Source: Adhaeribacter arboris (GTDB lineage: Bacteria > Bacteroidota > Bacteroidia > Cytophagales > Hymenobacteraceae). From it: a stretch of 64,000 nt of DNA. The notes beneath the pieces were generated by a model. The model had not been told where the DNA came from, ran no database searches, and saw only the letters and a program-made list of their open reading frames with translations. The DNA lies in assembly GCF_003023845.1 (NCBI RefSeq), contig NZ_PYFT01000001.1, positions 2,542,001 through 2,606,000 on the forward strand. The letters run 5' to 3'. Numbering within the stretch: position 1 is the stretch's first letter; the number at the start of each line of letters is the position of its first letter. Both the position numbers and the translations under genes were made by a program. Positions 1-64,000 of the stretch are shown piece after piece.

Positions 1-562
1 CCGGGAAAAAACAATGGGCCATTGACCACATAAACAAGTACGTGAAAGATGTAGGCTCCACCAAAGGGTTGATCTCGCGGCAATTTGAGGTCGTTACCCG
101 GACCGGAACCAATGGGGTGAGCGAAACCTTTTGTGACCAACCTTTAGAACTTAGCCGAACCCGGCCCTGGACGTATAGTTGTAAAAATTTAACCGGTTGG
201 TTGCAATTATGCCAATTAGCGCAATACTTAGGCATGGACCTGGCGAACTACGTTTCACCTGGTGGATCTTCGATTAAAAAGGCCATCAACGGAATGTTGT
301 TTTATACCGAAAACACTTCGGTATTTCCCAAACTGGACAATGGCAAGCCGATCAGTGATCCGGTGCTGTACGACTTGTTTGATTCGCGTGCCCGATTGGC
401 CTCCGGATTGTGGCCCAATGATGCCGCCTTACAAACCCGGATAAAAAATATTTAACGGCCTTAAATACTAAATACGGCACTACTAGCGCCAGCTCGGAGG
501 CCTATTACCAAGCCGGGAAGAATTGGGAATTACTGGTCCAGAAAATCGGCTACACTTTTTAG
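1..562 (+). pseudogene. Alginate lyase family protein, 3' part, frameshifted
   Basis: The reading frame is open at the window edge, so the 5' end is missing. The segment with PLELSRTRPWTYSCKNL (about 120-175) resembles the C-terminal half of the alginate_lyase (PF05426) fold, enzymes that cleave uronate polysaccharides by beta-elimination in the periplasm or outside the cell. The frame stops at 453-455. The frame that begins at 455 continues for 35 codons (TALNTKYGTTS...LVQKIGYTF) to a stop at 560-562 and reads like the natural C-terminus. One missing base in the A/T-rich stretch 443-454 explains this, either as a true mutation or a sequence error. The gene ends just before a terminator and the first phage promoter. 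It may be host DNA or prophage cargo, because no left attachment site separates it from the phage genes. Family fairly sure; status as pseudogene uncertain. Confidence 0.6.
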
Positions 563-572
563 ATAAGATTTC

Positions 573-605
573 AAAAAACACCTTCTGATCAGGAGGTGTT
601 TTTTT
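573..605 (+). terminator. Rho-independent terminator
   Basis: A 10-bp stem (AACACCTTCT / AGGAGGTGTT, one G-U pair) with a GATC loop is followed by a T run and preceded by an A run. It ends the alginate lyase transcript and abuts the first phage promoter. Confidence 0.85.
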
Positions 606-640
606 GTCCTTTCAGTAGCCTGATCCTGACTTAATCTTTG
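606..640 (+). promoter_or_regulatory. Phage late promoter, copy 1 (head operon)
   Basis: GTCCTTTC (606-613), 19 nt, then AATCTTTG (633-640). This fits the Bacteroidota -33/-7 pattern (TTTG, 19-21 nt, TAnnTTTG). It is the first of eight copies in the prophage with identical spacing. The leader before the ATG at 661 would be about 14 nt. Confidence 0.75.
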
Positions 641-660
641 CATCGAACTATTACGCACCG

Positions 661-2010
661 ATGCAAGTCAACCGCATACTTTCCGCTGTCCTCTCCCAAC
701 CCTGGCTGATAGACCCCCTCGCCGCCGAAGGATTACTGCCCCTGGTTTTAAAAATGCTGGAGCAGGGCCCTACGGCTCAGCTGGAGGAGGAGCCCAAAGA
801 CAAGAAGAAAAAAGGATGGCAATACGAGGTAGCCTTAGTCGGGCATGCCTCGGCCGGCCGGGCCAGTTTGATGAGCTACAGCAGCTACGACGATGCGCCG
901 GCAGGATCCATTGCAGTAACGACGGTTTCCGGTTCGATGATGCGCAACGATTACTGCGGTTCTCCTGGTACCAGCACGCTGGGCCAGCGCATTAAGGAAG
1001 CGGATGCTCACCCGAATATTGGCGCTCATCTGGTGCGATTCAATACGCCGGGTGGTACCGTGGATGGTACCGAAGCTTTTGCTTCCATCATCCAGCAAAC
1101 GCAAAAACCCTTGGTAGCCTTTGCTGAATCCATGTGTTCGGCTGGTTACTGGTCCGGATCCGGCGCCAATCTAATTGTGGCAGCCGGTAAAACGGCCGGG
1201 GTCGGCAGCATTGGTACCATGATCTCCTTGGCTAGCTTCGAAGAATATTATAAGAAGATCGGCATTGCCACGCATAATATTCGCGCTACCAAGTCCAAAG
1301 ATAAAAATGAAGGCTACTACCAGGCCTTAGAAGGCAAGTACGATAAGCTCCGGACCGAAAGCCTGGATCCGATTAATGAAGCCTTTATGGCCGCCGTCCA
1401 AGAAAACCGGGGCGATAAATTAAATCTTAAGAAAGAAGATGTCCTAACGGGCAAAGTGTATTACGGTCAAAGTATCGTGGATGTCGGCTTGGCCGATGAA
1501 ATCGGAAACTTTGATTACGCCGTTCGCCGGGCGCAGGAACTCGCCCAGGAACACTCCTCCAGCAATCAATCCACCATCCATAACCAAGAAATGAGCTTAT
1601 TTTCTAAAAACAAATTTCCGAAGCTGAGCGCTCTGGCCGGCAAAAAAACGGAAGACATCACCGCCGAAGAATTCGATGCGGTGAACGAAGAGCTGGAAGC
1701 TGCCGGCATCGATACAGCCGGTTTTATTACTGCCGCGCAGTTGACCACTTTTGAAACGGGCTTAAGTGACGCCACTCGGTTACAAACCGAGAACAACACT
1801 TTAACAGCCGCCAACACCAAACTTACGGCTGACTTAGCTACCGCGAATTCCGAAGTTACTCGCTTAGGTGCGCTCGATGGCGCTGCTTCAACAGGATCTG
1901 CGAAAGCCGGTACGGAGATGGAAGAAGAAGCCGCCGAGGATGAAAACCAAAAAGCCATCGATGCACTGCCGCACAACCAGGCGCTGGCCAATAACCCTGC
2001 CTTTAATTAA
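661..2010 (+). CDS. S49 family prohead protease with C-terminal scaffold region
   Basis: A 449-residue protein. Residues about 85-290 look like an S49 (SppA/lambda gpC-like) serine peptidase. NTPGG (129-133) forms the oxyanion-region motif, MCSAGYW holds the likely nucleophile Ser160, and the Lys cluster near 211-215 is a candidate general base. Such enzymes mature the phage prohead. Residues from about 310 (MSLFSKNKF) to the end are low-complexity, acidic and coiled-coil-like, as in scaffold proteins. An internal in-frame ATG at 1591 could start a separate scaffold, as in the lambda C/Nu3 arrangement. The gene is first in the head operon and directly precedes the capsid gene. Protease assignment is firm; the nested scaffold is an inference. 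Confidence 0.85.
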   Translation: MQVNRILSAVLSQPWLIDPLAAEGLLPLVLKMLEQGPTAQLEEEPKDKKKKGWQYEVALVGHASAGRASLMSYSSYDDAPAGSIAVTTVSGSMMRNDYCGSPGTSTLGQRIKEADAHPNIGAHLVRFNTPGGTVDGTEAFASIIQQTQKPLVAFAESMCSAGYWSGSGANLIVAAGKTAGVGSIGTMISLASFEEYYKKIGIATHNIRATKSKDKNEGYYQALEGKYDKLRTESLDPINEAFMAAVQENRGDKLNLKKEDVLTGKVYYGQSIVDVGLADEIGNFDYAVRRAQELAQEHSSSNQSTIHNQEMSLFSKNKFPKLSALAGKKTEDITAEEFDAVNEELEAAGIDTAGFITAAQLTTFETGLSDATRLQTENNTLTAANTKLTADLATANSEVTRLGALDGAASTGSAKAGTEMEEEAAEDENQKAIDALPHNQALANNPAFN

Positions 2011-2061
2011 TACCCGCAACCTCATACTAAAAACAATTAATCACTCCTCATTTAATCTAAA

Positions 2062-3015
2062 ATGAATATCGCAGACATTAAAACCGAATTTGGGGCTTAC
2101 TACCTGAACAACGGGCAAAACTTGAGCCGCCTGTTTAAGTTATTGATGATTTCTTCTGTCACGGATTCGGTTTTAACGCCTATTAAAACCGATGACACTA
2201 TTTGGCAGGCCGCTAAAGCTACCATCGGCCGGGTATTACAGCCTTTTCAAAAAGCTTGGACGCCGATTGGTACCGCTGAGTTCAAACCTTTGAGCATCCA
2301 GCAGTTTAAAATGAAAATTGACTCCCAGGAGTACCCAGATGATTTAGAAGCATCCTGGTTAGGTTTCTTAGCTGGGGATGGCATCGATCGGAAAACCTGG
2401 CCTTTTGTGCGCTGGTTCGTGGAAGTAATGTTAATTCCGCAGGCCATTGAAGATTACGAGTTGAATGAAGTGTACAAAGGTGTTCGGGTAGAGCCGACTG
2501 CCGGCACCGCTGGCGCTTCTGGTACTTCCATCAACGGTATCCGGAAAGCTATCAACGATAACGTAACGGCTGGCCGCATTACCCCGATTGTTACCGGTGC
2601 TTTGTCTTCGGACAATAAAGTATTGGTGGATCAGTTTGAAACTTTCGTGGACGCGATCAACCTGCGTTACCAGCACATTCCGATGCAGCTTTGCGTGCAG
2701 CCATCCGTAGAGCGCCGGTTCCACCGGGGTTACCGGGCCTTGTACGGGAAAGATACCGATTACAAAGGTTCTAATGGCTCCGTGGATTTCTCGAACATCA
2801 CCATTATTGGTTTGCCATCTATGATCGGCTCCAATAAAATCTGGTGCACACCAAAAGGCAATGGCATCCATTTGGGTAAGAAAACCCAGAACAAGTCTGC
2901 CATGCAAATTGAAAACGTGGATCGTTTGATCAAAATGTACTCTGACTGGTGGTCCGGAGTTGGCTTTATCCTGCCGGAAATTGTGTTCACCAACGATCAG
3001 GATCTGGCCTCTTAA
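2062..3015 (+). CDS. Major capsid protein (probable, HK97-like)
   Basis: A 317-residue protein encoded right after the protease/scaffold gene, the usual place for the coat protein. It has no signal peptide or membrane segment. It starts with a helical region (NIADIKTEFGAYYLNNGQNL) and ends with a hydrophobic beta-rich tail (GVGFILPEIVFTND), as in capsids of Bacteroidota phages. I recognise no catalytic motif. Position, size and composition support the call; the exact family was not verified. It belongs to the transcript that starts at 606-640. Confidence 0.75.
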   Translation: MNIADIKTEFGAYYLNNGQNLSRLFKLLMISSVTDSVLTPIKTDDTIWQAAKATIGRVLQPFQKAWTPIGTAEFKPLSIQQFKMKIDSQEYPDDLEASWLGFLAGDGIDRKTWPFVRWFVEVMLIPQAIEDYELNEVYKGVRVEPTAGTAGASGTSINGIRKAINDNVTAGRITPIVTGALSSDNKVLVDQFETFVDAINLRYQHIPMQLCVQPSVERRFHRGYRALYGKDTDYKGSNGSVDFSNITIIGLPSMIGSNKIWCTPKGNGIHLGKKTQNKSAMQIENVDRLIKMYSDWWSGVGFILPEIVFTNDQDLAS

Positions 3016-3065
3016 GGCCGGATCCTTTACCTAAGTTTCATATCTAAAATAAGGAGATAATAAAA

Positions 3066-3362
3066 GTGGATAATACCCAAAACCAGCCTCTATCGGCCGA
3101 AGAAGAATTAAAATTACTTCGGGAGCAACTAGCGGCTAAAGATTCAATTATTGCCGAGCAGCTGGAGCAATTAGATCTAGCGGAAGCGCAAAAAGGCAAT
3201 CCTCTACCGGTCGTATCACACGACAAAAAGAAATACCAGGTGTTGGCCGCGCAGTTTCAATTTGAAGGTAAAGAGTACCAGGCCGAGGATTTAAAATCAG
3301 ATAAAGACCTGGTCAAATCTTTAATTCACGGCGGTTCAGGCCTCATTCAAGAAATCAAGTAA
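3066..3362 (+). CDS. Small phage protein, coiled-coil N-terminus
   Basis: A 98-residue protein starting with GTG at 3066, chosen because a strong Shine-Dalgarno (AAGGAG, about 3051-3056) lies at a good distance; such sites are rare in this window. Residues about 8-40 form a predicted coiled coil rich in Glu/Leu (EEELKLLREQLAAKD). The C-terminal half (KKYQVLAAQFQFEGKEYQAED) is a small mixed domain. It lies between the capsid gene and the putative tail tube gene, so a head decoration, head-completion or chaperone role is possible. I do not recognise the family. Confidence 0.7.
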   Translation: MDNTQNQPLSAEEELKLLREQLAAKDSIIAEQLEQLDLAEAQKGNPLPVVSHDKKKYQVLAAQFQFEGKEYQAEDLKSDKDLVKSLIHGGSGLIQEIK

Positions 3363-3392
3363 TCACCATTTAGTTAGAAAGGAAAACAAATC

Positions 3393-3944
3393 ATGGCATT
3401 AGATTTATTTGATTTATTTGGTCCAGATGGCCAGGATAACGATGGTGGTTTTAAAACCCTCATGTACATTGCGCCAGAGCGGGATTTTTTAGCCTTAAAA
3501 GGCACGAAAACTACTACTGCTGAAGGCGATGAAGTAACCATCGATGGTAGCCATACCTTTAAACCAGGTAAAGGCTTCACGGAAGTTTACGGTACCTTAG
3601 ATTCCGGCGAAAATAAACTGGAAGCTGTGGGAGAGCGTGATGGTCGCAGTCAAAAAGGCACCATTGAATTCTTCCACCCGGGAAATAAAAAGGCGGCCGC
3701 TGTTTTTGCCCGCCGCGTTAAAAACTTAGCCTGTATCTTAATTGTAGAAGAATTAGATGGCACTAAGTTACAACTGGGCAGTAAAGGTTTAGGAATTGAA
3801 ATAGTGGGTAGCTATAATTCCGGTAAAGTATCCGGTGGTCGTCGTGGCTGGACCTTTAAAGGCGAGTATTACACCAATAAGCAATTATTCTACGAAGGTA
3901 CGATTGCCTTAAAACCAGCCGAGGAAGAAGAAGGCGGCGCTTAA
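3393..3944 (+). CDS. Phage structural protein, possible major tail tube protein
   Basis: A 183-residue, beta-rich protein with many Gly and Thr residues (KTTTAEGDEVTIDGSHTF; GWTFKGEYYTNKQLFYEGT). It has a purine-rich ribosome site (AGAAAGGAAA) before the ATG at 3393. Last gene of the head operon, it is followed by a terminator. Size and beta-rich composition fit a tail tube or another abundant virion protein. No diagnostic motif is seen, so the function is inferred from place and composition only. Confidence 0.65.
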   Translation: MALDLFDLFGPDGQDNDGGFKTLMYIAPERDFLALKGTKTTTAEGDEVTIDGSHTFKPGKGFTEVYGTLDSGENKLEAVGERDGRSQKGTIEFFHPGNKKAAAVFARRVKNLACILIVEELDGTKLQLGSKGLGIEIVGSYNSGKVSGGRRGWTFKGEYYTNKQLFYEGTIALKPAEEEEGGA

Positions 3945-3986
3945 TCGTATTAACAATTAGTGTTTTTCATAAATTTAATTTTACTA

Positions 3987-4014
3987 AAGCCTGGCCATTC
4001 GGTCAGGCTTTTTT
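3987..4014 (+). terminator. Terminator of the head operon
   Basis: Stem AAGCCTGGCC / GGTCAGGCTT with an ATTC loop, followed by a T run. Confidence 0.85.
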
Positions 4015-4124
4015 CATGATTATCAACCATTAATAAGTATAAATTACCAATGACAATTCAGTATTTAATCCTCAACCTTTCTACTTTTATAAATGTAAAA
4101 TAAAGAAGCAACCTTAAGTATACT
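4015..4124. other. Spacer between two similar terminators
   Basis: AT-rich DNA without a convincing ORF or promoter. It is bounded by two hairpins that share the sequence ACTAAAGCCTG, so it may be what remains of a lost cassette. Confidence 0.4.
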
Positions 4125-4158
4125 AAAGCCTGACTAGGTTAATAGTCAGGCTTTTTTT
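4125..4158 (+). terminator. Second terminator, related to the one at 3987
   Basis: Stem AAAGCCTGACTA / TAGTCAGGCTTT followed by a T run. It abuts promoter copy 2. Confidence 0.85.
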
Positions 4159-4160
4159 AC

Positions 4161-4195
4161 GTCCTTTCCACTGGCCCATTCGCATCGGAAATTTG
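4161..4195 (+). promoter_or_regulatory. Phage late promoter, copy 2 (terminase operon)
   Basis: GTCCTTTC (4161-4168), 19 nt, GAAATTTG (4188-4195). The ATG of the next gene is only 5 nt downstream, so the transcript would be leaderless or nearly so. Confidence 0.75.
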
Positions 4196-4199
4196 AAGC

Positions 4200-4781
4200 A
4201 TGAAGCTTGAAATTTCCCAATGGCTCAACAGTAACCAGGATTATCCGGCCGGCGTGGCCCTCTACGATCGCTACGGTGATAACCAGGTATTAAAGCAGCT
4301 CTTCGCCCATGGGGAGTACTCCTACAGCCGGCGCAAGTTAGTAGCCGCCCTGGAGTTATTACTGGAACAAGAGCCGGCTGCTCCGGAGCCACTCGCCGGG
4401 GTATCAGCAACGGCTCCAAAATCCGTTGATCCTAACATCCGCCAACAAATGCGGCCTCTCCTGGATGAAAGAACGATGCTTCATAACCGGCTCGGTTTAT
4501 ACCAGGAACTCAACCTTTCGCAAGAGGAAATGAAACATATTGCTTTCCGGATGTTGGAGCTTACCCGTCAGCTCGCGCCGCTTTACCAACAAACGATTCC
4601 GGTGGTACCAGCACCAGCTATCGTAGATTTTAACCAGTTATCGGGCCTGGAACAACTGAAGAAATTATCCAACCTCCGAAGCCTGCGCACGAAAATTAAA
4701 AAGAAACCGGAACGGGCTCACGAGCTGCCGGCCATTGAAGCCCAGATACACCAACTCGAACATTTAATCAATATTAAATAA
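4200..4781 (+). CDS. Phage protein of unknown function, before terminase
   Basis: A 193-residue, mostly helical protein with a charged C-terminal region (KKLSNLRSLRTKIKKKPERAHELP), suggesting nucleic-acid or protein contacts. The N-terminus (WLNSNQDYPAGVALYDRYGDNQ) resembles short helical domains often encoded beside terminase genes in Bacteroidota phages, but I cannot name the family. Its stop overlaps the next ATG by one base (TAATG), so it is translationally coupled to the terminase small subunit. A role in DNA packaging is an inference from this coupling. Confidence 0.75.
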   Translation: MKLEISQWLNSNQDYPAGVALYDRYGDNQVLKQLFAHGEYSYSRRKLVAALELLLEQEPAAPEPLAGVSATAPKSVDPNIRQQMRPLLDERTMLHNRLGLYQELNLSQEEMKHIAFRMLELTRQLAPLYQQTIPVVPAPAIVDFNQLSGLEQLKKLSNLRSLRTKIKKKPERAHELPAIEAQIHQLEHLINIK

Positions 4782-5437
4782 TGGAACAGCACTTACCGGA
4801 GGCTATTAAGCCAAAGGCCAAGCTCGATACTCGCTTGGACCGGCTTTATTACTCCTTCCTGGATGAAGAAGTGGAAAAAAGCCTTTCGGCGAAAGACCGG
4901 GAATATCTAGAGCAACTGGAGGCTGCCTGGTCTTTATTGGTCCAATATCATTCCTTTGAGCAGTCCGTCCCATTGCTTAAAAGTCGTTTTCAGATCAGTC
5001 GATCTACCGCGTACCGGGTGCTGAATGATTGTACCCGTTTATTCGGCGATGTTACCCAAACCAGCAAACAAGGGTACCGCCACATTCTCTACGAATACTC
5101 GATGCGGGTATTTCAATTAGCTGCTACGCAAAACCCGCCCGAACTCGGCCAGATGAACCGGGCTATTAAAAACATGGCCATGCTCAAAGGTTTGGACCAG
5201 AACGATGCCGGCTCTTTCGATGCTGAGTTACTGGAAGCCCACACTTACTTGCTGCAGCTGACAGCTAAAGGATCGGAGAAACCAAAAACCTTAAACATTA
5301 ACGCCATTAATAAGCTGCCCGAGACTGAATACCAGGAAGTGATGGAGAGTGTGGAGGAGGAAGGCCTGGGAAATCAATCCATCGATGATATCCTCGACGG
5401 CAAACTGAGCTCTGATCAGGAGGAAGAAGATGACTAA
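4781..5437 (+). CDS. terS: Terminase small subunit (probable)
   Basis: A 218-residue protein. Residues about 55-80 contain a helix-turn-helix-like segment (LLKSRFQISRSTAYRVLND), as expected for the DNA-recognition subunit that loads phage DNA for packaging. The C-terminus is very acidic (SSDQEEEDD). Coupled to its upstream neighbour by TAATG, it overlaps the large-subunit gene by 8 nt. Position directly before the terminase ATPase supports the call more than sequence similarity does. Confidence 0.8.
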   Translation: MEQHLPEAIKPKAKLDTRLDRLYYSFLDEEVEKSLSAKDREYLEQLEAAWSLLVQYHSFEQSVPLLKSRFQISRSTAYRVLNDCTRLFGDVTQTSKQGYRHILYEYSMRVFQLAATQNPPELGQMNRAIKNMAMLKGLDQNDAGSFDAELLEAHTYLLQLTAKGSEKPKTLNINAINKLPETEYQEVMESVEEEGLGNQSIDDILDGKLSSDQEEEDD

Positions 5438-7088
5438 AACCAAGGCCTTATTCTTTAACCGGCCGCAAAAACGTTTTATTCTTTCATTGCTGTCAGCCGC
5501 TGTATCCATCTGGAGCCGCGCCACTGGTAAATCCACGCTCATTGCCTGGCTCATGAAGTTGATAGTCGAGTCCATGCCGCGTAGTAAGTGGGCGCTGGTG
5601 GGCAGCACCTATAAGCAAATTCTAACTCTGACGCTCCCCTCAACCATAGCCTCCTTGGAGCGTTTGGGGTTTTATAAGGATAAGCATTACTTCATTGGCC
5701 GCAAGTGCCCCGCGGCTTGGAACGGCGTGGAGCCTTACGAACCCCCGTTGGACTACCAGCATTGCATCTACTTCTGGAAACAAGGGGTCGTTTTTCAGAT
5801 GGTTAGCCAGGATGCCGGTGGCTCCGGCTCCCGGGGAGCGAACTTCGACGGCATTATCTCCGATGAGTCGTTACTCTTGAATAAAGAGCGCTACGATAAA
5901 GAAGTATCGGCTGCCAACCGGGGAAACTTACGTTTTTTCCAGAAAAGTCCGCTGCACCACGGCGAATTTCATTTTTCTTCCATGCCGTACGGAGACCAGG
6001 GCAAATGGCTGCTCGATGCCGGCCGGTATTACCAAAAAGACAACTACGATTTTCTGCAGCTGCAAAACGAGCTGGTAAAAATGCAGTTGGAATTTATCGA
6101 TCGGAAAGATCGCGAGTTTCGAATAAAGCTTTGGGAGCAAATGCAGGAGCTCAGCCGGCAAATTCGCTTTTATCCTAGTAAAGAATCAAAATTGCTTTAT
6201 TCGGAAGCCAATACTTTTGATAACCTGGAAAATCTGGGCTTAAAATACCTGGAAGATCAAAGGGCTACTTTAACGGACTTCGTTTTTTTAGTAGAAATTT
6301 TAAATAAAAGGCCCGGAACCGTCGAAGCCGGTTTTTACCCTACTTTAAATTACCAGCGCCATACGTACGAAAATTTTAACAATGGCTACCTGGAAGGCCT
6401 CGATTATAATCTCAAAAAGCTGCAGCAAGTCGATAGTCGCATGGATGCCGATTGTGTTTCCAGTCTGCCCCTTAGATTAGCGGTAGATTGGGGCAGCAAA
6501 ATATCGGTGTTATCCGTGGCCCAGCAACAGGAGCTTACACTAGAATATCGCTTCTTGAAAGGCCTGTATGTGAAGCATCCGAAGCTGATCAACGACCTGG
6601 CCGATTTGTTTTGTGATTATTATGAGTACCATTTGAATAAGACCCTGGTATTTATTGAGGACTCTGAGTGGGGTAATGCCCGTAAGCCTGATAGTGACAA
6701 GACCTACAATGAGCAGTTCATTGACCGCCTCAAGACCAGGCGCTGGCGGGTAGTACGTACCAACCTGGGTAGGGTGCCCTCCTATCAGACCCGCTATCAC
6801 CTGGCCCATGAGATGCTAGGGGAAACGGATACCCGTTTACCCAGAATCCGCTTTAATAAGCACAACTGTCGTGATATCCTCACGGCTATGGCCATGGCTC
6901 CTGTGAAGCAGGGTCGTACAGGGGAGATCGAGAAAGATAAGAGCAGTGAGAAGAAGCTCACAGTACCAGGTCAGGAGGCTACCCACTTTACTGACACCGT
7001 GGACTTACACCTGCTCAGCATCGATAAGCACGTGGTACGCAAGCAAGCTGACTTCAGTCAATTGATTATGATGGGTAGCCATCGCTAA
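5430..7088 (+). CDS. terL: Terminase large subunit
   Basis: A 552-residue packaging motor. The Walker A-like motif is SRATGKST (residues 29-36). The Walker B motif with catalytic Glu is IISDE (142-146). A C-terminal RNase H-like nuclease is indicated by AVDWG (Asp354), FIEDSEWG (411-413 region) and a final acidic patch in HFTDTVDLH. It pumps DNA into proheads and cuts concatemers. The length is typical. The start overlaps the small-subunit stop. GC and codon use shift slightly near 6600-7080 toward more CTC/AGG-type codons, which may mark a recombined C-terminus. Confidence 0.9.
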   Translation: MTKTKALFFNRPQKRFILSLLSAAVSIWSRATGKSTLIAWLMKLIVESMPRSKWALVGSTYKQILTLTLPSTIASLERLGFYKDKHYFIGRKCPAAWNGVEPYEPPLDYQHCIYFWKQGVVFQMVSQDAGGSGSRGANFDGIISDESLLLNKERYDKEVSAANRGNLRFFQKSPLHHGEFHFSSMPYGDQGKWLLDAGRYYQKDNYDFLQLQNELVKMQLEFIDRKDREFRIKLWEQMQELSRQIRFYPSKESKLLYSEANTFDNLENLGLKYLEDQRATLTDFVFLVEILNKRPGTVEAGFYPTLNYQRHTYENFNNGYLEGLDYNLKKLQQVDSRMDADCVSSLPLRLAVDWGSKISVLSVAQQQELTLEYRFLKGLYVKHPKLINDLADLFCDYYEYHLNKTLVFIEDSEWGNARKPDSDKTYNEQFIDRLKTRRWRVVRTNLGRVPSYQTRYHLAHEMLGETDTRLPRIRFNKHNCRDILTAMAMAPVKQGRTGEIEKDKSSEKKLTVPGQEATHFTDTVDLHLLSIDKHVVRKQADFSQLIMMGSHR

Positions 7089-7118
7089 GCAAAACTAACC
7101 AAGTGGCAATTGCCATTC

Positions 7119-7153
7119 AAAAAAGCCTCAGCTTTATCTGCTGAGGCTTTTTT
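7119..7153 (+). terminator. Terminator of the terminase operon
   Basis: Stem GCCTCAGC / GCTGAGGC flanked by A and T runs, loop TTTATCT. Confidence 0.9.
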
Positions 7154-7329
7154 GTTGGGGTGCTCTGTCATATATCGTAATTTTTGAAGGGCGGCAATTG
7201 CCGGGCCACGATAGTGCACGCCGGGGAGAGAATCCGGATTTTGAGACTGGCGCATAAGTTTTAGCGGCCAAAATCTTTGATTCTGACAAGTAGGGGTACT
7301 TTTTGCCTAAATTTTTTGAGATTGGCTTT
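7154..7329. other. Non-coding spacer
   Basis: No ORF is supported. The palindrome GGCAATTGCC at 7193-7202 repeats the core of TGGCAATTGCCA at 7104-7115, which lies on the other side of the terminator. Confidence 0.4.
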
Positions 7330-7581
7330 TTAAACTGTTATGATAGACCAAATTATTTTAGGTAACACAGTGTAATGCGTAACTCCGGTATAAACACCTA
7401 GTTTACCAACATCTGAATCCGCCTCCCATTCATCATCCTTGTTAATTTCCCTAGTCGGCCAACCCGAAATTATATGACCTTGATAAAAGAAGGCCACTCT
7501 TCCAGTATGACATTCATCAGTTGAGGGCAACCCATCTTCCTTAATGGAAAATATTTTAATGTTAATATCCATACAAACCAA
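7330..7581 (-). CDS. Small protein, DUF551-like C-terminus
   Basis: An 83-residue protein encoded against the phage direction between a terminator and promoter copy 3, the typical place of a moron (accessory cargo gene). The layout SIKEDGLPSTDE...GVTHYTVLPKI resembles DUF551-type proteins, which end with VTHWxPLP. Role unknown. An in-frame Met at residue 4 is an alternative start. Confidence 0.55.
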   Translation of the reverse strand: MVCMDINIKIFSIKEDGLPSTDECHTGRVAFFYQGHIISGWPTREINKDDEWEADSDVGKLGVYTGVTHYTVLPKIIWSIITV

Positions 7582-7647
7582 TAGTATACTAATTGAATAA
7601 GAGCACGATTGAAAACTATACGAAATTTTTATTGTGCTTAGTTTTCT

Positions 7648-7682
7648 GTCCTTTCTATAGGCTCAGCTGCATCGGAAATTTG
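7648..7682 (+). promoter_or_regulatory. Phage late promoter, copy 3 (portal and lysis operon)
   Basis: GTCCTTTC (7648-7655), 19 nt, GAAATTTG (7675-7682). The ATG at 7693 leaves a leader of only a few nt. The spacer begins TATAGG, as in the copies at 15321 and 17631. Confidence 0.75.
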
Positions 7683-7692
7683 GTTCATAACA

Positions 7693-8025
7693 ATGCAAAT
7701 GGACATTATCCGGTTGAGCGAAGTACTCAAAATTATGGCTGTGAAAGCGCAGCCCTTTGATATTGTGTACTGCACCGCGGATGTAAAGAAAGGTACCGGA
7801 GGGGAAATTAAGGTGCGGAATGGTTGCCGGCTCTCCGGTATAAAAAAAGTCAATACCGAACCAGCTGAGCCAACTGAAACAGTACCAGTACCAGCTGGTA
7901 AAACTTCCAAAAATCCGCATCACTTCGAAAACGCCACCCGCAATATCATCAAAGCTAATGGCGCTGTTCGGACCGTCCACATTTTCCTGATTCTACAATT
8001 CAACGGTAAGAAAGTAATTATTTAA
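7693..8025 (+). CDS. Phage protein of unknown function
   Basis: A 110-residue protein, first in the portal operon. The N-terminus (MQMDIIRLSEVLKIMAVKAQPFDIVYC) is helical/beta, followed by a basic stretch and a flexible Pro/Glu/Thr region at about 55-75. It is coupled to the portal gene by TAATG. I do not recognise the family. A small protein at this position could be a head-completion or virion component. Confidence 0.7.
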   Translation: MQMDIIRLSEVLKIMAVKAQPFDIVYCTADVKKGTGGEIKVRNGCRLSGIKKVNTEPAEPTETVPVPAGKTSKNPHHFENATRNIIKANGAVRTVHIFLILQFNGKKVII

Positions 8026-9371
8026 TGGCAACAGTCAATAAAGCCGGCACCATGGCCTTCAGCACCCGGTCAAGTGTTATGATGAAAACTAATACCGGTT
8101 TTTCTGGAACCAAATCCAGCGAGGCCGGCGACGTGCCCACCACTTCGGTGCAAAAAAATGAGGGCAGCTCGGCCATTGAGTTCTGGGGAGATGATAATAT
8201 GTTCCCGCAGAACGTGCGCAAGGAAGTGGAAAAGAACACCATCTTGCCCACCGTCTTGCAACGCCGGGCGGAGTTCTGGTACGGGGGCGGTATTGTTTAC
8301 GGCACGCTGGAAGGCTACGACAGTAACAATAACGAAATATTTAAACGCGCTCAGCCGGGCCAGTTTCCGGAAGTAGATTTATTTTACCACCGTTCGAAAC
8401 TCAATCGCTATGCCTTCGAAGGCTTTCTGGATTTATCCTGGTGGGCAAACACTTTCCCGGAATTAATCCTTAGCCGAGACCGCAAGAAAATAAATAAAAT
8501 TACCATCCAGGAGGCGCCTTATTGCCGCTATTCCAAGGCCGATAAAAAGACGGGTGCTTTCAAATACGTGTACGTGAATGCCAATTGGGGCGAAGGTGGC
8601 CGGCACGATGATGAGTACGCTACGCCGGTACATGTACTGGATCCTTACGCCGATCCGGTAGAAGACCTGCAAAGCCACACTGACAGTTTCAAATACATTT
8701 ACCCGGTTTCCGTTCCCTCTCCGGAGAAAAATGCTTACCAGCTCGCTAGCTGGAACAGCATCCGGCGCTCCGGTTGGCTGGAAGTTGCCCAGGCCATTCC
8801 AGAATTTAAAAAAGCCTTGTTTAAAAATCAGCTTACCATCAAGTACGTCGTGGAAGTGCATGCCTCCTACTGGCTGTGGAAGTACAAGGACTGGGAAACC
8901 AAAACGGATGATGAGCGCCGGAGAATTATTTCCGAGGAGCTGGATGAGTTCGATAAAGTAATGGCGGGTACCGATGGTGCCGGCAAGTCTATTCTTACCA
9001 CAACCATTACGGTGGACGGCGAAACCATCGCCGCCTTTAAAGTAACGGCCATCGATGATAAATTAAAAACCGGTCTGTACATCGAAGACTCCCAGGAAGC
9101 TTCTTCCCACATTTTCACCGCTCTGGGCTTGGCTCCCACGCTGATGGGCATTAGTCCGGGTAAAGGCATGGGTGCCGGCAGTGGCTCCGACGCCCGGGTG
9201 GCCTTCAATAATTTTATTTCTACTTCCAAATTTCAGCAAGACTTAATCCTGGAACCGCTGCACCTGGTGCGCGACTACAACGGCTGGGACCAGAGCCTAG
9301 TCTTCCGGATCCAGAACCCTTTAATTATGACGCTCGATGCCGGCCAGCCGGTCCAGCAAGAAACTAAATAG
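8025..9371 (+). CDS. Portal protein (probable)
   Basis: A 448-residue protein without signal peptide. It carries features common in phage portals: an N-terminal region with FWGDDNMFPQNVRK, a central mixed domain, and a C-terminal helical region ending with the segment SSHIFTALGLAPTLMGIS, which resembles the portal motif where helices and a tunnel loop meet. The portal forms the ring through which the terminase pumps DNA. Its place after the terminase operon and before the connector fits. Family not verified by search. Confidence 0.75.
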   Translation: MATVNKAGTMAFSTRSSVMMKTNTGFSGTKSSEAGDVPTTSVQKNEGSSAIEFWGDDNMFPQNVRKEVEKNTILPTVLQRRAEFWYGGGIVYGTLEGYDSNNNEIFKRAQPGQFPEVDLFYHRSKLNRYAFEGFLDLSWWANTFPELILSRDRKKINKITIQEAPYCRYSKADKKTGAFKYVYVNANWGEGGRHDDEYATPVHVLDPYADPVEDLQSHTDSFKYIYPVSVPSPEKNAYQLASWNSIRRSGWLEVAQAIPEFKKALFKNQLTIKYVVEVHASYWLWKYKDWETKTDDERRRIISEELDEFDKVMAGTDGAGKSILTTTITVDGETIAAFKVTAIDDKLKTGLYIEDSQEASSHIFTALGLAPTLMGISPGKGMGAGSGSDARVAFNNFISTSKFQQDLILEPLHLVRDYNGWDQSLVFRIQNPLIMTLDAGQPVQQETK

Positions 9372-9373
9372 CC

Positions 9374-10384
9374 ATGGCTTTAATTAAAACAATCGAAGAA
9401 TTTCAAAAGTGGGTGGGTGTTAACGAAAGCACGAGCCTCGAAGCAGTCATGGGTGACATTCTGCTGGTAGAAGATGAAGTTATTGTCAAATACCTGGGCC
9501 GTAACTTTTATGAAGAGTACGAAGAAAAATACCAGGCCGGTGGTTTAAACGATTTAGAAAACAAGTTGCTGGATAAACTCCAGTTGGCTATCAGTAATCT
9601 GGCGCAGGAAAGCTACTTAGATTTAAATCAGGTACAAATCAGTGACGGTGGTATTCATATCAACAGTTCCGAAACCCGCAAAACAGCATTTCAGTGGCAG
9701 ATTAATAACCTGCGCCGAGGCTTTTTACGCAAAGGCTACAATGGCCTGGAACGCGCCTTAAATCTACTGGAAGACAATATTGATGCGGAGGAGTTTGCTA
9801 CTTGGTCAGAATCGCCGGTCGCTACGGTTTTTCAACAGTACTTTATTAATACCGCGCAGGAGTTCTCCAAGTATTATAACATTTACGATTCCCGGCTGAC
9901 TTACCTGGCTCTGCTGCCGATCCTCAAGAAGGAAGAGCGCTTTTTAATCGAGCCGGTGCTAGGCGCCGGTCTTTTCGAAGAAATTAAAGAGCAGATCAAG
10001 GATCGGGACCTATCTCCCGAGAATAAAATTTTACTCGAGGAGTTTATCCGGCCGGCGCTGGCGCACCTGGTGGTGGCGCATGCCTTAGCCGAAGAAGGCT
10101 TCCGGTTAACACCGGACGGCATCGAGCTGACCTTTGGCCGCTTTGATGAGCTGAATAAAGAAAAAGCCTCCGAGAGTGCCAGCCAATTAAATCGCAAAAT
10201 CCGGAACGCTCATCAGGATGGCCAGGCTTACTTGGTAAAACTGAGAAATTACCTTAACGAAAAATCCTCAGTTACTACTTACCATTCTTACTTTATCAGC
10301 TCCCTTTACCAATTCCCAGGATCCGCGCAAAATGTCGTGATCCGCAACACCGACCCAACCGCTAAAACCTACCGCTTCTTTTAA
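9374..10384 (+). CDS. Head-tail connector-like phage protein (DUF6712-like)
   Basis: A 336-residue, strongly helical protein made of two related halves, each with an acidic helix-rich domain (LGRNFYEEYEEKYQ in the first, EPVLGAGLFEEIKEQI in the second). This layout, directly after the portal gene, matches a family annotated as DUF6712 in Bacteroidota phages and is probably a head-completion or adaptor protein. The two-fold internal similarity is my reading and is weak. It starts 3 nt after the portal stop. Confidence 0.65.
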   Translation: MALIKTIEEFQKWVGVNESTSLEAVMGDILLVEDEVIVKYLGRNFYEEYEEKYQAGGLNDLENKLLDKLQLAISNLAQESYLDLNQVQISDGGIHINSSETRKTAFQWQINNLRRGFLRKGYNGLERALNLLEDNIDAEEFATWSESPVATVFQQYFINTAQEFSKYYNIYDSRLTYLALLPILKKEERFLIEPVLGAGLFEEIKEQIKDRDLSPENKILLEEFIRPALAHLVVAHALAEEGFRLTPDGIELTFGRFDELNKEKASESASQLNRKIRNAHQDGQAYLVKLRNYLNEKSSVTTYHSYFISSLYQFPGSAQNVVIRNTDPTAKTYRFF

Positions 10385-10385
10385 T

Positions 10386-10802
10386 ATGTCTGCCAATCAA
10401 TCCACCCTAACTATTACCCGCGTCCTTCGCGAAGCCAAACAAACTTTGGGAACCATGACCGTTAAACTTGGCTCTCAGGTTATTTATAACTGTAAATCTT
10501 TAGAGCTGCCCTGGCGCAACAACAAGCCGAAAGTAAGCTGCATTCCGCCCGGTATCTACCAGGTGGTAAAACGCAACTCGCCCAAGTACGGCGACCACTT
10601 CCATATCCAGGACGTGCCCGGTCGGGATTATATTTTAATTCATCAGGGTAATTACCACACCGACATTCTGGGCTGCATTCTACCTGGCCAAGCCCATACC
10701 GATATTAACGGCGATGGACTACGCGATGTAACTAATAGCAAGAATACCTTGCGCATGCTGTTGAGCCTTTTTCCAGAAAGTTTCACGTTAACCATCGCAT
10801 AA
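10386..10802 (+). CDS. DUF5675 family protein, lysis-cassette member
   Basis: A 138-residue protein with the DUF5675 hallmarks SLELPWRNN, CIPPGIYQV and ILIHQGNYHTDILGCI. The conserved His and Cys (H-x-GN ... GC) recall L,D-transpeptidase-like active sites, so a role on peptidoglycan is plausible but unproven. It precedes the holin and spanin-like genes, so it may be the endolysin or an assistant of the lysis cassette. The start at 10386 lies 1 nt after the previous stop. Confidence 0.75.
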   Translation: MSANQSTLTITRVLREAKQTLGTMTVKLGSQVIYNCKSLELPWRNNKPKVSCIPPGIYQVVKRNSPKYGDHFHIQDVPGRDYILIHQGNYHTDILGCILPGQAHTDINGDGLRDVTNSKNTLRMLLSLFPESFTLTIA

Positions 10803-10807
10803 GGCTT

Positions 10808-11293
10808 ATGTACTTCCAAAACATTTTGTTACCGCAACTTTTGCCCATTCTTCTGGGCCTCATCAACCGGTATATTTTTTCTGACTGGAGTTTTATTGCT
10901 TTTCTGATGGTGGCTGTTTCGCTCGATACCGTAACGGGCATCTGGGTAGCTTATAAGTTTCGCAAGATCCACAGCATGCGTTTACGGAAGCAGTTTTGTG
11001 AAAAGGTGGCGCAGTACGGTGTGGGCTTAATTCTGGTGCACATTCTTTCTTCCCACCTGGTAGACGGCCAGCCTAATCAAGCTTTTAATACTTTAATGCC
11101 CTACTTCAAAGGTGTGATGTACATGGTTTTCCTGGGAGCCGAATGCATTAGCGTGGATGAAAACATGGGAAAACTGGGCTTGCCTTTTTTACCCAAGTGG
11201 TTTCGCCGGCGCATGCAGGAGTTTAACGAAACCGGAGTACTTCCCCCTCCCCCTACTAAAATTACTTCTGAAACTGAAAATCAATCCAATTAA
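10808..11293 (+). CDS. Phage holin family protein
   Basis: A 161-residue membrane protein with about four hydrophobic segments (LLPILLGLINRYIF, FIAFLMVAVSLDTVTGIWVAY, GVGLILVHILSS, GVMYMVFLGAECISV). The motif SLDTVTGIWVAYK and a late conserved acidic residue fit the phage_holin_4_1 family. It would form the membrane lesion that times lysis. The C-terminal tail is hydrophilic and Pro-rich. It sits between DUF5675 and the lipoprotein gene with 5-6 nt gaps, so the three are co-transcribed. Confidence 0.85.
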   Translation: MYFQNILLPQLLPILLGLINRYIFSDWSFIAFLMVAVSLDTVTGIWVAYKFRKIHSMRLRKQFCEKVAQYGVGLILVHILSSHLVDGQPNQAFNTLMPYFKGVMYMVFLGAECISVDENMGKLGLPFLPKWFRRRMQEFNETGVLPPPPTKITSETENQSN

Positions 11294-11299
11294 AAAATC

Positions 11300-11815
11300 A
11301 TGAAAAATTATTTATTTGTTCTGACTTTATTGTGTCTTGTAAGCTGCAAAACGTTGCAGCCGGAGCCGGCTGCTCCTACCCAGGCTCCTTCTGATCAGCC
11401 GGAGCTTATCACTCCTCAGAAAACTTTGGCTCAGCCGGCACCATCGGTTTACCAGCTGCCGGCTGGCTTAACGGGCCGGCAAAAACTAAAAGCTATTCAG
11501 GCCCTGGCCAAGCGCGACACACCCGTAGTGCCCCGAAAGATTAAAGTAAATCAGGATAACCGGGTTAAGGATAAAAGTAAAGTGGCCGTTGATCAGCGCG
11601 TGAAAGATAAAAGTAAAGTGAAGGATCAAAAGAAAAGCCTGAAGAAAGAAAAGCTACAACCAGCTCCTAAAGTTGATTCCACTCACCAAGGCAAAGCATG
11701 GGCAGTATTTTGGTTTACGCTTTTTCTCGTGGCTATTGTCCTACAACTTTATTGGAACCGAAAAAAGCTCTGGACCAGGCTGGTCAAATTAGTGACTAAA
11801 CGAAAAGCAAAGTAA
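11300..11815 (+). CDS. Lipoprotein with C-terminal membrane helix, candidate u-spanin
   Basis: A 171-residue protein. The N-terminal signal ends with the lipobox LVSC (Cys16), so it would be lipidated and sorted to the outer membrane. A Pro-rich part (17-55) is followed by a highly charged Lys-rich part (80-120), then a transmembrane helix at 133-152 (AWAVFWFTLFLVAIVLQLYW) and a basic cytoplasmic tail. An outer-membrane lipoprotein with a C-terminal inner-membrane anchor is the layout of unimolecular spanins (as in T1 gp11), which fuse the two membranes in the last step of lysis. Its place after the holin supports this. The call is inferred from topology, not from sequence similarity. Confidence 0.7.
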   Translation: MKNYLFVLTLLCLVSCKTLQPEPAAPTQAPSDQPELITPQKTLAQPAPSVYQLPAGLTGRQKLKAIQALAKRDTPVVPRKIKVNQDNRVKDKSKVAVDQRVKDKSKVKDQKKSLKKEKLQPAPKVDSTHQGKAWAVFWFTLFLVAIVLQLYWNRKKLWTRLVKLVTKRKAK

Positions 11816-11923
11816 ATTAAAGTAGCATTGATGAAATAAGGGTAGTTGTAACTTGCCCATCATTTGATATTTTAAAATATACTCTATAATCAGTTACTTA
11901 ATTACCATAAAGTTTGAAATTTA
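11816..11923. other. Non-coding gap at the edge of the cargo region
   Basis: AT-rich sequence with no convincing ORF. It separates the rightward lysis cassette from leftward cargo genes; no clear terminator is visible. Confidence 0.4.
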
Positions 11924-12124
11924 TTAAACATTAAGCGTAATACTATTATTTTCATCCAAGCCTTTAATCTTACTTAAAATTTCTTTTGGCGAGTTTTTGT
12001 TAAACGTGTACTTATTTTTTACAACTATTCCACCCTCATCGAATATCTCTTGATTGTAAAAATCCAACGACTCTAATTCACTTAAAGTAATGTTTAATGC
12101 TTTAGCGAGATTAGGATAATTCAT
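11924..12124 (-). CDS. Small hypothetical protein
   Basis: A 66-residue protein. Its start overlaps the stop of an upstream truncated ORF (ATGA), which suggests the two once formed a translationally coupled pair. The sequence (LAKALNITLSELESLDF) looks helical at the start. No family recognised; it may be an orphan partner after its upstream gene was cut. Confidence 0.5.
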   Translation of the reverse strand: MNYPNLAKALNITLSELESLDFYNQEIFDEGGIVVKNKYTFNKNSPKEILSKIKGLDENNSITLNV

Positions 12125-12276
12125 TTGCTTTTCTTTTTATATGTACCTCTTTTTTTCCCTTTGCATGGTTTTAAATAATTAGCTATAATGGCAAAATCTT
12201 CAATAGTAATAAATTTACTAATATCACCTCCAAACTTATTTTTGCAAAATTTGTAGGTAGGAGTAATCTTTTTTAA
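12121..12276 (-). pseudogene. 3' remnant of a small gene
   Basis: An open frame of 51 codons without a start codon. It ends in a basic tail (CKGKKRGTYKKKSK) and couples to the next gene by ATGA. It breaks off near 12276, just beside the end of the recombinase gene at 12298. The 5' part was probably lost when the recombinase segment arrived. Confidence 0.45.
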
Positions 12277-12297
12277 TTATTAGGAACGCCCGTGCTC

Positions 12298-12888
12298 CTA
12301 ACTGATTGGATGCTTTGCTTTCCACCTTATCACCGATTGGTGAGAAATTTCAAGTTTCTTGCCAATTGCCCGATCGGACAAACCTTCTTTTACTAATAGC
12401 GGAATTTGGTTTAACAATTCTGAAGATACTCCCGGCCGGCCAAGTTTGATTCCTTTTGCTGCCACTCGCTCCAATCCGGCTTTTACCCGCTCGGATTGCC
12501 GGAGCTTTTCTTGCTTAGCCAAGGTGGCCAGCAAGGAAATAATCATTTCTTTGAAAATGCCGGTACTGTCCAGATACTGCTCCGTGAAAGATTTAAATTG
12601 AACGCCATAGCTTTCCAGCTGCGCCAGGTAGAGAATAGTCTGGCTCACGCCTTCTCGGCTAAACCGGTCCAGACTCCAGAAAAACACTAGGTCAAATTTG
12701 CGCTGGTGCGCATCCGTAAACATTTGTTTGAATTCAGATCGATCCGAGCGGCCGCCGCTGACTTGTTCCTGGTACTCTTTGTAAATGGTGTGCCCCATGG
12801 CTTGCGTCCACCGGCGCAATTCTAATAATTGGTTTTCGGTTGTTTGATGCTGCTTGGTAGAAACCCGGGCGTAAATGGCTACTTTCAT
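12298..12888 (-). CDS. Serine site-specific recombinase (resolvase/invertase)
   Basis: A 196-residue protein starting at the Met of MKVAIYARVST, preferred over an upstream Met at 12933 because it lies directly before the conserved strand and has an AGGA ribosome site. Ser10 in YARVST is the nucleophile. The catalytic domain continues with FFWSLDRFSREG, and the C-terminus has a resolvase helix-turn-helix (GLSDRAIGKKLEISHQSVIRW). It would cut and rejoin DNA at a specific site. No pair of inverted sites with a swapped gene is visible, so it may be an in-trans resolvase or a passenger of the cargo region. Confidence 0.85.
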   Translation of the reverse strand: MKVAIYARVSTKQHQTTENQLLELRRWTQAMGHTIYKEYQEQVSGGRSDRSEFKQMFTDAHQRKFDLVFFWSLDRFSREGVSQTILYLAQLESYGVQFKSFTEQYLDSTGIFKEMIISLLATLAKQEKLRQSERVKAGLERVAAKGIKLGRPGVSSELLNQIPLLVKEGLSDRAIGKKLEISHQSVIRWKAKHPIS

Positions 12889-12996
12889 GGTCCTAAAACT
12901 ACTGTTTTTGGAGCAATTTTTAAACCCCTTCAATAGGCATTAAAAGGCCATTTTTTACCCTAAAAACCGGAGGGTTTTTGGACCACCCAAATTTAC

Positions 12997-13275
12997 CTAC
13001 AAACTACTCCCTGGATGCTGGTACTGGCGAAGCTGCATTAGGAAATTTCGTAAGAACTGCATCTGGTCAAATTCGTGTTCCCATTTATCCCGGCTCCCCG
13101 GATCGTAAATAAGGGCAGTGGCTTCCAGGTTAGCCAGGTAGTTAAGCAAGTAATTGCAATCGGGTACCTGGTCTAAGAACTCGACCAGGGCCGCCAGCGT
13201 GTTTTCGGTGAGGTGAGGCATACCCGCAATGGTGTAGATGGTTTGCCCGTTTTCTTCTTTCTTCGAGATGCCCAC
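12997..13275 (-). CDS. Hypothetical protein
   Basis: A 92-residue protein starting with GTG at 13275, 2 nt after the stop of its upstream neighbour, so the two form one small operon. The centre (LTENTLAALVEFLDQVPDCNYLLNYL) is helical. It lacks membrane segments and motifs I recognise. It is read against the phage direction, as expected for cargo or lysogeny genes. Confidence 0.6.
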   Translation of the reverse strand: MGISKKEENGQTIYTIAGMPHLTENTLAALVEFLDQVPDCNYLLNYLANLEATALIYDPGSRDKWEHEFDQMQFLRNFLMQLRQYQHPGSSL

Positions 13276-13277
13276 AG

Positions 13278-13544
13278 TTAGGTATTTTTAAATTCACTCA
13301 AGTTGGCAAATACGTCTTTTAATTGAAACAGGAAAGTCAAGGTGTTTTTCAGCTCCAGGCTGTCGGTTTCTTCGCTGTCAAAATTCAGGCTCACAAAGCG
13401 AATGGTAGCTTCCAGGTGTTCGGCTATTTCATCGGGGTTATCATGCCGTCTTTCGTGCAAGTACAGAAAGAAGGGCCGCATATTGATATGCCGGTGGCTG
13501 AAAGGGTTCAGTACTAGTTGCGGTGGGTTGCTTGGTTCGTTCAT
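13278..13544 (-). CDS. Hypothetical protein
   Basis: An 88-residue protein. I chose the Met of MNEPSNPPQL at 13544 because the longer frame (to 13625) begins with an unlikely His/Cys-rich stretch. It contains a basic motif (YLHERRHDNPDEIAEHLEATIRF) and an acidic helical C-terminus (EETDSLELKNTLTFLFQLKDVF). Operon partner of the gene at 12997-13275. Function unknown. Confidence 0.6.
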   Translation of the reverse strand: MNEPSNPPQLVLNPFSHRHINMRPFFLYLHERRHDNPDEIAEHLEATIRFVSLNFDSEETDSLELKNTLTFLFQLKDVFANLSEFKNT

Positions 13545-13712
13545 GGGCGGGGAGTGAGGAATGAGGTGATGCTTTTTACAATGAGCACCGGAATTTTCTG
13601 GCCGGGCCGCAAAATGCCGAAACAAACCGGCAGTAATATTTTTGGGTTTTGTGGCTTTAAAATCATATATTGGGGGGCTTTACTTAATGCTTGTCAAGTT
13701 ATTTGGTTAGTT

Positions 13713-13745
13713 AGCCCGGGGAGGTCGCAGCCCCCGGGCTATTTT
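13713..13745 (+). terminator. GC-rich hairpin, probable bidirectional terminator
   Basis: Stem AGCCCGGGG / CCCCGGGCT with a T run on the plus side. It touches the 3' end of the leftward antirepressor gene and separates it from the region around 13545-13712, which holds no ORF I can support. Confidence 0.65.
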
Positions 13746-14329
13746 TGTTTTACGGCAATGGCCAGCGCTGCCACCGGGGCCTCAGCCTCGCGCATAAAAT
13801 CGAAGGTCATTTGGCGGTTGTTGGCCAGCCACTGCTCAAAGGTGAGGCTTTTAAGGCTGTTGAGCCGGTTGGTTTCCTGGCGCACAATGTGCTGGGCATT
13901 GCGGAACGTGGAGCGTACCTCGTTTACCCGGTCTATTTGCTCCTGGGTGGCTTTTTGCTTTTGCTCCAGGAAGGTGGTGTGATCGGCGAAGTTCTGGTAG
14001 AGGATTTCGTAACAGAGCAGTTTGTACTTCTTGACCGATTCCTGCGCCTCTACCCGCACGTTCTTGGGGTTAATGGTAAACAGCCAACCAAAGACAAATT
14101 TTAAAGGCAAACAGAACATTTCCCGCTCCTTTCCATCAGCTCCAACTGTATAGCTAAGCTGTATAGTTGAAGCTAGAATTTCGTCATTTTTTATCTTTTC
14201 GATTTGACCTTGAGGCAATATTCCTAAAGCTTCACAGATGGGTTTAATAGGAACGAGCTTTTGACCGTTTTCAATAACGATAATATCCACGTCATTAATT
14301 TTTGCAATTGTTTTAGGTAGTGCTTCCAT
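13739..14329 (-). CDS. Phage antirepressor N-terminal (P22_AR_N-like) protein
   Basis: A 196-residue protein. Residues about 1-115 match the P22 antirepressor N-terminal/BRO layout: short strands, VPIKPICEALGI, then a Trp-rich segment (LPLKFVFGWLFTINP). The C-terminal half is a helical coiled-coil-like region. Such proteins bind DNA or a repressor and help switch a prophage to lytic growth. Its promoter region is shared with a divergent small gene and is full of AT-rich palindromes. Confidence 0.8.
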   Translation of the reverse strand: MEALPKTIAKINDVDIIVIENGQKLVPIKPICEALGILPQGQIEKIKNDEILASTIQLSYTVGADGKEREMFCLPLKFVFGWLFTINPKNVRVEAQESVKKYKLLCYEILYQNFADHTTFLEQKQKATQEQIDRVNEVRSTFRNAQHIVRQETNRLNSLKSLTFEQWLANNRQMTFDFMREAEAPVAALAIAVKQK

Positions 14330-14331
14330 AT

Positions 14332-14442
14332 TATAATTATTTATATTTAGTTATAAACTATCACAAATGTATATTATTTATAATTAATTATAAAGAGTTA
14401 TAGAAAATATTTTTTTATAACTAATAATTATTAATTTTGAGC
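14332..14442. promoter_or_regulatory. Divergent promoter/operator region
   Basis: Very AT-rich. It contains an 18-bp perfect palindrome TTTATAATTAATTATAAA (14377-14394) and several copies of GTTATA or its complement nearby (AGTTATAAAC before it, GTTATA at about 14398 and TATAAC at about 14415). These look like operators for a DNA-binding protein, perhaps the product of the small gene at 14443. Confidence 0.5.
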
Positions 14443-14619
14443 ATGAAAAAGCTACAAATTCAAATATCTGACGAAGCTCACTCGGAACTCCTTAAATTAC
14501 AGTTATTAAGAAAAGTTAATAGAGAACCTAGAACTACTATTGTTGAAATAGCCAGTGATGTTTTGGAAGGATGTCTGCTAGGAGATGAGCAAGATAAAAA
14601 CGAAAACCCCGGCAAATAG
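14443..14619 (+). CDS. Small ribbon-helix-helix-like protein
   Basis: A 58-residue protein. The start is the ATG at 14443 rather than a TTG six bases earlier. The short opening strand (KKLQIQISDEAHSELLKL) followed by helices fits an Arc/MetJ-type ribbon-helix-helix DNA-binding fold. It lies divergent to the antirepressor gene across a palindrome-rich region. A repressor role there is an inference. Confidence 0.55.
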   Translation: MKKLQIQISDEAHSELLKLQLLRKVNREPRTTIVEIASDVLEGCLLGDEQDKNENPGK

Positions 14620-14704
14620 CCAGGGTTTAGTAAATTTTAGCTTGCAAAGTAATGAAATTATTAATGGTAGAACTTATTACAAATGCGTTAGAAGTGGTAA
14701 ACCA

Positions 14705-15088
14705 TCATAAAAACTGAGACACCTTCTCGATAGTTAGCGGCTTTTCAATACAATCAATTCCGGGATATTTCTTGGACCTGGCAATATCCAAATAGTGCGT
14801 AGAGCTACTAACTAAAACAATCTTAATATCCGCTTTGCTTAAATCTGCCGATGTTTGCAGGGCTTCTAAAAACTCGAAGCCATCCATTACGGGCATATTA
14901 ATATCCAGTAAAATTAACTCGGGGCATTGCTCTTGCTCACAAACCCGTTTGACTATTTCCAAGGCTGCTAATCCATGTTCGGCGGTTAGAACTTCTACTT
15001 CTATTTCGGCGCGTTTAAGAGTTCTTTGCGATAAGAAAATAGCAGTTGCATCATCATCTACTAGTAATATTTTTTTGGGAGTGGACAT
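14705..15088 (-). CDS. Single-domain response regulator (CheY-like)
   Basis: A 127-residue receiver domain. The start is the Met of MSTPKK, preferred over the Met four codons upstream. Acidic residues are Asp11-13 (VDDD), the phosphoacceptor is Asp62 in LLDINMP, Ser94 stands in VLVSSS, and Lys116 in EKPL. There is no output domain, so it would act by protein contacts. A PAS-histidine kinase gene lies 1.4 kb away in the same cargo region (16495-17583) and could be its partner, though the two are not in one operon. Confidence 0.88.
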   Translation of the reverse strand: MSTPKKILLVDDDATAIFLSQRTLKRAEIEVEVLTAEHGLAALEIVKRVCEQEQCPELILLDINMPVMDGFEFLEALQTSADLSKADIKIVLVSSSTHYLDIARSKKYPGIDCIEKPLTIEKVSQFL

Positions 15089-15100
15089 AAATAAAATCAT

Positions 15101-15291
15101 TGAACCATCCTACATTTTAAGCAATGGTATCACAAGGTACCTCGATTAAAATTAGGATAACGAATTATGTATCATTTAACACGTATTTATGCGGATGAAC
15201 ACGTGTTAATATGGAAAGTTTTTATTTAAACTAACTGTAGATACTTAGTAGTTTAGTAACCTTTGGTGTTTTTTAGAACTAGCTACTGGAT
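15101..15291. promoter_or_regulatory. Upstream region of the response regulator
   Basis: It holds an inverted repeat around 15177-15208 (TTAACACG ... ACACGTGTTAA) and AT-rich flanks. It is probably the promoter and operator area of the leftward regulator gene. No ORF is supported here. Confidence 0.35.
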
Positions 15292-15320
15292 AAGCCAAGG
15301 CCTAGGTCAAGGCTTTTTTT
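15292..15320 (+). terminator. Terminator-like hairpin before promoter copy 4
   Basis: AAGCC ... GGCTT stem with a partly paired middle (GGCC/GGTC) and a seven-T run directly touching GTCCTTTC. Confidence 0.6.
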
Positions 15321-15355
15321 GTCCTTTCTATAGGTCAGCTGCCTGCTGAACTTCG
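15321..15355 (+). promoter_or_regulatory. Phage late promoter, copy 4 (with gene relic A)
   Basis: GTCCTTTC (15321-15328), 19 nt, GAACTTCG (15348-15355). The spacer TATAGGTCAGCTGCC.. is close to copies 5-7. It precedes a truncated copy of the tail gene start. Confidence 0.7.
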
Positions 15356-15374
15356 CCTAGTAAACTCCCCTACT

Positions 15375-15470
15375 ATGCACGTAGTCGAATTAAAATACGG
15401 TAAAAAGCACTTACAAAAGCAAACACTCCTGCCTTTAAGCTTTCCAAAATACGAGCTTAATCAATTTTAA
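15375..15470 (+). pseudogene. Relic A: truncated 5' copy of the tail gene at 18410
   Basis: A 31-codon ORF starting MHVVELKYGKKHLQKQ, clearly related to MHLVELKYNKKRIEKQ of the intact gene at 18410. Similarity ends after about 18 codons. The upstream DNA (promoter plus TCCCxTACT before ATG) matches too. Its tail overlaps the end of the leftward gene at 15457. It is a duplicated gene start, not a functional gene. Confidence 0.75.
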
Positions 15471-15828
15471 AATCATCTAAATTATCAATCTGGCGCTTTC
15501 TTAATAGTTGCCGTTGTTCATCAATTTGCTTGAGCAACTCAGTTTTCCTTTTAATTGGGGTATTAGGATCGTGCAGTTCGGTTTGCAGTTCTTTTATCCA
15601 TTCTTTTATTAATTTACAGGCTCGCCAATGTCCTAATTCGCGGTACAACCATTTAATAAAGAAAGCTAAACCATAACCGGTAGGTGGAGAAAGAGATACG
15701 GCAATTTGCCGGGTATGCGCATCTTTTATAAGATTGGCTAGAGTAGCCAGTACGGTAGAAAGGCCAACGGCCAGCGTAACATTTCCTCCATTTAACGGAT
15801 GTTTGCTGCCCGGTATTATTTCCCCCAT
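15457..15828 (-). CDS. Small membrane-associated protein with coiled coil, unknown
   Basis: A 123-residue protein. A moderately hydrophobic segment at about 17-33 (VTLAVGLSTVLATLANL) and another near 48-62 (TGYGLAFFIKWLYRELG) may contact the membrane. The C-terminal 55 residues are charged and helical (KELQTELHDPN...EQRQLLRKRQIDNLDDF). Its ATG overlaps the stop of the upstream gene by one base, so the pair is coupled. Cargo gene between relics A and B. Family not recognised. Confidence 0.6.
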   Translation of the reverse strand: MGEIIPGSKHPLNGGNVTLAVGLSTVLATLANLIKDAHTRQIAVSLSPPTGYGLAFFIKWLYRELGHWRACKLIKEWIKELQTELHDPNTPIKRKTELLKQIDEQRQLLRKRQIDNLDDFKID

Positions 15829-16025
15829 TAACGAATCAGATCCTGTAATTGCTTACTTACCTTTTCATCGTAGTGGCGGGTAATAGTAACAGATTTGCCG
15901 GTAACTTTATGGGTTAAAGTAATCTTATCCGAAAATAACGAAGTAGCCATCCGAACAATCGGAACCAGGCTAACAATACTAGCTATTACCAGTATAAGAC
16001 TACTCCATATATTTAAAGACTCCAT
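15828..16025 (-). CDS. Small membrane protein, partner of the gene at 15457
   Basis: A 65-residue protein with one N-terminal membrane helix (IWSSLILVIASIVSLVPIV) and a short soluble part (DKITLTHKVTGKSVTITRHYDEKVSKQLQDLI) that looks like two strands and a helix. It is coupled by TAATG to the next gene. I do not recognise the family. A two-protein membrane module carried as phage cargo is compatible with superinfection exclusion or defence, which is only a guess from context. Confidence 0.6.
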   Translation of the reverse strand: MESLNIWSSLILVIASIVSLVPIVRMATSLFSDKITLTHKVTGKSVTITRHYDEKVSKQLQDLIR

Positions 16026-16237
16026 ATTACCTCCTCTATATTTATTTTTTTCATTATATTATATTTAAATATAATACAAATTACGATATTTAGGTAAGCT
16101 TTGGTATAAAAATTTTACAAATATTTTCACTTTTATTTATTTTTACTCAAAATGTTCATATCCCTTTCTAAAAGGAATCCAAGTCGATCATCCTTTTATA
16201 ATTAAATGCTCGATTTTATTTATTAAGTAGATTTTAT
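16026..16237. other. AT-rich intergenic region
   Basis: Probably contains the leftward promoter of the membrane-protein pair. No ORF or RNA is supported. Confidence 0.35.
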
Positions 16238-16272
16238 GTCATTTCGGCACTATTAAAGCTGCTAGAACTTTG
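16238..16272 (+). promoter_or_regulatory. Phage late promoter, copy 5 (with gene relic B)
   Basis: GTCATTTC (16238-16245, one change from the consensus), 19 nt, GAACTTTG (16265-16272). Confidence 0.65.
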
Positions 16273-16291
16273 CACAGTAATCTCCCTTACT

Positions 16292-16363
16292 ATGCACTTA
16301 GCAGAATTAAAATACAATAAGAAGCATTTTAAAAAGCAGGTTCCTGAACTGCGTGTAACATAG
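16292..16363 (+). pseudogene. Relic B: truncated 5' copy of the tail gene at 18410
   Basis: A 23-codon ORF, MHLAELKYNKKHFKKQVPEL..., the closest of the three relics to the intact start MHLVELKYNKKRIEKQVP. The preceding GTAATCTCCCTTACT is identical to that of the intact copy. Homology stops after about 18 codons and the kinase cassette follows. Confidence 0.75.
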
Positions 16364-16494
16364 GCGATTTCTCCCTTACTTAAAGAAAGTTGTTTTTAAT
16401 GGAATAGGGTTATTGTCGTTTGAACTTTAAGACTAACTTACTAGTTATTATAAAGTACAGGGCGGCCTAAGGGATAACAGCGTTTCTGCTGTAT

Positions 16495-17583
16495 ATGGCT
16501 CTAACTGATTGGGGGGCACCTTTTTCCTCGCCCCTAACGGAATCATCTCATTCGGTTGCTTTTGCTTTCGATATTGCCACTAACCATTTTACTTATCTTA
16601 ATCCAGCTTTTGAAACTGTTTGGCTTAAAACTCGGAAAAGTACGCAAGACAACCCAGCTTCGTTGCTCAATACTATCCATCCAGATGATAGAATTCACGT
16701 TTTTCAAGCTTATGAAGAACTGTTGGCAGGTACTTTACTGCTGGATATGGAATTTCGGATTATATTGAGGAGCCACACCCAACGATGGATCAGCGTCCGG
16801 CCTAAACTATTAACGGAACAATTAGTCATAGTTGGTTTTGCGGACGATATATCCGCTCAAAAGCAACACAAAGAAACGCTCCAAAAATTTGCCGATAAAA
16901 AGAACTCCATTCTCAATATTTTATCCCATGACTTGGCTGGTCCATTTGCCAATATTCAGAGCTTGGCTACCATATTAGCGCAATATACTGTAGGTATTGA
17001 AAATGAAGAAATCCGTGGTATAATTAATATTATTCAGCAAAGCAGTAAACAAGGTATGGATCTCATTCAAGAATTCATTAGACAAGAATTTTTGGAATCA
17101 GCCGCAGCTGCTTTAGTTATGGTACGGGTAAACCTAATAGAGAAGCTGCAAATTGTAATGGATGAGTATCTGCCTACGTCTAGAATAACCGGCATAACTT
17201 TTCATTTTATAACTTCTACCGATAAAGTTTTCCTAACCCTGGATATGCCTAAATTCTTCCAGGTAATTAATAATTTAGTTTCTAATGCGATAAAATTTAC
17301 GCCGGATGGGGGTAATATTACTATTTCGGTGGAAGAACAAGAAGATTCTGTTTTAATTAAAGTGGCAGATACCGGAATTGGTATTCCGGCAAAATACCAT
17401 GCTACACTATTTGATAAGTTTACCAATGCCCGACGACCTGGCATTAAAGGGGAACCTTCGGTTGGTTTGGGTATGTCTATCATTAAAACAATTGTAGAGT
17501 GGCACCAAGGTAAAATTTGGTTTGAGAGCCAAGAAAATAAAGGCACTACCTTTTTTATTCAGGTGCCAAAAAGTATAAATTAA
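16495..17583 (+). CDS. PAS-domain sensor histidine kinase
   Basis: A 362-residue soluble kinase without membrane helices. The PAS domain covers about 18-125 (PAC part with DMEFRIILRSHTQRWISV). The dimerisation/phosphoacceptor motif is LSHDLAGPF (His145). The ATPase motifs are NNLVSNAIKFT (N box), DTGIGIP (G1) and SVGLGMSIIK (G2). It would autophosphorylate and pass phosphate to a receiver such as the CheY-like protein encoded at 14705. It is the only forward cargo gene between relics B and C, and a terminator closes it. A cytosolic sensor kinase is unusual phage cargo. Confidence 0.9.
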   Translation: MALTDWGAPFSSPLTESSHSVAFAFDIATNHFTYLNPAFETVWLKTRKSTQDNPASLLNTIHPDDRIHVFQAYEELLAGTLLLDMEFRIILRSHTQRWISVRPKLLTEQLVIVGFADDISAQKQHKETLQKFADKKNSILNILSHDLAGPFANIQSLATILAQYTVGIENEEIRGIINIIQQSSKQGMDLIQEFIRQEFLESAAAALVMVRVNLIEKLQIVMDEYLPTSRITGITFHFITSTDKVFLTLDMPKFFQVINNLVSNAIKFTPDGGNITISVEEQEDSVLIKVADTGIGIPAKYHATLFDKFTNARRPGIKGEPSVGLGMSIIKTIVEWHQGKIWFESQENKGTTFFIQVPKSIN

Positions 17584-17601
17584 TATTACCTCATTTTAGA
17601 T

Positions 17602-17628
17602 AGCCCAAGCATATAGCTGGGCTTTTTT
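17602..17628 (+). terminator. Terminator of the kinase cassette
   Basis: Stem AGCCCA / TGGGCT followed by TTTTT. It abuts promoter copy 6. Confidence 0.8.
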
Positions 17629-17630
17629 AT

Positions 17631-17665
17631 GTCCTTTCTATAGGTTAGTGCCTTGCTGAACTTCG
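17631..17665 (+). promoter_or_regulatory. Phage late promoter, copy 6 (with gene relic C)
   Basis: GTCCTTTC (17631-17638), 19 nt, GAACTTCG (17658-17665). It shares the TTCG variant with copy 4. Confidence 0.7.
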
Positions 17666-17684
17666 TATAGTAATCTCCCTTACT

Positions 17685-17768
17685 ATGCACCTTGAAGAAT
17701 TAAAACACGGTAAAAAGCACTTAAAAATGCATTATGCTTTAATAATAGCATCAAGGAATTGCTATTAA
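17685..17768 (+). pseudogene. Relic C: truncated 5' copy of the tail gene at 18410
   Basis: A 27-codon ORF, MHLEELKHGKKHLKMH..., preceded by GTAATCTCCCTTACT as in the intact copy. Its end overlaps the end of the leftward gene at 17751. Homology to the tail gene ends after about 14 codons. Confidence 0.75.
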
Positions 17769-18251
17769 CTTGATAGAAACAATCTGTCTTATCCAACGGG
17801 CATGCCTCTTTTCACCAGGCACTATTACTTGAAAAGGCCCATCCTTCTGGTCTAATGGTTTCCCATCTGCCTGAAAAGCTAAAATAATGGTTTTATCGGT
17901 GAAAAGCGGATCCAATTCAGCCAAGGCATAAATTACTTTGTACTTATCAGCGGCGGTAACTAACACATAAGAGGTGATAGTATTTTTCTTACCTGGTTCC
18001 CCTACTCCTGCTCCCGCCATGTTTAATATATCCGTCAATAAAACTCCCGTGTAGGTGTGCTGCTTCTCATCATGGCCCTTTACGTCCACAGTTATTGATT
18101 TCATAGCCATAAGGTCTTTTTCTGAAAGGGAAAGGGTTTTTAAACCTTCACCACTAATTTGCAAGGAGGCGGTAGGAATAGCTGTTTGGGCATAAGTTGT
18201 AGGCGTGGTTACCTGAAATAATAACAACAGCAAGCCAAATAAATATTTCAT
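17751..18251 (-). CDS. Secreted molybdopterin-dependent oxidoreductase-fold protein
   Basis: A 166-residue protein with a signal peptide (YLFGLLLLLFQVTTPTTYAQ). The rest looks like the SUOX/oxidoreductase molybdopterin-binding fold in its short, cofactor-less form: LSEKDLMAMKSITV, TYTGVLLTDILNMAG, GPFQVIVPGEKRHARWIRQI. In full enzymes this fold holds the molybdenum cofactor. Here the usual cofactor Cys is not seen, so it may only bind a ligand in the periplasm. Cargo between relic C and the intact tail gene. Confidence 0.75.
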   Translation of the reverse strand: MKYLFGLLLLLFQVTTPTTYAQTAIPTASLQISGEGLKTLSLSEKDLMAMKSITVDVKGHDEKQHTYTGVLLTDILNMAGAGVGEPGKKNTITSYVLVTAADKYKVIYALAELDPLFTDKTIILAFQADGKPLDQKDGPFQVIVPGEKRHARWIRQIVSIKLIAIP

Positions 18252-18301
18252 ATAAATTTTATTTAAGAATAAAGAAGTCCTAAGATATAGAACTTAATCC
18301 T

Positions 18302-18333
18302 TTTATAAAGGCATTATCAGGGGCTTTATAAAA
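18302..18333. other. AT-rich hairpin before promoter copy 7
   Basis: TTTATAAAG ... CTTTATAAA inverted repeat without a T run on the plus side. It may be a weak terminator or operator. Confidence 0.35.
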
Positions 18334-18355
18334 ATAAAATACACCATGCATTTAT

Positions 18356-18390
18356 GTCCTTTCGATAGGTTCGTTGCCTGCTGAACTTTG
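18356..18390 (+). promoter_or_regulatory. Phage late promoter, copy 7 (tail operon)
   Basis: GTCCTTTC (18356-18363), 19 nt, GAACTTTG (18383-18390), then a leader of about 13-19 nt to the ATG at 18410. This is the copy that drives the intact tail operon. Confidence 0.75.
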
Positions 18391-18409
18391 CATAGTAATC
18401 TCCCTTACT

Positions 18410-19225
18410 ATGCACTTAGTAGAATTAAAATACAACAAAAAGCGTATTGAAAAGCAGGTTCCAGCTTCCTGGAACGAGCTCTCGGGCAAACAACTGGTTC
18501 GGGTTATTGCTGCGTTGCTGACCATCCGGGATAAGCACACCTTGCAGTTAACCCTGATCCAGATCCTGCTGCAAGTAAAATCTTCCTTTCTGAATCTATG
18601 CACGGTCGAGCAGAAGATCTACTTGGCACAGCTTACCCAATTTATTACCAAAGGCGGATTACTCACAAAGCAATTATTGCCGGTTATTTCCTTGGGAAAA
18701 TGGCGCAGGCAAAAGTATTATGGTCCTGCCTCCAGCTTTCGCAACCTGCTTTTCCTGGAATTTATTTTTTCGGATACTTATTTCATCGCCTGGTCCAAAA
18801 AACAGAACGAAGAGTTACTGAATAAATTTATTGCCTGCCTGTACCGGGAGCGTACCTGGTTTCACTTCATCAAAAAACGATTTTCTAGTTATAATGGCGA
18901 TAATCGCCGGGCCTTTAACTCGCACCTGGTAGAAGTCCGAGCCCATAAACTGGCTCAGCTACCTCTGGAAGTAAAGCAATCCATCGTTCTCTGGTACCGC
19001 GGTTGCCGCGAAGAGCTGGAGAAAGATTACCCTCGGGTTTTTTCCGGCGATAACCAGCAAGCGGCCGAGCGCACCGGCTGGGACGGCGTGCTGCGGAATA
19101 TGGCCGGCAGCGTGCACCAGTTGGAAGCTACCGGACAGGCCTCGGCTCGCAACGTGTTTGCCCTCATGGAAGATCGCCTGTACTACGCCGAACTCGCCGA
19201 AAGAAAAAACAAACAAGCCTCATGA
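18410..19225 (+). CDS. Phage tail-operon protein, unknown; recipient of 5' duplications
   Basis: A 271-residue protein, first gene of the tail operon. I set the start at MHLVELKY (18410), not at an upstream in-frame codon, because all three relics keep exactly this ATG and because the upstream codon lies inside the promoter. The protein is mostly helical and basic in the middle (SLGKWRRQKYYGPASSF). It overlaps the next gene by 4 nt (ATGA). In place it corresponds to tail-assembly or minor tail genes, but I recognise no family. Confidence 0.75.
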   Translation: MHLVELKYNKKRIEKQVPASWNELSGKQLVRVIAALLTIRDKHTLQLTLIQILLQVKSSFLNLCTVEQKIYLAQLTQFITKGGLLTKQLLPVISLGKWRRQKYYGPASSFRNLLFLEFIFSDTYFIAWSKKQNEELLNKFIACLYRERTWFHFIKKRFSSYNGDNRRAFNSHLVEVRAHKLAQLPLEVKQSIVLWYRGCREELEKDYPRVFSGDNQQAAERTGWDGVLRNMAGSVHQLEATGQASARNVFALMEDRLYYAELAERKNKQAS

Positions 19226-19755
19226 GATTAAAAGAATATACCGCCCTGTTCCGGGAGCTGGCCCGCCGCCACGTGGCCATTCAGCACTCTCCTACGGAGT
19301 GCCGCTTCCTGCGAGTAACGCTCAGCACGGATCCCATCGCCCGGCGTTTGGATTTGGAAGAGTTATACAACAGCCTGCGCACGAAGCTCAAGGCTGGTTA
19401 CTTCCTAGTGCTGCAAACCTACGAAACCGACTACGAAGATAATGTATCGGACAACTTAAAAAAGGAATTCCATGGCGCCATAATGGTCATGGGTAAAGTT
19501 AAAACCGGCGATTTTGACCAGTTGGAAGAAGTACTCGATCGCACCGAAGAAATCGGCGAGGAGCTGATGGGCACGGTGCTCCACACTTTCCGGACTGATT
19601 TTACTCCTCCCGTGAAATTTATGACGGCTAAAGACATTACCGCCGAGAAGATCGGCCCGGTGGGTGATAACCATTACGGCACCCGCTTTAACTTCTCTTT
19701 CCAGGAAACAGCTAACGCTGCTTTGAAACACAAACCCGATAAATATTTAAATTAA
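19222..19755 (+). CDS. Phage tail-operon protein, unknown
   Basis: A 177-residue protein. The N-terminal part (LFRELARRHVAIQHSPTECRFLRV) is helical/strand, with an acidic middle (VKTGDFDQLEEVLDRTEEIGEEL). Coupled by ATGA upstream and TAATG downstream. No family recognised. The size and position suit a tail completion or neck component. Confidence 0.7.
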   Translation: MRLKEYTALFRELARRHVAIQHSPTECRFLRVTLSTDPIARRLDLEELYNSLRTKLKAGYFLVLQTYETDYEDNVSDNLKKEFHGAIMVMGKVKTGDFDQLEEVLDRTEEIGEELMGTVLHTFRTDFTPPVKFMTAKDITAEKIGPVGDNHYGTRFNFSFQETANAALKHKPDKYLN

Positions 19756-21779
19756 TGGCTTCCGTTGCTTCCATAAATTTTAGCTTTCGCCACAATAGTA
19801 TTGGCCTGGGCAACTACTTTGAGTTGCGCTTATTTGGCAACCTGGTGCGGTTCACCTCCGCCTCTACTACCAATGCGGCTAATCGGGAATTTGGTATTTC
19901 TTCCGGAGCCGGAGCCGCTGCCAATGCTTTACTGCAGTTAATTCAAGATTACATTGCGGCGAATGGTGCCGGGCAATACACCGCTGAATTTACCCGCATT
20001 GGCGAGGGCCCCAGCCAGGAAAATCCGGATGACTACTTTGTTTACCTTTTTGTGGTGCAAGCCACCCAGTTGGGGTCGGCTTTTAACTTCACGGGCAGTA
20101 CGGCTTCCGGACCTGACTGGCTGATTGGCTACAGCGATTCGACAGCAGACACCTTATCGGCCACCTATACTTCTTCCTTGGCCACGTGCTTCGCCTCCAG
20201 TACTGGTTCTATCCTGGTAACCGTTACGGGAGGTGAAGGCCCCTTCACTTATCTCTGGTCCGATGGCGCTACCACCAAAGATCGCTCCCTGGTACCGGCC
20301 GGCACCTACCAGCTGGTGATTACCGATAGTTCCGGGCAAAGCTTTTCTTTTTCGGCGGAGGTAGGCCAGAATTCCCGCATCGAAGTGCAGGTGACCAAGG
20401 GCGATGCTTCTATCGCTTTAACGGTATCGGGAGGAGTAGCGCCTTACACCTATTTATGGGAAGACGGCAGCACGGCAGCTACCCGGGAAAACATCAGCCC
20501 GGGAAATTATTCCTGCACCGTCACGGACTCAATTGGCTGCCAGCTAGTGGTGCCCATTAATTTTGGGCAAGAGCAGTTTTTTTACTCCCGCAACCCGGTG
20601 ACCCTGGAGTTGCAGGCCTTGGATCCATTGACGAAGCCGAACCTGACTTTCCTCTGCGAAGTGTGGCTGGAGAAAGAATACCTATCCGGTACTTTCGAGA
20701 AAATCACCGCTGAGCCATTGGAGCAGCCCGCTGATACGGACGGAAAAACCATTTTTAACGTGCGCCGGCTCCTGGATGTTTACCTGGAACCGCACTTTCC
20801 TACTTTTGGCCAGGCCGAAATTAGCCGGGCCGATAGCTGTTTTAAACGCTTTTATTTAAAGCACACCGAAAAGTACGGCAACCCGCCCGTACCTTCTTCC
20901 TTTTCCCAGGTGGATTACCGCTACGTGGTCATTGGCGGGCTGGATTTACCCGAATACTACGCGCAAACATTCTTTACCAGTTACCTGGTAAAGCGGAAGC
21001 CTTTTTTCACCTGGGATCTACCGGTAAAATCCGTGTTTAGTGACCAGCCGGAGTACTTGTATTTTATGCCCTTGAGCCTGACGACCACTAGTTTTACCGT
21101 CCGGGTAAAGGTCTATTACCAAAACAGTAATCCGCAAACCTACGATTTATTTACGCAGCAAGACGTCAATCGCTTTGAGTTGTACTGCGTGCCGGCTGGC
21201 CACGATCTGCTGGCGCTGCCAGCGAAGAAACCCGGCAGTCCGATTGAGAGTTGGGATATTTTTGTGCAGGATCAGGCTGGCACCATCATTTCGGAAACCC
21301 GGCGCTTTGTGCTCGATACGCGTTACTTCCGGCGCAAGCGTTATTTGTTGTACGCCAACAGCGTGGGCGGTATTAATACCCTGGCAGCTCTAGGGGAAAC
21401 GAAAAGTAAACTGGATCCGGAGATTCAGCAGCTCGAGCGCATCATCACGCCCGACTACAATCCGGAGCGGGGCGAAGTAGCCATTACCGATAAATACCTC
21501 AAACCAAGTTTAGAATTAACCACCGGCAACCGGTCGCGGCAGGAAATTGCCAGCCTCACCGATTTTGTGCTCACCCGCGAAGCTCGCCTGGTAGGAGCCG
21601 ACCGCTACCTGGCCGGCACCTTCGCCGCCAAAAACGTGGTGCTGGATGATGAAAGTGAAGAGGTAAGCTACATTGATTTTGAATTCGTGCTGCCGAAAAT
21701 GTACAACTACACGCCGGCTCTACGTCTGGCCGGCTACCTGGATGAGGCTTCCACTACTGAACCCCGCGCTCCATGGTAG
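19755..21779 (+). CDS. Large tail protein with SprB-like beta repeats
   Basis: A 674-residue protein. Residues about 145-200 and 207-270 are two copies of a SprB-type Ig-like repeat: ...TVTGGEGPFTYLWSDGAT..LVPAGTYQLVITDSSG and ...TVSGGVAPYTYLWEDGST..ISPGNYSCTVTDSIG. SprB is the T9SS-secreted gliding adhesin of Bacteroidota, so these domains may bind the host surface or shape the virion. The C-terminal 400 residues look like a structural domain without known motif. It overlaps the next gene by 7 nt. Role as a receptor-binding or baseplate-associated protein is an inference. Confidence 0.7.
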   Translation: MASVASINFSFRHNSIGLGNYFELRLFGNLVRFTSASTTNAANREFGISSGAGAAANALLQLIQDYIAANGAGQYTAEFTRIGEGPSQENPDDYFVYLFVVQATQLGSAFNFTGSTASGPDWLIGYSDSTADTLSATYTSSLATCFASSTGSILVTVTGGEGPFTYLWSDGATTKDRSLVPAGTYQLVITDSSGQSFSFSAEVGQNSRIEVQVTKGDASIALTVSGGVAPYTYLWEDGSTAATRENISPGNYSCTVTDSIGCQLVVPINFGQEQFFYSRNPVTLELQALDPLTKPNLTFLCEVWLEKEYLSGTFEKITAEPLEQPADTDGKTIFNVRRLLDVYLEPHFPTFGQAEISRADSCFKRFYLKHTEKYGNPPVPSSFSQVDYRYVVIGGLDLPEYYAQTFFTSYLVKRKPFFTWDLPVKSVFSDQPEYLYFMPLSLTTTSFTVRVKVYYQNSNPQTYDLFTQQDVNRFELYCVPAGHDLLALPAKKPGSPIESWDIFVQDQAGTIISETRRFVLDTRYFRRKRYLLYANSVGGINTLAALGETKSKLDPEIQQLERIITPDYNPERGEVAITDKYLKPSLELTTGNRSRQEIASLTDFVLTREARLVGADRYLAGTFAAKNVVLDDESEEVSYIDFEFVLPKMYNYTPALRLAGYLDEASTTEPRAPW

Positions 21780-23212
21780 GCTATCGCATCAATAATACCT
21801 GGCTGGATTTACCTCCGGACTTGAGCGTGCAGATGGAAATCTATAATCCCCTGTTTCAAACGGATTATATTCCCGGCTCGCTTACGTACCCGTTTAATCT
21901 GCCGGCCGACAGCAAACTCAACCAGCGGGAGCTGAACTTCCCGGGAGAGCTGGCCGTGAGCCGCTACAGTACGCGCTTTTTTACGGCGCAAATGTTTCTC
22001 ATGGACCAGCTCTGGCGCGTGGGCAAACTCAACGTGCTCCGGAAAACGAAGGACTACAACGTTAATTTTCAAACCGATATTGGCGACATCGAAAGCCGCC
22101 TGAAGGAAGATTCTTTGCGGAGCCTGGACCTGGGCACGGCTAATCTTTCGATGCAAGTGGCGGAAATTTACCCCACGCAAACCTACGCGCTGTTTCCGGT
22201 TAAAAACCCGAATTTTTTTGATGGTAAAAAAGAAACTTTCGGCAAGTACCTCAACTACTACGACGGAGGATTCTTTGAATCCTCCGGCATTCATACCATT
22301 ACGCCTTTTCCCTACCTGGTGCACGTGCTGCGCCAGGTGCTGGCGAACTACGGCTACCAGGTGCAAGGAGCCTGGCTCGAAGAAGAAGCTACTCGCCGCC
22401 TGGTAATCTACAATAACCAGGTACCCACCGATGCCCCATTCCCGATTAACCAGCACGTGCCGGATATGAAGGTCAACGAGTTTCTCCGGGCCATTCGCTC
22501 GCTCTTAGGTTTGGGGTTTATTTTCAATACGACTGCCAAAAGCATGACCATTGTGCGGCTAAAGGATGTGCTCCGCAATACGGCCTACGTGGACTGGACC
22601 ACCCGCACGAAGCCTTCTTTTGAATGGGAGCCCAACTTAACCAATGGTTTTAACCTGAAGCAGGAACCGGACGGCAACGACGATATTTATAAAACGCTGC
22701 CAGCTACTTGGGGCACTTACAGAGTAGGAGCCGGCAAGGAAGATATTCCGGTTTCTGCCGGCACTTTGCCTACGGTTAATCAAGCGGACGAACTCAAAAG
22801 TTCCCGGCAGTGGCTCGTGCCCCAGGCGAGCCAGAAAGGAAGCACGCCGGAGCTGGAGATTGGCCAGAATCCTTTCTCGCTGCGCCTGCTTTCTTACCAA
22901 GGCATGCAGCCTGATTCTCAAGGGAATCTCTATCCCCAAGGCAGCAACGCGCCGGTAGTTTGGGAAGGTGGCCAAGGTTTATACCAAACCGCTCATCAGG
23001 AATGGCTGGAGTTTCGAAGTACTACCGAGCTGATTGAAGCCAAAATTACCTTCACGATCGAAGATCTGCTCCGGCTTAAACCGGATTTAAAAGCCATGAT
23101 CCGCTACGAAGACGGGACCATTAAAGCGCTATGGGAAAAAATAACCCTCGGCATCAACAATAAAACCGGTATCCAGGAGGCGAAAGTGTCGCTTTTCAAA
23201 GTGCCCTACTAA
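21773..23212 (+). CDS. Phage tail/baseplate-like protein
   Basis: A 479-residue protein with a beta-rich N-terminal part (RINNTWLDLPPDLSVQMEIYNPLF). A central segment (NEFLRAIRSLLGLGFIFNTTAKSMTIVRLKD) is typical of hub or distal-tail proteins that combine a mixed domain with a strand-rich core. It starts inside the end of the previous gene (ATGG at 21773). The family was not verified. The order SprB-repeat protein, this gene, small gene, tape measure is atypical compared with lambda-like phages, where the tape measure comes first. Confidence 0.65.
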   Translation: MVGYRINNTWLDLPPDLSVQMEIYNPLFQTDYIPGSLTYPFNLPADSKLNQRELNFPGELAVSRYSTRFFTAQMFLMDQLWRVGKLNVLRKTKDYNVNFQTDIGDIESRLKEDSLRSLDLGTANLSMQVAEIYPTQTYALFPVKNPNFFDGKKETFGKYLNYYDGGFFESSGIHTITPFPYLVHVLRQVLANYGYQVQGAWLEEEATRRLVIYNNQVPTDAPFPINQHVPDMKVNEFLRAIRSLLGLGFIFNTTAKSMTIVRLKDVLRNTAYVDWTTRTKPSFEWEPNLTNGFNLKQEPDGNDDIYKTLPATWGTYRVGAGKEDIPVSAGTLPTVNQADELKSSRQWLVPQASQKGSTPELEIGQNPFSLRLLSYQGMQPDSQGNLYPQGSNAPVVWEGGQGLYQTAHQEWLEFRSTTELIEAKITFTIEDLLRLKPDLKAMIRYEDGTIKALWEKITLGINNKTGIQEAKVSLFKVPY

Positions 23213-23214
23213 CC

Positions 23215-23242
23215 TGGACACATCTTGGACACATCTTGGACA
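23215..23242. repeat. Short tandem repeat before a tail gene
   Basis: TGGACACATCT occurs twice in full (23215-23225, 23226-23236), followed by TGGACA. It lies just before the ATG at 23246 and occupies the ribosome-binding region. Confidence 0.8.
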
Positions 23243-23245
23243 AAT

Positions 23246-23677
23246 ATGAATAACCAAAAAGAAACGGCCGAACAATGGCTGATCTACGCCATTGAAAACT
23301 GGAAAGGTGAGCTTACCCGGCTAAGAGCGCGGGATACGGACGCTCTGTTTTCCAGCTTTAAGGGCAACGTGATTGACCAGGCTGATAGTCGGCTAAAAAT
23401 TGAGATTGCCTACGCCTGGTACGGTCAGATGATCGATATGGGGGTGGGCCGCGGTACGCGCTCCGGCGAGCAGAAAGCGCAAGCCACGGAGCGTCGGCTG
23501 ATAGGTAAGTTTACGGGCAACCGGCGCCAGGCCAAGAAATGGTATTCCGGCCGCAACCGCAATGGCATCGGCTACCAGGTAACGCGCCTGGGCATGCTCA
23601 TGGAAGAAATAATGGTGACAGCCGGCATCGAGAAAATCAAAGGCAGCATCGATCAAAAACTTGTAATTACTTTTTAA
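23246..23677 (+). CDS. Phage tail-operon protein, unknown
   Basis: A 143-residue protein. I use the ATG at 23246, because an upstream TTG start lies inside a tandem repeat. It has an N-terminal helical part (AEQWLIYAIENWKGELTRLRARD) and a basic middle (GKFTGNRRQAKKWYSGRNRNG). It ends directly against the tape-measure ATG. It could be a gpG-like morphogenesis or tail-completion protein. Not recognised. Confidence 0.7.
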   Translation: MNNQKETAEQWLIYAIENWKGELTRLRARDTDALFSSFKGNVIDQADSRLKIEIAYAWYGQMIDMGVGRGTRSGEQKAQATERRLIGKFTGNRRQAKKWYSGRNRNGIGYQVTRLGMLMEEIMVTAGIEKIKGSIDQKLVITF

Positions 23678-26600
23678 ATGGCAACCTCGAAAGAACAACG
23701 CATAGTTGAAATCATCATTAATGGTCAGCAGGCAAATGCCTCCTTAAAGGAGATGAATGCCGCGGCGGCCGTGATGTGGAATCAACTCCAAAAAATGAGC
23801 AAGGATGATCCGGGCCGGGCGCAACTCAACAAGGATTTTCTGCAGCTAAAAAATACCATTAATGCTACCAAGGCGGAAATGCTGGGCATGAGCAAAGCCT
23901 CCGGCTTTATGAGCCAGGCCTGGTCAACTGCCTTGGGAGTTTTTATGGGGGGAGGTATTCAACAAGTTTTTACTTCCATTATTGGCTGGTTCAAGGAAGC
24001 TTCAACGGAAGCCAAAGGCTTTGAAAAAGCCTTGAGTAGTTTATCGGCCCTCACCGGTTTAGCGGGCGATGATCTGCAGTACCTGGCGGATCAATCCGAA
24101 AAAACCGGCGATAAGCTGCACATGAGTGCGGAAGCCGTTTTGAATGCTTATAAGGTAATGGGTAGTGCTAAGCCCGAGTTGTTAGGTAATAAAGAAGCCT
24201 TAGCGGCCATTACCGAGCAAGCCATTATTTTATCCCGGGCGGCTGAAATGGAGCTGGGTCCAGCGTCCACGGCCCTGGCCGAGTCCTTAAATCAATTTGG
24301 GGAAGGCGCCGATCAGGCCGGCCGCTACATCAACGTCATGGCAGCCGGCGCCAAAGAAGGTGCCTCCGAGATTAACGAAACGGCAGCGGCTTTGAAAAAC
24401 TCCGGTACCGTGGCTGCGGCCGCCAACATTAGTTTTGAAGCTACTAACGCCGTTATTCAGTCTTTATCTACCGTAGCCATCAAAGGCGGCGAAGCGGGTA
24501 CCGGCTTGAAGAATGTCTTGCTCACTCTCCAGAGTGGCGCCGATGAGTTTAACCCGAAAGTAGTCGGCTTAGAAAAAGCGCTCAGTAATCTGGGTAAACA
24601 AAACCTGAGTACCGCCGAGCTAGCAAAAATGTTCGGTAAAGAAAACGTGGTAGTGGCCCAGCACATGGTCAACAACCGAGGAGAAATCGAGCGACTGACC
24701 AAGGCCATGACCGGTACCAACACGGCTTACGAACAGGCAGCCACCAACATGGATAATTTGGAAGGGGACATGCAAAGCCTGGATTCCGCTACTGCTTCCT
24801 TAAAAATTACCATCGGCAACGGATTAAATGTGGTGATCCGAGAAGGCGTACAATTCTTAACCACTCTTGTATTAGCTCTTAAAGAAGCACCTCAATTTAT
24901 CCGCGAAAATTGGGACGCCATCTCGTTATTGGCAGTGGCAGTTGTAACCTTGAACGCGAATAACATCCGGGCGGCAGCGAGTACACTGGCCATGGAAGTT
25001 GCCGAGAAAAGAAGAACCATTGCTACCCGGGCCAGTGCGGCCGCGCAGTGGGTGATTAATGCCGCCATGAATGCCAATCCCATCGGCTTAGTCATTGCGG
25101 CTGTAGCTGCTCTGGCAGGTGGTTTTATGCTCTTGTATAACCGAAGTGAAGCCGTCCGGGGCGGAGTGGCCGGGGTCTGGAATGCGTTTAAAGAATTGCT
25201 CAGCATTGCGGGAGATATAGTTTCTTTCCTTGTCAATCCCATTAAAAATGCCGGCAAAATCAAAGAAATTATGAATGCCGGCGATCGGCTGGGGAAAGCT
25301 TTTAGCGACGGCTATCACGGTAAAATTGCCGAAGAACGAGCCAAGCAGGAAAAAACAGACCAGGCCAAGCACGAACAAAATAAAACGGTGGCTAAAACCA
25401 AAGGCCAGGAACTAGGCAAAGCCACCGGTGATGGTTTTGCTGCTTCGCTCAAAGGGTTAAGTATTCAGGCGTTGAAGGATATGTTGGAGAACGAAACCGA
25501 TAAAACCCACAAAAGTTTAATTCGGAAGCAAATTGCGCACTTGAAAGAAAAAGAAAAGCTCCAGAACCAAGAACTAAAGCAAGAGGAAAAGCATCAAAAA
25601 GAACTGGAGAAAGCCAACGAAAAATTTTTAAAAACGAGTCAGCAATCCGACCTCGAATTTCAGCAGTTAAAAATAGATATGATGCAGGACGGCATTGATA
25701 AAGTGCTGGCCAAACTCCGCCTGCAGCACAGCAAAGAGTTGCTGGAACTGGAGAAACATAAGAAAGATGTTTTAGCCAATATTGGGGCAACGGAATCGGA
25801 AAAACAGGCTCTACTCGCCTCCATTGAAGAACAGAAAAAAATGAAGGAGGCCGAGTTACGGCAAGCTGAGGAAGAAGCGACAAAGACGGAAGCAAAAAAG
25901 CTGCGCGATGATTATTTCAAAGGCCTGGAGGAAAAACAAGCCCTGGAAGCGGAATATACCGAGAACGAATTCCTGCAGAAACAAGCCAACTTTGATGGCC
26001 AGGTTGTCCGGACCATTGAAGCGGAACAAGCCCGGGATCTGGCGTTGCTGGAACAAAAAGAAGCGACGGCTCAGCTCAAGCTGGCCTCCCTGGAAAGATC
26101 CGGCCAGGGAGAATCCGCCCAGGCGCTCAAACTTAAAAATGAGATTCTGCGCTACGACAACGAGCGGACTACTAAACTCCGCGACAATGAGGAAAAGCTG
26201 ACGAAAGTAAAGAACGATCTGGCCCGGATGCAAATTACCAAAGCTCAGGAAGCGTTGCAGGTAGGCATTGATTTGTTGGGTAAAGATACCGCTGCCCGGA
26301 AAGTGGCCGTGACGGCGCACAAAGCTTTTAGCATTGGTAAGATCGCCATTGATTTACGGGAAGAAATCCAGGCCATCTGGAAACATGCTAACGAGAACCC
26401 GATAAATGCCATCATTCCGGGATCTGGTAACGTCATCGCCGGCGTTCAAACCGCCTTGGCGGTAGGCCGCGCCATAAAGAGTACCAAGGAAGTAACCGCG
26501 CAGCAGTTCTATGGGGGTGGTATGACCAAAAAAGATGGCAATCCGGCTTTGATTAAAATGATGGAACGCAACGGTATCTGGGAAATGGCTAGTGGCCAAA

Positions 26601-26998
26601 CCGGTGGCCGGATCGGCACCTTTGCGGAGGGCGGCATGGTAAACGATGCCCGACTCGGGCTTATTGGCGAAAAGGGAGCGGAGCTAGTGATACCTAACTG
26701 GATGATCAAGTCTCCTAAGTACGCCAATACTGTCGCTTACCTGGAGGCGGAGCGGCAGAAAGGAATAACGGCTTTTGCCACCGGTGGTCCTACCCGGGAG
26801 GAATCTTTATCTACTGGCCGTATTGAGGCGGAAAATTCAGCTATTACTCCTTTTGAACAAGCCATGCTGGCTGAGTTAAAACAAATGAAGGAGGAAATTA
26901 TTAAATGGCCTAAAACTTTGCAAGTGCACAATAACGTGGGCGACACCCAGGAGAAGATTCAACTACTCAACGAGATTCGGGAAATGTCTCAGGCCTAA
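23678..26998 (+). CDS. Tail tape measure protein
   Basis: A 1106-residue protein. Residues about 90-330 resemble the TP901-type tape-measure domain (SALTGLAGDDLQYLADQSEKTG; ISFEATNAVIQSLSTVAIKGGEAG). Hydrophobic segments at about 395-420 and 450-490 (NANPIGLVIAAVAALAGGFML) are typical, followed by a long Lys/Glu coiled coil (600-870). The C-terminus holds the common GGMVND.RLGLIGEKGAELVIP motif. Its length sets the tail length, so a long tail (sipho- or myovirus) is expected. Confidence 0.92.
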   Translation: MATSKEQRIVEIIINGQQANASLKEMNAAAAVMWNQLQKMSKDDPGRAQLNKDFLQLKNTINATKAEMLGMSKASGFMSQAWSTALGVFMGGGIQQVFTSIIGWFKEASTEAKGFEKALSSLSALTGLAGDDLQYLADQSEKTGDKLHMSAEAVLNAYKVMGSAKPELLGNKEALAAITEQAIILSRAAEMELGPASTALAESLNQFGEGADQAGRYINVMAAGAKEGASEINETAAALKNSGTVAAAANISFEATNAVIQSLSTVAIKGGEAGTGLKNVLLTLQSGADEFNPKVVGLEKALSNLGKQNLSTAELAKMFGKENVVVAQHMVNNRGEIERLTKAMTGTNTAYEQAATNMDNLEGDMQSLDSATASLKITIGNGLNVVIREGVQFLTTLVLALKEAPQFIRENWDAISLLAVAVVTLNANNIRAAASTLAMEVAEKRRTIATRASAAAQWVINAAMNANPIGLVIAAVAALAGGFMLLYNRSEAVRGGVAGVWNAFKELLSIAGDIVSFLVNPIKNAGKIKEIMNAGDRLGKAFSDGYHGKIAEERAKQEKTDQAKHEQNKTVAKTKGQELGKATGDGFAASLKGLSIQALKDMLENETDKTHKSLIRKQIAHLKEKEKLQNQELKQEEKHQKELEKANEKFLKTSQQSDLEFQQLKIDMMQDGIDKVLAKLRLQHSKELLELEKHKKDVLANIGATESEKQALLASIEEQKKMKEAELRQAEEEATKTEAKKLRDDYFKGLEEKQALEAEYTENEFLQKQANFDGQVVRTIEAEQARDLALLEQKEATAQLKLASLERSGQGESAQALKLKNEILRYDNERTTKLRDNEEKLTKVKNDLARMQITKAQEALQVGIDLLGKDTAARKVAVTAHKAFSIGKIAIDLREEIQAIWKHANENPINAIIPGSGNVIAGVQTALAVGRAIKSTKEVTAQQFYGGGMTKKDGNPALIKMMERNGIWEMASGQTGGRIGTFAEGGMVNDARLGLIGEKGAELVIPNWMIKSPKYANTVAYLEAERQKGITAFATGGPTREESLSTGRIEAENSAITPFEQAMLAELKQMKEEIIKWPKTLQVHNNVGDTQEKIQLLNEIREMSQA

Positions 26999-27004
26999 TT
27001 TTTT

Positions 27005-27039
27005 GTCCTTTCTGGCCGCGTGGTTCCGGAGGAATTTTA
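27005..27039 (+). promoter_or_regulatory. Phage late promoter, copy 8 (polysaccharide lyase)
   Basis: GTCCTTTC (27005-27012), 19 nt, GAATTTTA (27032-27039, the weakest -7 of the set). It begins 7 nt after the tape-measure stop without a clear terminator. Confidence 0.65.
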
Positions 27040-27077
27040 CATCCTCAAACAAATCCACAAACAATTATTCCAATCCC

Positions 27078-27860
27078 ATGAAAAAAATCTTTCACCTGAT
27101 GTTTGGCCTGGCCCTGGTGCTCTCGCTAAATACTCCCCACCACCTCTTCGCCCAATTATCCCTGCCGCGAACGAACTTATTAGTGAATGCTGATTTCTCA
27201 AAAGGTTTACCGAAAGGCCTGCGCACTCAGGTTTACACCAGCCATGGTTTAACCTACCAAAAATTTGCGGGTAAAACCTGGGCGCGGGTTGAATTGCGGC
27301 AAGAGGATAACCGCAAGGGTATTGTCCGGGCTGAATTCGTACGCGATTCGGAAACTCATCGCGAAGGTCGGATCGGCTATAAAATGCTCATCAAGCGCAA
27401 GGAATTTCCCAGGAGCAAAGCATCCACCATCATTGCCCAATTTCACAACCACGAGGATAAGCACCTGGGGGAAAAAGCATTGGTACCGCCAATTGCCCTT
27501 TTCGTTCAGGATGATCATTTCAAGGTAATGGTCAATTACGATAATGAAAAGGTCACCACTAACAAAACAGCGGACGGTAGAAAAGTCTTTGATTTAGGTC
27601 CGGCCCAGTTTGATACCCCAATCGACGTAGTCTGGTTTGTCAAACACTCTTATCAGGAGGATGGCGTCCTTATATTAGCCCTTAATGGCGAAACCGTTTT
27701 AAAATACAAAGGGCCGAACTCCTATAATGACGCGGAAGAAATACCTTACTTTAAATTTGGTGTGTACGATCGGGAAGTTAACCAGTTTCGAGTCATTTAT
27801 ATTACGGATTTTTGCGTCGGTGGCCCACTTAGTACTTATGAAGACGTAAGGCCTAAATAA
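27078..27860 (+). CDS. Secreted polysaccharide lyase family protein (heparin lyase I-like)
   Basis: A 260-residue protein. The start is the Met of MKKIFHL (27078), which begins a clear signal peptide (LMFGLALVLSLNTPHHLFAQ). The mature part has the jelly-roll-type layout of the polysaccharide lyase family PF14099: ARVELRQEDN, STIIAQFHNHEDKHLGEK, WFVKHSYQEDGVLILALNGE. Heparin lyase I-like enzymes cleave acidic polysaccharides by beta-elimination. Last gene of the structural region, under its own copy of the late promoter, it may digest capsule or matrix around the host. A signal peptide on a phage depolymerase is unusual and suggests it acts after export by the lysogen. Confidence 0.75.
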   Translation: MKKIFHLMFGLALVLSLNTPHHLFAQLSLPRTNLLVNADFSKGLPKGLRTQVYTSHGLTYQKFAGKTWARVELRQEDNRKGIVRAEFVRDSETHREGRIGYKMLIKRKEFPRSKASTIIAQFHNHEDKHLGEKALVPPIALFVQDDHFKVMVNYDNEKVTTNKTADGRKVFDLGPAQFDTPIDVVWFVKHSYQEDGVLILALNGETVLKYKGPNSYNDAEEIPYFKFGVYDREVNQFRVIYITDFCVGGPLSTYEDVRPK

Positions 27861-27881
27861 CTACGGATTTTTCATTGTTGA

Positions 27882-27917
27882 AAAGCCAGTTCCTCATTCA
27901 GGGGAACTGGCTTTTTG
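27882..27917. terminator. Convergent bidirectional terminator
   Basis: AAAAGCCAGTTCC / GGAACTGGCTTTTT. It lies within the 3' coding end of the integrase gene and serves both the lyase and the integrase. Confidence 0.85.
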
Positions 27918-28890
27918 CTTTCCAGCTCCTCTCCGCCAAACTTAGGAAAGTTGATGATGGGATCCTCATCCATCAGCAGACCAAGCTTGCGTAAATAAGT
28001 ATCCGTTTGCGCACTAGTTTTATGTCGGTTTTGGCGTTGCACCGCTTTGATATCTTTGGTAGCATGATAAAGATTAATGTTACCGGTGTGCTTGTAGCCG
28101 TACATATCATATTCCGGCTCGGTAATGCCCACCGCCAGGAGAATATTACGGTGCTGTTTGGAAAAGTAGTTGATTCCTACCGGTGTTGGTCCGGGTTTGC
28201 CTTTCAAAGTAAAAATATAATAATGGGGTGGATACTCCCGGTAATTATTTTCCTGGATAATTATTTCCAGCTCGGGAGGTATGGCCACGTGGTCCCCGGT
28301 AGCATTCTTAGCCCGACTCGATGGGAAAAAGATGGTTTTTGCCCGGAGGTCCTTCACCTGCAGCAATCGTACTTCTTTACCTGGCCGAGCAAACGTGTAA
28401 TATAAAAATTGCACAAAAGTAAGTAATTGATAAGCCTTGGTATCCAACATTCTCTGCTTGATTAATTGGATCTGCTTATTAGTAAAAGGGGTATGCTGAT
28501 TAGATTCGGTGTTCTTTTTGGAAAACCGAGCCAAAGGATTCTGATTAACCGGCAGCAAGCTCCGGTCAATAAAGAAATTATAAAAAGTAATGAAATAGGT
28601 TAGATAATTATTAAAGGTTTTATTAGAAACCCCTATTTTTTCAATCTTCTTGTATTTTACCTTCTTCTCATTTTTTAAATAATCAAAGAAAGCATTGGCG
28701 TCGTGGACACTAAAACTGGAAAAAATTAAATTGAGCCAGTCCTTACCGTCTCTTTCCTGCTTTATTTCAAACCACTCGAAGAGAGCTTTAAACAAGGAAT
28801 TATAACCTTTTTGCGTACCTTTTTCAATGGAGCTATAATAAGCCTCCTTAAAAAAAACAAAACCTTCTAAAAGACTTTTACGGTTAACAT

Positions 28891-28899
28891 CAAAAGGTA
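28891..28899. repeat. Target-site duplication, left copy
   Basis: CAAAAGGTA, identical to 29686-29694. Confidence 0.85.
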
Positions 28900-29685
28900 G
28901 TTGTGGACTACAAAGTATGATGTTTGGCTTTATGTCTATTGCGATAGTCAAACATCAGGTTTAGACTTGCTAAATGGTTTTCCTTCTTTTTGGAGAAGCA
29001 GGTTGTTTTTCTGACGAACCGTCTGTTTCTGGCTCTGATGCAAGTATTCACGCCTTCTATGTTTTTAGTGTAAGCTTTTCCTATCGTGTGCTTTGTCGGG
29101 GGGATTACCTGAGCAAACGCTTTCCAATGATCAGTACAATATTGTTCTATTTCCACTCCTTTTAGCTTTTTGAGTAGCTGGCGTACTGTTTTAGCGCTTC
29201 GGCCGCCACAACTATAAGCCAGTACTTCATCTGTTTGGGGACAGTAAGCATACAACAACCAGTATTTTCCTTTCTTGCGCTTTCCGACAAAGCTCCAGAC
29301 TTCATCGATCTGTACGGATCTATAATGCTTTTGGGTTGGTTGAATCTTAAGGGCATTCCCCTGTCGGCACAAGTTGCTTAGCACACACTTTCTACTCACT
29401 TCCAGCAACTTTTCAATGTCACGAACACCATTATTTCTTTCCAGAAGACGCCGTATCAACCGCTTGGTAGTCGGATCCGCTCCTCTATAGCGATATATTG
29501 GCTGAAATTGCTTCTGGCAATTACGACATAGAAGGTTCTGAGAACCATTCTTTTTCTTGCCATTTTTTACTACCTTGCTGCTCTGGCAGTGGGGACAGTT
29601 TATTTTGATCTGAACTTCGAACATTCCATCATCTTAAACACTTCACTGCCTCTTTTTATCCCATCATACTTTCTTTACCACTACC
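28899..29685. mobile_element. IS1-family insertion sequence
   Basis: About 787 bp with imperfect terminal inverted repeats (both ends read GT.GTGG....AAAGTATGATG inward). A target duplication CAAAAGGT(A) is present at 28891-28899 and 29686-29694. Exact limits are uncertain by one base because duplication and repeat share a base. It carries one transposase and interrupts the prophage integrase gene. Confidence 0.9.
28908..29624 (-). CDS. IS1-family transposase
   Basis: A 238-residue protein in one frame, without the InsA/InsB frameshift of Escherichia coli IS1. An N-terminal zinc finger (CPHC ... CRNC) is followed by a helix-turn-helix (GVRDIEKLLEVSRKCVLSNL) and a DDE domain: Asp in QIDEVWSFVG, Asp in YCTDHWKAF, Glu in NIEGVNTCI, then RRFVRKTTCFSK. 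It appears intact, so the element may be active. Confidence 0.92.
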   Translation of the reverse strand: MFEVQIKINCPHCQSSKVVKNGKKKNGSQNLLCRNCQKQFQPIYRYRGADPTTKRLIRRLLERNNGVRDIEKLLEVSRKCVLSNLCRQGNALKIQPTQKHYRSVQIDEVWSFVGKRKKGKYWLLYAYCPQTDEVLAYSCGGRSAKTVRQLLKKLKGVEIEQYCTDHWKAFAQVIPPTKHTIGKAYTKNIEGVNTCIRARNRRFVRKTTCFSKKKENHLASLNLMFDYRNRHKAKHHTL

Positions 29686-29694
29686 CAAAAGGTA
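29686..29694. repeat. Target-site duplication, right copy
   Basis: CAAAAGGTA, identical to 28891-28899. A perfect match implies a recent insertion. Confidence 0.85.
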
Positions 29695-30064
29695 AGTTAG
29701 AATCCACTTCATTCGTTTCAAGAGAAGTGTTTTCCGGTTCCTGGTTAGGTTTTTGAATGATGTAATCATTTTGCAGAAGCAAATTTATATCATCCACCAG
29801 TTGTTTGCCAGCGGTTTTTCTATCGGCTATCGTTTTATAAGAATTGATTTCCCCTTCTTTGCGTTGCCGCTCAAGCTTGCCGGTGATTTCCGAAAAGATA
29901 TAATAACTAATGTACCAGGTTTTGGTAAGATCCGTCTGACCCGCCGAATTTTTAGGAATGGCGAGCCTGGCCGGCTTATAAGGGAAGCCACTGTTGGAAG
30001 TTTTTATCTCATTTTTGGGCATTTTTTTGTCGGCAAATTTGTCGGCGATAGATTAGATCAAATA

Positions 30065-30097
30065 AAAAGGCCTCAAACAACGTGTTTAAGGCCTTTT
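30065..30097. terminator. Bidirectional terminator between integrase and tRNA
   Basis: AAAAGGCCT-C-AAACA / TGTTT-A-AGGCCTTTT, a long stem with a 3-nt loop. It terminates the leftward tRNA transcript. The prophage junction probably lies near here. Confidence 0.85.
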
Positions 30098-30103
30098 CTA
30101 TAG

Positions 30104-30177
30104 TCGGAGTGGCGGGATTTGAACCCACGACCTCCAGCACCCCATGCTGGCGCGATACCAGGCTACGCTACACCCCG
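30104..30177 (-). tRNA. tRNA-Pro (anticodon GGG)
   Basis: A cloverleaf can be drawn: acceptor CGGGGTG / CACTCCG, anticodon stem CCAGC / GCTGG with loop ATGGGGT giving GGG, and a T arm with GGTTCAAATCC. CCA is not encoded. Its 3' end faces the integrase 82 nt away, the usual arrangement for tRNA-directed phage integration. I found no second copy of the 3' end within the window. Confidence 0.92.
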
Positions 30178-30280
30178 GTTGCTGAATAACTTCAGACTTG
30201 GACAGCAAAGAAACAAATATTGTCTGAAAAGATAAAATGCCCGGGCCGGCTTTTTTCAAAAAAAATTACCCACTAAAATC

Positions 30281-32098
30281 TTAATCTTGCTCTTCGGTTT
30301 GTAATTGCCGTTCGTAGAGCGCTTTGTACAAGCCTTCCTCGTCTTCCATAAGTTCCTGGTGCGTGCCGTGCTGTACCACTTCGCCGTCGTCGAGTACCAA
30401 AATCTGGTCGGCCAGCTTCACCGACGATACCCGGTGCGAAATAATAATGGAGGTACGGTTGTGCATAATCCGTTGCAAATTATTTAAAATAGCATTTTCC
30501 GTTTTGGTATCCACCGCACTTAAAGAATCATCCAGAATAAGAATAGCCGGTTCCCGTACCAGCGCGCGCGCCATGGAAACCCGTTGCTTCTGCCCACCCG
30601 ATAAAGTAATGCCGCGTTCGCCCAGCTTGGTTGCAAATTTTTCGGGGAAACGCATAATGTTTTCGTACACGTCGGCATCTTTGGCGGCCTGGATCATTTG
30701 TTCTTCGGTCATCGTATCCGAGCCAAAACCAATATTATTCCGGATAGAATCCGAAAACAGAAAAACATCCTGGGGCACGTAACCCACCTGACTGCGCAGG
30801 GTGGCAATTTCATAATCCCGGATATCCACCCCATCAATTTCAATGCGACCACTGGATGTATCGTACAAACGGCACAGCAAAGCCGCTACCGTACTCTTTC
30901 CCGAACCCGTATTTCCTAAAATAGCCAAAGTTTCCCCGTGCTTAATCCGGAACGATAAATCTTTTAAGGCGTGAATTCCCGTGTCGGGGTAAGTAAAGTT
31001 TACGTTCTCGAATAATATATCACCGGTAATTTCCTGCTTTCTATTTTGGCGGGAGATAATATCCGTTTTGGTTTCCAGAAATTCATTAATCCGGGCTTGC
31101 GAGGCAGCGGCGCGTTGCACTAGGCTAGTAGTCCAGCCCAGCGAAGTTACCGGCCAAGTCAGCATGTTTACGTAAATTAAAAATTCGGCAATATTACCCG
31201 CCGTAATGCTGCCGTTCATTACTTCTTTGCCGCCTATATATACCGTTATAATGGTGCTTAAGCCAATTAAAAATAAAATTAATGGAAAGAAGAGTGCGTT
31301 TACAAAATTCAGTTCCAAAGATTTATCCTTGTACAAATCGCTGGCAACGGTAAAATTTTGGTGCGAATCGTCTTCGCGCACAAACGACTTTAACACCCGA
31401 ATACCGGAAAAGGCTTCCTGCACAAACGTGGTGATGCCCGATAAACTTTTCTGAATTTCGTCGGATTTTCGTTCGATAATAGTATTCACGTAGTAAATAC
31501 TCACCGATAAAATAGGCAAAGGCAGCAGCGTGTATAAAGTAAGCTTGGCGTTAATGGTAAACATATACGGTACTACCAACAGAAACAACGCTACCAGGTT
31601 AATGCCGTACATAATAGCCGGCCCCAGGTACATGCGCACCCGGCTCACGTCTTCGGAAATACGCGCCATTAAATCGCCGGTGTTGTTGCGGCGGTAAAAG
31701 CTGAGCGGTAAGGTTTGGTAATGCGCGTAAATCTCGTTTTTCATGTCGTTCTCTACGAGCCGCGACATGACAATAATCGTTTGACGCATGTAAAAAGTAA
31801 ATACCCCTTTGAGTAAAGCCAGCAGAATAATCAGACCGCCGTATAAAGTTACATTGCGGGCAAACACGTTATAAATTTCGGCCTGTTTACTCGTTCCGGC
31901 AAACAAATGGTACTGGTTGATGCCTTCTACAATTAAGTTAAAAGCATAGCGCACAATCTGGGCGGGAATAATGCCGAAAATATTAGAAATTATGATAAAC
32001 AGCGTTCCCCATATTAGGTGCCATTTATATTTAAACAGGTATTTATTTAAATAACGAAGTGATTTCACAAATAAATTAAGGTTAAGACCAGTTACCAT
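30281..32098 (-). CDS. ABC transporter, fused permease and ATPase (MsbA-like)
   Basis: A 605-residue half-transporter. Six membrane helices lie in the first 330 residues (LIWGTLFIIISNIFGIIPAQIV, LYGGLIILLALLKGVF, and so on). The nucleotide-binding domain has Walker A GNTGSGKST, signature LSGGQKQRVS and Walker B ILILDDSLSAVD. It probably exports a lipid, drug or peptide; the substrate is not evident. It is transcribed toward the tRNA and marks the start of host sequence to the right of the prophage. Confidence 0.92.
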   Translation of the reverse strand: MVTGLNLNLFVKSLRYLNKYLFKYKWHLIWGTLFIIISNIFGIIPAQIVRYAFNLIVEGINQYHLFAGTSKQAEIYNVFARNVTLYGGLIILLALLKGVFTFYMRQTIIVMSRLVENDMKNEIYAHYQTLPLSFYRRNNTGDLMARISEDVSRVRMYLGPAIMYGINLVALFLLVVPYMFTINAKLTLYTLLPLPILSVSIYYVNTIIERKSDEIQKSLSGITTFVQEAFSGIRVLKSFVREDDSHQNFTVASDLYKDKSLELNFVNALFFPLILFLIGLSTIITVYIGGKEVMNGSITAGNIAEFLIYVNMLTWPVTSLGWTTSLVQRAAASQARINEFLETKTDIISRQNRKQEITGDILFENVNFTYPDTGIHALKDLSFRIKHGETLAILGNTGSGKSTVAALLCRLYDTSSGRIEIDGVDIRDYEIATLRSQVGYVPQDVFLFSDSIRNNIGFGSDTMTEEQMIQAAKDADVYENIMRFPEKFATKLGERGITLSGGQKQRVSMARALVREPAILILDDSLSAVDTKTENAILNNLQRIMHNRTSIIISHRVSSVKLADQILVLDDGEVVQHGTHQELMEDEEGLYKALYERQLQTEEQD

Positions 32099-32650
32099 TT
32101 ATCATTTACCAAATTCCCACAAATAAAAGTTATGATTTGGTAAATGGTAAGTGGTAATTGATAAATGGTACTGTTAAATGTAAAAAAAGCTTTAATTTCG
32201 CGCCGCCATTCGGAAACTTACCGTAGTAACAAGGATTACAAAGATAAGGGAAGCCGCCGGCATTTTCGTACGCGTTTTACGCGGGCATAGCCGAACTTTT
32301 TTGGTAAATCAAAAAGATTTGTACCTGAGTGGCCGTTTTCCGGGAGTAAAGATTAAGATGAATAAACCGCTAAACAAACAGAACAAAAATTAAAGCATAG
32401 ATGTTTGACAAACCGGGCTACTGAATAAATACAAAATAAACTTAGTTTCTGTAGCCGTTAATAAAAGTAAAAATTGTAATAGCAGTAACTAAGAATAAAC
32501 GATACAAGTTTGACTTTTAAGGCAAAAAAAGACAGTTGAAATAAATTAGCAGCACAAGCTTGAGACGGGAACCGGCTCAAAATAAGTCGTTTCTATTCGA
32601 CGGCATACATTAAAATTTAATAAATACTTATCGTTCTTTAACATACTAGA
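32099..32650. other. Divergent intergenic region
   Basis: A 552-bp gap between the leftward ABC transporter and rightward nusB. Near the transporter start an imperfect inverted repeat (ATTTATCATTTACC ... GGTAAATGG) covers about 32096-32168. The remainder is AT-rich with one GC-richer stretch (32195-32300) of unknown nature. No ORF or RNA can be supported. Confidence 0.4.
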
Positions 32651-33822
32651 ATGCTTAACCGCAGAACATTACGAATCAAGGCGATGCAAGCCATCTATGC
32701 CTACATGCAAGCCGAAGGTTCCGATTATCTCCTGGCTCTCGACGAAATAGAGAAAGCCTTTGCCCCCGATTTAAACTCGATGGTAGTACAAGACCGAAAA
32801 AAGTTAGAAGGTCAGAAAAAAATTGCCACCCTCATGTTTAAAGAGTGGTACGAAACCCGGCAGTTCGATACCGAAGAAACCGACAAAGATATTCGCGAAG
32901 CGGTAAACGATGCGATTCGCTATTACCAAAACCAACTAAAGAAAGATTTTAAGTTGTACGGCAGCCAAATGGTACATGCCGTAGAAAAAATTTACGACCA
33001 CTACTTAAGCCTTCTCCAAATTATGGAGGTAGTAGTGCGCTTAATCGAAAACGAAGAAGAGAAAAAAGCCACCCGCTTTACCGAAAAAAAGAACCCAATT
33101 ACAAAATATTCCTGGGCAACCGGGTGGTGCAAAAGCTGCTCGCCAACAAATCGTACCAGCAGCGCCTTATCCGGCGTAATATTAGCTGGGGTTCCGATAC
33201 CGACCAGATCCGGCATTGGTACAAAACGGTATTGAAGCCCAACGAAACGTTTTTAGCTTATCTGGCACAACCCGAACATACCTACGAAGAAGATCACGAG
33301 CTGATTAAGTCTATCTACAAGGAATTAATCTTTAAAGATGAAACTTTGCAGAAGTATTTTGAGGAGCAGGATATGAATTGGGCGGAGAATAAGCCCATTG
33401 TGAAAAGTTTGGTAAATAAAACCATTAAATCTTTAGAGGAAACGTCTGCGGAAGACTTGCCCTTACTGGACCTTTCGCCGAATTGGGAAGACGACAAAGT
33501 ATTTTTTGAGGATTTATATAATCAAACCATCCAGGAAGATGCCACCTACGAAGCATTTATTGTTGCCCAAATTAAAAACTGGGACGTAGATCGGGTAGCT
33601 TTGCTGGACAAAATTATTTTAAAAATGGCCTTGTGCGAAATGCATATTTTCAGAAGCATTCCCGTAAAAGTGACCATTAACGAATATATTGAAATTTCAA
33701 AAATTTACAGTACACCCAAGAGCAAACAGTTTATTAACGGCGTACTGGATAAAATTTCCCAGGAACTCACCGAGAAAGGAGATATCCGGAAATCGGGCCG
33801 GGGATTGATTGACAATAAATAA
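32651..33822 (+). CDS. nusB: Transcription antitermination protein NusB, -1 frameshift
   Basis: NusB joins rRNA antitermination complexes with NusE. Frame 1 (from 32651) ends in ...TEKK and then reads nonsense (NPITKYSW...). The frame used from 33091 gives EPNYKIFLGNRVVQKLL... to 33822. The joined product is about 390 residues, the length usual for Bacteroidota NusB. The C-terminal RNA-binding domain is in the second part (IPVKVTINEYIEISKIYSTPKSKQFINGVLDKI). The shift point is A AAA AAG (33085-33091) in the zero frame, the same heptamer that drives -1 shifting in E. coli dnaX. Deletion of one A from an 8-A run, or a sequence error, would look the same. Confidence 0.8.
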
Positions 33823-33907
33823 ACCCACAAACCAGTTAGACTTTTAAAGTTTCGATTTTTAACCGTAAATTGAGGCTTCAAAAGGCTAATAAGAACCTGT
33901 AATAACT

Positions 33908-34219
33908 ATGAGCAAGAAAGTAACCACTACGCTTTTAGCATTTTTATCCGGGGTAGCTACCGGCGCTGCTTTTGGCGTTTTGTATGCGCCGGATAAAGGC
34001 CGTGAAACCCGCGATCGCTTAAGCTACCAGTTAGATAAATACCGCGACATGCTAAAAGACTTAACCGATCTTTTACGGGACAACCGGGAAACACCGCAAT
34101 CGGCGGCCCGTTCCGAAGGCCAACGCGTAATTAAAGACGCGAAAGATAAAGCCGAAAAATTACTGGGTGATGTAGACCTGCTCATTAGCCAAATTAACAG
34201 CCGTAAGGAAGCCTTATAA
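33908..34219 (+). CDS. YtxH domain-containing protein
   Basis: A 103-residue protein with an N-terminal membrane-associated helix rich in Gly/Ala (TTLLAFLSGVATGAAFGVLYAPDKGRETR), the YtxH signature, and a charged helical C-terminus. Typical of small stress-linked envelope proteins; exact role unknown. It follows nusB on the same strand and may share its transcript. Confidence 0.85.
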   Translation: MSKKVTTTLLAFLSGVATGAAFGVLYAPDKGRETRDRLSYQLDKYRDMLKDLTDLLRDNRETPQSAARSEGQRVIKDAKDKAEKLLGDVDLLISQINSRKEAL

Positions 34220-34311
34220 ATTTAGTTATTAGTTGTTGGTTCTTAGTTGTTTGATTGAGGTCAATTGATAAACTAACAACCAGCAACTAACAACCCACAA
34301 CCATGTAAACT
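34220..34311. repeat. Imperfect inverted repeat in an intergenic gap
   Basis: TTAGTTGTTGG-like motifs on the left and CCAGCAACTAA-like motifs on the right form a long imperfect hairpin. Function unknown. Confidence 0.4.
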
Positions 34312-35313
34312 ATGAAACAAATAACCTTAATTCCCGGCGACGGCATTGGTCCAGAGATTACGGAGGCGGTAAAAACAATTTTTGCGGCCGCCAAGGTGCC
34401 GGTTACCTGGGAAGAAGAAAATGCCGGACAAACTACTTACACCCTTAACGGGCAATTAATCCCGGTTTCCCTGATTGCTTCCCTGAATAAAAACCGGATT
34501 GCGCTAAAAGGACCCATTACTACGCCGGTTGGTGGGGGTTTTAAAAGCATAAATGTTACCTTGCGCCAAATGTTCGATTTGTACCAGAACGTGCGGCCCG
34601 CCAAAAGCACCGTTGGCATTGAAACCCCTTTTAAACACGTAGATATAGTATTGTTCCGCGAAAATACCGAAGGCTTGTACTCTGGTCTGGAGTTTTACGA
34701 CGAACGCCACGGAATTGCCGACGCTATTGCCCGCGTTACGAAAGAAGGCTGCGATAAAATATGCCGGGCGGCTTTTGAATATGCGCGCAAGCACAACCGC
34801 AAAAAAGTAACGGTGGTACATAAAGCTAATATTTTAAAATTAGCCGGAAGTTTATTTATTAACGCCGCCAAAACTATTGCCCCGGAATATCCCGAAATTA
34901 CCCTCGACGATAAAATTATCGATAATATGTGCATGCAGCTGGTAAATAAGCCGGAGCAGTTTGATGTATTGGTTACTACTAACTTGTTCGGAGATATTTT
35001 ATCAGATTTATGCGCGGGTTTAGTGGGCGGTTTAGGTGTGGTAGCGGGAGCTAATATTGGTAAAGATATGGCCATTTTTGAGGCGGTACACGGTTCGGCT
35101 CCGGATATTGCCGGTAAGGGCATTGCCAACCCGACGGCACTTTTACGCTCGGCGATTATGATGCTGCATCATATTGAAGAACACGATTACGCCAACCGTA
35201 TTGAAGCCGCCATGGACGAAACCTTCCGAAACCGGGAACAATGCACCGGCGATTTGGGCGGTAAAGCCAGCACCATGGAATTTGCGCAAAACGTAATTTC
35301 TCATTTGAAATAA
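34312..35313 (+). CDS. NAD-dependent isocitrate dehydrogenase
   Basis: A 333-residue member of the isocitrate/isopropylmalate dehydrogenase family. Substrate-binding residues lie in FKSINVTLR, RPAKS and FRENTEGLYSGLE; the catalytic Lys is in VVHKANILK; metal-binding Asp residues are in NLFGDILSDLCAG. EAVHGSAPDIAGKGIANP forms the NAD site and argues for NAD rather than NADP. Converts isocitrate to 2-oxoglutarate in the citrate cycle. The start is supported by the strand ITLIPGDGIGPE. Confidence 0.88.
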   Translation: MKQITLIPGDGIGPEITEAVKTIFAAAKVPVTWEEENAGQTTYTLNGQLIPVSLIASLNKNRIALKGPITTPVGGGFKSINVTLRQMFDLYQNVRPAKSTVGIETPFKHVDIVLFRENTEGLYSGLEFYDERHGIADAIARVTKEGCDKICRAAFEYARKHNRKKVTVVHKANILKLAGSLFINAAKTIAPEYPEITLDDKIIDNMCMQLVNKPEQFDVLVTTNLFGDILSDLCAGLVGGLGVVAGANIGKDMAIFEAVHGSAPDIAGKGIANPTALLRSAIMMLHHIEEHDYANRIEAAMDETFRNREQCTGDLGGKASTMEFAQNVISHLK

Positions 35314-35480
35314 TTTTGGGATCGGATTCGTCTAATTTCTGTAAAATAGATTTGTTTCGGCTAAATTTACTTAGATGCACGGCTTAAAGCTGCATTCAAA
35401 AAAATGAGCCGTAATACGCAAAATTTAAATTTATCTTACAAGAAGAAATAAGGTAAAATTCATACTTTACCCGAACAAAT

Positions 35481-35512
35481 TTTTATCTTATTCCAATAGA
35501 ATTTTAAATTTG
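35481..35512 (+). promoter_or_regulatory. Bacteroidota-type promoter for the DUF1573 operon
   Basis: TTTT, 20 nt, then TAAATTTG (35505-35512), a full match to TAnnTTTG. It lies 88 nt before the ATG. Confidence 0.6.
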
Positions 35513-35599
35513 CCTATTGTTCGCACGCAAAAGTTAAGGAAAGTAACCGTTTCATCCATATAGTTCAAAACATTCACTTACAATGTATTTTATAAAAAA

Positions 35600-36127
35600 A
35601 TGAAAGTAACTAAACTTTATGCTGGCTTATTGGCAGTAGCCTTACTGACCGCCAGCTGCGATAATTTACAAAACAAAACCGAAGGCGAAAACGCAACTGC
35701 TTCCGCGGAAACCTCTACGCCTACCGAAGCGACAGTGGCCAATCCTAACCTTACAAACGGAACGGAAATTTCTAACGCCGATGCGCCGGTAATGACCTTC
35801 GCGGAAATGGAACACGATTTTGGTGATATCAAGCCTGGTTCGGTAGTAAAACATACGTTTACGTTTAAAAATACCGGCAAATCTCCTTTAATTATTTCTA
35901 ATGCTTCGGCTACCTGCGGTTGTACGGTGCCCGAGTGGCCAAAAGAACCAGTAGCACCCGGTGCCGAAGGTAAAATAGATGTTCAGTTTGATAGCCACGG
36001 TAAATCCGGTCAGGTTTCTAAAACCATAACCATCCAGGCCAATACCCAGCCATCTACCAACCAGATTGCCATCAAAACCAATATTTTACCCGATCCGGCG
36101 GCGAATGGTCCGTTAAGAGCCCAATAA
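35600..36127 (+). CDS. DUF1573 lipoprotein
   Basis: A 175-residue protein with a lipoprotein signal (AGLLAVALLTASC). The mature part after a Thr-rich linker is a DUF1573 Ig-like domain: FAEMEHDFGDIKPGSVVKHTFTFKNTGKSPLIISN, with ATCGCTVPEWPKEP containing its conserved Cys pair. Cell-envelope protein of unknown function, common in Bacteroidota and often near yajC. Confidence 0.9.
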   Translation: MKVTKLYAGLLAVALLTASCDNLQNKTEGENATASAETSTPTEATVANPNLTNGTEISNADAPVMTFAEMEHDFGDIKPGSVVKHTFTFKNTGKSPLIISNASATCGCTVPEWPKEPVAPGAEGKIDVQFDSHGKSGQVSKTITIQANTQPSTNQIAIKTNILPDPAANGPLRAQ

Positions 36128-36137
36128 TTATACGAGC

Positions 36138-36446
36138 ATGTGGCATTTATTATTACAAATTAATACCCCTAACAACCTTTCCAATATCCTTTTTATTGGA
36201 GCAATTGTGCTCGTATTCTATTTTTTCATGATCCGGCCGCAACAGAAAAAAGTGAGCGATGCCAAAAAGTTTCGGGAGTCACTTTCTAAAGGAATGAATG
36301 TGGTTACCATTGGTGGTTTGCACGGGAAACTCGTGGAAATTAGTGATACCACTGTTTGGATTGAAGTAGATAAGGGACTGCGACTTAAATTTGATAAATC
36401 TGCCATTGCGGTAGAATCCACCACGAAAGCGAACGAAAAAGCTTAA
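36138..36446 (+). CDS. yajC: Preprotein translocase subunit YajC
   Basis: A 102-residue membrane protein. A single helix (ILFIGAIVLVFYFFMIRPQQKK) is followed by the conserved QQKK...GMNVVTIGGLHGKL segment. YajC associates with SecDF in the inner membrane. It lies 10 nt after the DUF1573 gene. Confidence 0.92.
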   Translation: MWHLLLQINTPNNLSNILFIGAIVLVFYFFMIRPQQKKVSDAKKFRESLSKGMNVVTIGGLHGKLVEISDTTVWIEVDKGLRLKFDKSAIAVESTTKANEKA

Positions 36447-36447
36447 A

Positions 36448-37443
36448 TTGCCATTAACAGGAGCCAAAAATATCGTTCTGTGGTTTTTAAAACCATTTCA
36501 CGGCCGGGAACAATACTGGCGGGTAGTGCTGCTATGCTTCATGGCAGCCTCTACCTTTTGGCTCTTAAATGCATTAAATAAAAATTACACTAACATCCGG
36601 ATTACCTATCCGGTCCGGTTTGTTTACGATCAGCGGGAATACATTCCTTTACAGCCTTTACCCGAAGAAATTGTATTGAATGTAAGCGGTAAAGGCTGGA
36701 AATTACTGCGCAAATACCTGATGCTGGACGTGCAACCCGCCGATATTCCCATGGAAGGGTTAATCCGGCAAAGATCGGTTTCGGCTAATTTATTTCGGTC
36801 TAACGTAGCTAACTCTCTGGATGGTCTGCAACTTAACTTTATTGTGACGGATAGTCTCCGCTTTAAATTTGATAAGCAGATAAAACGTAAAATTCCTTTA
36901 GCCATAGATACTTTGCATTTGCCCATTAATGCAAATTACGCGATAGAAAAACCTATTACTATTACTCCCAGCGAAGTAGAATTTGAAGGTCCGGCCTCGG
37001 TATTAGATTCTTTGCCCAATCCATTCATACTTTCCGTACCTAAAAAACCTATCACCGGCCCGTTCAAAAGTTACGTGCCAATTGATTTTCCGTATAAAGG
37101 TTTGGTAAAAAGTGATATTGTAGAAGCCGAAATTGCTTTCAACGTAAAACAACTGGCCTGGCAAAATCTGGTAATGACTCCTAATCTACAAAACAAACCA
37201 ACCGATTCTGTTACCATGCAACCGGCGGCCGTTAGTATTAGATATGGTTTCTTGCCGGAACAGGCTGCCCAAATTGATTTAACCAAATTCTCCCTGATCG
37301 CAAATTATGCAGAGTTAAATCCGAAAGATTCTACGGTAAATGTAGAAATAACGGAAAAACCAGTTTACGTGAAGCGAGTAACGCTGCAGCCTAATAAAAT
37401 TAAAATTATTCCGGTGGTAAAACTTACCCGTTCGACCAAGTAG
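36448..37443 (+). CDS. YbbR-like (CdaR) domain protein
   Basis: A 331-residue protein that starts with TTG directly after the yajC stop. One N-terminal membrane helix (VVLLCFMAASTFWLLNAL) anchors tandem YbbR-like repeats (VRFVYDQREYIPLQPLPEEIVLNVSGKGW; ITPSEVEFEGPASVLDSL). In Firmicutes YbbR/CdaR controls a diadenylate cyclase; here only the domain is recognised. It ends 1 nt before coaE. Confidence 0.82.
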   Translation: MPLTGAKNIVLWFLKPFHGREQYWRVVLLCFMAASTFWLLNALNKNYTNIRITYPVRFVYDQREYIPLQPLPEEIVLNVSGKGWKLLRKYLMLDVQPADIPMEGLIRQRSVSANLFRSNVANSLDGLQLNFIVTDSLRFKFDKQIKRKIPLAIDTLHLPINANYAIEKPITITPSEVEFEGPASVLDSLPNPFILSVPKKPITGPFKSYVPIDFPYKGLVKSDIVEAEIAFNVKQLAWQNLVMTPNLQNKPTDSVTMQPAAVSIRYGFLPEQAAQIDLTKFSLIANYAELNPKDSTVNVEITEKPVYVKRVTLQPNKIKIIPVVKLTRSTK

Positions 37444-37444
37444 C

Positions 37445-38071
37445 ATGTTAAAAGTTGGAATAACCGGAGGAATCGGTTCGGGTAAGAGTTTAATTTGCCG
37501 TTTTTTTGAGTTACTGAACATACCGGTTTACGACTCCGATTACCGGGCTAAGTGGGTCATGCAGCACCATCTGGGCTTGCGCCAGGAATTACTGGATGCA
37601 TTTGGGCTTCAGGCTTTTGATGGCGAAACCGGGCAATTAAACCGAAAGTACTTAGCGCAACTGGTATTTAATAATCCGGAAAAATTAACTCTGCTCAACA
37701 ATTTGGTTCACCCGCGGGTAAAACAAGATTTTATTGACTGGGCCGATTCGCAAACAAATGTTTCTTACCTGATTAAAGAAGCCGCTTTAATGTACGAAAC
37801 CGAAGCGCACAAACAGGTAGACAAAATGGTATTGGTAATAGCCCCAATTCCTCTTAGGCTGGCCCGCACGCAAAAACGCGATCCGCACCGCACCATCGCG
37901 GATGTGGAAGCTATTATGCAAAAGCAACTCGACGACTCCGAAAAATTAAAAAAAGCAGATTTTGTAATTTACAACGATGAACAACAATTAGTTATTCCGC
38001 AGGTTTTAGCTATTCACGCGCAGTTACTTGCTTTGGCCCCCAATTTTACCGCAGGTATTAATCTTCTTTAA
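37445..38071 (+). CDS. coaE: Dephospho-CoA kinase
   Basis: A 208-residue enzyme that phosphorylates dephospho-CoA in the last step of coenzyme A synthesis. P-loop GGIGSGKS at 8-15; YDSDYRAKWVM and LVHPRVKQDF are family motifs. End of the DUF1573-yajC-YbbR-coaE operon. Confidence 0.93.
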   Translation: MLKVGITGGIGSGKSLICRFFELLNIPVYDSDYRAKWVMQHHLGLRQELLDAFGLQAFDGETGQLNRKYLAQLVFNNPEKLTLLNNLVHPRVKQDFIDWADSQTNVSYLIKEAALMYETEAHKQVDKMVLVIAPIPLRLARTQKRDPHRTIADVEAIMQKQLDDSEKLKKADFVIYNDEQQLVIPQVLAIHAQLLALAPNFTAGINLL

Positions 38072-38138
38072 AGTAATTTTCAACAAAATTATCTACTGGC
38101 AACTTTCTTATTTTCTAAAAAAGCTGCCGGTAGAAATC

Positions 38139-38173
38139 CATTATTTGCCTTTTACCTGTCGCGGTAAATAATG
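38139..38173. terminator. Convergent hairpin between coaE and mannonate dehydratase
   Basis: CATTATTTGCC / GGTAAATAATG, one mismatch, between convergent genes. No long T run. Confidence 0.5.
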
Positions 38174-38186
38174 TTAGCTGTTGTTT

Positions 38187-39356
38187 TTAATCCCAACCCT
38201 CGGAACGGCAAATCCCTAATTCCAAACCTCTTAGTTCCGCTAAACCCCGCAACCGCCCAATAGCCGAATATCCCGGGTTGGTAACTTTTGCTAAATCGTC
38301 CAGCATTTGGTGGCCGTGGTCGGGGCGGAACGGAATGCGCTCCGCTACTTGCTGTTGAATGGTAAGAATTTCTTTTACCACCGCGTACATATCTACATCG
38401 CCGTCTAAGTGGTCGGCTTCGTAAAAGTTACCGTGCTCGTCTTTGGCCACATTCCGTAAATGCACAAAATGTATCCGGTTACCTATTTGCTTTGCCATTT
38501 CGGGCAAATTGTTGTTTGGATTAGCGCCCAACGACCCGGTACAAAAACAAATACCATTGGCTGGGCTAGGCACGGACTCCAGAATGTAATTTAAATCGTC
38601 GGCGGTACTTACCACCCGGGGCAGCCCTAAAATATGAAAAGGCGGATCGTCCGGGTGAATGGCTAACTTAATACCTGCTTCCTCCGCCACCGGGGTTATT
38701 TCCTGCAGAAAATATTTTAAATTTTCGCGTAAAACCGAACGATCCATATCTTTATAACGAGCCAGGTTGTCCCGCATTTCTGCCAGCGTTTGCTTTTGCT
38801 CCCCCGGAATACCAAACATCACAATATAAGCTAATTGGTCCAGTTTCTCCGGGGTATATTCCTTAAACCGTTTTTCAGCTTCTTGCGCCACATATTCCGG
38901 ATAATCTTTTTGGGCGTTGGGCCGCTCCAATAAGTGGATATCAAAAACGGCCAGGTCGAACCAATTAAAATATAAAGCCTTAGAACCGTCCGGCATTACC
39001 AGGTTCAGGTCGGTACGAGTCCAGTCGTTTACGGGCATAAAATTGTACGTTACAATCTTAATTCCGCAGGAGGCTATGTTGCGTAACGACTCTTTGTACA
39101 AATCAATGTAGTGCTGGTAATCGCCGGTGCGGGTTTTAATACTTTCGTGTACGGTTACACTTTCTACTACGTCCCAGGTTAAACCATACGCTTCTATTTC
39201 CTGTTGGCGTTTTCTAATTTCCTCTACCGGCCAAATTGCTCCGTGCGGTACGTGGTGCAAAGCCGTTACAATTCCTTCGGCGCCGGTTTGGCGGATGTCC
39301 TGCAGCGTTACCGGATCGGCGGGCCCGAACCAACGCCAAGTTTGTCTTAATTTCAT
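38187..39356 (-). CDS. uxuA: Mannonate dehydratase
   Basis: A 390-residue enzyme (start at the Met of MKLRQTWRWFGP; a longer frame to 39404 adds 16 unlikely residues). TIM-barrel family motifs include LHHVPHGAIWP, LAIHPDDPP, CTGSLGANPNNN and FVHLRN. It dehydrates D-mannonate to 2-keto-3-deoxygluconate in hexuronate breakdown, so it fits the neighbouring alpha-glucuronidase that releases (methyl)glucuronate. Divergent from that gene. Confidence 0.92.
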   Translation of the reverse strand: MKLRQTWRWFGPADPVTLQDIRQTGAEGIVTALHHVPHGAIWPVEEIRKRQQEIEAYGLTWDVVESVTVHESIKTRTGDYQHYIDLYKESLRNIASCGIKIVTYNFMPVNDWTRTDLNLVMPDGSKALYFNWFDLAVFDIHLLERPNAQKDYPEYVAQEAEKRFKEYTPEKLDQLAYIVMFGIPGEQKQTLAEMRDNLARYKDMDRSVLRENLKYFLQEITPVAEEAGIKLAIHPDDPPFHILGLPRVVSTADDLNYILESVPSPANGICFCTGSLGANPNNNLPEMAKQIGNRIHFVHLRNVAKDEHGNFYEADHLDGDVDMYAVVKEILTIQQQVAERIPFRPDHGHQMLDDLAKVTNPGYSAIGRLRGLAELRGLELGICRSEGWD

Positions 39357-39705
39357 AGCGTAGTGTGTAAAGTTTAACTCCCGAAAGTAGCGCAAAGCAA
39401 GCATTTACCCAAATTAAGCTTTAGGTTATGGCTTCCTTATTTTACCCGGCAAGCAAATACCTCCGATTTCTTCAAAATACAGAATCTATAGTAAAATTTA
39501 CGGCTTTGTTTTCATCATTAAAGCCCACTAAAAATTAAAAAGCAGGTTAGCAGTTAATTTTCTGAAATGTCTGACAGTTGAAATCAGAGAAAGCTGTAAA
39601 TTTAAATTTGCTTGACAAGTATCTATTTGGTTTAGGGTAATTACTAGCAGCTTTTAAGAAATTTAAAAATATTCCCGAATTAAATACCGGCTCAAAATAC
39701 AACTT
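39357..39705. promoter_or_regulatory. Divergent promoter region uxuA / GH67
   Basis: A 349-bp AT-rich region between two divergent sugar genes. It must hold both promoters; I cannot point to a clear operator. Confidence 0.35.
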
Positions 39706-41868
39706 ATGAAATTTAGATTTTTATCTGTTATCCTGGTTTTCTTGTTTACCATCAGCCTAAGGTTAACCTCTTTTGCGGACGATGGATACCGGCTTTGGCA
39801 GCGCTACGATTTAATTAAAGATGCGCAAAAGCGCCAGTACTATCAGGAAAACACAACTGGTTTGCTGATGGAAGGTAACTCCCCTACCCTAACGGCGGCC
39901 CGGCAGGAATTAGAAATGGCAATATCCGGATTATTGGGCAAGCCTTTACGTTCTTCGACTGCTATTGCTTCGGGAGTCTTAGTATTGGGAACTCCGCAAA
40001 ACTCACCCGTTATTAAAAGCTTAAATTTAGCTTCTAAGTTAGTTCCGCTGGGTTCGGAAGGTTTTTTAATTTTATCTACTACGGTTAATAATAAGAAAGC
40101 TACCGTTATTACCGCCAACTCCGATGTTGGGGTTTTATACGGTACGTTCCATTTTTTAAAATTATTGCAAACCCAACAGGATATCAATAATTTAGCTATC
40201 AGCAGCGCGCCCAAAATTAAAAACCGAATACTAAATCACTGGGATAATCTGGATCGCACCGTGGAACGCGGTTACGCTGGTTTTTCGATTTGGGATTGGC
40301 ATAGACTGCCGGATTACATCGACCAACGCTATTTAGATTACGCGCGAGCCAACGCTTCTATCGGGATAAATGGCACGGTGCTGACGAACGTAAACGCTAA
40401 TGCTTTAATTTTAACCAAAGATTATTTAATAAAAGTTAAAGCTCTGGCCGATGCTTTTCGCCCGTACGGTTTAAAAGTTTATTTAACCGCTCGTTTTAGC
40501 GCCCCCATCGAAATTGGTAAACTTAAAACTGCCGACCCGCTGGATCCGGAGGTAAAAACCTGGTGGAAAAACAAAGCCGCAGAAGTTTATTCGTACGTGC
40601 CTGATTTTGGTGGTTTTCTGGTAAAAGCTAATTCGGAAGGGCAACCCGGCCCGCAGAACTACGGGCGTAACCACGCCGACGGGGCCAATATGCTGGCCGA
40701 TGCAATAGCCGATAAAGGCGGCATTGTGATGTGGCGGGCCTTTGTGTACGACAACAAAGTACCCGACGACCGGGCCAAACAAGCCTTCACCGAATTTAAA
40801 CCACTGGATGGCAGCTTCCGGAAAAATGTGCTGGTACAAGTAAAAAATGGTCCGATTGATTTTCAACCGCGCGAGCCATTCCATCCTTTATTCGGTGCTA
40901 TGCCGAAAACGCCTTTAATGATGGAATTTCAGATAACCCAGGAATATTTGGGTCAGGCGACCAACCTGGTTTACCAGGCGCCGCTGTACAAAGAAACCTT
41001 AGACGCTGATACCTACGTAAAGGGAGCCGGCTCCACGGTAGCTAAAGTAATAGACGGCAGTTTGCACCACTACCAACTCACCGGCATTGCGGGGGTATCC
41101 AATATCGGCAACGACCGTAACTGGACCGGTCACTTATTCGGGCAGGCTAATTGGTATTGCTTTGGCCGGCTAGCTTGGGATCCTACTTTATCTTCGGAGA
41201 AAATAGCCGACGAGTGGTTACGCATGACCTTTACGAACGAAACAGCTTTTCTGAATCCAATAAAAAACTTGATGCTGCAGTCCCGGGAAACTCTGGTAAA
41301 TTACATGACGCCTCTCGGTTTACACCACATCATGGGCTACAGCCACCATTACGGCCCTGGTCCCTGGATTAAAGATAAGCAACGCGCTGATTGGACTTCG
41401 GTATACTACCACAAGGCCACTGCGGAAGGCATCGGTTTTGATCGTACTCCCACTGGCAGCAATGCCCTTGCGCAATATTCCCCGGCTATTCAACAAAAAT
41501 TTGGCAATCCACAAACGTGCCCCGAAGAATTTCTGCTTTGGTTCCATCACTTAAAATGGGATTACAAAGTTAAATCCGGCCGTACTTTATGGGGCGAAAT
41601 CTGTCAGCGTTATTACCAGGGCGCCGCCGAAGTGGGTAAGATGCGGCAAACCTGGCAAACCATCCAAGCTTTTGTAGACGCCGAAAGATTTAACCACGTA
41701 AAAATGTTACTGAATATTCAGGAGAAAGAAGCCCGTTGGTGGCGCGATGCCTGCGTACTTTATTTTCAAACATTCTCCGGTCGGCCTATTCCGGCCGGTT
41801 TAGAAAAACCAACTCAAAACTTGGATTATTATGTAAGCCAAGACCCTAAATTTGTACCCGGCAATTAA
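39706..41868 (+). CDS. Alpha-glucuronidase, GH67
   Basis: A 720-residue enzyme with a signal peptide (LSVILVFLFTISLRLTSFAD). GH67 residues: LNHWDNLDRTVERGYAG at the barrel start, the acid Glu in KANSEGQPGPQ, and base candidates Asp in GPIDFQPREP and Glu in MEFQITQEYLG. The C-terminal helical domain is present. It removes 4-O-methylglucuronic acid from xylo-oligosaccharides, most likely in the periplasm, after the xylanase. Confidence 0.93.
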   Translation: MKFRFLSVILVFLFTISLRLTSFADDGYRLWQRYDLIKDAQKRQYYQENTTGLLMEGNSPTLTAARQELEMAISGLLGKPLRSSTAIASGVLVLGTPQNSPVIKSLNLASKLVPLGSEGFLILSTTVNNKKATVITANSDVGVLYGTFHFLKLLQTQQDINNLAISSAPKIKNRILNHWDNLDRTVERGYAGFSIWDWHRLPDYIDQRYLDYARANASIGINGTVLTNVNANALILTKDYLIKVKALADAFRPYGLKVYLTARFSAPIEIGKLKTADPLDPEVKTWWKNKAAEVYSYVPDFGGFLVKANSEGQPGPQNYGRNHADGANMLADAIADKGGIVMWRAFVYDNKVPDDRAKQAFTEFKPLDGSFRKNVLVQVKNGPIDFQPREPFHPLFGAMPKTPLMMEFQITQEYLGQATNLVYQAPLYKETLDADTYVKGAGSTVAKVIDGSLHHYQLTGIAGVSNIGNDRNWTGHLFGQANWYCFGRLAWDPTLSSEKIADEWLRMTFTNETAFLNPIKNLMLQSRETLVNYMTPLGLHHIMGYSHHYGPGPWIKDKQRADWTSVYYHKATAEGIGFDRTPTGSNALAQYSPAIQQKFGNPQTCPEEFLLWFHHLKWDYKVKSGRTLWGEICQRYYQGAAEVGKMRQTWQTIQAFVDAERFNHVKMLLNIQEKEARWWRDACVLYFQTFSGRPIPAGLEKPTQNLDYYVSQDPKFVPGN

Positions 41869-42137
41869 AGTGGGGGTTTTAAGTGCTACGTTTTACCTTC
41901 AAAAACTTTTGAATGAAATGCTTAAAATTTACTTGCTACTTATTAGACATTTGCCGGGGAGTTGTATTTTTCAACCAAGTAGTATAAATAACTGTTAGTA
42001 GAAACGGATTAACTCCGTAAAAACTGTTACTTCCGCCGGGTCAGGCGTTATCACCTGACTTGGCGGAGAAACGTACCCTTTGTTTTGTAAAACGTATTAC
42101 TTATTACCTATAACCTACTACTTATTTTACCTTTCAC
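41869..42137. other. Intergenic region GH67 to GH10
   Basis: It contains a hairpin around 42037-42068 (CCGGGTCAGGCGTTATCACCTGACTTGG-type complementarity) that may terminate the first gene. A TA/CC-rich stretch before the xylanase has the repetitive look of other gaps here. Confidence 0.35.
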
Positions 42138-43262
42138 ATGAAAAACAATAAAATTTGGATTACAACCTGCTTAGCCGCATTTAGTCTAGGCTTCGTGCAA
42201 AAATCGGAGCCTACTTTAAAAGAAGCTTTCCAGAATAGTTTTTACGTAGGTGCCGCCCTGAATAAGGCGCAATTCTCCGGTAAGGATACCAAAGCGCAGG
42301 AATTGGTAAAGAAGCAGTTTAACACCATTAGCCCCGAAAATGTGCTTAAGTGGGGACCGGTACACCCTAAACCAGAGGAATATAATTTTAAACCCGCCGA
42401 CGATTACGTAGCTTTTGGTCAACAAAATAAAATGTTTATTGTGGGTCATACCTTGGTGTGGCACCAGCAAACCCCCGACTGGGTATTTGAAGACGAAGCA
42501 GGTAAACCCGTATCGCGCGAAGTACTTTTAAAACGGATGGAAAACCATATTTCTACGGTAGTGGGTCGCTACAAAGGTAAAATCCAGGGCTGGGATGTGG
42601 TGAACGAAGCCATAGCCGACCAAGGCGGCCAGATGCGCCCGACTAAATGGCTTTCTATAATCGGGGAAGATTTTGCCCAAAAGGCTTTTGAATACGCGCA
42701 TAAAGCCGACCCGCAAGCGGAGTTATATTACAATGATTACAGCTTATATCGCCCCGATAAACGCGAAGGAGTGATTCGCTTGGTAAAAAGCCTGCAAGCC
42801 AAAGGAATTAAAGTAAAAGCCATTGGCATGCAGGGACATTACGGTTTAACGGTCCCCACCATGGAGCAGGTAGAAGCCAGTATTGTAGCTTTTTCCAAAC
42901 TGGGAGTAGAAGTAAATTTTACGGAATTAGACATTGACGTATTGCCAAATCCGAGCCAGCGGCAGGGCGCTGATATTGCCGAAACCTTTGATGCCGATCA
43001 GAAATTTAATGTGTATTCTTCCGGTTTGCCGGATTCGGTGCAGCAGAAATTAACGAAACGCTACGCTGATTTATTTACTTTATTCCGGAAGCACCAGGAT
43101 AAAATTGGCCGCATTACTTTCTGGGGCGTAACTGACGCGAACTCCTGGTTGAACAACTGGCCAATTAAAGGCCGCACCAGCTATCCGCTGCTTTTCGATC
43201 GGCAATACCAACCCAAACCTGCTTACCAAGCTATACTAAATATGGCAGCTCAAAAGAAATAA
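42138..43262 (+). CDS. Endo-1,4-beta-xylanase, GH10
   Basis: A 374-residue enzyme with an N-terminal signal (IWITTCLAAFSLGFVQ). GH10 residues: acid/base Glu in WDVVNEAI, nucleophile Glu in FTELDIDV, plus GHTLVWHQQTPDW and FWGVTDANSWLNNWP. It cuts the xylan backbone. With the GH67 enzyme and UxuA it forms a glucuronoxylan-to-KDG route. Confidence 0.94.
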   Translation: MKNNKIWITTCLAAFSLGFVQKSEPTLKEAFQNSFYVGAALNKAQFSGKDTKAQELVKKQFNTISPENVLKWGPVHPKPEEYNFKPADDYVAFGQQNKMFIVGHTLVWHQQTPDWVFEDEAGKPVSREVLLKRMENHISTVVGRYKGKIQGWDVVNEAIADQGGQMRPTKWLSIIGEDFAQKAFEYAHKADPQAELYYNDYSLYRPDKREGVIRLVKSLQAKGIKVKAIGMQGHYGLTVPTMEQVEASIVAFSKLGVEVNFTELDIDVLPNPSQRQGADIAETFDADQKFNVYSSGLPDSVQQKLTKRYADLFTLFRKHQDKIGRITFWGVTDANSWLNNWPIKGRTSYPLLFDRQYQPKPAYQAILNMAAQKK

Positions 43263-43313
43263 TCGAAACAGGTAAAATTTAACACTTTAGTTAGGACGTT
43301 AAAACATTTCTTA

Positions 43314-43457
43314 CTGTCATCCGGAAAGGATCTAACCGGTTAAATACGAGTACGGGCACCTGCTCTATTCAAAAATGTAGATGAAGCAGGAGGTAAAAAT
43401 CCATCTTATCTATTTTCCTTTCTTCTTACTACTGGTTAGATCTTTTCCGGATGACAG
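43314..43457. mobile_element. MITE-like element with 27-bp inverted repeats
   Basis: The left arm 43314-43340 and right arm 43431-43457 are inverted copies (25 of 27 match), both ending in CTGTCATCCGGAAA. TTA flanks both sides as a possible target duplication. The 90-bp interior has no ORF. It looks like a non-autonomous transposable element. Confidence 0.7.
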
Positions 43458-43587
43458 TTATAAAAATACCTTCTAAAACAATGGTAAAATATTCCCCGTA
43501 TCCACTTCTTTAAATTTTTGCGTTAGAATATTGCCGTAAAGATTTAGATGAATTGCTCGTATCTTTACTTAAAGTTATTGCCTTATC

Positions 43588-44670
43588 ATGCCAACAAAAA
43601 AAGCCGTTGCCGTAACGCAGAAAAAGGTAGTTTATCCCATCTCGAAACGACTGCGAAAATACCTCCGGACGTACGACCGCGAAGCCAAACTGCCCGTACG
43701 CTACGAAGATTTACTGCATAACAGCGAATCATTTCCGTACTACGACAAATCGGGCAAAGATACTTTGTGGGAAACGGTGCTGTACGAGCAGAGCCGGCAG
43801 CAGGAATTGAGCCAGGGTTTAACCATGAACTATGCCTTGCTCAAAACCGCGGGCGATATTTCTGTAATGGAACACCTGCGGGTATCGCGCATTGATTATT
43901 GCACCTTTGGCAATACCAATCCGTTCCGAATCCAGATTAAAAATCAGCTGAACGATAATTACGATTATTTCTACGTAAAACGCGCGGACGCCTCGCGGGT
44001 ATACGGCCTGGAATTGGAGCATATTTTGTCCCCGAGCCGCATTAATTACCGGGTAGATGGTGAAACTATTATTGAAGAACATATTGCCGGTATTCCCGGC
44101 GATGTTTTTATTAAAGAACACCTCGACCGGCCCAACACCAACAAAGTGCGGATTGCCAAAGAATTTGTAAAATTCAACGAGCGCTGCTTTATCCGGCTGC
44201 TCGGTGATATGCGCTCGTACAACTACGTAATTGACGTAACTCCTGATTTTGAAGACGAGCAATACCGGGTTCGTTCCATAGACTTTGATCAGCAATCGTA
44301 CGAAGGCCGCCGGGTTAAATACCTGCCCCAGTTTTTTAAAGATAATAACAAAGTGGTAGAACTGGTAATGGAGTTGCTTAGTCCACAAACCGTGCAGCAA
44401 TACCAAAGTGAAGAACGCACTTTGTTGTACCAGCGCCTGAAACTGGCCCGTTACCGTTTAAAAGATCTGATTGACAGCATGCGAACCGACACCTTATCTA
44501 CGCCCGATAAAATAGAGCAATTGAAGCAGGAACTGGCGCAGCACCACCAATCCGATGATTTTTTGCGGTGTAATAACATGGGCGATCTGGTACGGTTAAA
44601 CATTAAAACCATCCTTACTCGCGAACCCCGGATTGTAGTAAATAAATTAAAATTATTGCCCGGTAAGTAG
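43588..44670 (+). CDS. Conserved protein of unknown function
   Basis: A 360-residue cytosolic protein with no signal. Segments such as DYFYVKRADASRVYGLELEHIL, EEHIAGIPGDVFI and SIDFDQQSYEG are reminiscent of a kinase-like fold (a Lys-bearing strand, then a late IDFDQ motif), but key motifs are not clear enough to claim it. The C-terminus is a helical, Lys-rich region. Stand-alone gene. Confidence 0.75.
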   Translation: MPTKKAVAVTQKKVVYPISKRLRKYLRTYDREAKLPVRYEDLLHNSESFPYYDKSGKDTLWETVLYEQSRQQELSQGLTMNYALLKTAGDISVMEHLRVSRIDYCTFGNTNPFRIQIKNQLNDNYDYFYVKRADASRVYGLELEHILSPSRINYRVDGETIIEEHIAGIPGDVFIKEHLDRPNTNKVRIAKEFVKFNERCFIRLLGDMRSYNYVIDVTPDFEDEQYRVRSIDFDQQSYEGRRVKYLPQFFKDNNKVVELVMELLSPQTVQQYQSEERTLLYQRLKLARYRLKDLIDSMRTDTLSTPDKIEQLKQELAQHHQSDDFLRCNNMGDLVRLNIKTILTREPRIVVNKLKLLPGK

Positions 44671-44831
44671 CTTATTGTGTAGCTTATTCTTAAAAATGAA
44701 CACTTGTAGTTCTTATCGCAAAGGTTTTTTGTTCCGTTTTAAATTCATAAACTTAACTCAAAAGAGGCACTTATTTAATAGAAATCAGCTAGTAGACCCT
44801 TATTTTTATTTTACTTAAGCCTTATCTAACC

Positions 44832-45255
44832 CTGAATAGAAATAGTACCGGAAAGAAGCTGCTTGCCGGAGTCGCTGTTTTTACCAGTGTTTGTGGGTCT
44901 CTGTTCGATTGGAATAAAACGCATCTGTTTAACCCAAAATGGCCGCTGTACGCTAAGTTTCACGATGCCATGACCATACCCTTGGGTTCTATGCCGGGTT
45001 TAAGCGGCCTTACCTGCTGCAAAAAAAGAGCGGGAATAAAGAAACTAATTTAAAGTTTGGTACTATGTTACCGGCTTTTTTCTGGGCTGCCCAAGCCAGC
45101 AGTTTTGCTTTTCCGGGTGCCAAAGGTTTAGAAGCCGAGTTTCCAAAATCAGTACCCAAAGTGGGACCTATTCAACTCAACAAAGCCTTGGTAAGTACTC
45201 CTATGCTGGCTTTTTAGGGCTGAGCTATGCCTTGGTTAAAAAGCCGCGAGCTTAA
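44832..45255 (+). pseudogene. Decayed membrane-protein gene (DUF6640-like)
   Basis: Three overlapping frames read like one protein: LLAGVAVFTSVCGSLFDWNKTHLFNPKWP... (44832-45053), then LKFGTMLPAFFWAAQASSFAFPG... (to 45217), then GLSYALVKKPRA (to 45255). No ATG at the expected start. At least two frameshifts, so it is non-functional. The motif WNxTHLFNPxWPxxAKFHDA suggests the DUF6640 family. Confidence 0.6.
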
Positions 45256-45802
45256 ATTCGGTTATTTAGCCGGCTTAGATAATTCTTTTTCTTCTACCTT
45301 TTCATGCAGCAGGTTTTTCTCCGCACTTTCTTGCCAGTAAACTTTTCTAACTTTCCACCTTATCAAAGATGTTTTCAACTACTCTAAAGTAAGGACAACC
45401 AACATCTCTCTACTTAAAATCTAAATTTAGCCACTGCATGGCGGTATTACTTTTTATTTTTACAACTGATTTAAGTTAATAACTCTCGGTACCGCATCCC
45501 GGGTATGTACTTATACTTATTTAAATTGGCACTTTATGAATTTCACTATCTTTTACCATCCTCAATGGCATTCAGTTAAACAATCATCTATCTTTCGTGC
45601 TTTATGAGATAAACCCTTATCGGTATGCGTCAACTATTTACTTATGCTTATATCCGAAACGTACCCGGTAGGTCTAGCTTTGAAAAAGTTCTGCTGGTTT
45701 AAGTTCTATGGTGCGCCTATTGTTTTGTTCAGGAGCGCTATTTCCATTATTTATGCTTATTTTATCTCTAAGAACAGTTCTACTTTATTTGGTTATTCTA
45801 CT
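45256..45802. other. Intergenic region before the first repeat protein
   Basis: About 550 bp, AT-rich. An in-frame extension to 45644 exists but lacks the look of a signal peptide, so I treat it as non-coding. No operator shared with the later genes is seen. Confidence 0.4.
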
Positions 45803-48800
45803 ATGAAAAAAACGCTTACTCTTTCTGGTTTTCATTTTCAAACTTCTTTTTCCACTCCAGGTCCATATTTTATCTTCTTTTTATGCTTCTTTTTAGTAGC
45901 CTGGGGAGCAACCGCTCAAAATAAAGTAACCAAACAATGGGATAAAACTATTGGGGGCAGCGTGAATGATTACTTTAGTGCTTCGGTTGCTACCCTGGAT
46001 GGCGGTTATTTACTGGGGGGTTCTTCTTACTCTACTAAAAGCGGCGATAAAAGCGAGATCAATCAAGGAGATGTGAATTGCAGCTTTGGGCCGTGTTATT
46101 ATACTTCCGACGATTTCTGGCTGGTAAAAACCGATGCCAACGGCAAAAAAGTATGGGATAAAACTTTAGGGGGACGAGGCAGCGATTATTTAAAAGCCAT
46201 TATTGCGCTACCGGGAGGTGGTTACCTCGTAGCCGGCACATCTTACTCTCCCGCCAGCGGCGATAAAAGCGACGAAAACCAAGGCTACAGCGATTACTGG
46301 ATTGTAAAAATTGATTTGTACGGCAATAAAATTTGGGATAAGACATTCGGCGGCAGCAGTGCCGACGATCTGGAAGCCGTACTAGCTACTTCGGATGGGG
46401 GATTCTTGATCGGAGGGACTTCGTTCTCCGGCATTAGCGGCGATAAAAGTGAGATAAATCGGGGCGAAAACAGCTCCGACTATTGGATTATTAAAATAAA
46501 TAGAAACGGCGAGAAGGTCTGGGATAAAACTTTTGGCGGCGTTGGCACCGACTACCTGGCTTCTTTAGTCGCTACGCCCGACGGTCAGTATCTATTGGGC
46601 GGATCTTCTAATTCCCGGGTGAGTGGCGATAAAACGGCCCCTAATAACTCGCAGTATACGGATACCTATAATGTATGGATTGTTAAGATAGATGGTCGGG
46701 GTACGAAGAAATGGGATTCTACCTACGGCTTCTTTGATTTCGACAACTATCTTACTACGATTTACTTCGATCCCAAAACAACTACCTTTTTATTAGGTGG
46801 TTCTACCGTTGGCCGTTCGGCGGGTTATTACGACTACGATTATCTGCTGGTATATATCGATGCGGATGGCCTGGAAAATAGAATAAGTCGGATAGAAACA
46901 CTAGGAAACGATTTTTTGAGCGCCATTACCGCGGGGCCAAATGGTTCGTTTGTCCTGGGCGGCACTTCTTCTTCCGGCGCGGGCGAAGATAAAAGCGAAA
47001 AAAATATCGGCTACGAAGATTACTGGCTAATATGCCTGGATGGCAGAACTAAAATATGGGATAAAACTATTGGCGGCCGGGATTCGGATTTACTTAAAAC
47101 TATTCTGCCCACTCCGGATAGAGGTTACTTGTTAACCGGCACGTCCAACTCCATCATCGGCGGCAATAAAACGGAAAACAACCAGGGCGGCCGCGATTTC
47201 TGGTTAGTAAAATTAATGGAAGATTCTCCTCCCGCCACCTCGGTAACGGATGTTCGTTTTGGGGGCGCCGACCCCGACAATTTCACTCATTTAATTAAAA
47301 CCGGCGATAATGGTTATCTCTTGGGGGGCTATTCTAAATCGGGCGACAACGGCGATAAAAGCCAACCGAGTCAGGGCGGCTTTGATTACTGGGTGATTAA
47401 AACGGATGCGGCCGGAAAAGAAACTTGGAACAAGCGTTTTGGGGGTACCGCCGACGATTACCTTAATTGCCTTTTGCAAACGCCCGATGGCGGCTATTTG
47501 CTGGGGGGCAGTTCGGAGTCGGGAGTAGGCGCCGATAAATCGGGGGTGAGCCGGGGCAACCGCGATTTTTGGGTGGTAAAAATTGGCCCTACCGGCGAAA
47601 AAGAATGGGACCGTACTTTTGGCGGCAGTGGTTTTGAAGATTTGCGCCAGCTGCGGCAGCTACCTTCCGGAAATTTTGTTTTAGCCGGTTACAGCATTTC
47701 TCCGGCCGGCGATGACAAAACGGAAAACAGCCGCGGGGGTTTTGATTATTGGGTAGTGTTTTTAAATTCGAACGGGAATAAAATTGCCGATTATCGTTAC
47801 GGGGGCAATGCCCACGATTACCTGGAAGATGTACTCCTTATTCCGGACGGCAGCTTACTGTTAGGAGGCACCTCCGTTTCCGGCGAAAACAGCGATAAAA
47901 CGCAACCAAGTTATGGCAATTCGGATTACTGGGTAGTTAAAATCAACGCGGCTGGTCAGGTACTTTGGGACAAAAGTTTTGGTAGTTCCGAAGAAGATAA
48001 TCTCTACGCAGTGGCCGCTGCCGGCAATAATTATGTGCTAGCTGGCTCCAGCAACTCGAATGCGGGCGGCAACAAAAGCGAAAATAGCCGGGGTGGTAAA
48101 GATTTCTGGGTTGTAAAAATAGACGGCAACGGCCAGAAGATTTGGGACAAAACCTACGGGGGCAACCAATCCGAAGAATTAAGATCGCTAGCCATCAGAC
48201 AAGATGGTAGCTTGGTATTCGGGGGCACCTCTTATTCGGATGCCAACGGCGAAAAAACGCAGGTCAGCCAGGGCAGCGGCGATTACTGGATCGTGCAAGC
48301 CAATAGCGCGGGTATTCCGCAATGGGATAAACGTTTTGGGGGCAGCGCCGCCGACGAACTGCGTACCTTATGGGCCGAAAATGATGGCAGTTACCTGTTG
48401 GGCGGGCGTTCTAACTCCAGTCTGGGCGGCGACCGTACCCAAGCCAGCTGGGGTTATTCTGATTATTGGTTAGTAAAAATACCGGCTACTACCAGTACTC
48501 CCCGCATCCCCGCGGCAGCTTCCTTTACCACCCCGGAAAATGCCCGAAGCGCAAACGCCAATTTACTGGCCTACCCCAATCCCTTCGCTCAGCGGCTTAA
48601 AGTAACCTACCGGGCAGATAAAACCCAACTTATAAGCGTCCAGGTCTACGATAGCCAGGGACATAAAATCACTACTTTATACCACGCAATAGCCGCAGTG
48701 GGTCAGTTGCTGGAATGGCAATGGCAACCCGGCCCCGACTTGCCTAATGGTTTGTACCTGCTTCAGCTGCAAACTCCGGAAAAAATTAGCTCTCAAAAGG

Positions 48801-48817
48801 TTTTACTGGTTCGCTGA
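45803..48817 (+). CDS. T9SS-secreted double beta-propeller protein (paralogue 1)
   Basis: A 1004-residue protein. Start at MKKTLTLSG (45803), which begins a signal peptide ending in GATAQN. It contains 14 repeats of about 60 residues in two blocks of seven (45938-47220 and 47249-48480) separated by the linker EDSPPATSVTD. Each repeat runs WDKTxGGxxxDxLxxxxxTxDGGYLLGGxSxSxxSGDKSExxxGxxDYWxVKxDxxG. The C-terminus (about 48561-48814) is a type A T9SS sorting domain (LLAYPNPFAQ... NGLYLLQLQT). It lacks the third block and Ig-like domain of the other paralogues. Surface or secreted; ligand unknown. Confidence 0.88.
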   Translation: MKKTLTLSGFHFQTSFSTPGPYFIFFLCFFLVAWGATAQNKVTKQWDKTIGGSVNDYFSASVATLDGGYLLGGSSYSTKSGDKSEINQGDVNCSFGPCYYTSDDFWLVKTDANGKKVWDKTLGGRGSDYLKAIIALPGGGYLVAGTSYSPASGDKSDENQGYSDYWIVKIDLYGNKIWDKTFGGSSADDLEAVLATSDGGFLIGGTSFSGISGDKSEINRGENSSDYWIIKINRNGEKVWDKTFGGVGTDYLASLVATPDGQYLLGGSSNSRVSGDKTAPNNSQYTDTYNVWIVKIDGRGTKKWDSTYGFFDFDNYLTTIYFDPKTTTFLLGGSTVGRSAGYYDYDYLLVYIDADGLENRISRIETLGNDFLSAITAGPNGSFVLGGTSSSGAGEDKSEKNIGYEDYWLICLDGRTKIWDKTIGGRDSDLLKTILPTPDRGYLLTGTSNSIIGGNKTENNQGGRDFWLVKLMEDSPPATSVTDVRFGGADPDNFTHLIKTGDNGYLLGGYSKSGDNGDKSQPSQGGFDYWVIKTDAAGKETWNKRFGGTADDYLNCLLQTPDGGYLLGGSSESGVGADKSGVSRGNRDFWVVKIGPTGEKEWDRTFGGSGFEDLRQLRQLPSGNFVLAGYSISPAGDDKTENSRGGFDYWVVFLNSNGNKIADYRYGGNAHDYLEDVLLIPDGSLLLGGTSVSGENSDKTQPSYGNSDYWVVKINAAGQVLWDKSFGSSEEDNLYAVAAAGNNYVLAGSSNSNAGGNKSENSRGGKDFWVVKIDGNGQKIWDKTYGGNQSEELRSLAIRQDGSLVFGGTSYSDANGEKTQVSQGSGDYWIVQANSAGIPQWDKRFGGSAADELRTLWAENDGSYLLGGRSNSSLGGDRTQASWGYSDYWLVKIPATTSTPRIPAAASFTTPENARSANANLLAYPNPFAQRLKVTYRADKTQLISVQVYDSQGHKITTLYHAIAAVGQLLEWQWQPGPDLPNGLYLLQLQTPEKISSQKVLLVR
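45938..48480 (+). repeat. 14 propeller-type repeats (7 + 7) in paralogue 1
   Basis: Counted by hand from the WDKT starts. Repeats 5 and 6 of block one are the most diverged. Confidence 0.8.
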
Positions 48818-49211
48818 TCCTGGCTTCTTGCCCCGAAGAAACCAACTGATTTTGTTAGGTCTGGTTTCTTCAGGGCCGTTAGCAAGTAGTACATAAATAT
48901 TCCGTGATTGGTGTAACCTGAATCATATTATTGCAGTATTATTACCCGGAGTATTTACTTTAGGAAATTTACTTATAAGCTGTACCACCCCAGTAAAGCT
49001 TTAGTTTGTTCTATTTCATAATTCCTCCCTTAATAACAATAAATTTACATTAATTTAATATTCAAGAGGTAAAAATACCTAATATTAGGTATAGCCACGT
49101 ATGAAATAGTATCATACATTTACATGTTTTAATATACCTAACTTTCTATCCAAGTAAATATTTAAACACTTTTGCCTTTAAAGTCCTACTTTAATCTATT
49201 ATAATTATTTT
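48818..49211. promoter_or_regulatory. Intergenic region with terminator and operator-like palindrome
   Basis: A hairpin (GCCCCGAAGAAACCA / TGGTTTCTTCAGGGC, 48832-48879) follows gene 1. A perfect 16-bp palindrome TACCTAATATTAGGTA lies at 49076-49091 inside a block that also occurs before gene 4. Confidence 0.55.
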
Positions 49212-52200
49212 ATGAATATTATTTTTACTTTTTTCCACTTGATTCACCAACTGCCAGGCAAATTTCCTAAACGGTTCCGCTTGGGCATTGCTTTGCTCCT
49301 TATTACAGATTTTTCTTTAAGTACTTCCGCACAAAACATTCAATGGAATAAAACCATAGGGGCCGATTTAAGTGATTATTTTGTTACTGCTCAACAAACC
49401 AAAGACGGCGGGTATATTTTGGGAGGAACTTCTGGTTCCGGAAAGAGAGGCGATAAATCCGAGCCTAAAAAAGGTCAGAGTGATTTTTGGATTGTAAAAC
49501 TGAATGCCAATGGTTCCAAAGCTTGGGATAAAACCATTGGCAGTGCAGCCAACGACCGTTTGGATGCTTTGCAGCAGACCAGTGATGGCGGTTTTATTAT
49601 ATTAGGCTACTCGGTTGGTGGCGCTTCCGGGGATAAAACCGGCACGAAAGAAAATTGGGTGGTAAAACTCAACCCGGATGGCACCAAAGCCTGGGACAAA
49701 ACTTTTGGGGTACAGAAAGGCGGTGGTTCTTTAACAGTCCTGCAACAAACCAGTGACGGCGGCTATATTTTGGGTGGAAGCGCTTATGGAGTGGGAGGTG
49801 ATAAAACCGAAGCCGGCCTTTTTGGCGATTTTTGGCTTGTTAAATTAAATACCGATGGCTCTAAAGCTTGGGATAAAACCATTGTAGGAAATAGGACCGA
49901 AAATTTAACTACCCTGCAGCAAACCAAGGATGGCGGCTTTATATTGGGTGGAAATTCCTCCTACGGTAATTTAATTGATTTTTGGATAGTAAAACTAAAC
50001 CCCGACCGAACTACTGCTTGGGATAAAACTATTGGCGTAGAAGCAGACGATCTCTTAAGCACCATTCGCCAAACCCAGGATGGTGGCTACCTTTTGGGAG
50101 GTTATGCTGACGCCGGCGTAGGTGAATTTAAATCAGAAAAGAGTAAAGGCGGTTTTGATTATTGGGTAATAAAATTGAATGAAAAAGGTACTCAGGAGTG
50201 GAATAAGACGATAGGAGGCAGTGGGAGCGATCAATTACATGCCCTGCAACCCACCAGCGACGGTGGTTATATATTAGGTGGCGGTTCCCGGTCCAACAAT
50301 AGCGGCGATAAAACGCAAGATAACCAAGGTATTTTTGATTATTGGGTAGTAAAATTGAACGCCAATGGCTCCAAAGCCTGGGACCTCACCCTTGGGGGTA
50401 ACACTGAAGATGCTTTAGAAACTATTTTCCAAACAAAAGATAACGGTTACTTGGTAGGTGGCTATTCTAAATCGGGTATCTCCGGTACTAAAACAGAAGC
50501 CAGTAAAGGAGGGTTTGACTACTGGGTAGTAAAACTGGATAATAATACGAAAGCCAAACAAACCATTTCGTTTTCTGCTTTGCCCGAAGTAAATTTTGCT
50601 ACGCAAAAAATCCTCACTTTAAAAGCTACCGCCAGTTCCGGCTTACCGGTAAGTTTTAGGGTTGTTTCCGGACCGGCTACAATTAAGGCCAACACTATAA
50701 CGCTTACGGGTGGTAGCGGTACGGTAACAATTGAGGCTTTACAACCGGGCAACGCAGATTATTATGCCGCTCCGGCTGCTAGCCGCAGTTTTGTGGTGCA
50801 AGTTTCGCCAGTAACCCGGCTTTGGGATAAAGCATTTGGTGGTATTTCAACCGAATATCCTAACCAAGGCGGAGAATGCGACAAAATTTTTGGTTCTTCC
50901 TCTCTTGCTGCTATGGTACGTACTTTAGATGGGGGTTACTTACTGGGAGGTACTTCTGATTCTAAAAAAGGGAATGATAAAAGCGCTGATAACCGGGGTA
51001 CTATTTCGGAGGGAGAATGCTTTTCCGAAGATCAACCCATAGCCGATTATTGGATTGTAAAAACCAATGCCAATGGTGAAAAACTTTGGGATAAAACCTT
51101 TGGTGGTAACGACCGGGATGAATTAAAAGCTATTTTGGCCACCCCCGACGGCGGTTACTTATTAGGTGGTTCTTCTAAATCAAACGGAAATGGGGATAAA
51201 ACGGAAGCTAACCAAGGTTATCAGGATTACTGGGTAGTTAAAATATCCGCCAATGGTACTAAAATTTGGGATAAAACTTTTGGCGGCAGCTTAGGCGATG
51301 TACTTACTAGTTTAACTGCCACTCCCGACGGCGGCTTTTTACTAAGTGGTAATTCTAACTCGGGTATATCCGGCGACAAAACGGAAGCAGGTAAGGGCGG
51401 CAATGAATTTTGGATAATAAAAATAGATGGGGATGGCCATAAGGTCTGGGACAAAGCCTTTGACAACGAAGGCAACGATCTTAGTATTTTACGATCAGTA
51501 GTTACTTCTCCGGATGGCGGCTTTTTATTGGGCGGTACTACTTTATTAGATAAAAGCAATTACTGGGTAGTTAAAATTAATAGCCAGGGAAAAAAACTTT
51601 GGGATAAAACCTTTGGCGGCAATGAGTATGATGAACTAACGGCTTTAGCTAATACCACGGATGGCGGTTACCTATTAGGCGGTTATTCCTGGTCTGGTAA
51701 AAGCGGCGATAAGAGTGAGGCAAGCCGAGGTGGTGATGATTTCTGGGTGATTAAGATAGATGGAGCCGGAAAAAAGGTTTGGGATAAAACCATAGGCGGA
51801 AATGGTTCTGACTTACTCACTGCTTTAATTAAAACGCCCGATGAAGGTTTCCTGCTCGGTGGCACTACCAACTCAGGCAGGAGTGGCGAAAAGAGTGAAG
51901 AAAAGCGAGGTCAGGATGATTACTGGGTAGTAAAATTAGACCATGCCGGTAATATAAATTGGGACAGAACCTTAGGCGGAACCAGCAGTGAACAATTAAG
52001 TTCGCTTTTAATTACTTCAGATGGCAATTACCTGGTTGGGGGCTCTTCTTACTCTCAAAATGATGGTGATAAAAGCCAATCGCTTAAAGGAATTCAGGAT
52101 TATTGGATAATTAAATTAAAAGAAAAAACAAATGCACCAGCCTTGGCCTGGGACATGCGTTTTGGCGGTTCCAGTATAGATAATTTAACCGATGTAATTA

Positions 52201-53729
52201 AAACCTCCGATGGCGGGTACTTAGCCGGGGGTTATTCTGATTCCAAGGTGAGCGGCGACAAATCCCAAAGCAGCCGGGGCAAAAACGATTACTGGATTGT
52301 AAAAACAGATGCAAGCGGTAAAAAGCTCTGGGACCAACGCTACGGCGGCTCGGATCAGGACTACCTTAACCGGGTGATTCAAACGCAAGATGGCGGCTAT
52401 TTACTGGCGGGTTCTTCTTTATCGGGTAAAAGCGGCGATAAAAGTCAACCTAGTCAGGGCGATCGCGACTTCTGGATCGTGAAAACCGATGCTTTGGGTA
52501 ATATGCAATGGGATAGAACCTACGGCGGCAGCGACTTCGAGCAATTTGTAAAAGTCATTCAACTCTCTACCGGCGAATACGTGCTGGGCGGCACTACTAA
52601 ATCCCCTGTAAACGGCGATGTAAGCCAAACCAGTCCGGGTTTAAAGGATTACTGGTTAGTCAAAATCAGTTCTACTGGTAAAAAGATCTGGGATAAACGT
52701 TACGGCGGCAACGGCGACGATCAGTTAGTTAGCTTTACCGAGACCCGCGACGGAGGATTTTTATTAGGTGGCGAATCGTTTTCCAACGCTACCGGCGATA
52801 AGAGCCAAGCTAGCCGGGGCGGTAGTGATTTTTGGGCAGTTCGGGTAGATAAAGACGGTAAAAAACTTTGGGATAAAACTTTCGGTGGGAGTAACCAGGA
52901 TGCCATTGCCTCCGTGAGCCGTAGTGCTGGCGATACTTTTGTTTTAGCCGGTACTAGCTTTTCTCCAATTAGCGGGGAAAGAAGCCAGACCAACCAAGGT
53001 AAAGATGATTTCTGGATAGTAAAAATAGATGCGCAAGGGCAAAAAATTTGGGATAAAGCCTTCGGCGGCAGCGACCACGACCAATTAGAAGCCAGCACTA
53101 CTTTAGCAGATGGTAGTACTATTCTGGCAGGTACTACTTGGTCGGAGATAAGTGGCGACAAAACTCAGGCTAGTCAAGGAGCAAATGATTACTGGTTAGT
53201 TAAAATAAATGCCTCCGGCGCCCAGCAATGGGATAAACGCTTCGGTGGTGGCAGCTTCGAAGAAGTTCGTACGGTGTTTCTAACGCAAGATGGCGGTTTG
53301 TTAATAGGTGGCCGCTCCGACTCCGGTGAAAGTGGGGATAAAACCCAGCCTAGCCAAGGAGAAACCGATTATTGGCTGGTAAAAGTGTCTCCGGATAGTT
53401 TGGCTAATAAGGTTACTATAGTAGCAAGAATAGCTAATCCAGTTTCCCCGTCTACGGTAAAAGTGGAAAATCTGAATTTAACCGCGTACCCCAATCCTTC
53501 CCAGGATAAAGTAACCATAAACTTTATTTTACCCCAAACGCAAACTGCTTCGGTAAAGGTATACGACAGCCAGGGTAAGGAAATCACTACTTTGTTTACC
53601 GGCCAAGCGCAAGCGAATCAAACGTACCAAGTGCAATGGCAAGGTTCCAGCTACAAGGCGGGCCTGTATTTTCTGCAACTACAAACGTCCACACTAAAGC
53701 AACAGCACAAACTACTTTTAACTAAATAA
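49212..53729 (+). CDS. T9SS-secreted triple beta-propeller protein (paralogue 2)
   Basis: A 1505-residue protein: signal peptide ending STSAQN, seven repeats (49344-50550), an Ig-like domain (about 50557-50815, KQTISFSALPEVNF...GSGTVTIEALQPGNADYY), seven repeats (50823-52130), the linker NAPALAWDMRFGG, seven repeats (52149-53395), then a type A sorting domain (53478-53726, LTAYPNPSQDK). It pairs with paralogue 3, 90 bp downstream. Exact sevens suggest three closed seven-bladed propellers. Ligand unknown. Confidence 0.9.
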   Translation: MNIIFTFFHLIHQLPGKFPKRFRLGIALLLITDFSLSTSAQNIQWNKTIGADLSDYFVTAQQTKDGGYILGGTSGSGKRGDKSEPKKGQSDFWIVKLNANGSKAWDKTIGSAANDRLDALQQTSDGGFIILGYSVGGASGDKTGTKENWVVKLNPDGTKAWDKTFGVQKGGGSLTVLQQTSDGGYILGGSAYGVGGDKTEAGLFGDFWLVKLNTDGSKAWDKTIVGNRTENLTTLQQTKDGGFILGGNSSYGNLIDFWIVKLNPDRTTAWDKTIGVEADDLLSTIRQTQDGGYLLGGYADAGVGEFKSEKSKGGFDYWVIKLNEKGTQEWNKTIGGSGSDQLHALQPTSDGGYILGGGSRSNNSGDKTQDNQGIFDYWVVKLNANGSKAWDLTLGGNTEDALETIFQTKDNGYLVGGYSKSGISGTKTEASKGGFDYWVVKLDNNTKAKQTISFSALPEVNFATQKILTLKATASSGLPVSFRVVSGPATIKANTITLTGGSGTVTIEALQPGNADYYAAPAASRSFVVQVSPVTRLWDKAFGGISTEYPNQGGECDKIFGSSSLAAMVRTLDGGYLLGGTSDSKKGNDKSADNRGTISEGECFSEDQPIADYWIVKTNANGEKLWDKTFGGNDRDELKAILATPDGGYLLGGSSKSNGNGDKTEANQGYQDYWVVKISANGTKIWDKTFGGSLGDVLTSLTATPDGGFLLSGNSNSGISGDKTEAGKGGNEFWIIKIDGDGHKVWDKAFDNEGNDLSILRSVVTSPDGGFLLGGTTLLDKSNYWVVKINSQGKKLWDKTFGGNEYDELTALANTTDGGYLLGGYSWSGKSGDKSEASRGGDDFWVIKIDGAGKKVWDKTIGGNGSDLLTALIKTPDEGFLLGGTTNSGRSGEKSEEKRGQDDYWVVKLDHAGNINWDRTLGGTSSEQLSSLLITSDGNYLVGGSSYSQNDGDKSQSLKGIQDYWIIKLKEKTNAPALAWDMRFGGSSIDNLTDVIKTSDGGYLAGGYSDSKVSGDKSQSSRGKNDYWIVKTDASGKKLWDQRYGGSDQDYLNRVIQTQDGGYLLAGSSLSGKSGDKSQPSQGDRDFWIVKTDALGNMQWDRTYGGSDFEQFVKVIQLSTGEYVLGGTTKSPVNGDVSQTSPGLKDYWLVKISSTGKKIWDKRYGGNGDDQLVSFTETRDGGFLLGGESFSNATGDKSQASRGGSDFWAVRVDKDGKKLWDKTFGGSNQDAIASVSRSAGDTFVLAGTSFSPISGERSQTNQGKDDFWIVKIDAQGQKIWDKAFGGSDHDQLEASTTLADGSTILAGTTWSEISGDKTQASQGANDYWLVKINASGAQQWDKRFGGGSFEEVRTVFLTQDGGLLIGGRSDSGESGDKTQPSQGETDYWLVKVSPDSLANKVTIVARIANPVSPSTVKVENLNLTAYPNPSQDKVTINFILPQTQTASVKVYDSQGKEITTLFTGQAQANQTYQVQWQGSSYKAGLYFLQLQTSTLKQQHKLLLTK
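49344..53395 (+). repeat. 21 propeller-type repeats (7 + 7 + 7) in paralogue 2
   Basis: An Ig-like insert stands between block one and two; a short linker stands between two and three. Confidence 0.8.
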
Positions 53730-53739
53730 TAGCTTCTAC

Positions 53740-53775
53740 CCACAGCCGCCGGAGCAAGTTTTCCAACGGTTGTGG
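53740..53775 (+). terminator. Hairpin between paralogues 2 and 3
   Basis: CCACAGCCG / CGGTTGTGG followed by T-rich DNA. It may attenuate read-through in the gene pair. Confidence 0.55.
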
Positions 53776-53819
53776 CTTTAAATTTATTTTACTAACAATT
53801 TTAAAATTCTACCACAATT

Positions 53820-56800
53820 ATGAGCATACTTTTAAAAAGTCTCATTTGGCACCTGCAAAAGCCACGCGGGTTTATCTTCCCATATCGTTTAAGCCTTTCT
53901 TTGTTGTTAACTTTGAGCATCCCATTCTTTGCTTCTGCTCAAAATATTCAATGGAATAAAACCCTTGGCGGCAATGACAGAGATGATTTTAGTTTAATGA
54001 TACAAACGCCTGACGGAGGTTATCTTTTAGGTGGTTCTTCCTCTTCGGGTAGAAGCGGCGATAAAACACAAAATAAACGAGGCCAAACCGATTATTGGGT
54101 GGTAAAACTAAAGGCCGATGGTACCAAAGAATGGGACAAAACATTTGGCGGAAGTAATTTGGAATCTTTACAAGCCATTCAGCCTACCAGCGATGGCGGC
54201 TATATTTTGGGCGGATCTTCCAACTCGGAGATTAGCGGTGAAAAGACCGAAGCTCCCAAAAATTTTTGTTCTAAAAATTATTGCCCCAGTGATTACTGGA
54301 TAGTAAAAATAGATTCTCAGGGTAATAAACTTTGGGATAAAACCCTCGGTGGTGACAATACGGATCAATTAACTTCCTTGCAGCCAACCAGCGATGGGGG
54401 CTTTATACTGGGAGGCTGGTCTTCATCCAGTAAGTCAGGCGATAAATCCGAAGACAATAACCGAGAGGTAAATGGGGGTTCGTGGGGATTAAATACCGAT
54501 TACTGGATAGTAAAGATCAACGCTAATGGCTCCAAAGTTTGGGATAAAACCTTGGGAGGATATAGTACTGATTATCTGGCTACTATCCAACAGACTTCGG
54601 ATGGAGGATATATTCTGGGGGGCTCCTCTACTTCTGACAAAGGCGGCGATAAATCAGAATTTAATCGTGGTACAGTCGACTCTTTTGATTATTGGGTCTT
54701 GAAACTTGATTCTTCCGGAAAAAAGATTTGGGATAAAACCTTTGGCGGTCATAGCAATAAGCCGGAGTATAAAGGTGATATGTTAGCCGCCATAGCTATT
54801 ACTGCCGATGGGGGCTATTTACTAGGAGGAGCTTCTAATAGTGGTAAAGGGGCTAACAAAAGCCAAAACCTAATAGGAGGAGAGGATTATTGGGTGATTA
54901 AAGTGGATGCCCAGGGTAATAAACTTTGGGACCAAGTAATTGGAGGAAATTTAAATGATCAGCTAAAATCGGTTCAAGTAAACGCCGATGGTGGTTACCT
55001 TTTAGGCGGCTCGTCTAACTCCGCCATATCCGGGAATAAATCAGAAGCTTGCCTAGATTATTTTCCACCGGATTCTAATCCTCCAAGTAAAGGTGATTTC
55101 TGGTTGGTCAAACTCCGGGCAAATGGCACCCTGGTTTGGGATAAAACTATTGGCGGAGATAAAGGAGATCGATTAGGCGCGTTCTTGCAAACCAATGATA
55201 AAGGGTATGTGGCAGTCGGTACTTCCTGGTCGGGTAGTAGTGGCACCAAAACAGACGTTTCACATGGCCAAACCGATTATTGGATAGTAAAACTGGATAG
55301 CACTATTAGCTCGCGGAAAAAACAAGTTATTACGTTCGAACCTATTCCGAATGTAAATTTTGGCACCCAAAAAACGATTACTTTAAAAGCAACCGCCAGT
55401 TCTGGTTTACCGGTCATTTTTTCTGTTGTCTCTGGTCCTGCCACGGTGAAAGGGAACCTAGTAACTCTAACAGGAACCAGCGGCCCCGTTGTTATGAAAG
55501 CTTCACAAGCCGGAAATGCAGCCTATTTTACTGCTCCCGAGGTAACCCGCCTTTTTATCGTTAATGTACCGCCTGTTACCCGGCTTTGGAACAAAACCTA
55601 CGGTGGGGTTGTCAGTCTGGAGCTTAATCAGCATAGCGAATGTGATTCAGAGTTTGGGGCCTCTCAACTTACAGCTATGGCTGCTTCTCCCAACGGCGGT
55701 TATTTGTTGGGCGGTACTTCCGATTCCAAAAAAGGCAACGATAAAAGCGAAGATCACCGCGGCGTAGTTTCTGAGCAGGTATGCCTATCTGAACGGCAGC
55801 CCATTACGGATTACTGGATTGTTAAAACGGATGGTCACGGAAAAAAGCTGTGGGATAAAACTTTTGGCGGCAATGACCGGGACGATTTACAGGTAATTCT
55901 GCCCACGGCTGATAGCGGTTATTTACTCGGTGGTTCTTCTAAATCCGGGAAAAGCAACGATAAAAGCCAGGCCAGTCAGGGCATTTTTGATTACTGGGTA
56001 GTGAAGATTGATGCCAACGGTACTAAACTTTGGGATAAAACTTTTGGCGGCAACGATCAGGATAATTTGCGCACGCTGGTAGCTACTCCCGACGGCGGAT
56101 ATTTACTGGGAGGCACCTCTGACTCGGGCATCAGTGGCGATAAAAGCTCGGGCGATAGGGGTTATTTAGAATTTTGGATAATAAAGATAGATGCGAACGG
56201 TACTAAACTCTGGGATAAAACCGTCGGCAAAGACCGCTACGAACTGGATTTAAAAGCCATTGCGCTTGCTCCGGAAGGAGGTTACCTGTTAGCGGGAAGT
56301 TCTACTGATTACAGCGACGAAACACTCTTAGATTATTATGCCGTAAAGATGGACGCCAACGGTAACCAGGTTTGGGAGAAAACCATGGGGGGCAAGGGCG
56401 ACGAGGTGTTATCGAGTGCCGTAGCGACTCCGGAGGGAGGTTATTTATTGGGCGGATTTTCGGTTTCGGGTATTTCCGGCGATAAAACCGAAGCTAACCG
56501 GGGAGACCATGATTACTGGATCGTAAAACTAGCCGCCGATGGAGCGAAGCTCTGGGATAAAACGTACGGCGGGAAAGACAGTGATCGCTTGCAAGCGTTG
56601 CAAGTGACTGCAGATGGCGGCTACTTACTGGCAGGCACTTCTATTTCGGGTATCAGCGGAGATAAAACCGAAAACAACCGGGGTAATGCCGATGATTTTG
56701 GTCGTTACCTTTCCGATTATTGGGTGGTAAAAATAGCTGCTAATGGTCAGAAAAGCTGGGACAGAACTTTGGGTAGCAGTTTTAGCGATGAACTGGCCGC

Positions 56801-58571
56801 CGTCTTAGTTTCTCTAAACAATGAGTATGTAGTAGGGGGCACTTCCGCCGGCTTCGACGGAGACAAAACTCAGGCTCGTAAAGGAATTCAGGATTTTTGG
56901 GTAGTTAAAATCAAAGAAGAAACCACTCCGCCAGCTTTGGCTTGGGATATGCGTTACGGCAGTAGCGCGGAAGATAATTTTACTTCCGTAATCAAAACTT
57001 CCGATGGAGGCTATCTATCCGGGGGTTATACCAGATCTGGTAGTAGCGGCGATAAAAGCCAGGCCAGCCGGGGGTTGGAAGATTACTGGATTGTAAAATC
57101 AGATAAGAACGGTAAAAAACTCTGGGACAAACGCTTTGGGGGCACCCGAAAGGACTACTTGAACCGGGTGATTCAGACCCAGGATGGCGGTTATCTACTC
57201 GCCGGTATTTCGCACTCCGACAATAATGGGGATAAAAGCGAAGTAAACCGGGGCGGTTCTTACGTCAACCGGGATTATTGGATCGTGAAGGTGGATGCTC
57301 AAGGTAATAAGCAATGGGATAAAACTTTCGGGGGCACGGGCTTTGATGAACTGGTTAAAGTGGAGCAGTTGGCAACCGGCGAATACATCTTGGGCGGGTA
57401 CAGCGACTCAGATAAGGGCGGTGATAAAAGTCAGGGTAGAAAGGGAGAATGTGATGGATTCGGTTATTGCCCTACGGGTTATTGGATCGTAAAAGTTGAT
57501 AAAAAGGGTAATAAGGTTTGGGATAAAACCTTTGGTGGCAGCAAGGGAGAGGTTTTAAATAGTTTTACTACCACCCGTGACGGCGGTTTGCTACTCGTAG
57601 GCACTTCTTATTCCAGCAAAAGCGGCGATAAATCGGAAATTAATCGGGGGTTGGATGGTTCTTCTGATTATTGGGTAGTCCGCACCGATAAGGACGGCAA
57701 TAAGCTGTGGGATAAAACTTTCGGAGGCAGCTATTACGATTATGCCGCTTCGGTTAGTCGTGGCAATGGCGACAGCTTCTTCATTTCCGGTACCAGTGAA
57801 TCTCCCGCTAGTGGTGATAAAACCCAGCCCAATCATTTAAACCAAGAGGGTGCTTATACCCGCGACTTTTGGGTAATTAAGGTAGATGGAACAGGCAAAA
57901 AGCTCTGGGATAAAACGTTGGGTGGGAATGGTGATGACTTTTTGAATGCCAGTACCTTTACCCGGGAAGGGAACTTAATTTTAGCTGGAACCTCTAACTC
58001 CGGTAAGAACGACGACAAGTCCCAGCTAAGTAAAGGTGGGAATGATTACTGGATCGTGCAGTTAGACCAAGATGGCAATAAAATACAGGACCAGTCTTTT
58101 GGTGGTAGTGGCCAGGACGAGTTGCGTACCATATTGCAAACCAGCGACGGCGGCTTGCTGCTGGGCGGCCGGTCTGATTCCGGCGTTAGTGGCGATAGAA
58201 CGCAGCCCAGCCAAGGCGGCACGGATTATTGGTTGGTGAAACTCGCTCCGCTAACCTCCTCTATGGTAGCTACCCAGGAAGAAGTAGCGGTAAAGGCTCC
58301 CGCCACCTTAATCAACCATTTAACGGCTTACCCGAACCCGGCCCATAGTCAGGTAACGGTACAATTTACCTTACCGCAAACCCAAACGGCTACCCTGAAA
58401 ATCTACGATAGTCAAGGCCAGGAAGGGGCTACTTTGTTCCAGGGAGAAGCACTAGCGAACCAAATTTATCAGGTAAAATGGCAAGCCGGTAATAAACCAA
58501 CCGGATTATACTTCCTGCAATTGCAAACTTCTACTATACGGCAACAACAGAAACTGCTTCTAACGAAATAA
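53820..58571 (+). CDS. T9SS-secreted triple beta-propeller protein (paralogue 3)
   Basis: A 1583-residue protein with the layout of paralogue 2: signal peptide ending FASAQN, seven repeats (from 53952), Ig-like domain (about 55317-55575), seven repeats (from 55587), linker TTPPALAWDMRYGS, seven repeats (56943-58248), type A sorting domain (58320-58568). Several loops just before the DYW strand carry Cys pairs (CSKNYC; CDGFGYC). Its N-terminus (MSILLKSL) matches that of the partial gene at 63800. Confidence 0.9.
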   Translation: MSILLKSLIWHLQKPRGFIFPYRLSLSLLLTLSIPFFASAQNIQWNKTLGGNDRDDFSLMIQTPDGGYLLGGSSSSGRSGDKTQNKRGQTDYWVVKLKADGTKEWDKTFGGSNLESLQAIQPTSDGGYILGGSSNSEISGEKTEAPKNFCSKNYCPSDYWIVKIDSQGNKLWDKTLGGDNTDQLTSLQPTSDGGFILGGWSSSSKSGDKSEDNNREVNGGSWGLNTDYWIVKINANGSKVWDKTLGGYSTDYLATIQQTSDGGYILGGSSTSDKGGDKSEFNRGTVDSFDYWVLKLDSSGKKIWDKTFGGHSNKPEYKGDMLAAIAITADGGYLLGGASNSGKGANKSQNLIGGEDYWVIKVDAQGNKLWDQVIGGNLNDQLKSVQVNADGGYLLGGSSNSAISGNKSEACLDYFPPDSNPPSKGDFWLVKLRANGTLVWDKTIGGDKGDRLGAFLQTNDKGYVAVGTSWSGSSGTKTDVSHGQTDYWIVKLDSTISSRKKQVITFEPIPNVNFGTQKTITLKATASSGLPVIFSVVSGPATVKGNLVTLTGTSGPVVMKASQAGNAAYFTAPEVTRLFIVNVPPVTRLWNKTYGGVVSLELNQHSECDSEFGASQLTAMAASPNGGYLLGGTSDSKKGNDKSEDHRGVVSEQVCLSERQPITDYWIVKTDGHGKKLWDKTFGGNDRDDLQVILPTADSGYLLGGSSKSGKSNDKSQASQGIFDYWVVKIDANGTKLWDKTFGGNDQDNLRTLVATPDGGYLLGGTSDSGISGDKSSGDRGYLEFWIIKIDANGTKLWDKTVGKDRYELDLKAIALAPEGGYLLAGSSTDYSDETLLDYYAVKMDANGNQVWEKTMGGKGDEVLSSAVATPEGGYLLGGFSVSGISGDKTEANRGDHDYWIVKLAADGAKLWDKTYGGKDSDRLQALQVTADGGYLLAGTSISGISGDKTENNRGNADDFGRYLSDYWVVKIAANGQKSWDRTLGSSFSDELAAVLVSLNNEYVVGGTSAGFDGDKTQARKGIQDFWVVKIKEETTPPALAWDMRYGSSAEDNFTSVIKTSDGGYLSGGYTRSGSSGDKSQASRGLEDYWIVKSDKNGKKLWDKRFGGTRKDYLNRVIQTQDGGYLLAGISHSDNNGDKSEVNRGGSYVNRDYWIVKVDAQGNKQWDKTFGGTGFDELVKVEQLATGEYILGGYSDSDKGGDKSQGRKGECDGFGYCPTGYWIVKVDKKGNKVWDKTFGGSKGEVLNSFTTTRDGGLLLVGTSYSSKSGDKSEINRGLDGSSDYWVVRTDKDGNKLWDKTFGGSYYDYAASVSRGNGDSFFISGTSESPASGDKTQPNHLNQEGAYTRDFWVIKVDGTGKKLWDKTLGGNGDDFLNASTFTREGNLILAGTSNSGKNDDKSQLSKGGNDYWIVQLDQDGNKIQDQSFGGSGQDELRTILQTSDGGLLLGGRSDSGVSGDRTQPSQGGTDYWLVKLAPLTSSMVATQEEVAVKAPATLINHLTAYPNPAHSQVTVQFTLPQTQTATLKIYDSQGQEGATLFQGEALANQIYQVKWQAGNKPTGLYFLQLQTSTIRQQQKLLLTK
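53952..58248 (+). repeat. 21 propeller-type repeats (7 + 7 + 7) in paralogue 3
   Basis: Same order as paralogue 2; loop lengths differ most in block one. Confidence 0.8.
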
Positions 58572-58581
58572 TAACTTTAAT

Positions 58582-58622
58582 CTTAGCCGCCGAAACATAA
58601 CTTTCGGCGGCTAAGTTTTTTT
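58582..58622 (+). terminator. Strong terminator after paralogue 3
   Basis: Perfect 14-bp stem CTTAGCCGCCGAAA / TTTCGGCGGCTAAG followed by seven Ts. Confidence 0.93.
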
Positions 58623-58636
58623 AAAATATCCCCTAT

Positions 58637-58718
58637 TACTCCCCATTCCCACGGAAGCCTCCTTTACCGCTCCGAAAAATGCCCGAAATGCAAAAAGTGC
58701 GAACGCAAATTGCTGAGC
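58637..58718 (+). pseudogene. Relic of a paralogue-1-type C-terminus
   Basis: The DNA resembles 48499-48571 of paralogue 1 (shared ACTCCCC, CCTTTACC, AAAATGCCCGAA, ACGC.AATT.CTG in the same order). It is out of frame and surrounded by non-coding DNA. It appears to be the scar of another deleted paralogue. Confidence 0.5.
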
Positions 58719-59088
58719 TTGTAAAATACGCTTCGCTCAGCTGCTTTTCGGTTATTCAGGAAAGTAGTGGTTGCTTGCCAGGCACATTTAGTTGGTTTAA
58801 ATTTTCTTGCAATCATCAGCATCTCAGCCATATATAAATCAGTCGACTGCCTTTTGGCAAATTAATAAGGTAACTAAATTACGTTCAATTTTATTCAGCT
58901 ATTTCTCAGTAGGAAGCAATCCAGTAACAAAAAATTAATATTCAGGTTGTAAAAATACCTATGTTTAGGGATGGCGGCATATTATTTAATATGGTACATT
59001 TACCTGTTTTAATATAGGAATTTAAGTATACAAATTTACAACGGACTACTCCTTCCTATAGATTCTTCTAAAGCCAAATTAAATTTTT
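58719..59088. promoter_or_regulatory. Upstream region of paralogue 4 with shared block
   Basis: The stretch 58932-59018 matches 49050-49140 before paralogue 2 (TAATATTCA, GTAAAAATACCTA, TTTAC.TGTTTTAATATA). The palindrome here is imperfect (TACCTATGTTTAGGGA, 58956-58971). Confidence 0.55.
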
Positions 59089-62000
59089 ATGAACGCACTT
59101 TTTACCCTTCTTTACTTGCTCCCAAAACTACGGGGTAGGTTTACTTCGCTTTTCCGTTTAGAAATTCTTTCGCTTATGTTAGGTATTTCTTTTGTTAGCT
59201 CTGCTCAGAATGTTAAATGGAATAAAACCATTGGCGGTAATTATGGCGACACTTTTGTAGCCGCGCAACAAACCAGCGACGGCGGTTATATTTTAGGCGG
59301 CAACTCCGCCTCTGGCAAAAGCGGGGATAAAACAGGAGCTAGAAAAGGAATGGCGGATTATTGGATTGTGAAACTCAACCCAGATGGTTCCAAGGCCTGG
59401 GATAAAACCATTGGAGGGAATGACTATGATGCACTAACCTCCTTGCAGCAAACCAAAGATGGCGGCTATATTTTGGGTGGTTCTTCCAATTCCGGCATTA
59501 GCGGCGATAAAACCGAAGCGCCAAAAGGATTCTGGGTGGTAAGACTAAACGCAGATGGCACGAAAGCCTGGGATAAAACCATTGCCGACTCCAGAAATCC
59601 TGCTAATTATTCGTATTTACGAACACTTCAACTTACTCCCGATGGCGGCTACTTACTAGGCGGAACCTCGAATGCTGGGGTAGGCGACTATAAATCAGAA
59701 CCTAGCAAGGGTAGTAATGATTACTGGGTTGTTAAACTGAACGCGGATGGCTCGAAAGCTTGGGACAAAACTATTGGCACAGAGGGTTCTGAATCTTTGC
59801 TATCCGTGGAGCAAACCAGCGATAATGGCTATATTCTGGGTGGGTATTCTGCCAGGGTAACAACTAGAGGTTATTGGCTCGTTAAATTAAATGTTAATCG
59901 GTCGATTGTCTGGGATAAATTTATCCCTGAGGGTTATCCTGTATATGAGTATCCCGGGGCTGAAAATTCTACTTCCGAAATTAATATAGTAAAGCCCACC
60001 CCCGATGGCGGCTATATATTAGGAGGCTATGCCGACTCTAAAACGAATGTTTATAAAAGCGAAGCAGGAAATGGGAGTACTGATTTCTGGTTAATAAAAT
60101 TAAAAGCCGATGGCCAACAAGAATGGAACAAAGTAATTGGTGGGACGGATCGTGAAACATTGAATTCGCTGCAACCCACCAGCGATGGCGGTTATCTGCT
60201 GGGTGGTAATTCCCGCTCTAATAGTAGTGGCGATAAAACCCAGAACAGCCAGGGTAGCTTTGATTATTGGGTCGTAAAACTCAATGCCGATCGTACCAAA
60301 GCCTGGGATCTTACCTTAGGCGGCAACAAAGAAGACAATTTAGGTAATGTTTTTCAGACAAAAGATAAAGGCTACTTTTTAGGAGGCTATTCCAGGTCTG
60401 ATGTTTCGGAAACTAAAACCGAAGCTAGTAGAGGCGATTATGATTATTGGGTAGTGAAGCTGGATAACAGCGAGCGCCAAAAGCAAACCGTTACTTTTTC
60501 GCCCATTCCGGATGTAAATTATGCTACGCAAAAAACAGTTACTTTAAAAGCTACAGCTAGTTCCGGTTTACCGGCTAGTTTTGCTCTTATTTCTGGCCCT
60601 GCCACCGTAAAAGGCAATACCTTGACCCTTACCGGTGGCAGTGGTACGGTTACCGTGAGTGCTTCTCAGGCAGGTAATCAAAAGTATTTTCCCGCTATTG
60701 ATGATACCGCCCGCTTTGTAGTACAGGTTCCCCCGGTTACCCGGCTTTGGGACAAGTCGTACGGCGGGGTAGCCACCGAATACTACGACCAATACACCAA
60801 ATATTATGGTACCTCTACCCTATCGACTATGGTAGCTACTTCCGATGGCGGTTATTTACTCGGCGGCACTTCCGACTCTAACCGGGGCAACGACAAAACG
60901 CAACCTACCCGGGGCAAATCCGACTATTGGATCGTAAAGGTAGATGCCTCGGGTAAAAAACTGTGGGACAAAGTTTATGGCGGTAAAGACAGCGATGGTT
61001 TAAATAGGCTTATTACTACTACCGACGGTGGTTATTTACTCGGAGGCACTTCTCGTTCGGGTAAAAACGGCGACAAAAGCCAGGATAGTAAGGGGGGCAA
61101 GGATTATTGGTTATTGAAAATAGATGCCACTGGCAATAAACTTTGGGACAAAACCTATGGGGGCGGTAATGAGGATGAATTTACAAATCTAATCAGCACA
61201 CCGGACGGAGGATATTTACTAGGAGGAACTTCTTACTCTCAAAATTCCGGTGATAAAAGCGAAGTAAGTCGTGGAAATGCAGATTATTGGGTAGTAAAAA
61301 TAGATGCCCAAGGTACTAAACAATGGGATAAAACACTCGGTGGTAAATTCGGCGAATATCTTAGCTCTCTGGCTACTACCCCGGATAGCGGCTACCTAAT
61401 AGGTGGCTCCACTCTTTCTCCCACCAGTGGCGATATAACTGCTCCAATTAAAGGCGGCGGTGATATTTGGCTGGTAAAAATAGATGCTAATGGTCAGAAA
61501 AGCTGGGATAAAACCTTTGGTGGCGGCGGCGGCGATGGTCTTGGGAATATAGTCCCTACTTCAGATGGCAATTATTTACTAGGTGGCGATTCCTATTCTG
61601 TCAGTAACGGCGACAAAACGGCCCCAAACAAAGGGCATACAGATTACTGGTTAATTAAAATAAATCCTAATGGCAATAAGATTTGGGATAAAACTTTTGG
61701 CGGCAATTGCTATGATTACTTTTCTAACTTAGTTGCTACACCGGACGGAGGTTTCTTCCTGGGTGGAAGTTCTAGTTCCGAAATAAGTGGGGATAAAAGT
61801 GAAACTAACAGAGGGAGTTATTACAAGGAATGTGAGTCTGGTTTGGGTCAAACAGACTATTGGATTATTAAACTAGATGCGAATGCAAATAAAGTTTGGG
61901 ACCGTACTTTTGGTACAGTTGCCCCACAATCTTCTTACACCGACCGGCTTACTACTTTACTAGCAACCACTAATGGAGAATATTTAATTGGAGGCGATAC

Positions 62001-63705
62001 TAATATTGGTAAAAGTGGGGACAAGAGCCAACCGATCAAAGGTGTCCGGGATATTTGGGTAATAAAAATTAAAGAAGAAACTACTCAGGAAACATCAGCT
62101 TGGGACATGCGCTATGGAGGAGCTTCGGAAGATAAATTAACTTCTATTATAGAAACCTCAGATGCTGGCTACTTATCTGGGGGGTACAGTTACTCAGGAA
62201 GTAGTGGCGATAAAACCCAAGACACTCAAGGTAAGATTGACTACTGGATTGTAAAAAGCGATAAGAACGGTAAAAAACTCTGGGACAAACGCTACGGCGG
62301 TACCTTCGACGACTTTCTGAACCGGGTAATTCAAACCAAAGATGGCGGGTATTTGCTCGCGGGCTCTTCCCGGTCCGACGAAAATGGCGACAAGAGCGAG
62401 ATTAGCCGTGATACCGGATATGATTATTTTAAAAAGCGCGACTTTTGGCTGGTAAAGGTAGATTCTTTAGGCAATAAGCAATGGGATAAAACATTAGGGG
62501 GAAGTGGTTTGGATGAATTAGAAAAAGTGATTCAGCTTTCTTCCGGCGAGTACGTGTTAGCTGGTCATAGCAACTCTCCCGCTAGTGGCGATAAAAGCCA
62601 GGGTACGCAAGGCGGTTATGATTACTGGCTGGTAAAAGTAAGTGCCACGGGTACTAAAATATGGGATAAGCGTTATGGTGGTACTTTAGATGAAGTTTTA
62701 GGCAGCTTTACCCAGACTCAGGATGGAGGCTTTTTACTAGGTGGCACATCCTACTCCGGTAGAAATCGGGATAAATCTCAGACCAGTCGGGGTAAAAGTG
62801 ATTATTGGATTGTCCGCACGGATAAGGATGGTAACAAGCTCTGGGATAAAACATTTGGTGGCAACGGAGAAGATAATCTTGCGTCTCTTGGCCGGAGTAA
62901 TGGCGGTAGTTTCTTTCTGGCTGGCACGAGCAATTCCCCTAAAAGTGGCGATAAAAGCCAAGCAGGATACCTGGATGAAGTGGGTTATGCAACCGCAGAT
63001 TATTGGTTAATTAAGATAGATGCACAAGGCAATAAAGTTTGGGATAAAACCTTGGGTGGAACCAGCAGTGATGCCCTGCTAACCAGCACCTATACTCGGG
63101 ATGGTGGCTACGTACTAGCAGGAGGTTCCTACTCAAATAAAAGTGGCGATAAAACCCAAGACCGAGTAGGTGAATCAGACTTCTGGATTATAAAGTTAGA
63201 TGCCAATGGTAGCAAACAATGGGACAAAACCATTGGGGGTACAGAGAGCGATGCTTTACGCACTGTTTTGCAGACGAACGACGGGGGCTTACTTTTAGGA
63301 GGCAGTTCTAATTCTCCGGTGAGCGGCGATAAAACCCAACCCAGCCGAGGCTTTTCGGATTACTGGCTGGTAAAACTCGCCCCGGAAACTTCTTCAATCG
63401 CAGCCACCCGGGAAGCTACTTCCTTAGAACAACTTGTTGCTTTAACTACCGCTTTAACCGCTTACCCCAATCCCTTCCACGGCCAAATAACCGTTCAATT
63501 TAGCTTACCCGAAACCCAAACGGCCACGGTAAAAATCTACGATAACCAAGGAATGGAAGTCAGTACTTTGTTCCAGGGCGAAGCAAAAGCCAAGCAAATC
63601 TACCAAGTAGAGTGGCAAGCTGGTACTAAACCTGCCGGGCTGTACTTCCTGCAACTGCAAACCCCAACGAAACGTGAGCAGCAAAAACTACTCTTAACCA
63701 AATAA
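59089..63705 (+). CDS. T9SS-secreted triple beta-propeller protein (paralogue 4)
   Basis: A 1538-residue protein: signal peptide ending VSSAQN, seven repeats (from 59218), Ig-like domain (about 60478-60740), seven repeats (from 60748), linker TTQETSAWDMRYGG, seven repeats (from 62101), and a sorting domain (63454-63702, LTAYPNPFHGQ). The N-terminus (MNALFTLLYLL) resembles that of paralogue 2 (MNIIFTFFHLI), so 4 corresponds to 2 in a duplicated pair. Confidence 0.9.
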   Translation: MNALFTLLYLLPKLRGRFTSLFRLEILSLMLGISFVSSAQNVKWNKTIGGNYGDTFVAAQQTSDGGYILGGNSASGKSGDKTGARKGMADYWIVKLNPDGSKAWDKTIGGNDYDALTSLQQTKDGGYILGGSSNSGISGDKTEAPKGFWVVRLNADGTKAWDKTIADSRNPANYSYLRTLQLTPDGGYLLGGTSNAGVGDYKSEPSKGSNDYWVVKLNADGSKAWDKTIGTEGSESLLSVEQTSDNGYILGGYSARVTTRGYWLVKLNVNRSIVWDKFIPEGYPVYEYPGAENSTSEINIVKPTPDGGYILGGYADSKTNVYKSEAGNGSTDFWLIKLKADGQQEWNKVIGGTDRETLNSLQPTSDGGYLLGGNSRSNSSGDKTQNSQGSFDYWVVKLNADRTKAWDLTLGGNKEDNLGNVFQTKDKGYFLGGYSRSDVSETKTEASRGDYDYWVVKLDNSERQKQTVTFSPIPDVNYATQKTVTLKATASSGLPASFALISGPATVKGNTLTLTGGSGTVTVSASQAGNQKYFPAIDDTARFVVQVPPVTRLWDKSYGGVATEYYDQYTKYYGTSTLSTMVATSDGGYLLGGTSDSNRGNDKTQPTRGKSDYWIVKVDASGKKLWDKVYGGKDSDGLNRLITTTDGGYLLGGTSRSGKNGDKSQDSKGGKDYWLLKIDATGNKLWDKTYGGGNEDEFTNLISTPDGGYLLGGTSYSQNSGDKSEVSRGNADYWVVKIDAQGTKQWDKTLGGKFGEYLSSLATTPDSGYLIGGSTLSPTSGDITAPIKGGGDIWLVKIDANGQKSWDKTFGGGGGDGLGNIVPTSDGNYLLGGDSYSVSNGDKTAPNKGHTDYWLIKINPNGNKIWDKTFGGNCYDYFSNLVATPDGGFFLGGSSSSEISGDKSETNRGSYYKECESGLGQTDYWIIKLDANANKVWDRTFGTVAPQSSYTDRLTTLLATTNGEYLIGGDTNIGKSGDKSQPIKGVRDIWVIKIKEETTQETSAWDMRYGGASEDKLTSIIETSDAGYLSGGYSYSGSSGDKTQDTQGKIDYWIVKSDKNGKKLWDKRYGGTFDDFLNRVIQTKDGGYLLAGSSRSDENGDKSEISRDTGYDYFKKRDFWLVKVDSLGNKQWDKTLGGSGLDELEKVIQLSSGEYVLAGHSNSPASGDKSQGTQGGYDYWLVKVSATGTKIWDKRYGGTLDEVLGSFTQTQDGGFLLGGTSYSGRNRDKSQTSRGKSDYWIVRTDKDGNKLWDKTFGGNGEDNLASLGRSNGGSFFLAGTSNSPKSGDKSQAGYLDEVGYATADYWLIKIDAQGNKVWDKTLGGTSSDALLTSTYTRDGGYVLAGGSYSNKSGDKTQDRVGESDFWIIKLDANGSKQWDKTIGGTESDALRTVLQTNDGGLLLGGSSNSPVSGDKTQPSRGFSDYWLVKLAPETSSIAATREATSLEQLVALTTALTAYPNPFHGQITVQFSLPETQTATVKIYDNQGMEVSTLFQGEAKAKQIYQVEWQAGTKPAGLYFLQLQTPTKREQQKLLLTK
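59218..63390 (+). repeat. 21 propeller-type repeats (7 + 7 + 7) in paralogue 4
   Basis: Block one, repeat 5 carries a long insert (EGYPVYEYPGAENSTSEIN). Confidence 0.8.
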
Positions 63706-63712
63706 TAACTCT

Positions 63713-63757
63713 AACCCGAACCAGCGGAGCAAATACTTTCACTGGTTCAGGGTTTTA
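63713..63757 (+). terminator. Hairpin between paralogues 4 and 5
   Basis: AACCCGAACCAG / CTGGTTCAGGGTT, then TTT. Same position as the hairpin between paralogues 2 and 3. Confidence 0.6.
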
Positions 63758-63799
63758 TCCGAATATTTCACCCGAGAATTTTAGTTCTTCCTTAATCTT

Positions 63800-64000
63800 A
63801 TGAGAATACTTTTAAAAAACTTCTGTTTGCTTTTACCTACCCGAGCTAATTGGAAGTATAATTTTAGCTTGTTAGTGCTTATAACGGTATGCCAGCCTTT
63901 ATTTACTTCTGCCCAAAATATTGTTTGGGATAAAACCATTGGCGCCAACGATAACGACTACCTGGAAACCGCCCAACAAACCAGCGATGGCGGCTATATT
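63800..64000 (+). CDS. Paralogue 5, 5' part only (runs off the window)
   Basis: Starts with ATG at 63800 (MRILLKNFCLLLPTRANW), has a signal peptide ending FTSAQN, and reaches the first repeat (WDKTIGANDNDYLETAQQTSDGGYI). Homologous to paralogue 3 at the N-terminus. Cut by the window end. Confidence 0.85.
   Translation, partial: MRILLKNFCLLLPTRANWKYNFSLLVLITVCQPLFTSAQNIVWDKTIGANDNDYLETAQQTSDGGYI

Follow-up and report, generated by a model that had tools for sequence, protein, structure and literature searches.

Broken copies of a phage late promoter and tail-gene start separate accessory genes in a prophage of Adhaeribacter arboris

Introduction

How does a temperate phage come to carry the start of one tail gene four times, three times broken and once whole, with unrelated genes in between? 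This arrangement is found in a prophage of Adhaeribacter arboris in the window, by which we mean the entire 64,000-nucleotide stretch of DNA analysed here. This temperate tailed phage of Bacteroidota has its accessory (putative moron) locus at 11.8 to 18.4 kb, upstream of the tail operon. A sequence-only reading of this DNA had described three truncated copies of a promoter plus 5' gene end in tandem before an intact copy; nucleotide alignment agrees, and all four stand where that reading had placed them.

The repeated unit and its copies

The repeated unit is about 107 bp long, and its three broken copies (c1, c2 and c3) precede the intact c4, with unrelated cargo separating them:

15315..15422, plus strand: c1; late promoter with GTCCTTT at 15321 and TTCG after N24; ATG at 15375, first 15 codons; degraded leader hairpin; terminator-like stem upstream
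15457..16025, minus strand: cargo 1; two ORFs of 123 aa (15457-15828) and 65 aa (15828-16025)
16232..16344, plus strand: c2; decayed promoter GTCATTT (box start 16238), N24 kept, TTTG; ATG at 16292, first 18 codons; hairpin with one mismatch
16495..17583, plus strand: cargo 2; PAS-HisKA-HATPase histidine kinase, terminator-like stem after the gene
17625..17731, plus strand: c3; intact late promoter with GTCCTTT at 17631; ATG at 17685, first 15 codons; hairpin stem retained; terminator-like stem upstream
17751..18251, minus strand: cargo 3; 166-aa protein with an Oxidored_molyb domain (PF00174), molybdopterin-binding
18350..18456, plus strand: c4; intact promoter (box start 18356) and gene start, with a perfect 10-bp hairpin TGCATAGTAA-TCTCCC-TTACTATGCA that includes the start codon
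18410..19225, plus strand: intact gene, 271 aa, first in the putative tail operon

With up to three mismatches, the 21-mer GTAATCTCCCTTACTATGCAC has four matches in the window against none in 100 shuffles, and in the whole 7.25-Mb genome it is limited to these four sites. The sequence-only reading had also noted a common protein start, which is MH(L/V)xELKxxKK in all four copies, and a sequence before the ATG shared by three of them: GTAATCTCCCTTACT is common to c2, c3 and c4, and c1 has two mismatches in the 21-mer. The unrelated cargo that it had seen between the copies was likewise recovered, as an ORF pair, a histidine kinase and a protein with a molybdopterin-binding domain. Set against 76 other distinct loci of the gene, the repeated piece proves to be a phage late promoter, a leader hairpin with the start codon inside it, and the codons for one beta-hairpin. 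As two of the three cargo units lie on the minus strand, c1 and c3 point into the 3' ends of cargo.

Homology among the copies runs from about -60 to about +45 (c1, c3) or +54 (c2). Past these limits c4 versus the sister prophage L031 is the sole pair whose flanks clearly exceed shuffle level, and two c2-c4 flank pairs are weakly raised (upstream 10/200 shuffles, downstream 16/200). The three breakpoints are no more than about 10 bp apart, a closeness that random joins, as in the crossovers favoured below, do not explain. The promoter of c2 is far more diverged, with 13-15 of 26 positions identical to the other copies. A tRNA- or Rfam-type element was considered for the copies and rejected, since positions 9000-24000 gave no Rfam match at gathering thresholds and the sole tRNA of the window lies at 30103.

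The intact gene has a match in 45 of 204 genomes of the family, its own included, and 57 of the 59 matching places other than the window were retrieved for comparison. The fold search at E<=0.001 returned no solved relatives and 36 viral models, which are uncharacterised or unnamed; the family profile had zero sequence matches in the PDB at E<=1.

Late promoter and leader hairpin

The promoter motif GTCCTTT-N24-TTYG is real and phage-specific. TTYG stands exactly 24 bases past GTCCTTT in 122 of 136 plus-strand boxes and in 0 of 25 minus-strand boxes (47 loci), and the host genome holds 11 matches to the motif pattern, six of them inside the prophage, all on the plus strand. Three further late promoters stand ahead of other genes of the window:

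606..640, plus strand: late promoter with its own leader hairpin, ahead of the head-protease gene (661)
4161..4195, plus strand: late promoter, ahead of gene 4200
7648..7682, plus strand: late promoter, upstream of the portal gene (8025)

A terminator-like stem lies directly upstream of 52 of 58 tail promoters and, among the copies, of c1 and c3 alone, by a loose criterion that also passes 127 of 164 promoters overall and 282 of 492 shuffled sequences. The leaders of other phages carry dyads of differing sequence with their own complementarity (30 distinct leaders, stems of 2-10 bp). The mean hairpin z-score over all 121 leaders was 0.05, and the arm-swapping test of hairpins was restricted to leaders of 14-26 bases.

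Accessory genes of the locus

The ORF pair of cargo 1 gave no family matches above the cut-off; for its 123-aa member the same genus holds a 39% relative, whose adjoining genes, tail-like by eye, run on the opposite strand. For the kinase of cargo 2, relatives were looked for in 19 genomes, and the N-terminus of cargo 3 resembles a signal peptide by eye. Also in the accessory locus are:

14705..15100, minus strand: response regulator, upstream of c1
12298..12933, minus strand: serine recombinase of the DNA-invertase family, within the same accessory locus as the copies

Elsewhere in the genus, two contigs carry relatives of the response regulator (39%) beside relatives of the kinase. The GC content of the cargo genes (0.38-0.41) is lower than that of the structural genes (0.46-0.51), with the host flank at 0.43; this is weak evidence, because the phage's own integrase is also low (0.39).

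The locus in related phages

Our comparison revealed that the stretch in front of the gene at 18410 is a variable locus. In the sister prophage L031 the unit occurs once, alongside different accessory genes, and cargo 1-3 are missing. The accessory locus measures 0.87-9.5 kb across 43 loci, and adding 11 distant-subfamily loci (n=54) lowers the minimum to 0.46 kb. In 5 of the 76 other loci an extra late promoter lies upstream, at 0.5-1.0 kb, and in three further loci the sole nearby late promoter precedes an accessory ORF. Some relatives carry cargo in the variable locus behind the same promoter type, two of these genes being Tad2-like.

Upstream promoters were scored for resemblance to the tail-gene start in 77 distinct loci (46 genome, 41 viral and the window; 88 before deduplication), at 34 promoters in the other loci, each no more than 6 kb from a tail gene that bears the promoter itself. 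Left out of the scoring were the 11 distant-subfamily loci (L070, L078-L087), four weak viral loci (L163-L166) and 25 genome_contigs loci (L167-L191), largely from the same genomes as those included. None of the 34 promoters showed the likeness of c1 and c3 to the tail-gene start; the search pattern depends on an undamaged box, and decayed copies like c2 would escape it. The best scores elsewhere were 20, in L060, L126 and L067 (z 3.4, 3.0 and 2.6; uncorrected, 34 tests). The extra promoter of L062, taken by eye for a tail start with a lost ATG, was rejected (z 1.7, 21/200 shuffles). Self-BLAST of 40 other loci returned copies of promoter or terminator regions reaching at most a few codons beyond the ATG, or matches of 13-19 bases.

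The start-copy array was absent from all other loci scored. By DNA search of the 204 genomes, the unit occurs here and once in G007, together with a 20-base match in G165, and nowhere else; IMG/VR held no exact match to the 21-mer, and the plasmid and phage collections had none to the 3.2-kb region. No donor phage with a c1-, c2- or c3-type start plus these cargos was found in any of these sources.

The sequence-only reading had suggested repeated insertion with the gene start as a landing site. Several events are indeed indicated by the far more diverged promoter of c2, the differing cargo and the single-copy sister prophage. As a general landing site the gene start fares poorly: the idea does not generalise, because broken starts were found in the window alone. 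Unequal divergence among the copies and their differing cargo led us to set aside a single old event, and no relative seen combined all four copies with the same cargo. Copies preceding unrelated genes without tail-gene codons, which would speak against the sequence-only reading, are absent from the window, although this describes the extra promoters of relatives.

Relationships among the copies

Six informative sites group c1 with c3 against c2 with c4, one groups c1 with c4 and none c1 with c2, and among 5000 resamplings of the sites, 4824 returned the first grouping. Of the 14 sites that distinguish c4 from L031, c3 shares 9 with L031 and 2 with c4, c1 shares 7 and 4, and c2 shares 2 and 6. 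Gap-free, c1 and c3 show 17 and 14 differences from L031 per 105 sites and are closer to L031 than to c4. Given this nearness despite only 34-61% identity at fourfold sites of genes in common with the L031 prophage, c1 and c3 were probably constrained until late; their low divergence could instead mean that they are still functional. The copy tree, built on 105 bp, has UFBoot values of 60-80, and neither nested orders (AU p about 0.06) nor the c1+c4 order (AU p 0.08) is rejected.

Two results count against a join between phages. At fourfold sites, divergence from the L031/G007 prophage showed no step across the locus (left 0.34-0.61, right 0.43-0.53; near saturation). Protein distances in 41 loci likewise gave no left-arm/right-arm breakpoint, the cross-locus correlations being no lower than those within arms (Spearman 0.67-0.76).

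Origin of the array

At about even confidence, and from sequence comparison, we favour a series of unequal, illegitimate crossovers: related phages would have recombined repeatedly, and the former gene start would persist as a scar of every such event. The partners might be a prophage and a superinfecting phage of related lineages. The cut would fall just inside the tail gene in one parent and, in its partner, at the distal edge of that partner's accessory gene, so that the join would strand the promoter and start of the first as a scar and import the accessory gene of the second with its promoter and whole tail gene. Cargo would thus accumulate one piece at a time, and since joins would survive only where an intact tail gene is restored, the intact copy would always come last. 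Ordinary recombination between copies on either side of a cargo could later increase or reduce the number of units. The crossovers themselves, their order and an origin of c1 and c3 in another lineage are what we infer as most likely. Recombination among related phages, which the sequence-only reading had named as its alternative, fits better than the landing site, because the copies are unlike a nested series derived from this phage's own start. More tentatively, the unit may be a recombination joint in a one-way, cargo-stacking ratchet with alternating parents, its dated scars recording which lineages met and in what order. This locus is a concrete example of a temperate phage whose accumulation of accessory genes may be legible, step by step, from scars.

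In situ duplication would need no second phage: cargo would have inserted repeatedly near codon 16 of the phage's own tail gene, each time duplicating a piece of about 107 bp, or replication slippage or amplification would have done so. All three copies end at similar limits, c2 is c4-like at 6 of the 14 diagnostic sites, no donor was seen and nested orders are not rejected. This origin is nevertheless unlikely: c1 and c3 are without most c4-specific states and pair together where a nested series would be expected, and we are aware of no mechanism that would produce a 107-bp target duplication with a promoter at its end.

It is rather improbable that recombination was the supplier only and that the copies were kept because they work, the late promoter of c2 driving the kinase and c1 and c3 either firing late against minus-strand cargo, as an antisense shut-off of lysogen genes, or insulating. 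The boxes and 24-base spacing of c1 and c3 are intact, the spacing of c2 is kept, and some accessory genes of relatives stand behind a late promoter, as noted above. Furthermore, hairpin sites of the copies depart less often from both functional starts than sites elsewhere do (5/78 versus 41/237, Fisher p 0.017); this bias may be inherited, because the functional starts of c4 and L031 show it between themselves (1/26 versus 13/79). Against working copies also speak the damaged box of c2, the mismatched hairpins of c1 and c2, and the tail codons, which are kept at no other scored upstream promoter. Expression of the cargo in the lysogen is putative: scans of the DNA ahead of the cargo genes returned no host-type TAnnTTTG box, a single TATCTTAG before cargo 3, and no promoters of their own for the minus-strand cargo.

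Site-specific exchange, with cargo circles integrating and excising at the 26-bp dyad of each copy through the serine recombinase at 12298-12933, is very improbable: the four dyads are in direct order, form the best-preserved part of the copies and share the locus with this DNA-invertase-family gene, but inversion is the normal activity of such enzymes, no copy of the 21-mer lies at the recombinase gene, no sign of its action on the copies was seen, leaders of other phages have dyads of other sequence, and L031 has the same dyad, yet no tblastx match to the recombinase gene (E<=1e-6) appeared in the loci compared, L031 included, so that dyads extend to phages in which nothing related to the enzyme turned up.

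Comparison with known systems

The array is a variant of phage moron and promoter-cassette shuffling and not a new kind of system. The PeSL cassettes of T4-like phages reportedly go back to Arbiol (2010) and Comeau (2014). In extracts of two papers, PeSLs are mobile regulatory cassettes, a repeated promoter plus stem-loop among accessory genes, thought to mediate shuffling by recombination (PMC4503421, PMC3950731). The present locus likewise has a repeated promoter and stem-loop between accessory genes of a variable region. Unlike PeSLs as those extracts present them, the promoter here precedes late operons, in a Bacteroidota prophage, the repeat reaches into the opening codons of a single gene of a structural operon, and just one prophage was seen to carry the multi-copy array; instead of dense cassettes in many related phages, we found extra promoters in the 5 of 76 other loci plus three given above. 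The Tad2-like units of relatives fit phage morons, and a truncated start of the downstream gene before each unit sets our locus apart from morons as described in the available part of PMC3029335. In cluster K mycobacteriophages, start-associated and extended start-associated sequences place 13-bp and 17-bp motifs at many genes, about half with an imperfect inverted repeat just upstream (PMC3203893, in extract). The repeated motif at gene starts is similar, whereas here the hairpin sequence is largely leader-specific and the promoter boxes alone are in common.

The motif with its near-invariant 24-base spacing marks late operons and some accessory genes, the two Tad2-like ones among them, in phages of Hymenobacter, Pontibacter and relatives, and could thus serve the hunt for anti-defence cargo in these phages.

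Array of tail-gene starts in the prophage

The prophage lies within C1:2542001-2606000 of the 7.25-Mb genome; its head maturation protease, portal and integrase were assigned by family match, while its lysis, tail and tape-measure genes were named from position and by eye. A piece of about 107 bp, comprising a promoter and the first codons of the tail gene, occurs here in four copies (c1 to c4) separated by three cargo units:

14705-15100, response regulator
15315 on, c1, cut-off copy
15457-16025, minus strand, ORF pair (cargo 1)
16232 on, c2, cut-off copy
16495-17583, plus strand, kinase (cargo 2)
17625 on, c3, cut-off copy
17751-18251, minus strand, molybdopterin-binding-domain protein (cargo 3)
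18350 on, c4, the only copy attached to the intact gene
18410-19225, tail gene (271 aa)

No gap is needed to align the four copies between -60 and about +43, near which c3 may carry a single extra base; c1 and c3 stop at an A-rich run (AAAAGCA, AAAATGCA). The start-codon 21-mer had no further site in the 7.25-Mb genome, even with 3 mismatches allowed. The predicted structure of the tail-gene product (mean pLDDT 91.7) opens with a pair of strands (residues 2-8 and 11-17), so the truncated copies would encode about this N-terminal beta-hairpin and then end. The viral models with a fold like this one are uncharacterised, and lower-ranked, weak matches (E 0.1-0.8) bear the name tail assembly chaperones; the label "tail gene" rests on its position before a long gene read as tape measure.

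A putative late promoter and its leaders

The tail gene was found in 45 of 204 family genomes, its own included, in a bacterial family that includes Hymenobacter and Pontibacter, and also at 45 IMG/VR loci; removal of duplicates and of distant or weak rows left 77 distinct loci, including the window. NTCCTTT-N24-TTYR stands at most 160 bases before the tail gene in 59 of these 77. The spacing was scored in 47 loci: exactly 24 bases separate GTCCTTT from TTYG in 122 of the 136 boxes on the plus strand and in none of the 25 on the minus strand. Other late operons are preceded by the same boxes, those of the window at 606, 4161 and 7648. The whole host genome holds 11 matches to the exact pattern, six of them within the prophage and all six on its coding strand; a reversed control pattern gave 17 and 23 matches. 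We name GTCCTTT-N24-TTYG the late promoter, as its position and form suggest both promoter identity and late action. The Bacteroidota promoter consensus is TAnnTTTG at -7, and the late promoter resembles such a promoter with the -33 element swapped out. With its near-invariant spacing, the motif is a phage-specific, promoter-like marker of late operons in Hymenobacter/Pontibacter-type phages (47 loci, including window positions 606, 4161, 7648 and 18356).

The start codon lies 3-8 bases past the box in 116 of the 161 boxes with an identified start codon, which suggests leaderless or nearly leaderless late mRNA. Pairing of the first leader bases with those around the start codon was scored in 30 distinct leaders, each 14-26 bases long and not counting c1-c3: stems averaged 5.57 bp (range 2-10) versus 4.50 with arms exchanged between leaders, and none of 20000 permutations, which ignored kinship among leaders, reached the observed mean. 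Longer leaders tend toward a start-codon hairpin whose arms vary among phages while complementarity is kept (for example, window 639-665 and 18389-18414). The element GTAATCTCCCTTACT, which the sequence-only reading had placed before the ATG, is indeed present and belongs to one such hairpin, with 10 pairs in c4 and mismatches in c1 and c2.

Accessory units in relatives

Between the last left-arm gene that the loci share and the tail gene lie 0.87-9.5 kb in 43 loci, and the window, at 8.0 kb, is the second longest of them; in eleven distant-subfamily loci the distance is 0.46-1.0 kb. In five loci (L048, L062, L064, L071 and L142) an extra late promoter stands 0.5-1.0 kb upstream, and three more (L040, L124 and L153) have their sole nearby late promoter before an accessory ORF. 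Resemblance to a tail-gene start after upstream promoter copies elsewhere was seen in 0 of 34 scored (best score 20, versus 68 for c1 and 69 for c3). Hence accessory units behind a late promoter recur in relatives and broken starts do not.

Two genes behind such promoters, just upstream of the tail operon, are Tad2-like (Thoeris anti-defence 2; PF11195): L062 11895-12248 (E 1.6e-15) and L048 11294-11926 (E 5.2e-14). The L048 gene continues into a second domain, which by eye stands alone in L040 and L153, the latter two lacking a Pfam match. In the window, at 26999-27860, a further GTCCTTT box (N24, then TTTTA) directly follows the gene read as tape measure and precedes a gene for a 260-aa protein, signal-peptide-like by eye and with no NCBIfam match; this is perhaps a second accessory site.

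No close relative of cargo 1, the kinase or cargo 3 was found among the genomes searched (19 for the kinase). The 123-aa ORF of cargo 1 matched 6 of the 204 family genomes, its own included; the best match (39% identity, same genus) lies beside tail-like genes on the opposite strand. For cargo 3, matches came from 27 of the other 203 genomes of the family, with 43% identity for the best-scoring one. Kinase relatives in the genus are 54-57% identical; two of them come from contigs L113 and L114 (66 and 106 kb), where a 39% relative of the response regulator adjoins them in convergent order, whereas in the window regulator and kinase are divergent, with c1, cargo 1 and c2 between them.

History of the copies and a proposed mechanism

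Over 105 bp, c1, c3 and c4 are identical to the single copy of the sister prophage (L031) at 88, 91 and 91 sites; among the copies themselves the counts are 85 (c1-c4), 84 (c3-c4), 82 (c2-c4) and 88 (c1-c3). Six informative sites set c1 and c3 against c2 and c4, one joins c1 with c4 and none c1 with c2, and site resampling agreed with the first grouping in 4824 of 5000 replicates. Left-to-right nested orders are disfavoured, though not rejected (AU p about 0.06). Fourfold sites in genes common to the window and L031 prophages are 34-61% identical, so that a copy neutral since that split would be expected to show much greater divergence than c1 and c3 do. Either these two copies acted as genuine tail starts of a different lineage up to a recent join, or they are still functional.

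Serial joins between two lineages would produce an alternating pattern, because each join would place one parent's start beside the other parent's cargo and start. A survivor would need an intact tail gene at the end, which would account for the earlier remark that a fresh full copy is restored only there. The clustering of breakpoints at codons 15-18 is not explained by serial joins; the A-rich run ending c1 and c3 could have supplied microhomology. Joint signals were sought in the arms of the locus and none was found. In a literature search on promoter and mechanism, mostly at listing level, no description of the late promoter was met; the closest published idea is that of PeSL cassettes.

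Other features of the window

The sister prophage in the family genome G007 adjoins the same host ABC-transporter gene as the window prophage (window 29748-32000 and L121), and a tRNA-Pro lies at 30103 in the window; thus the two prophages may share an attachment site. Farther on stands a tandem row of four very large genes (45644-63705; products of 1057-1583 aa), which are rich in similar "DGGYLLGGSS" repeats and, by eye, probably encode secreted repeat proteins.
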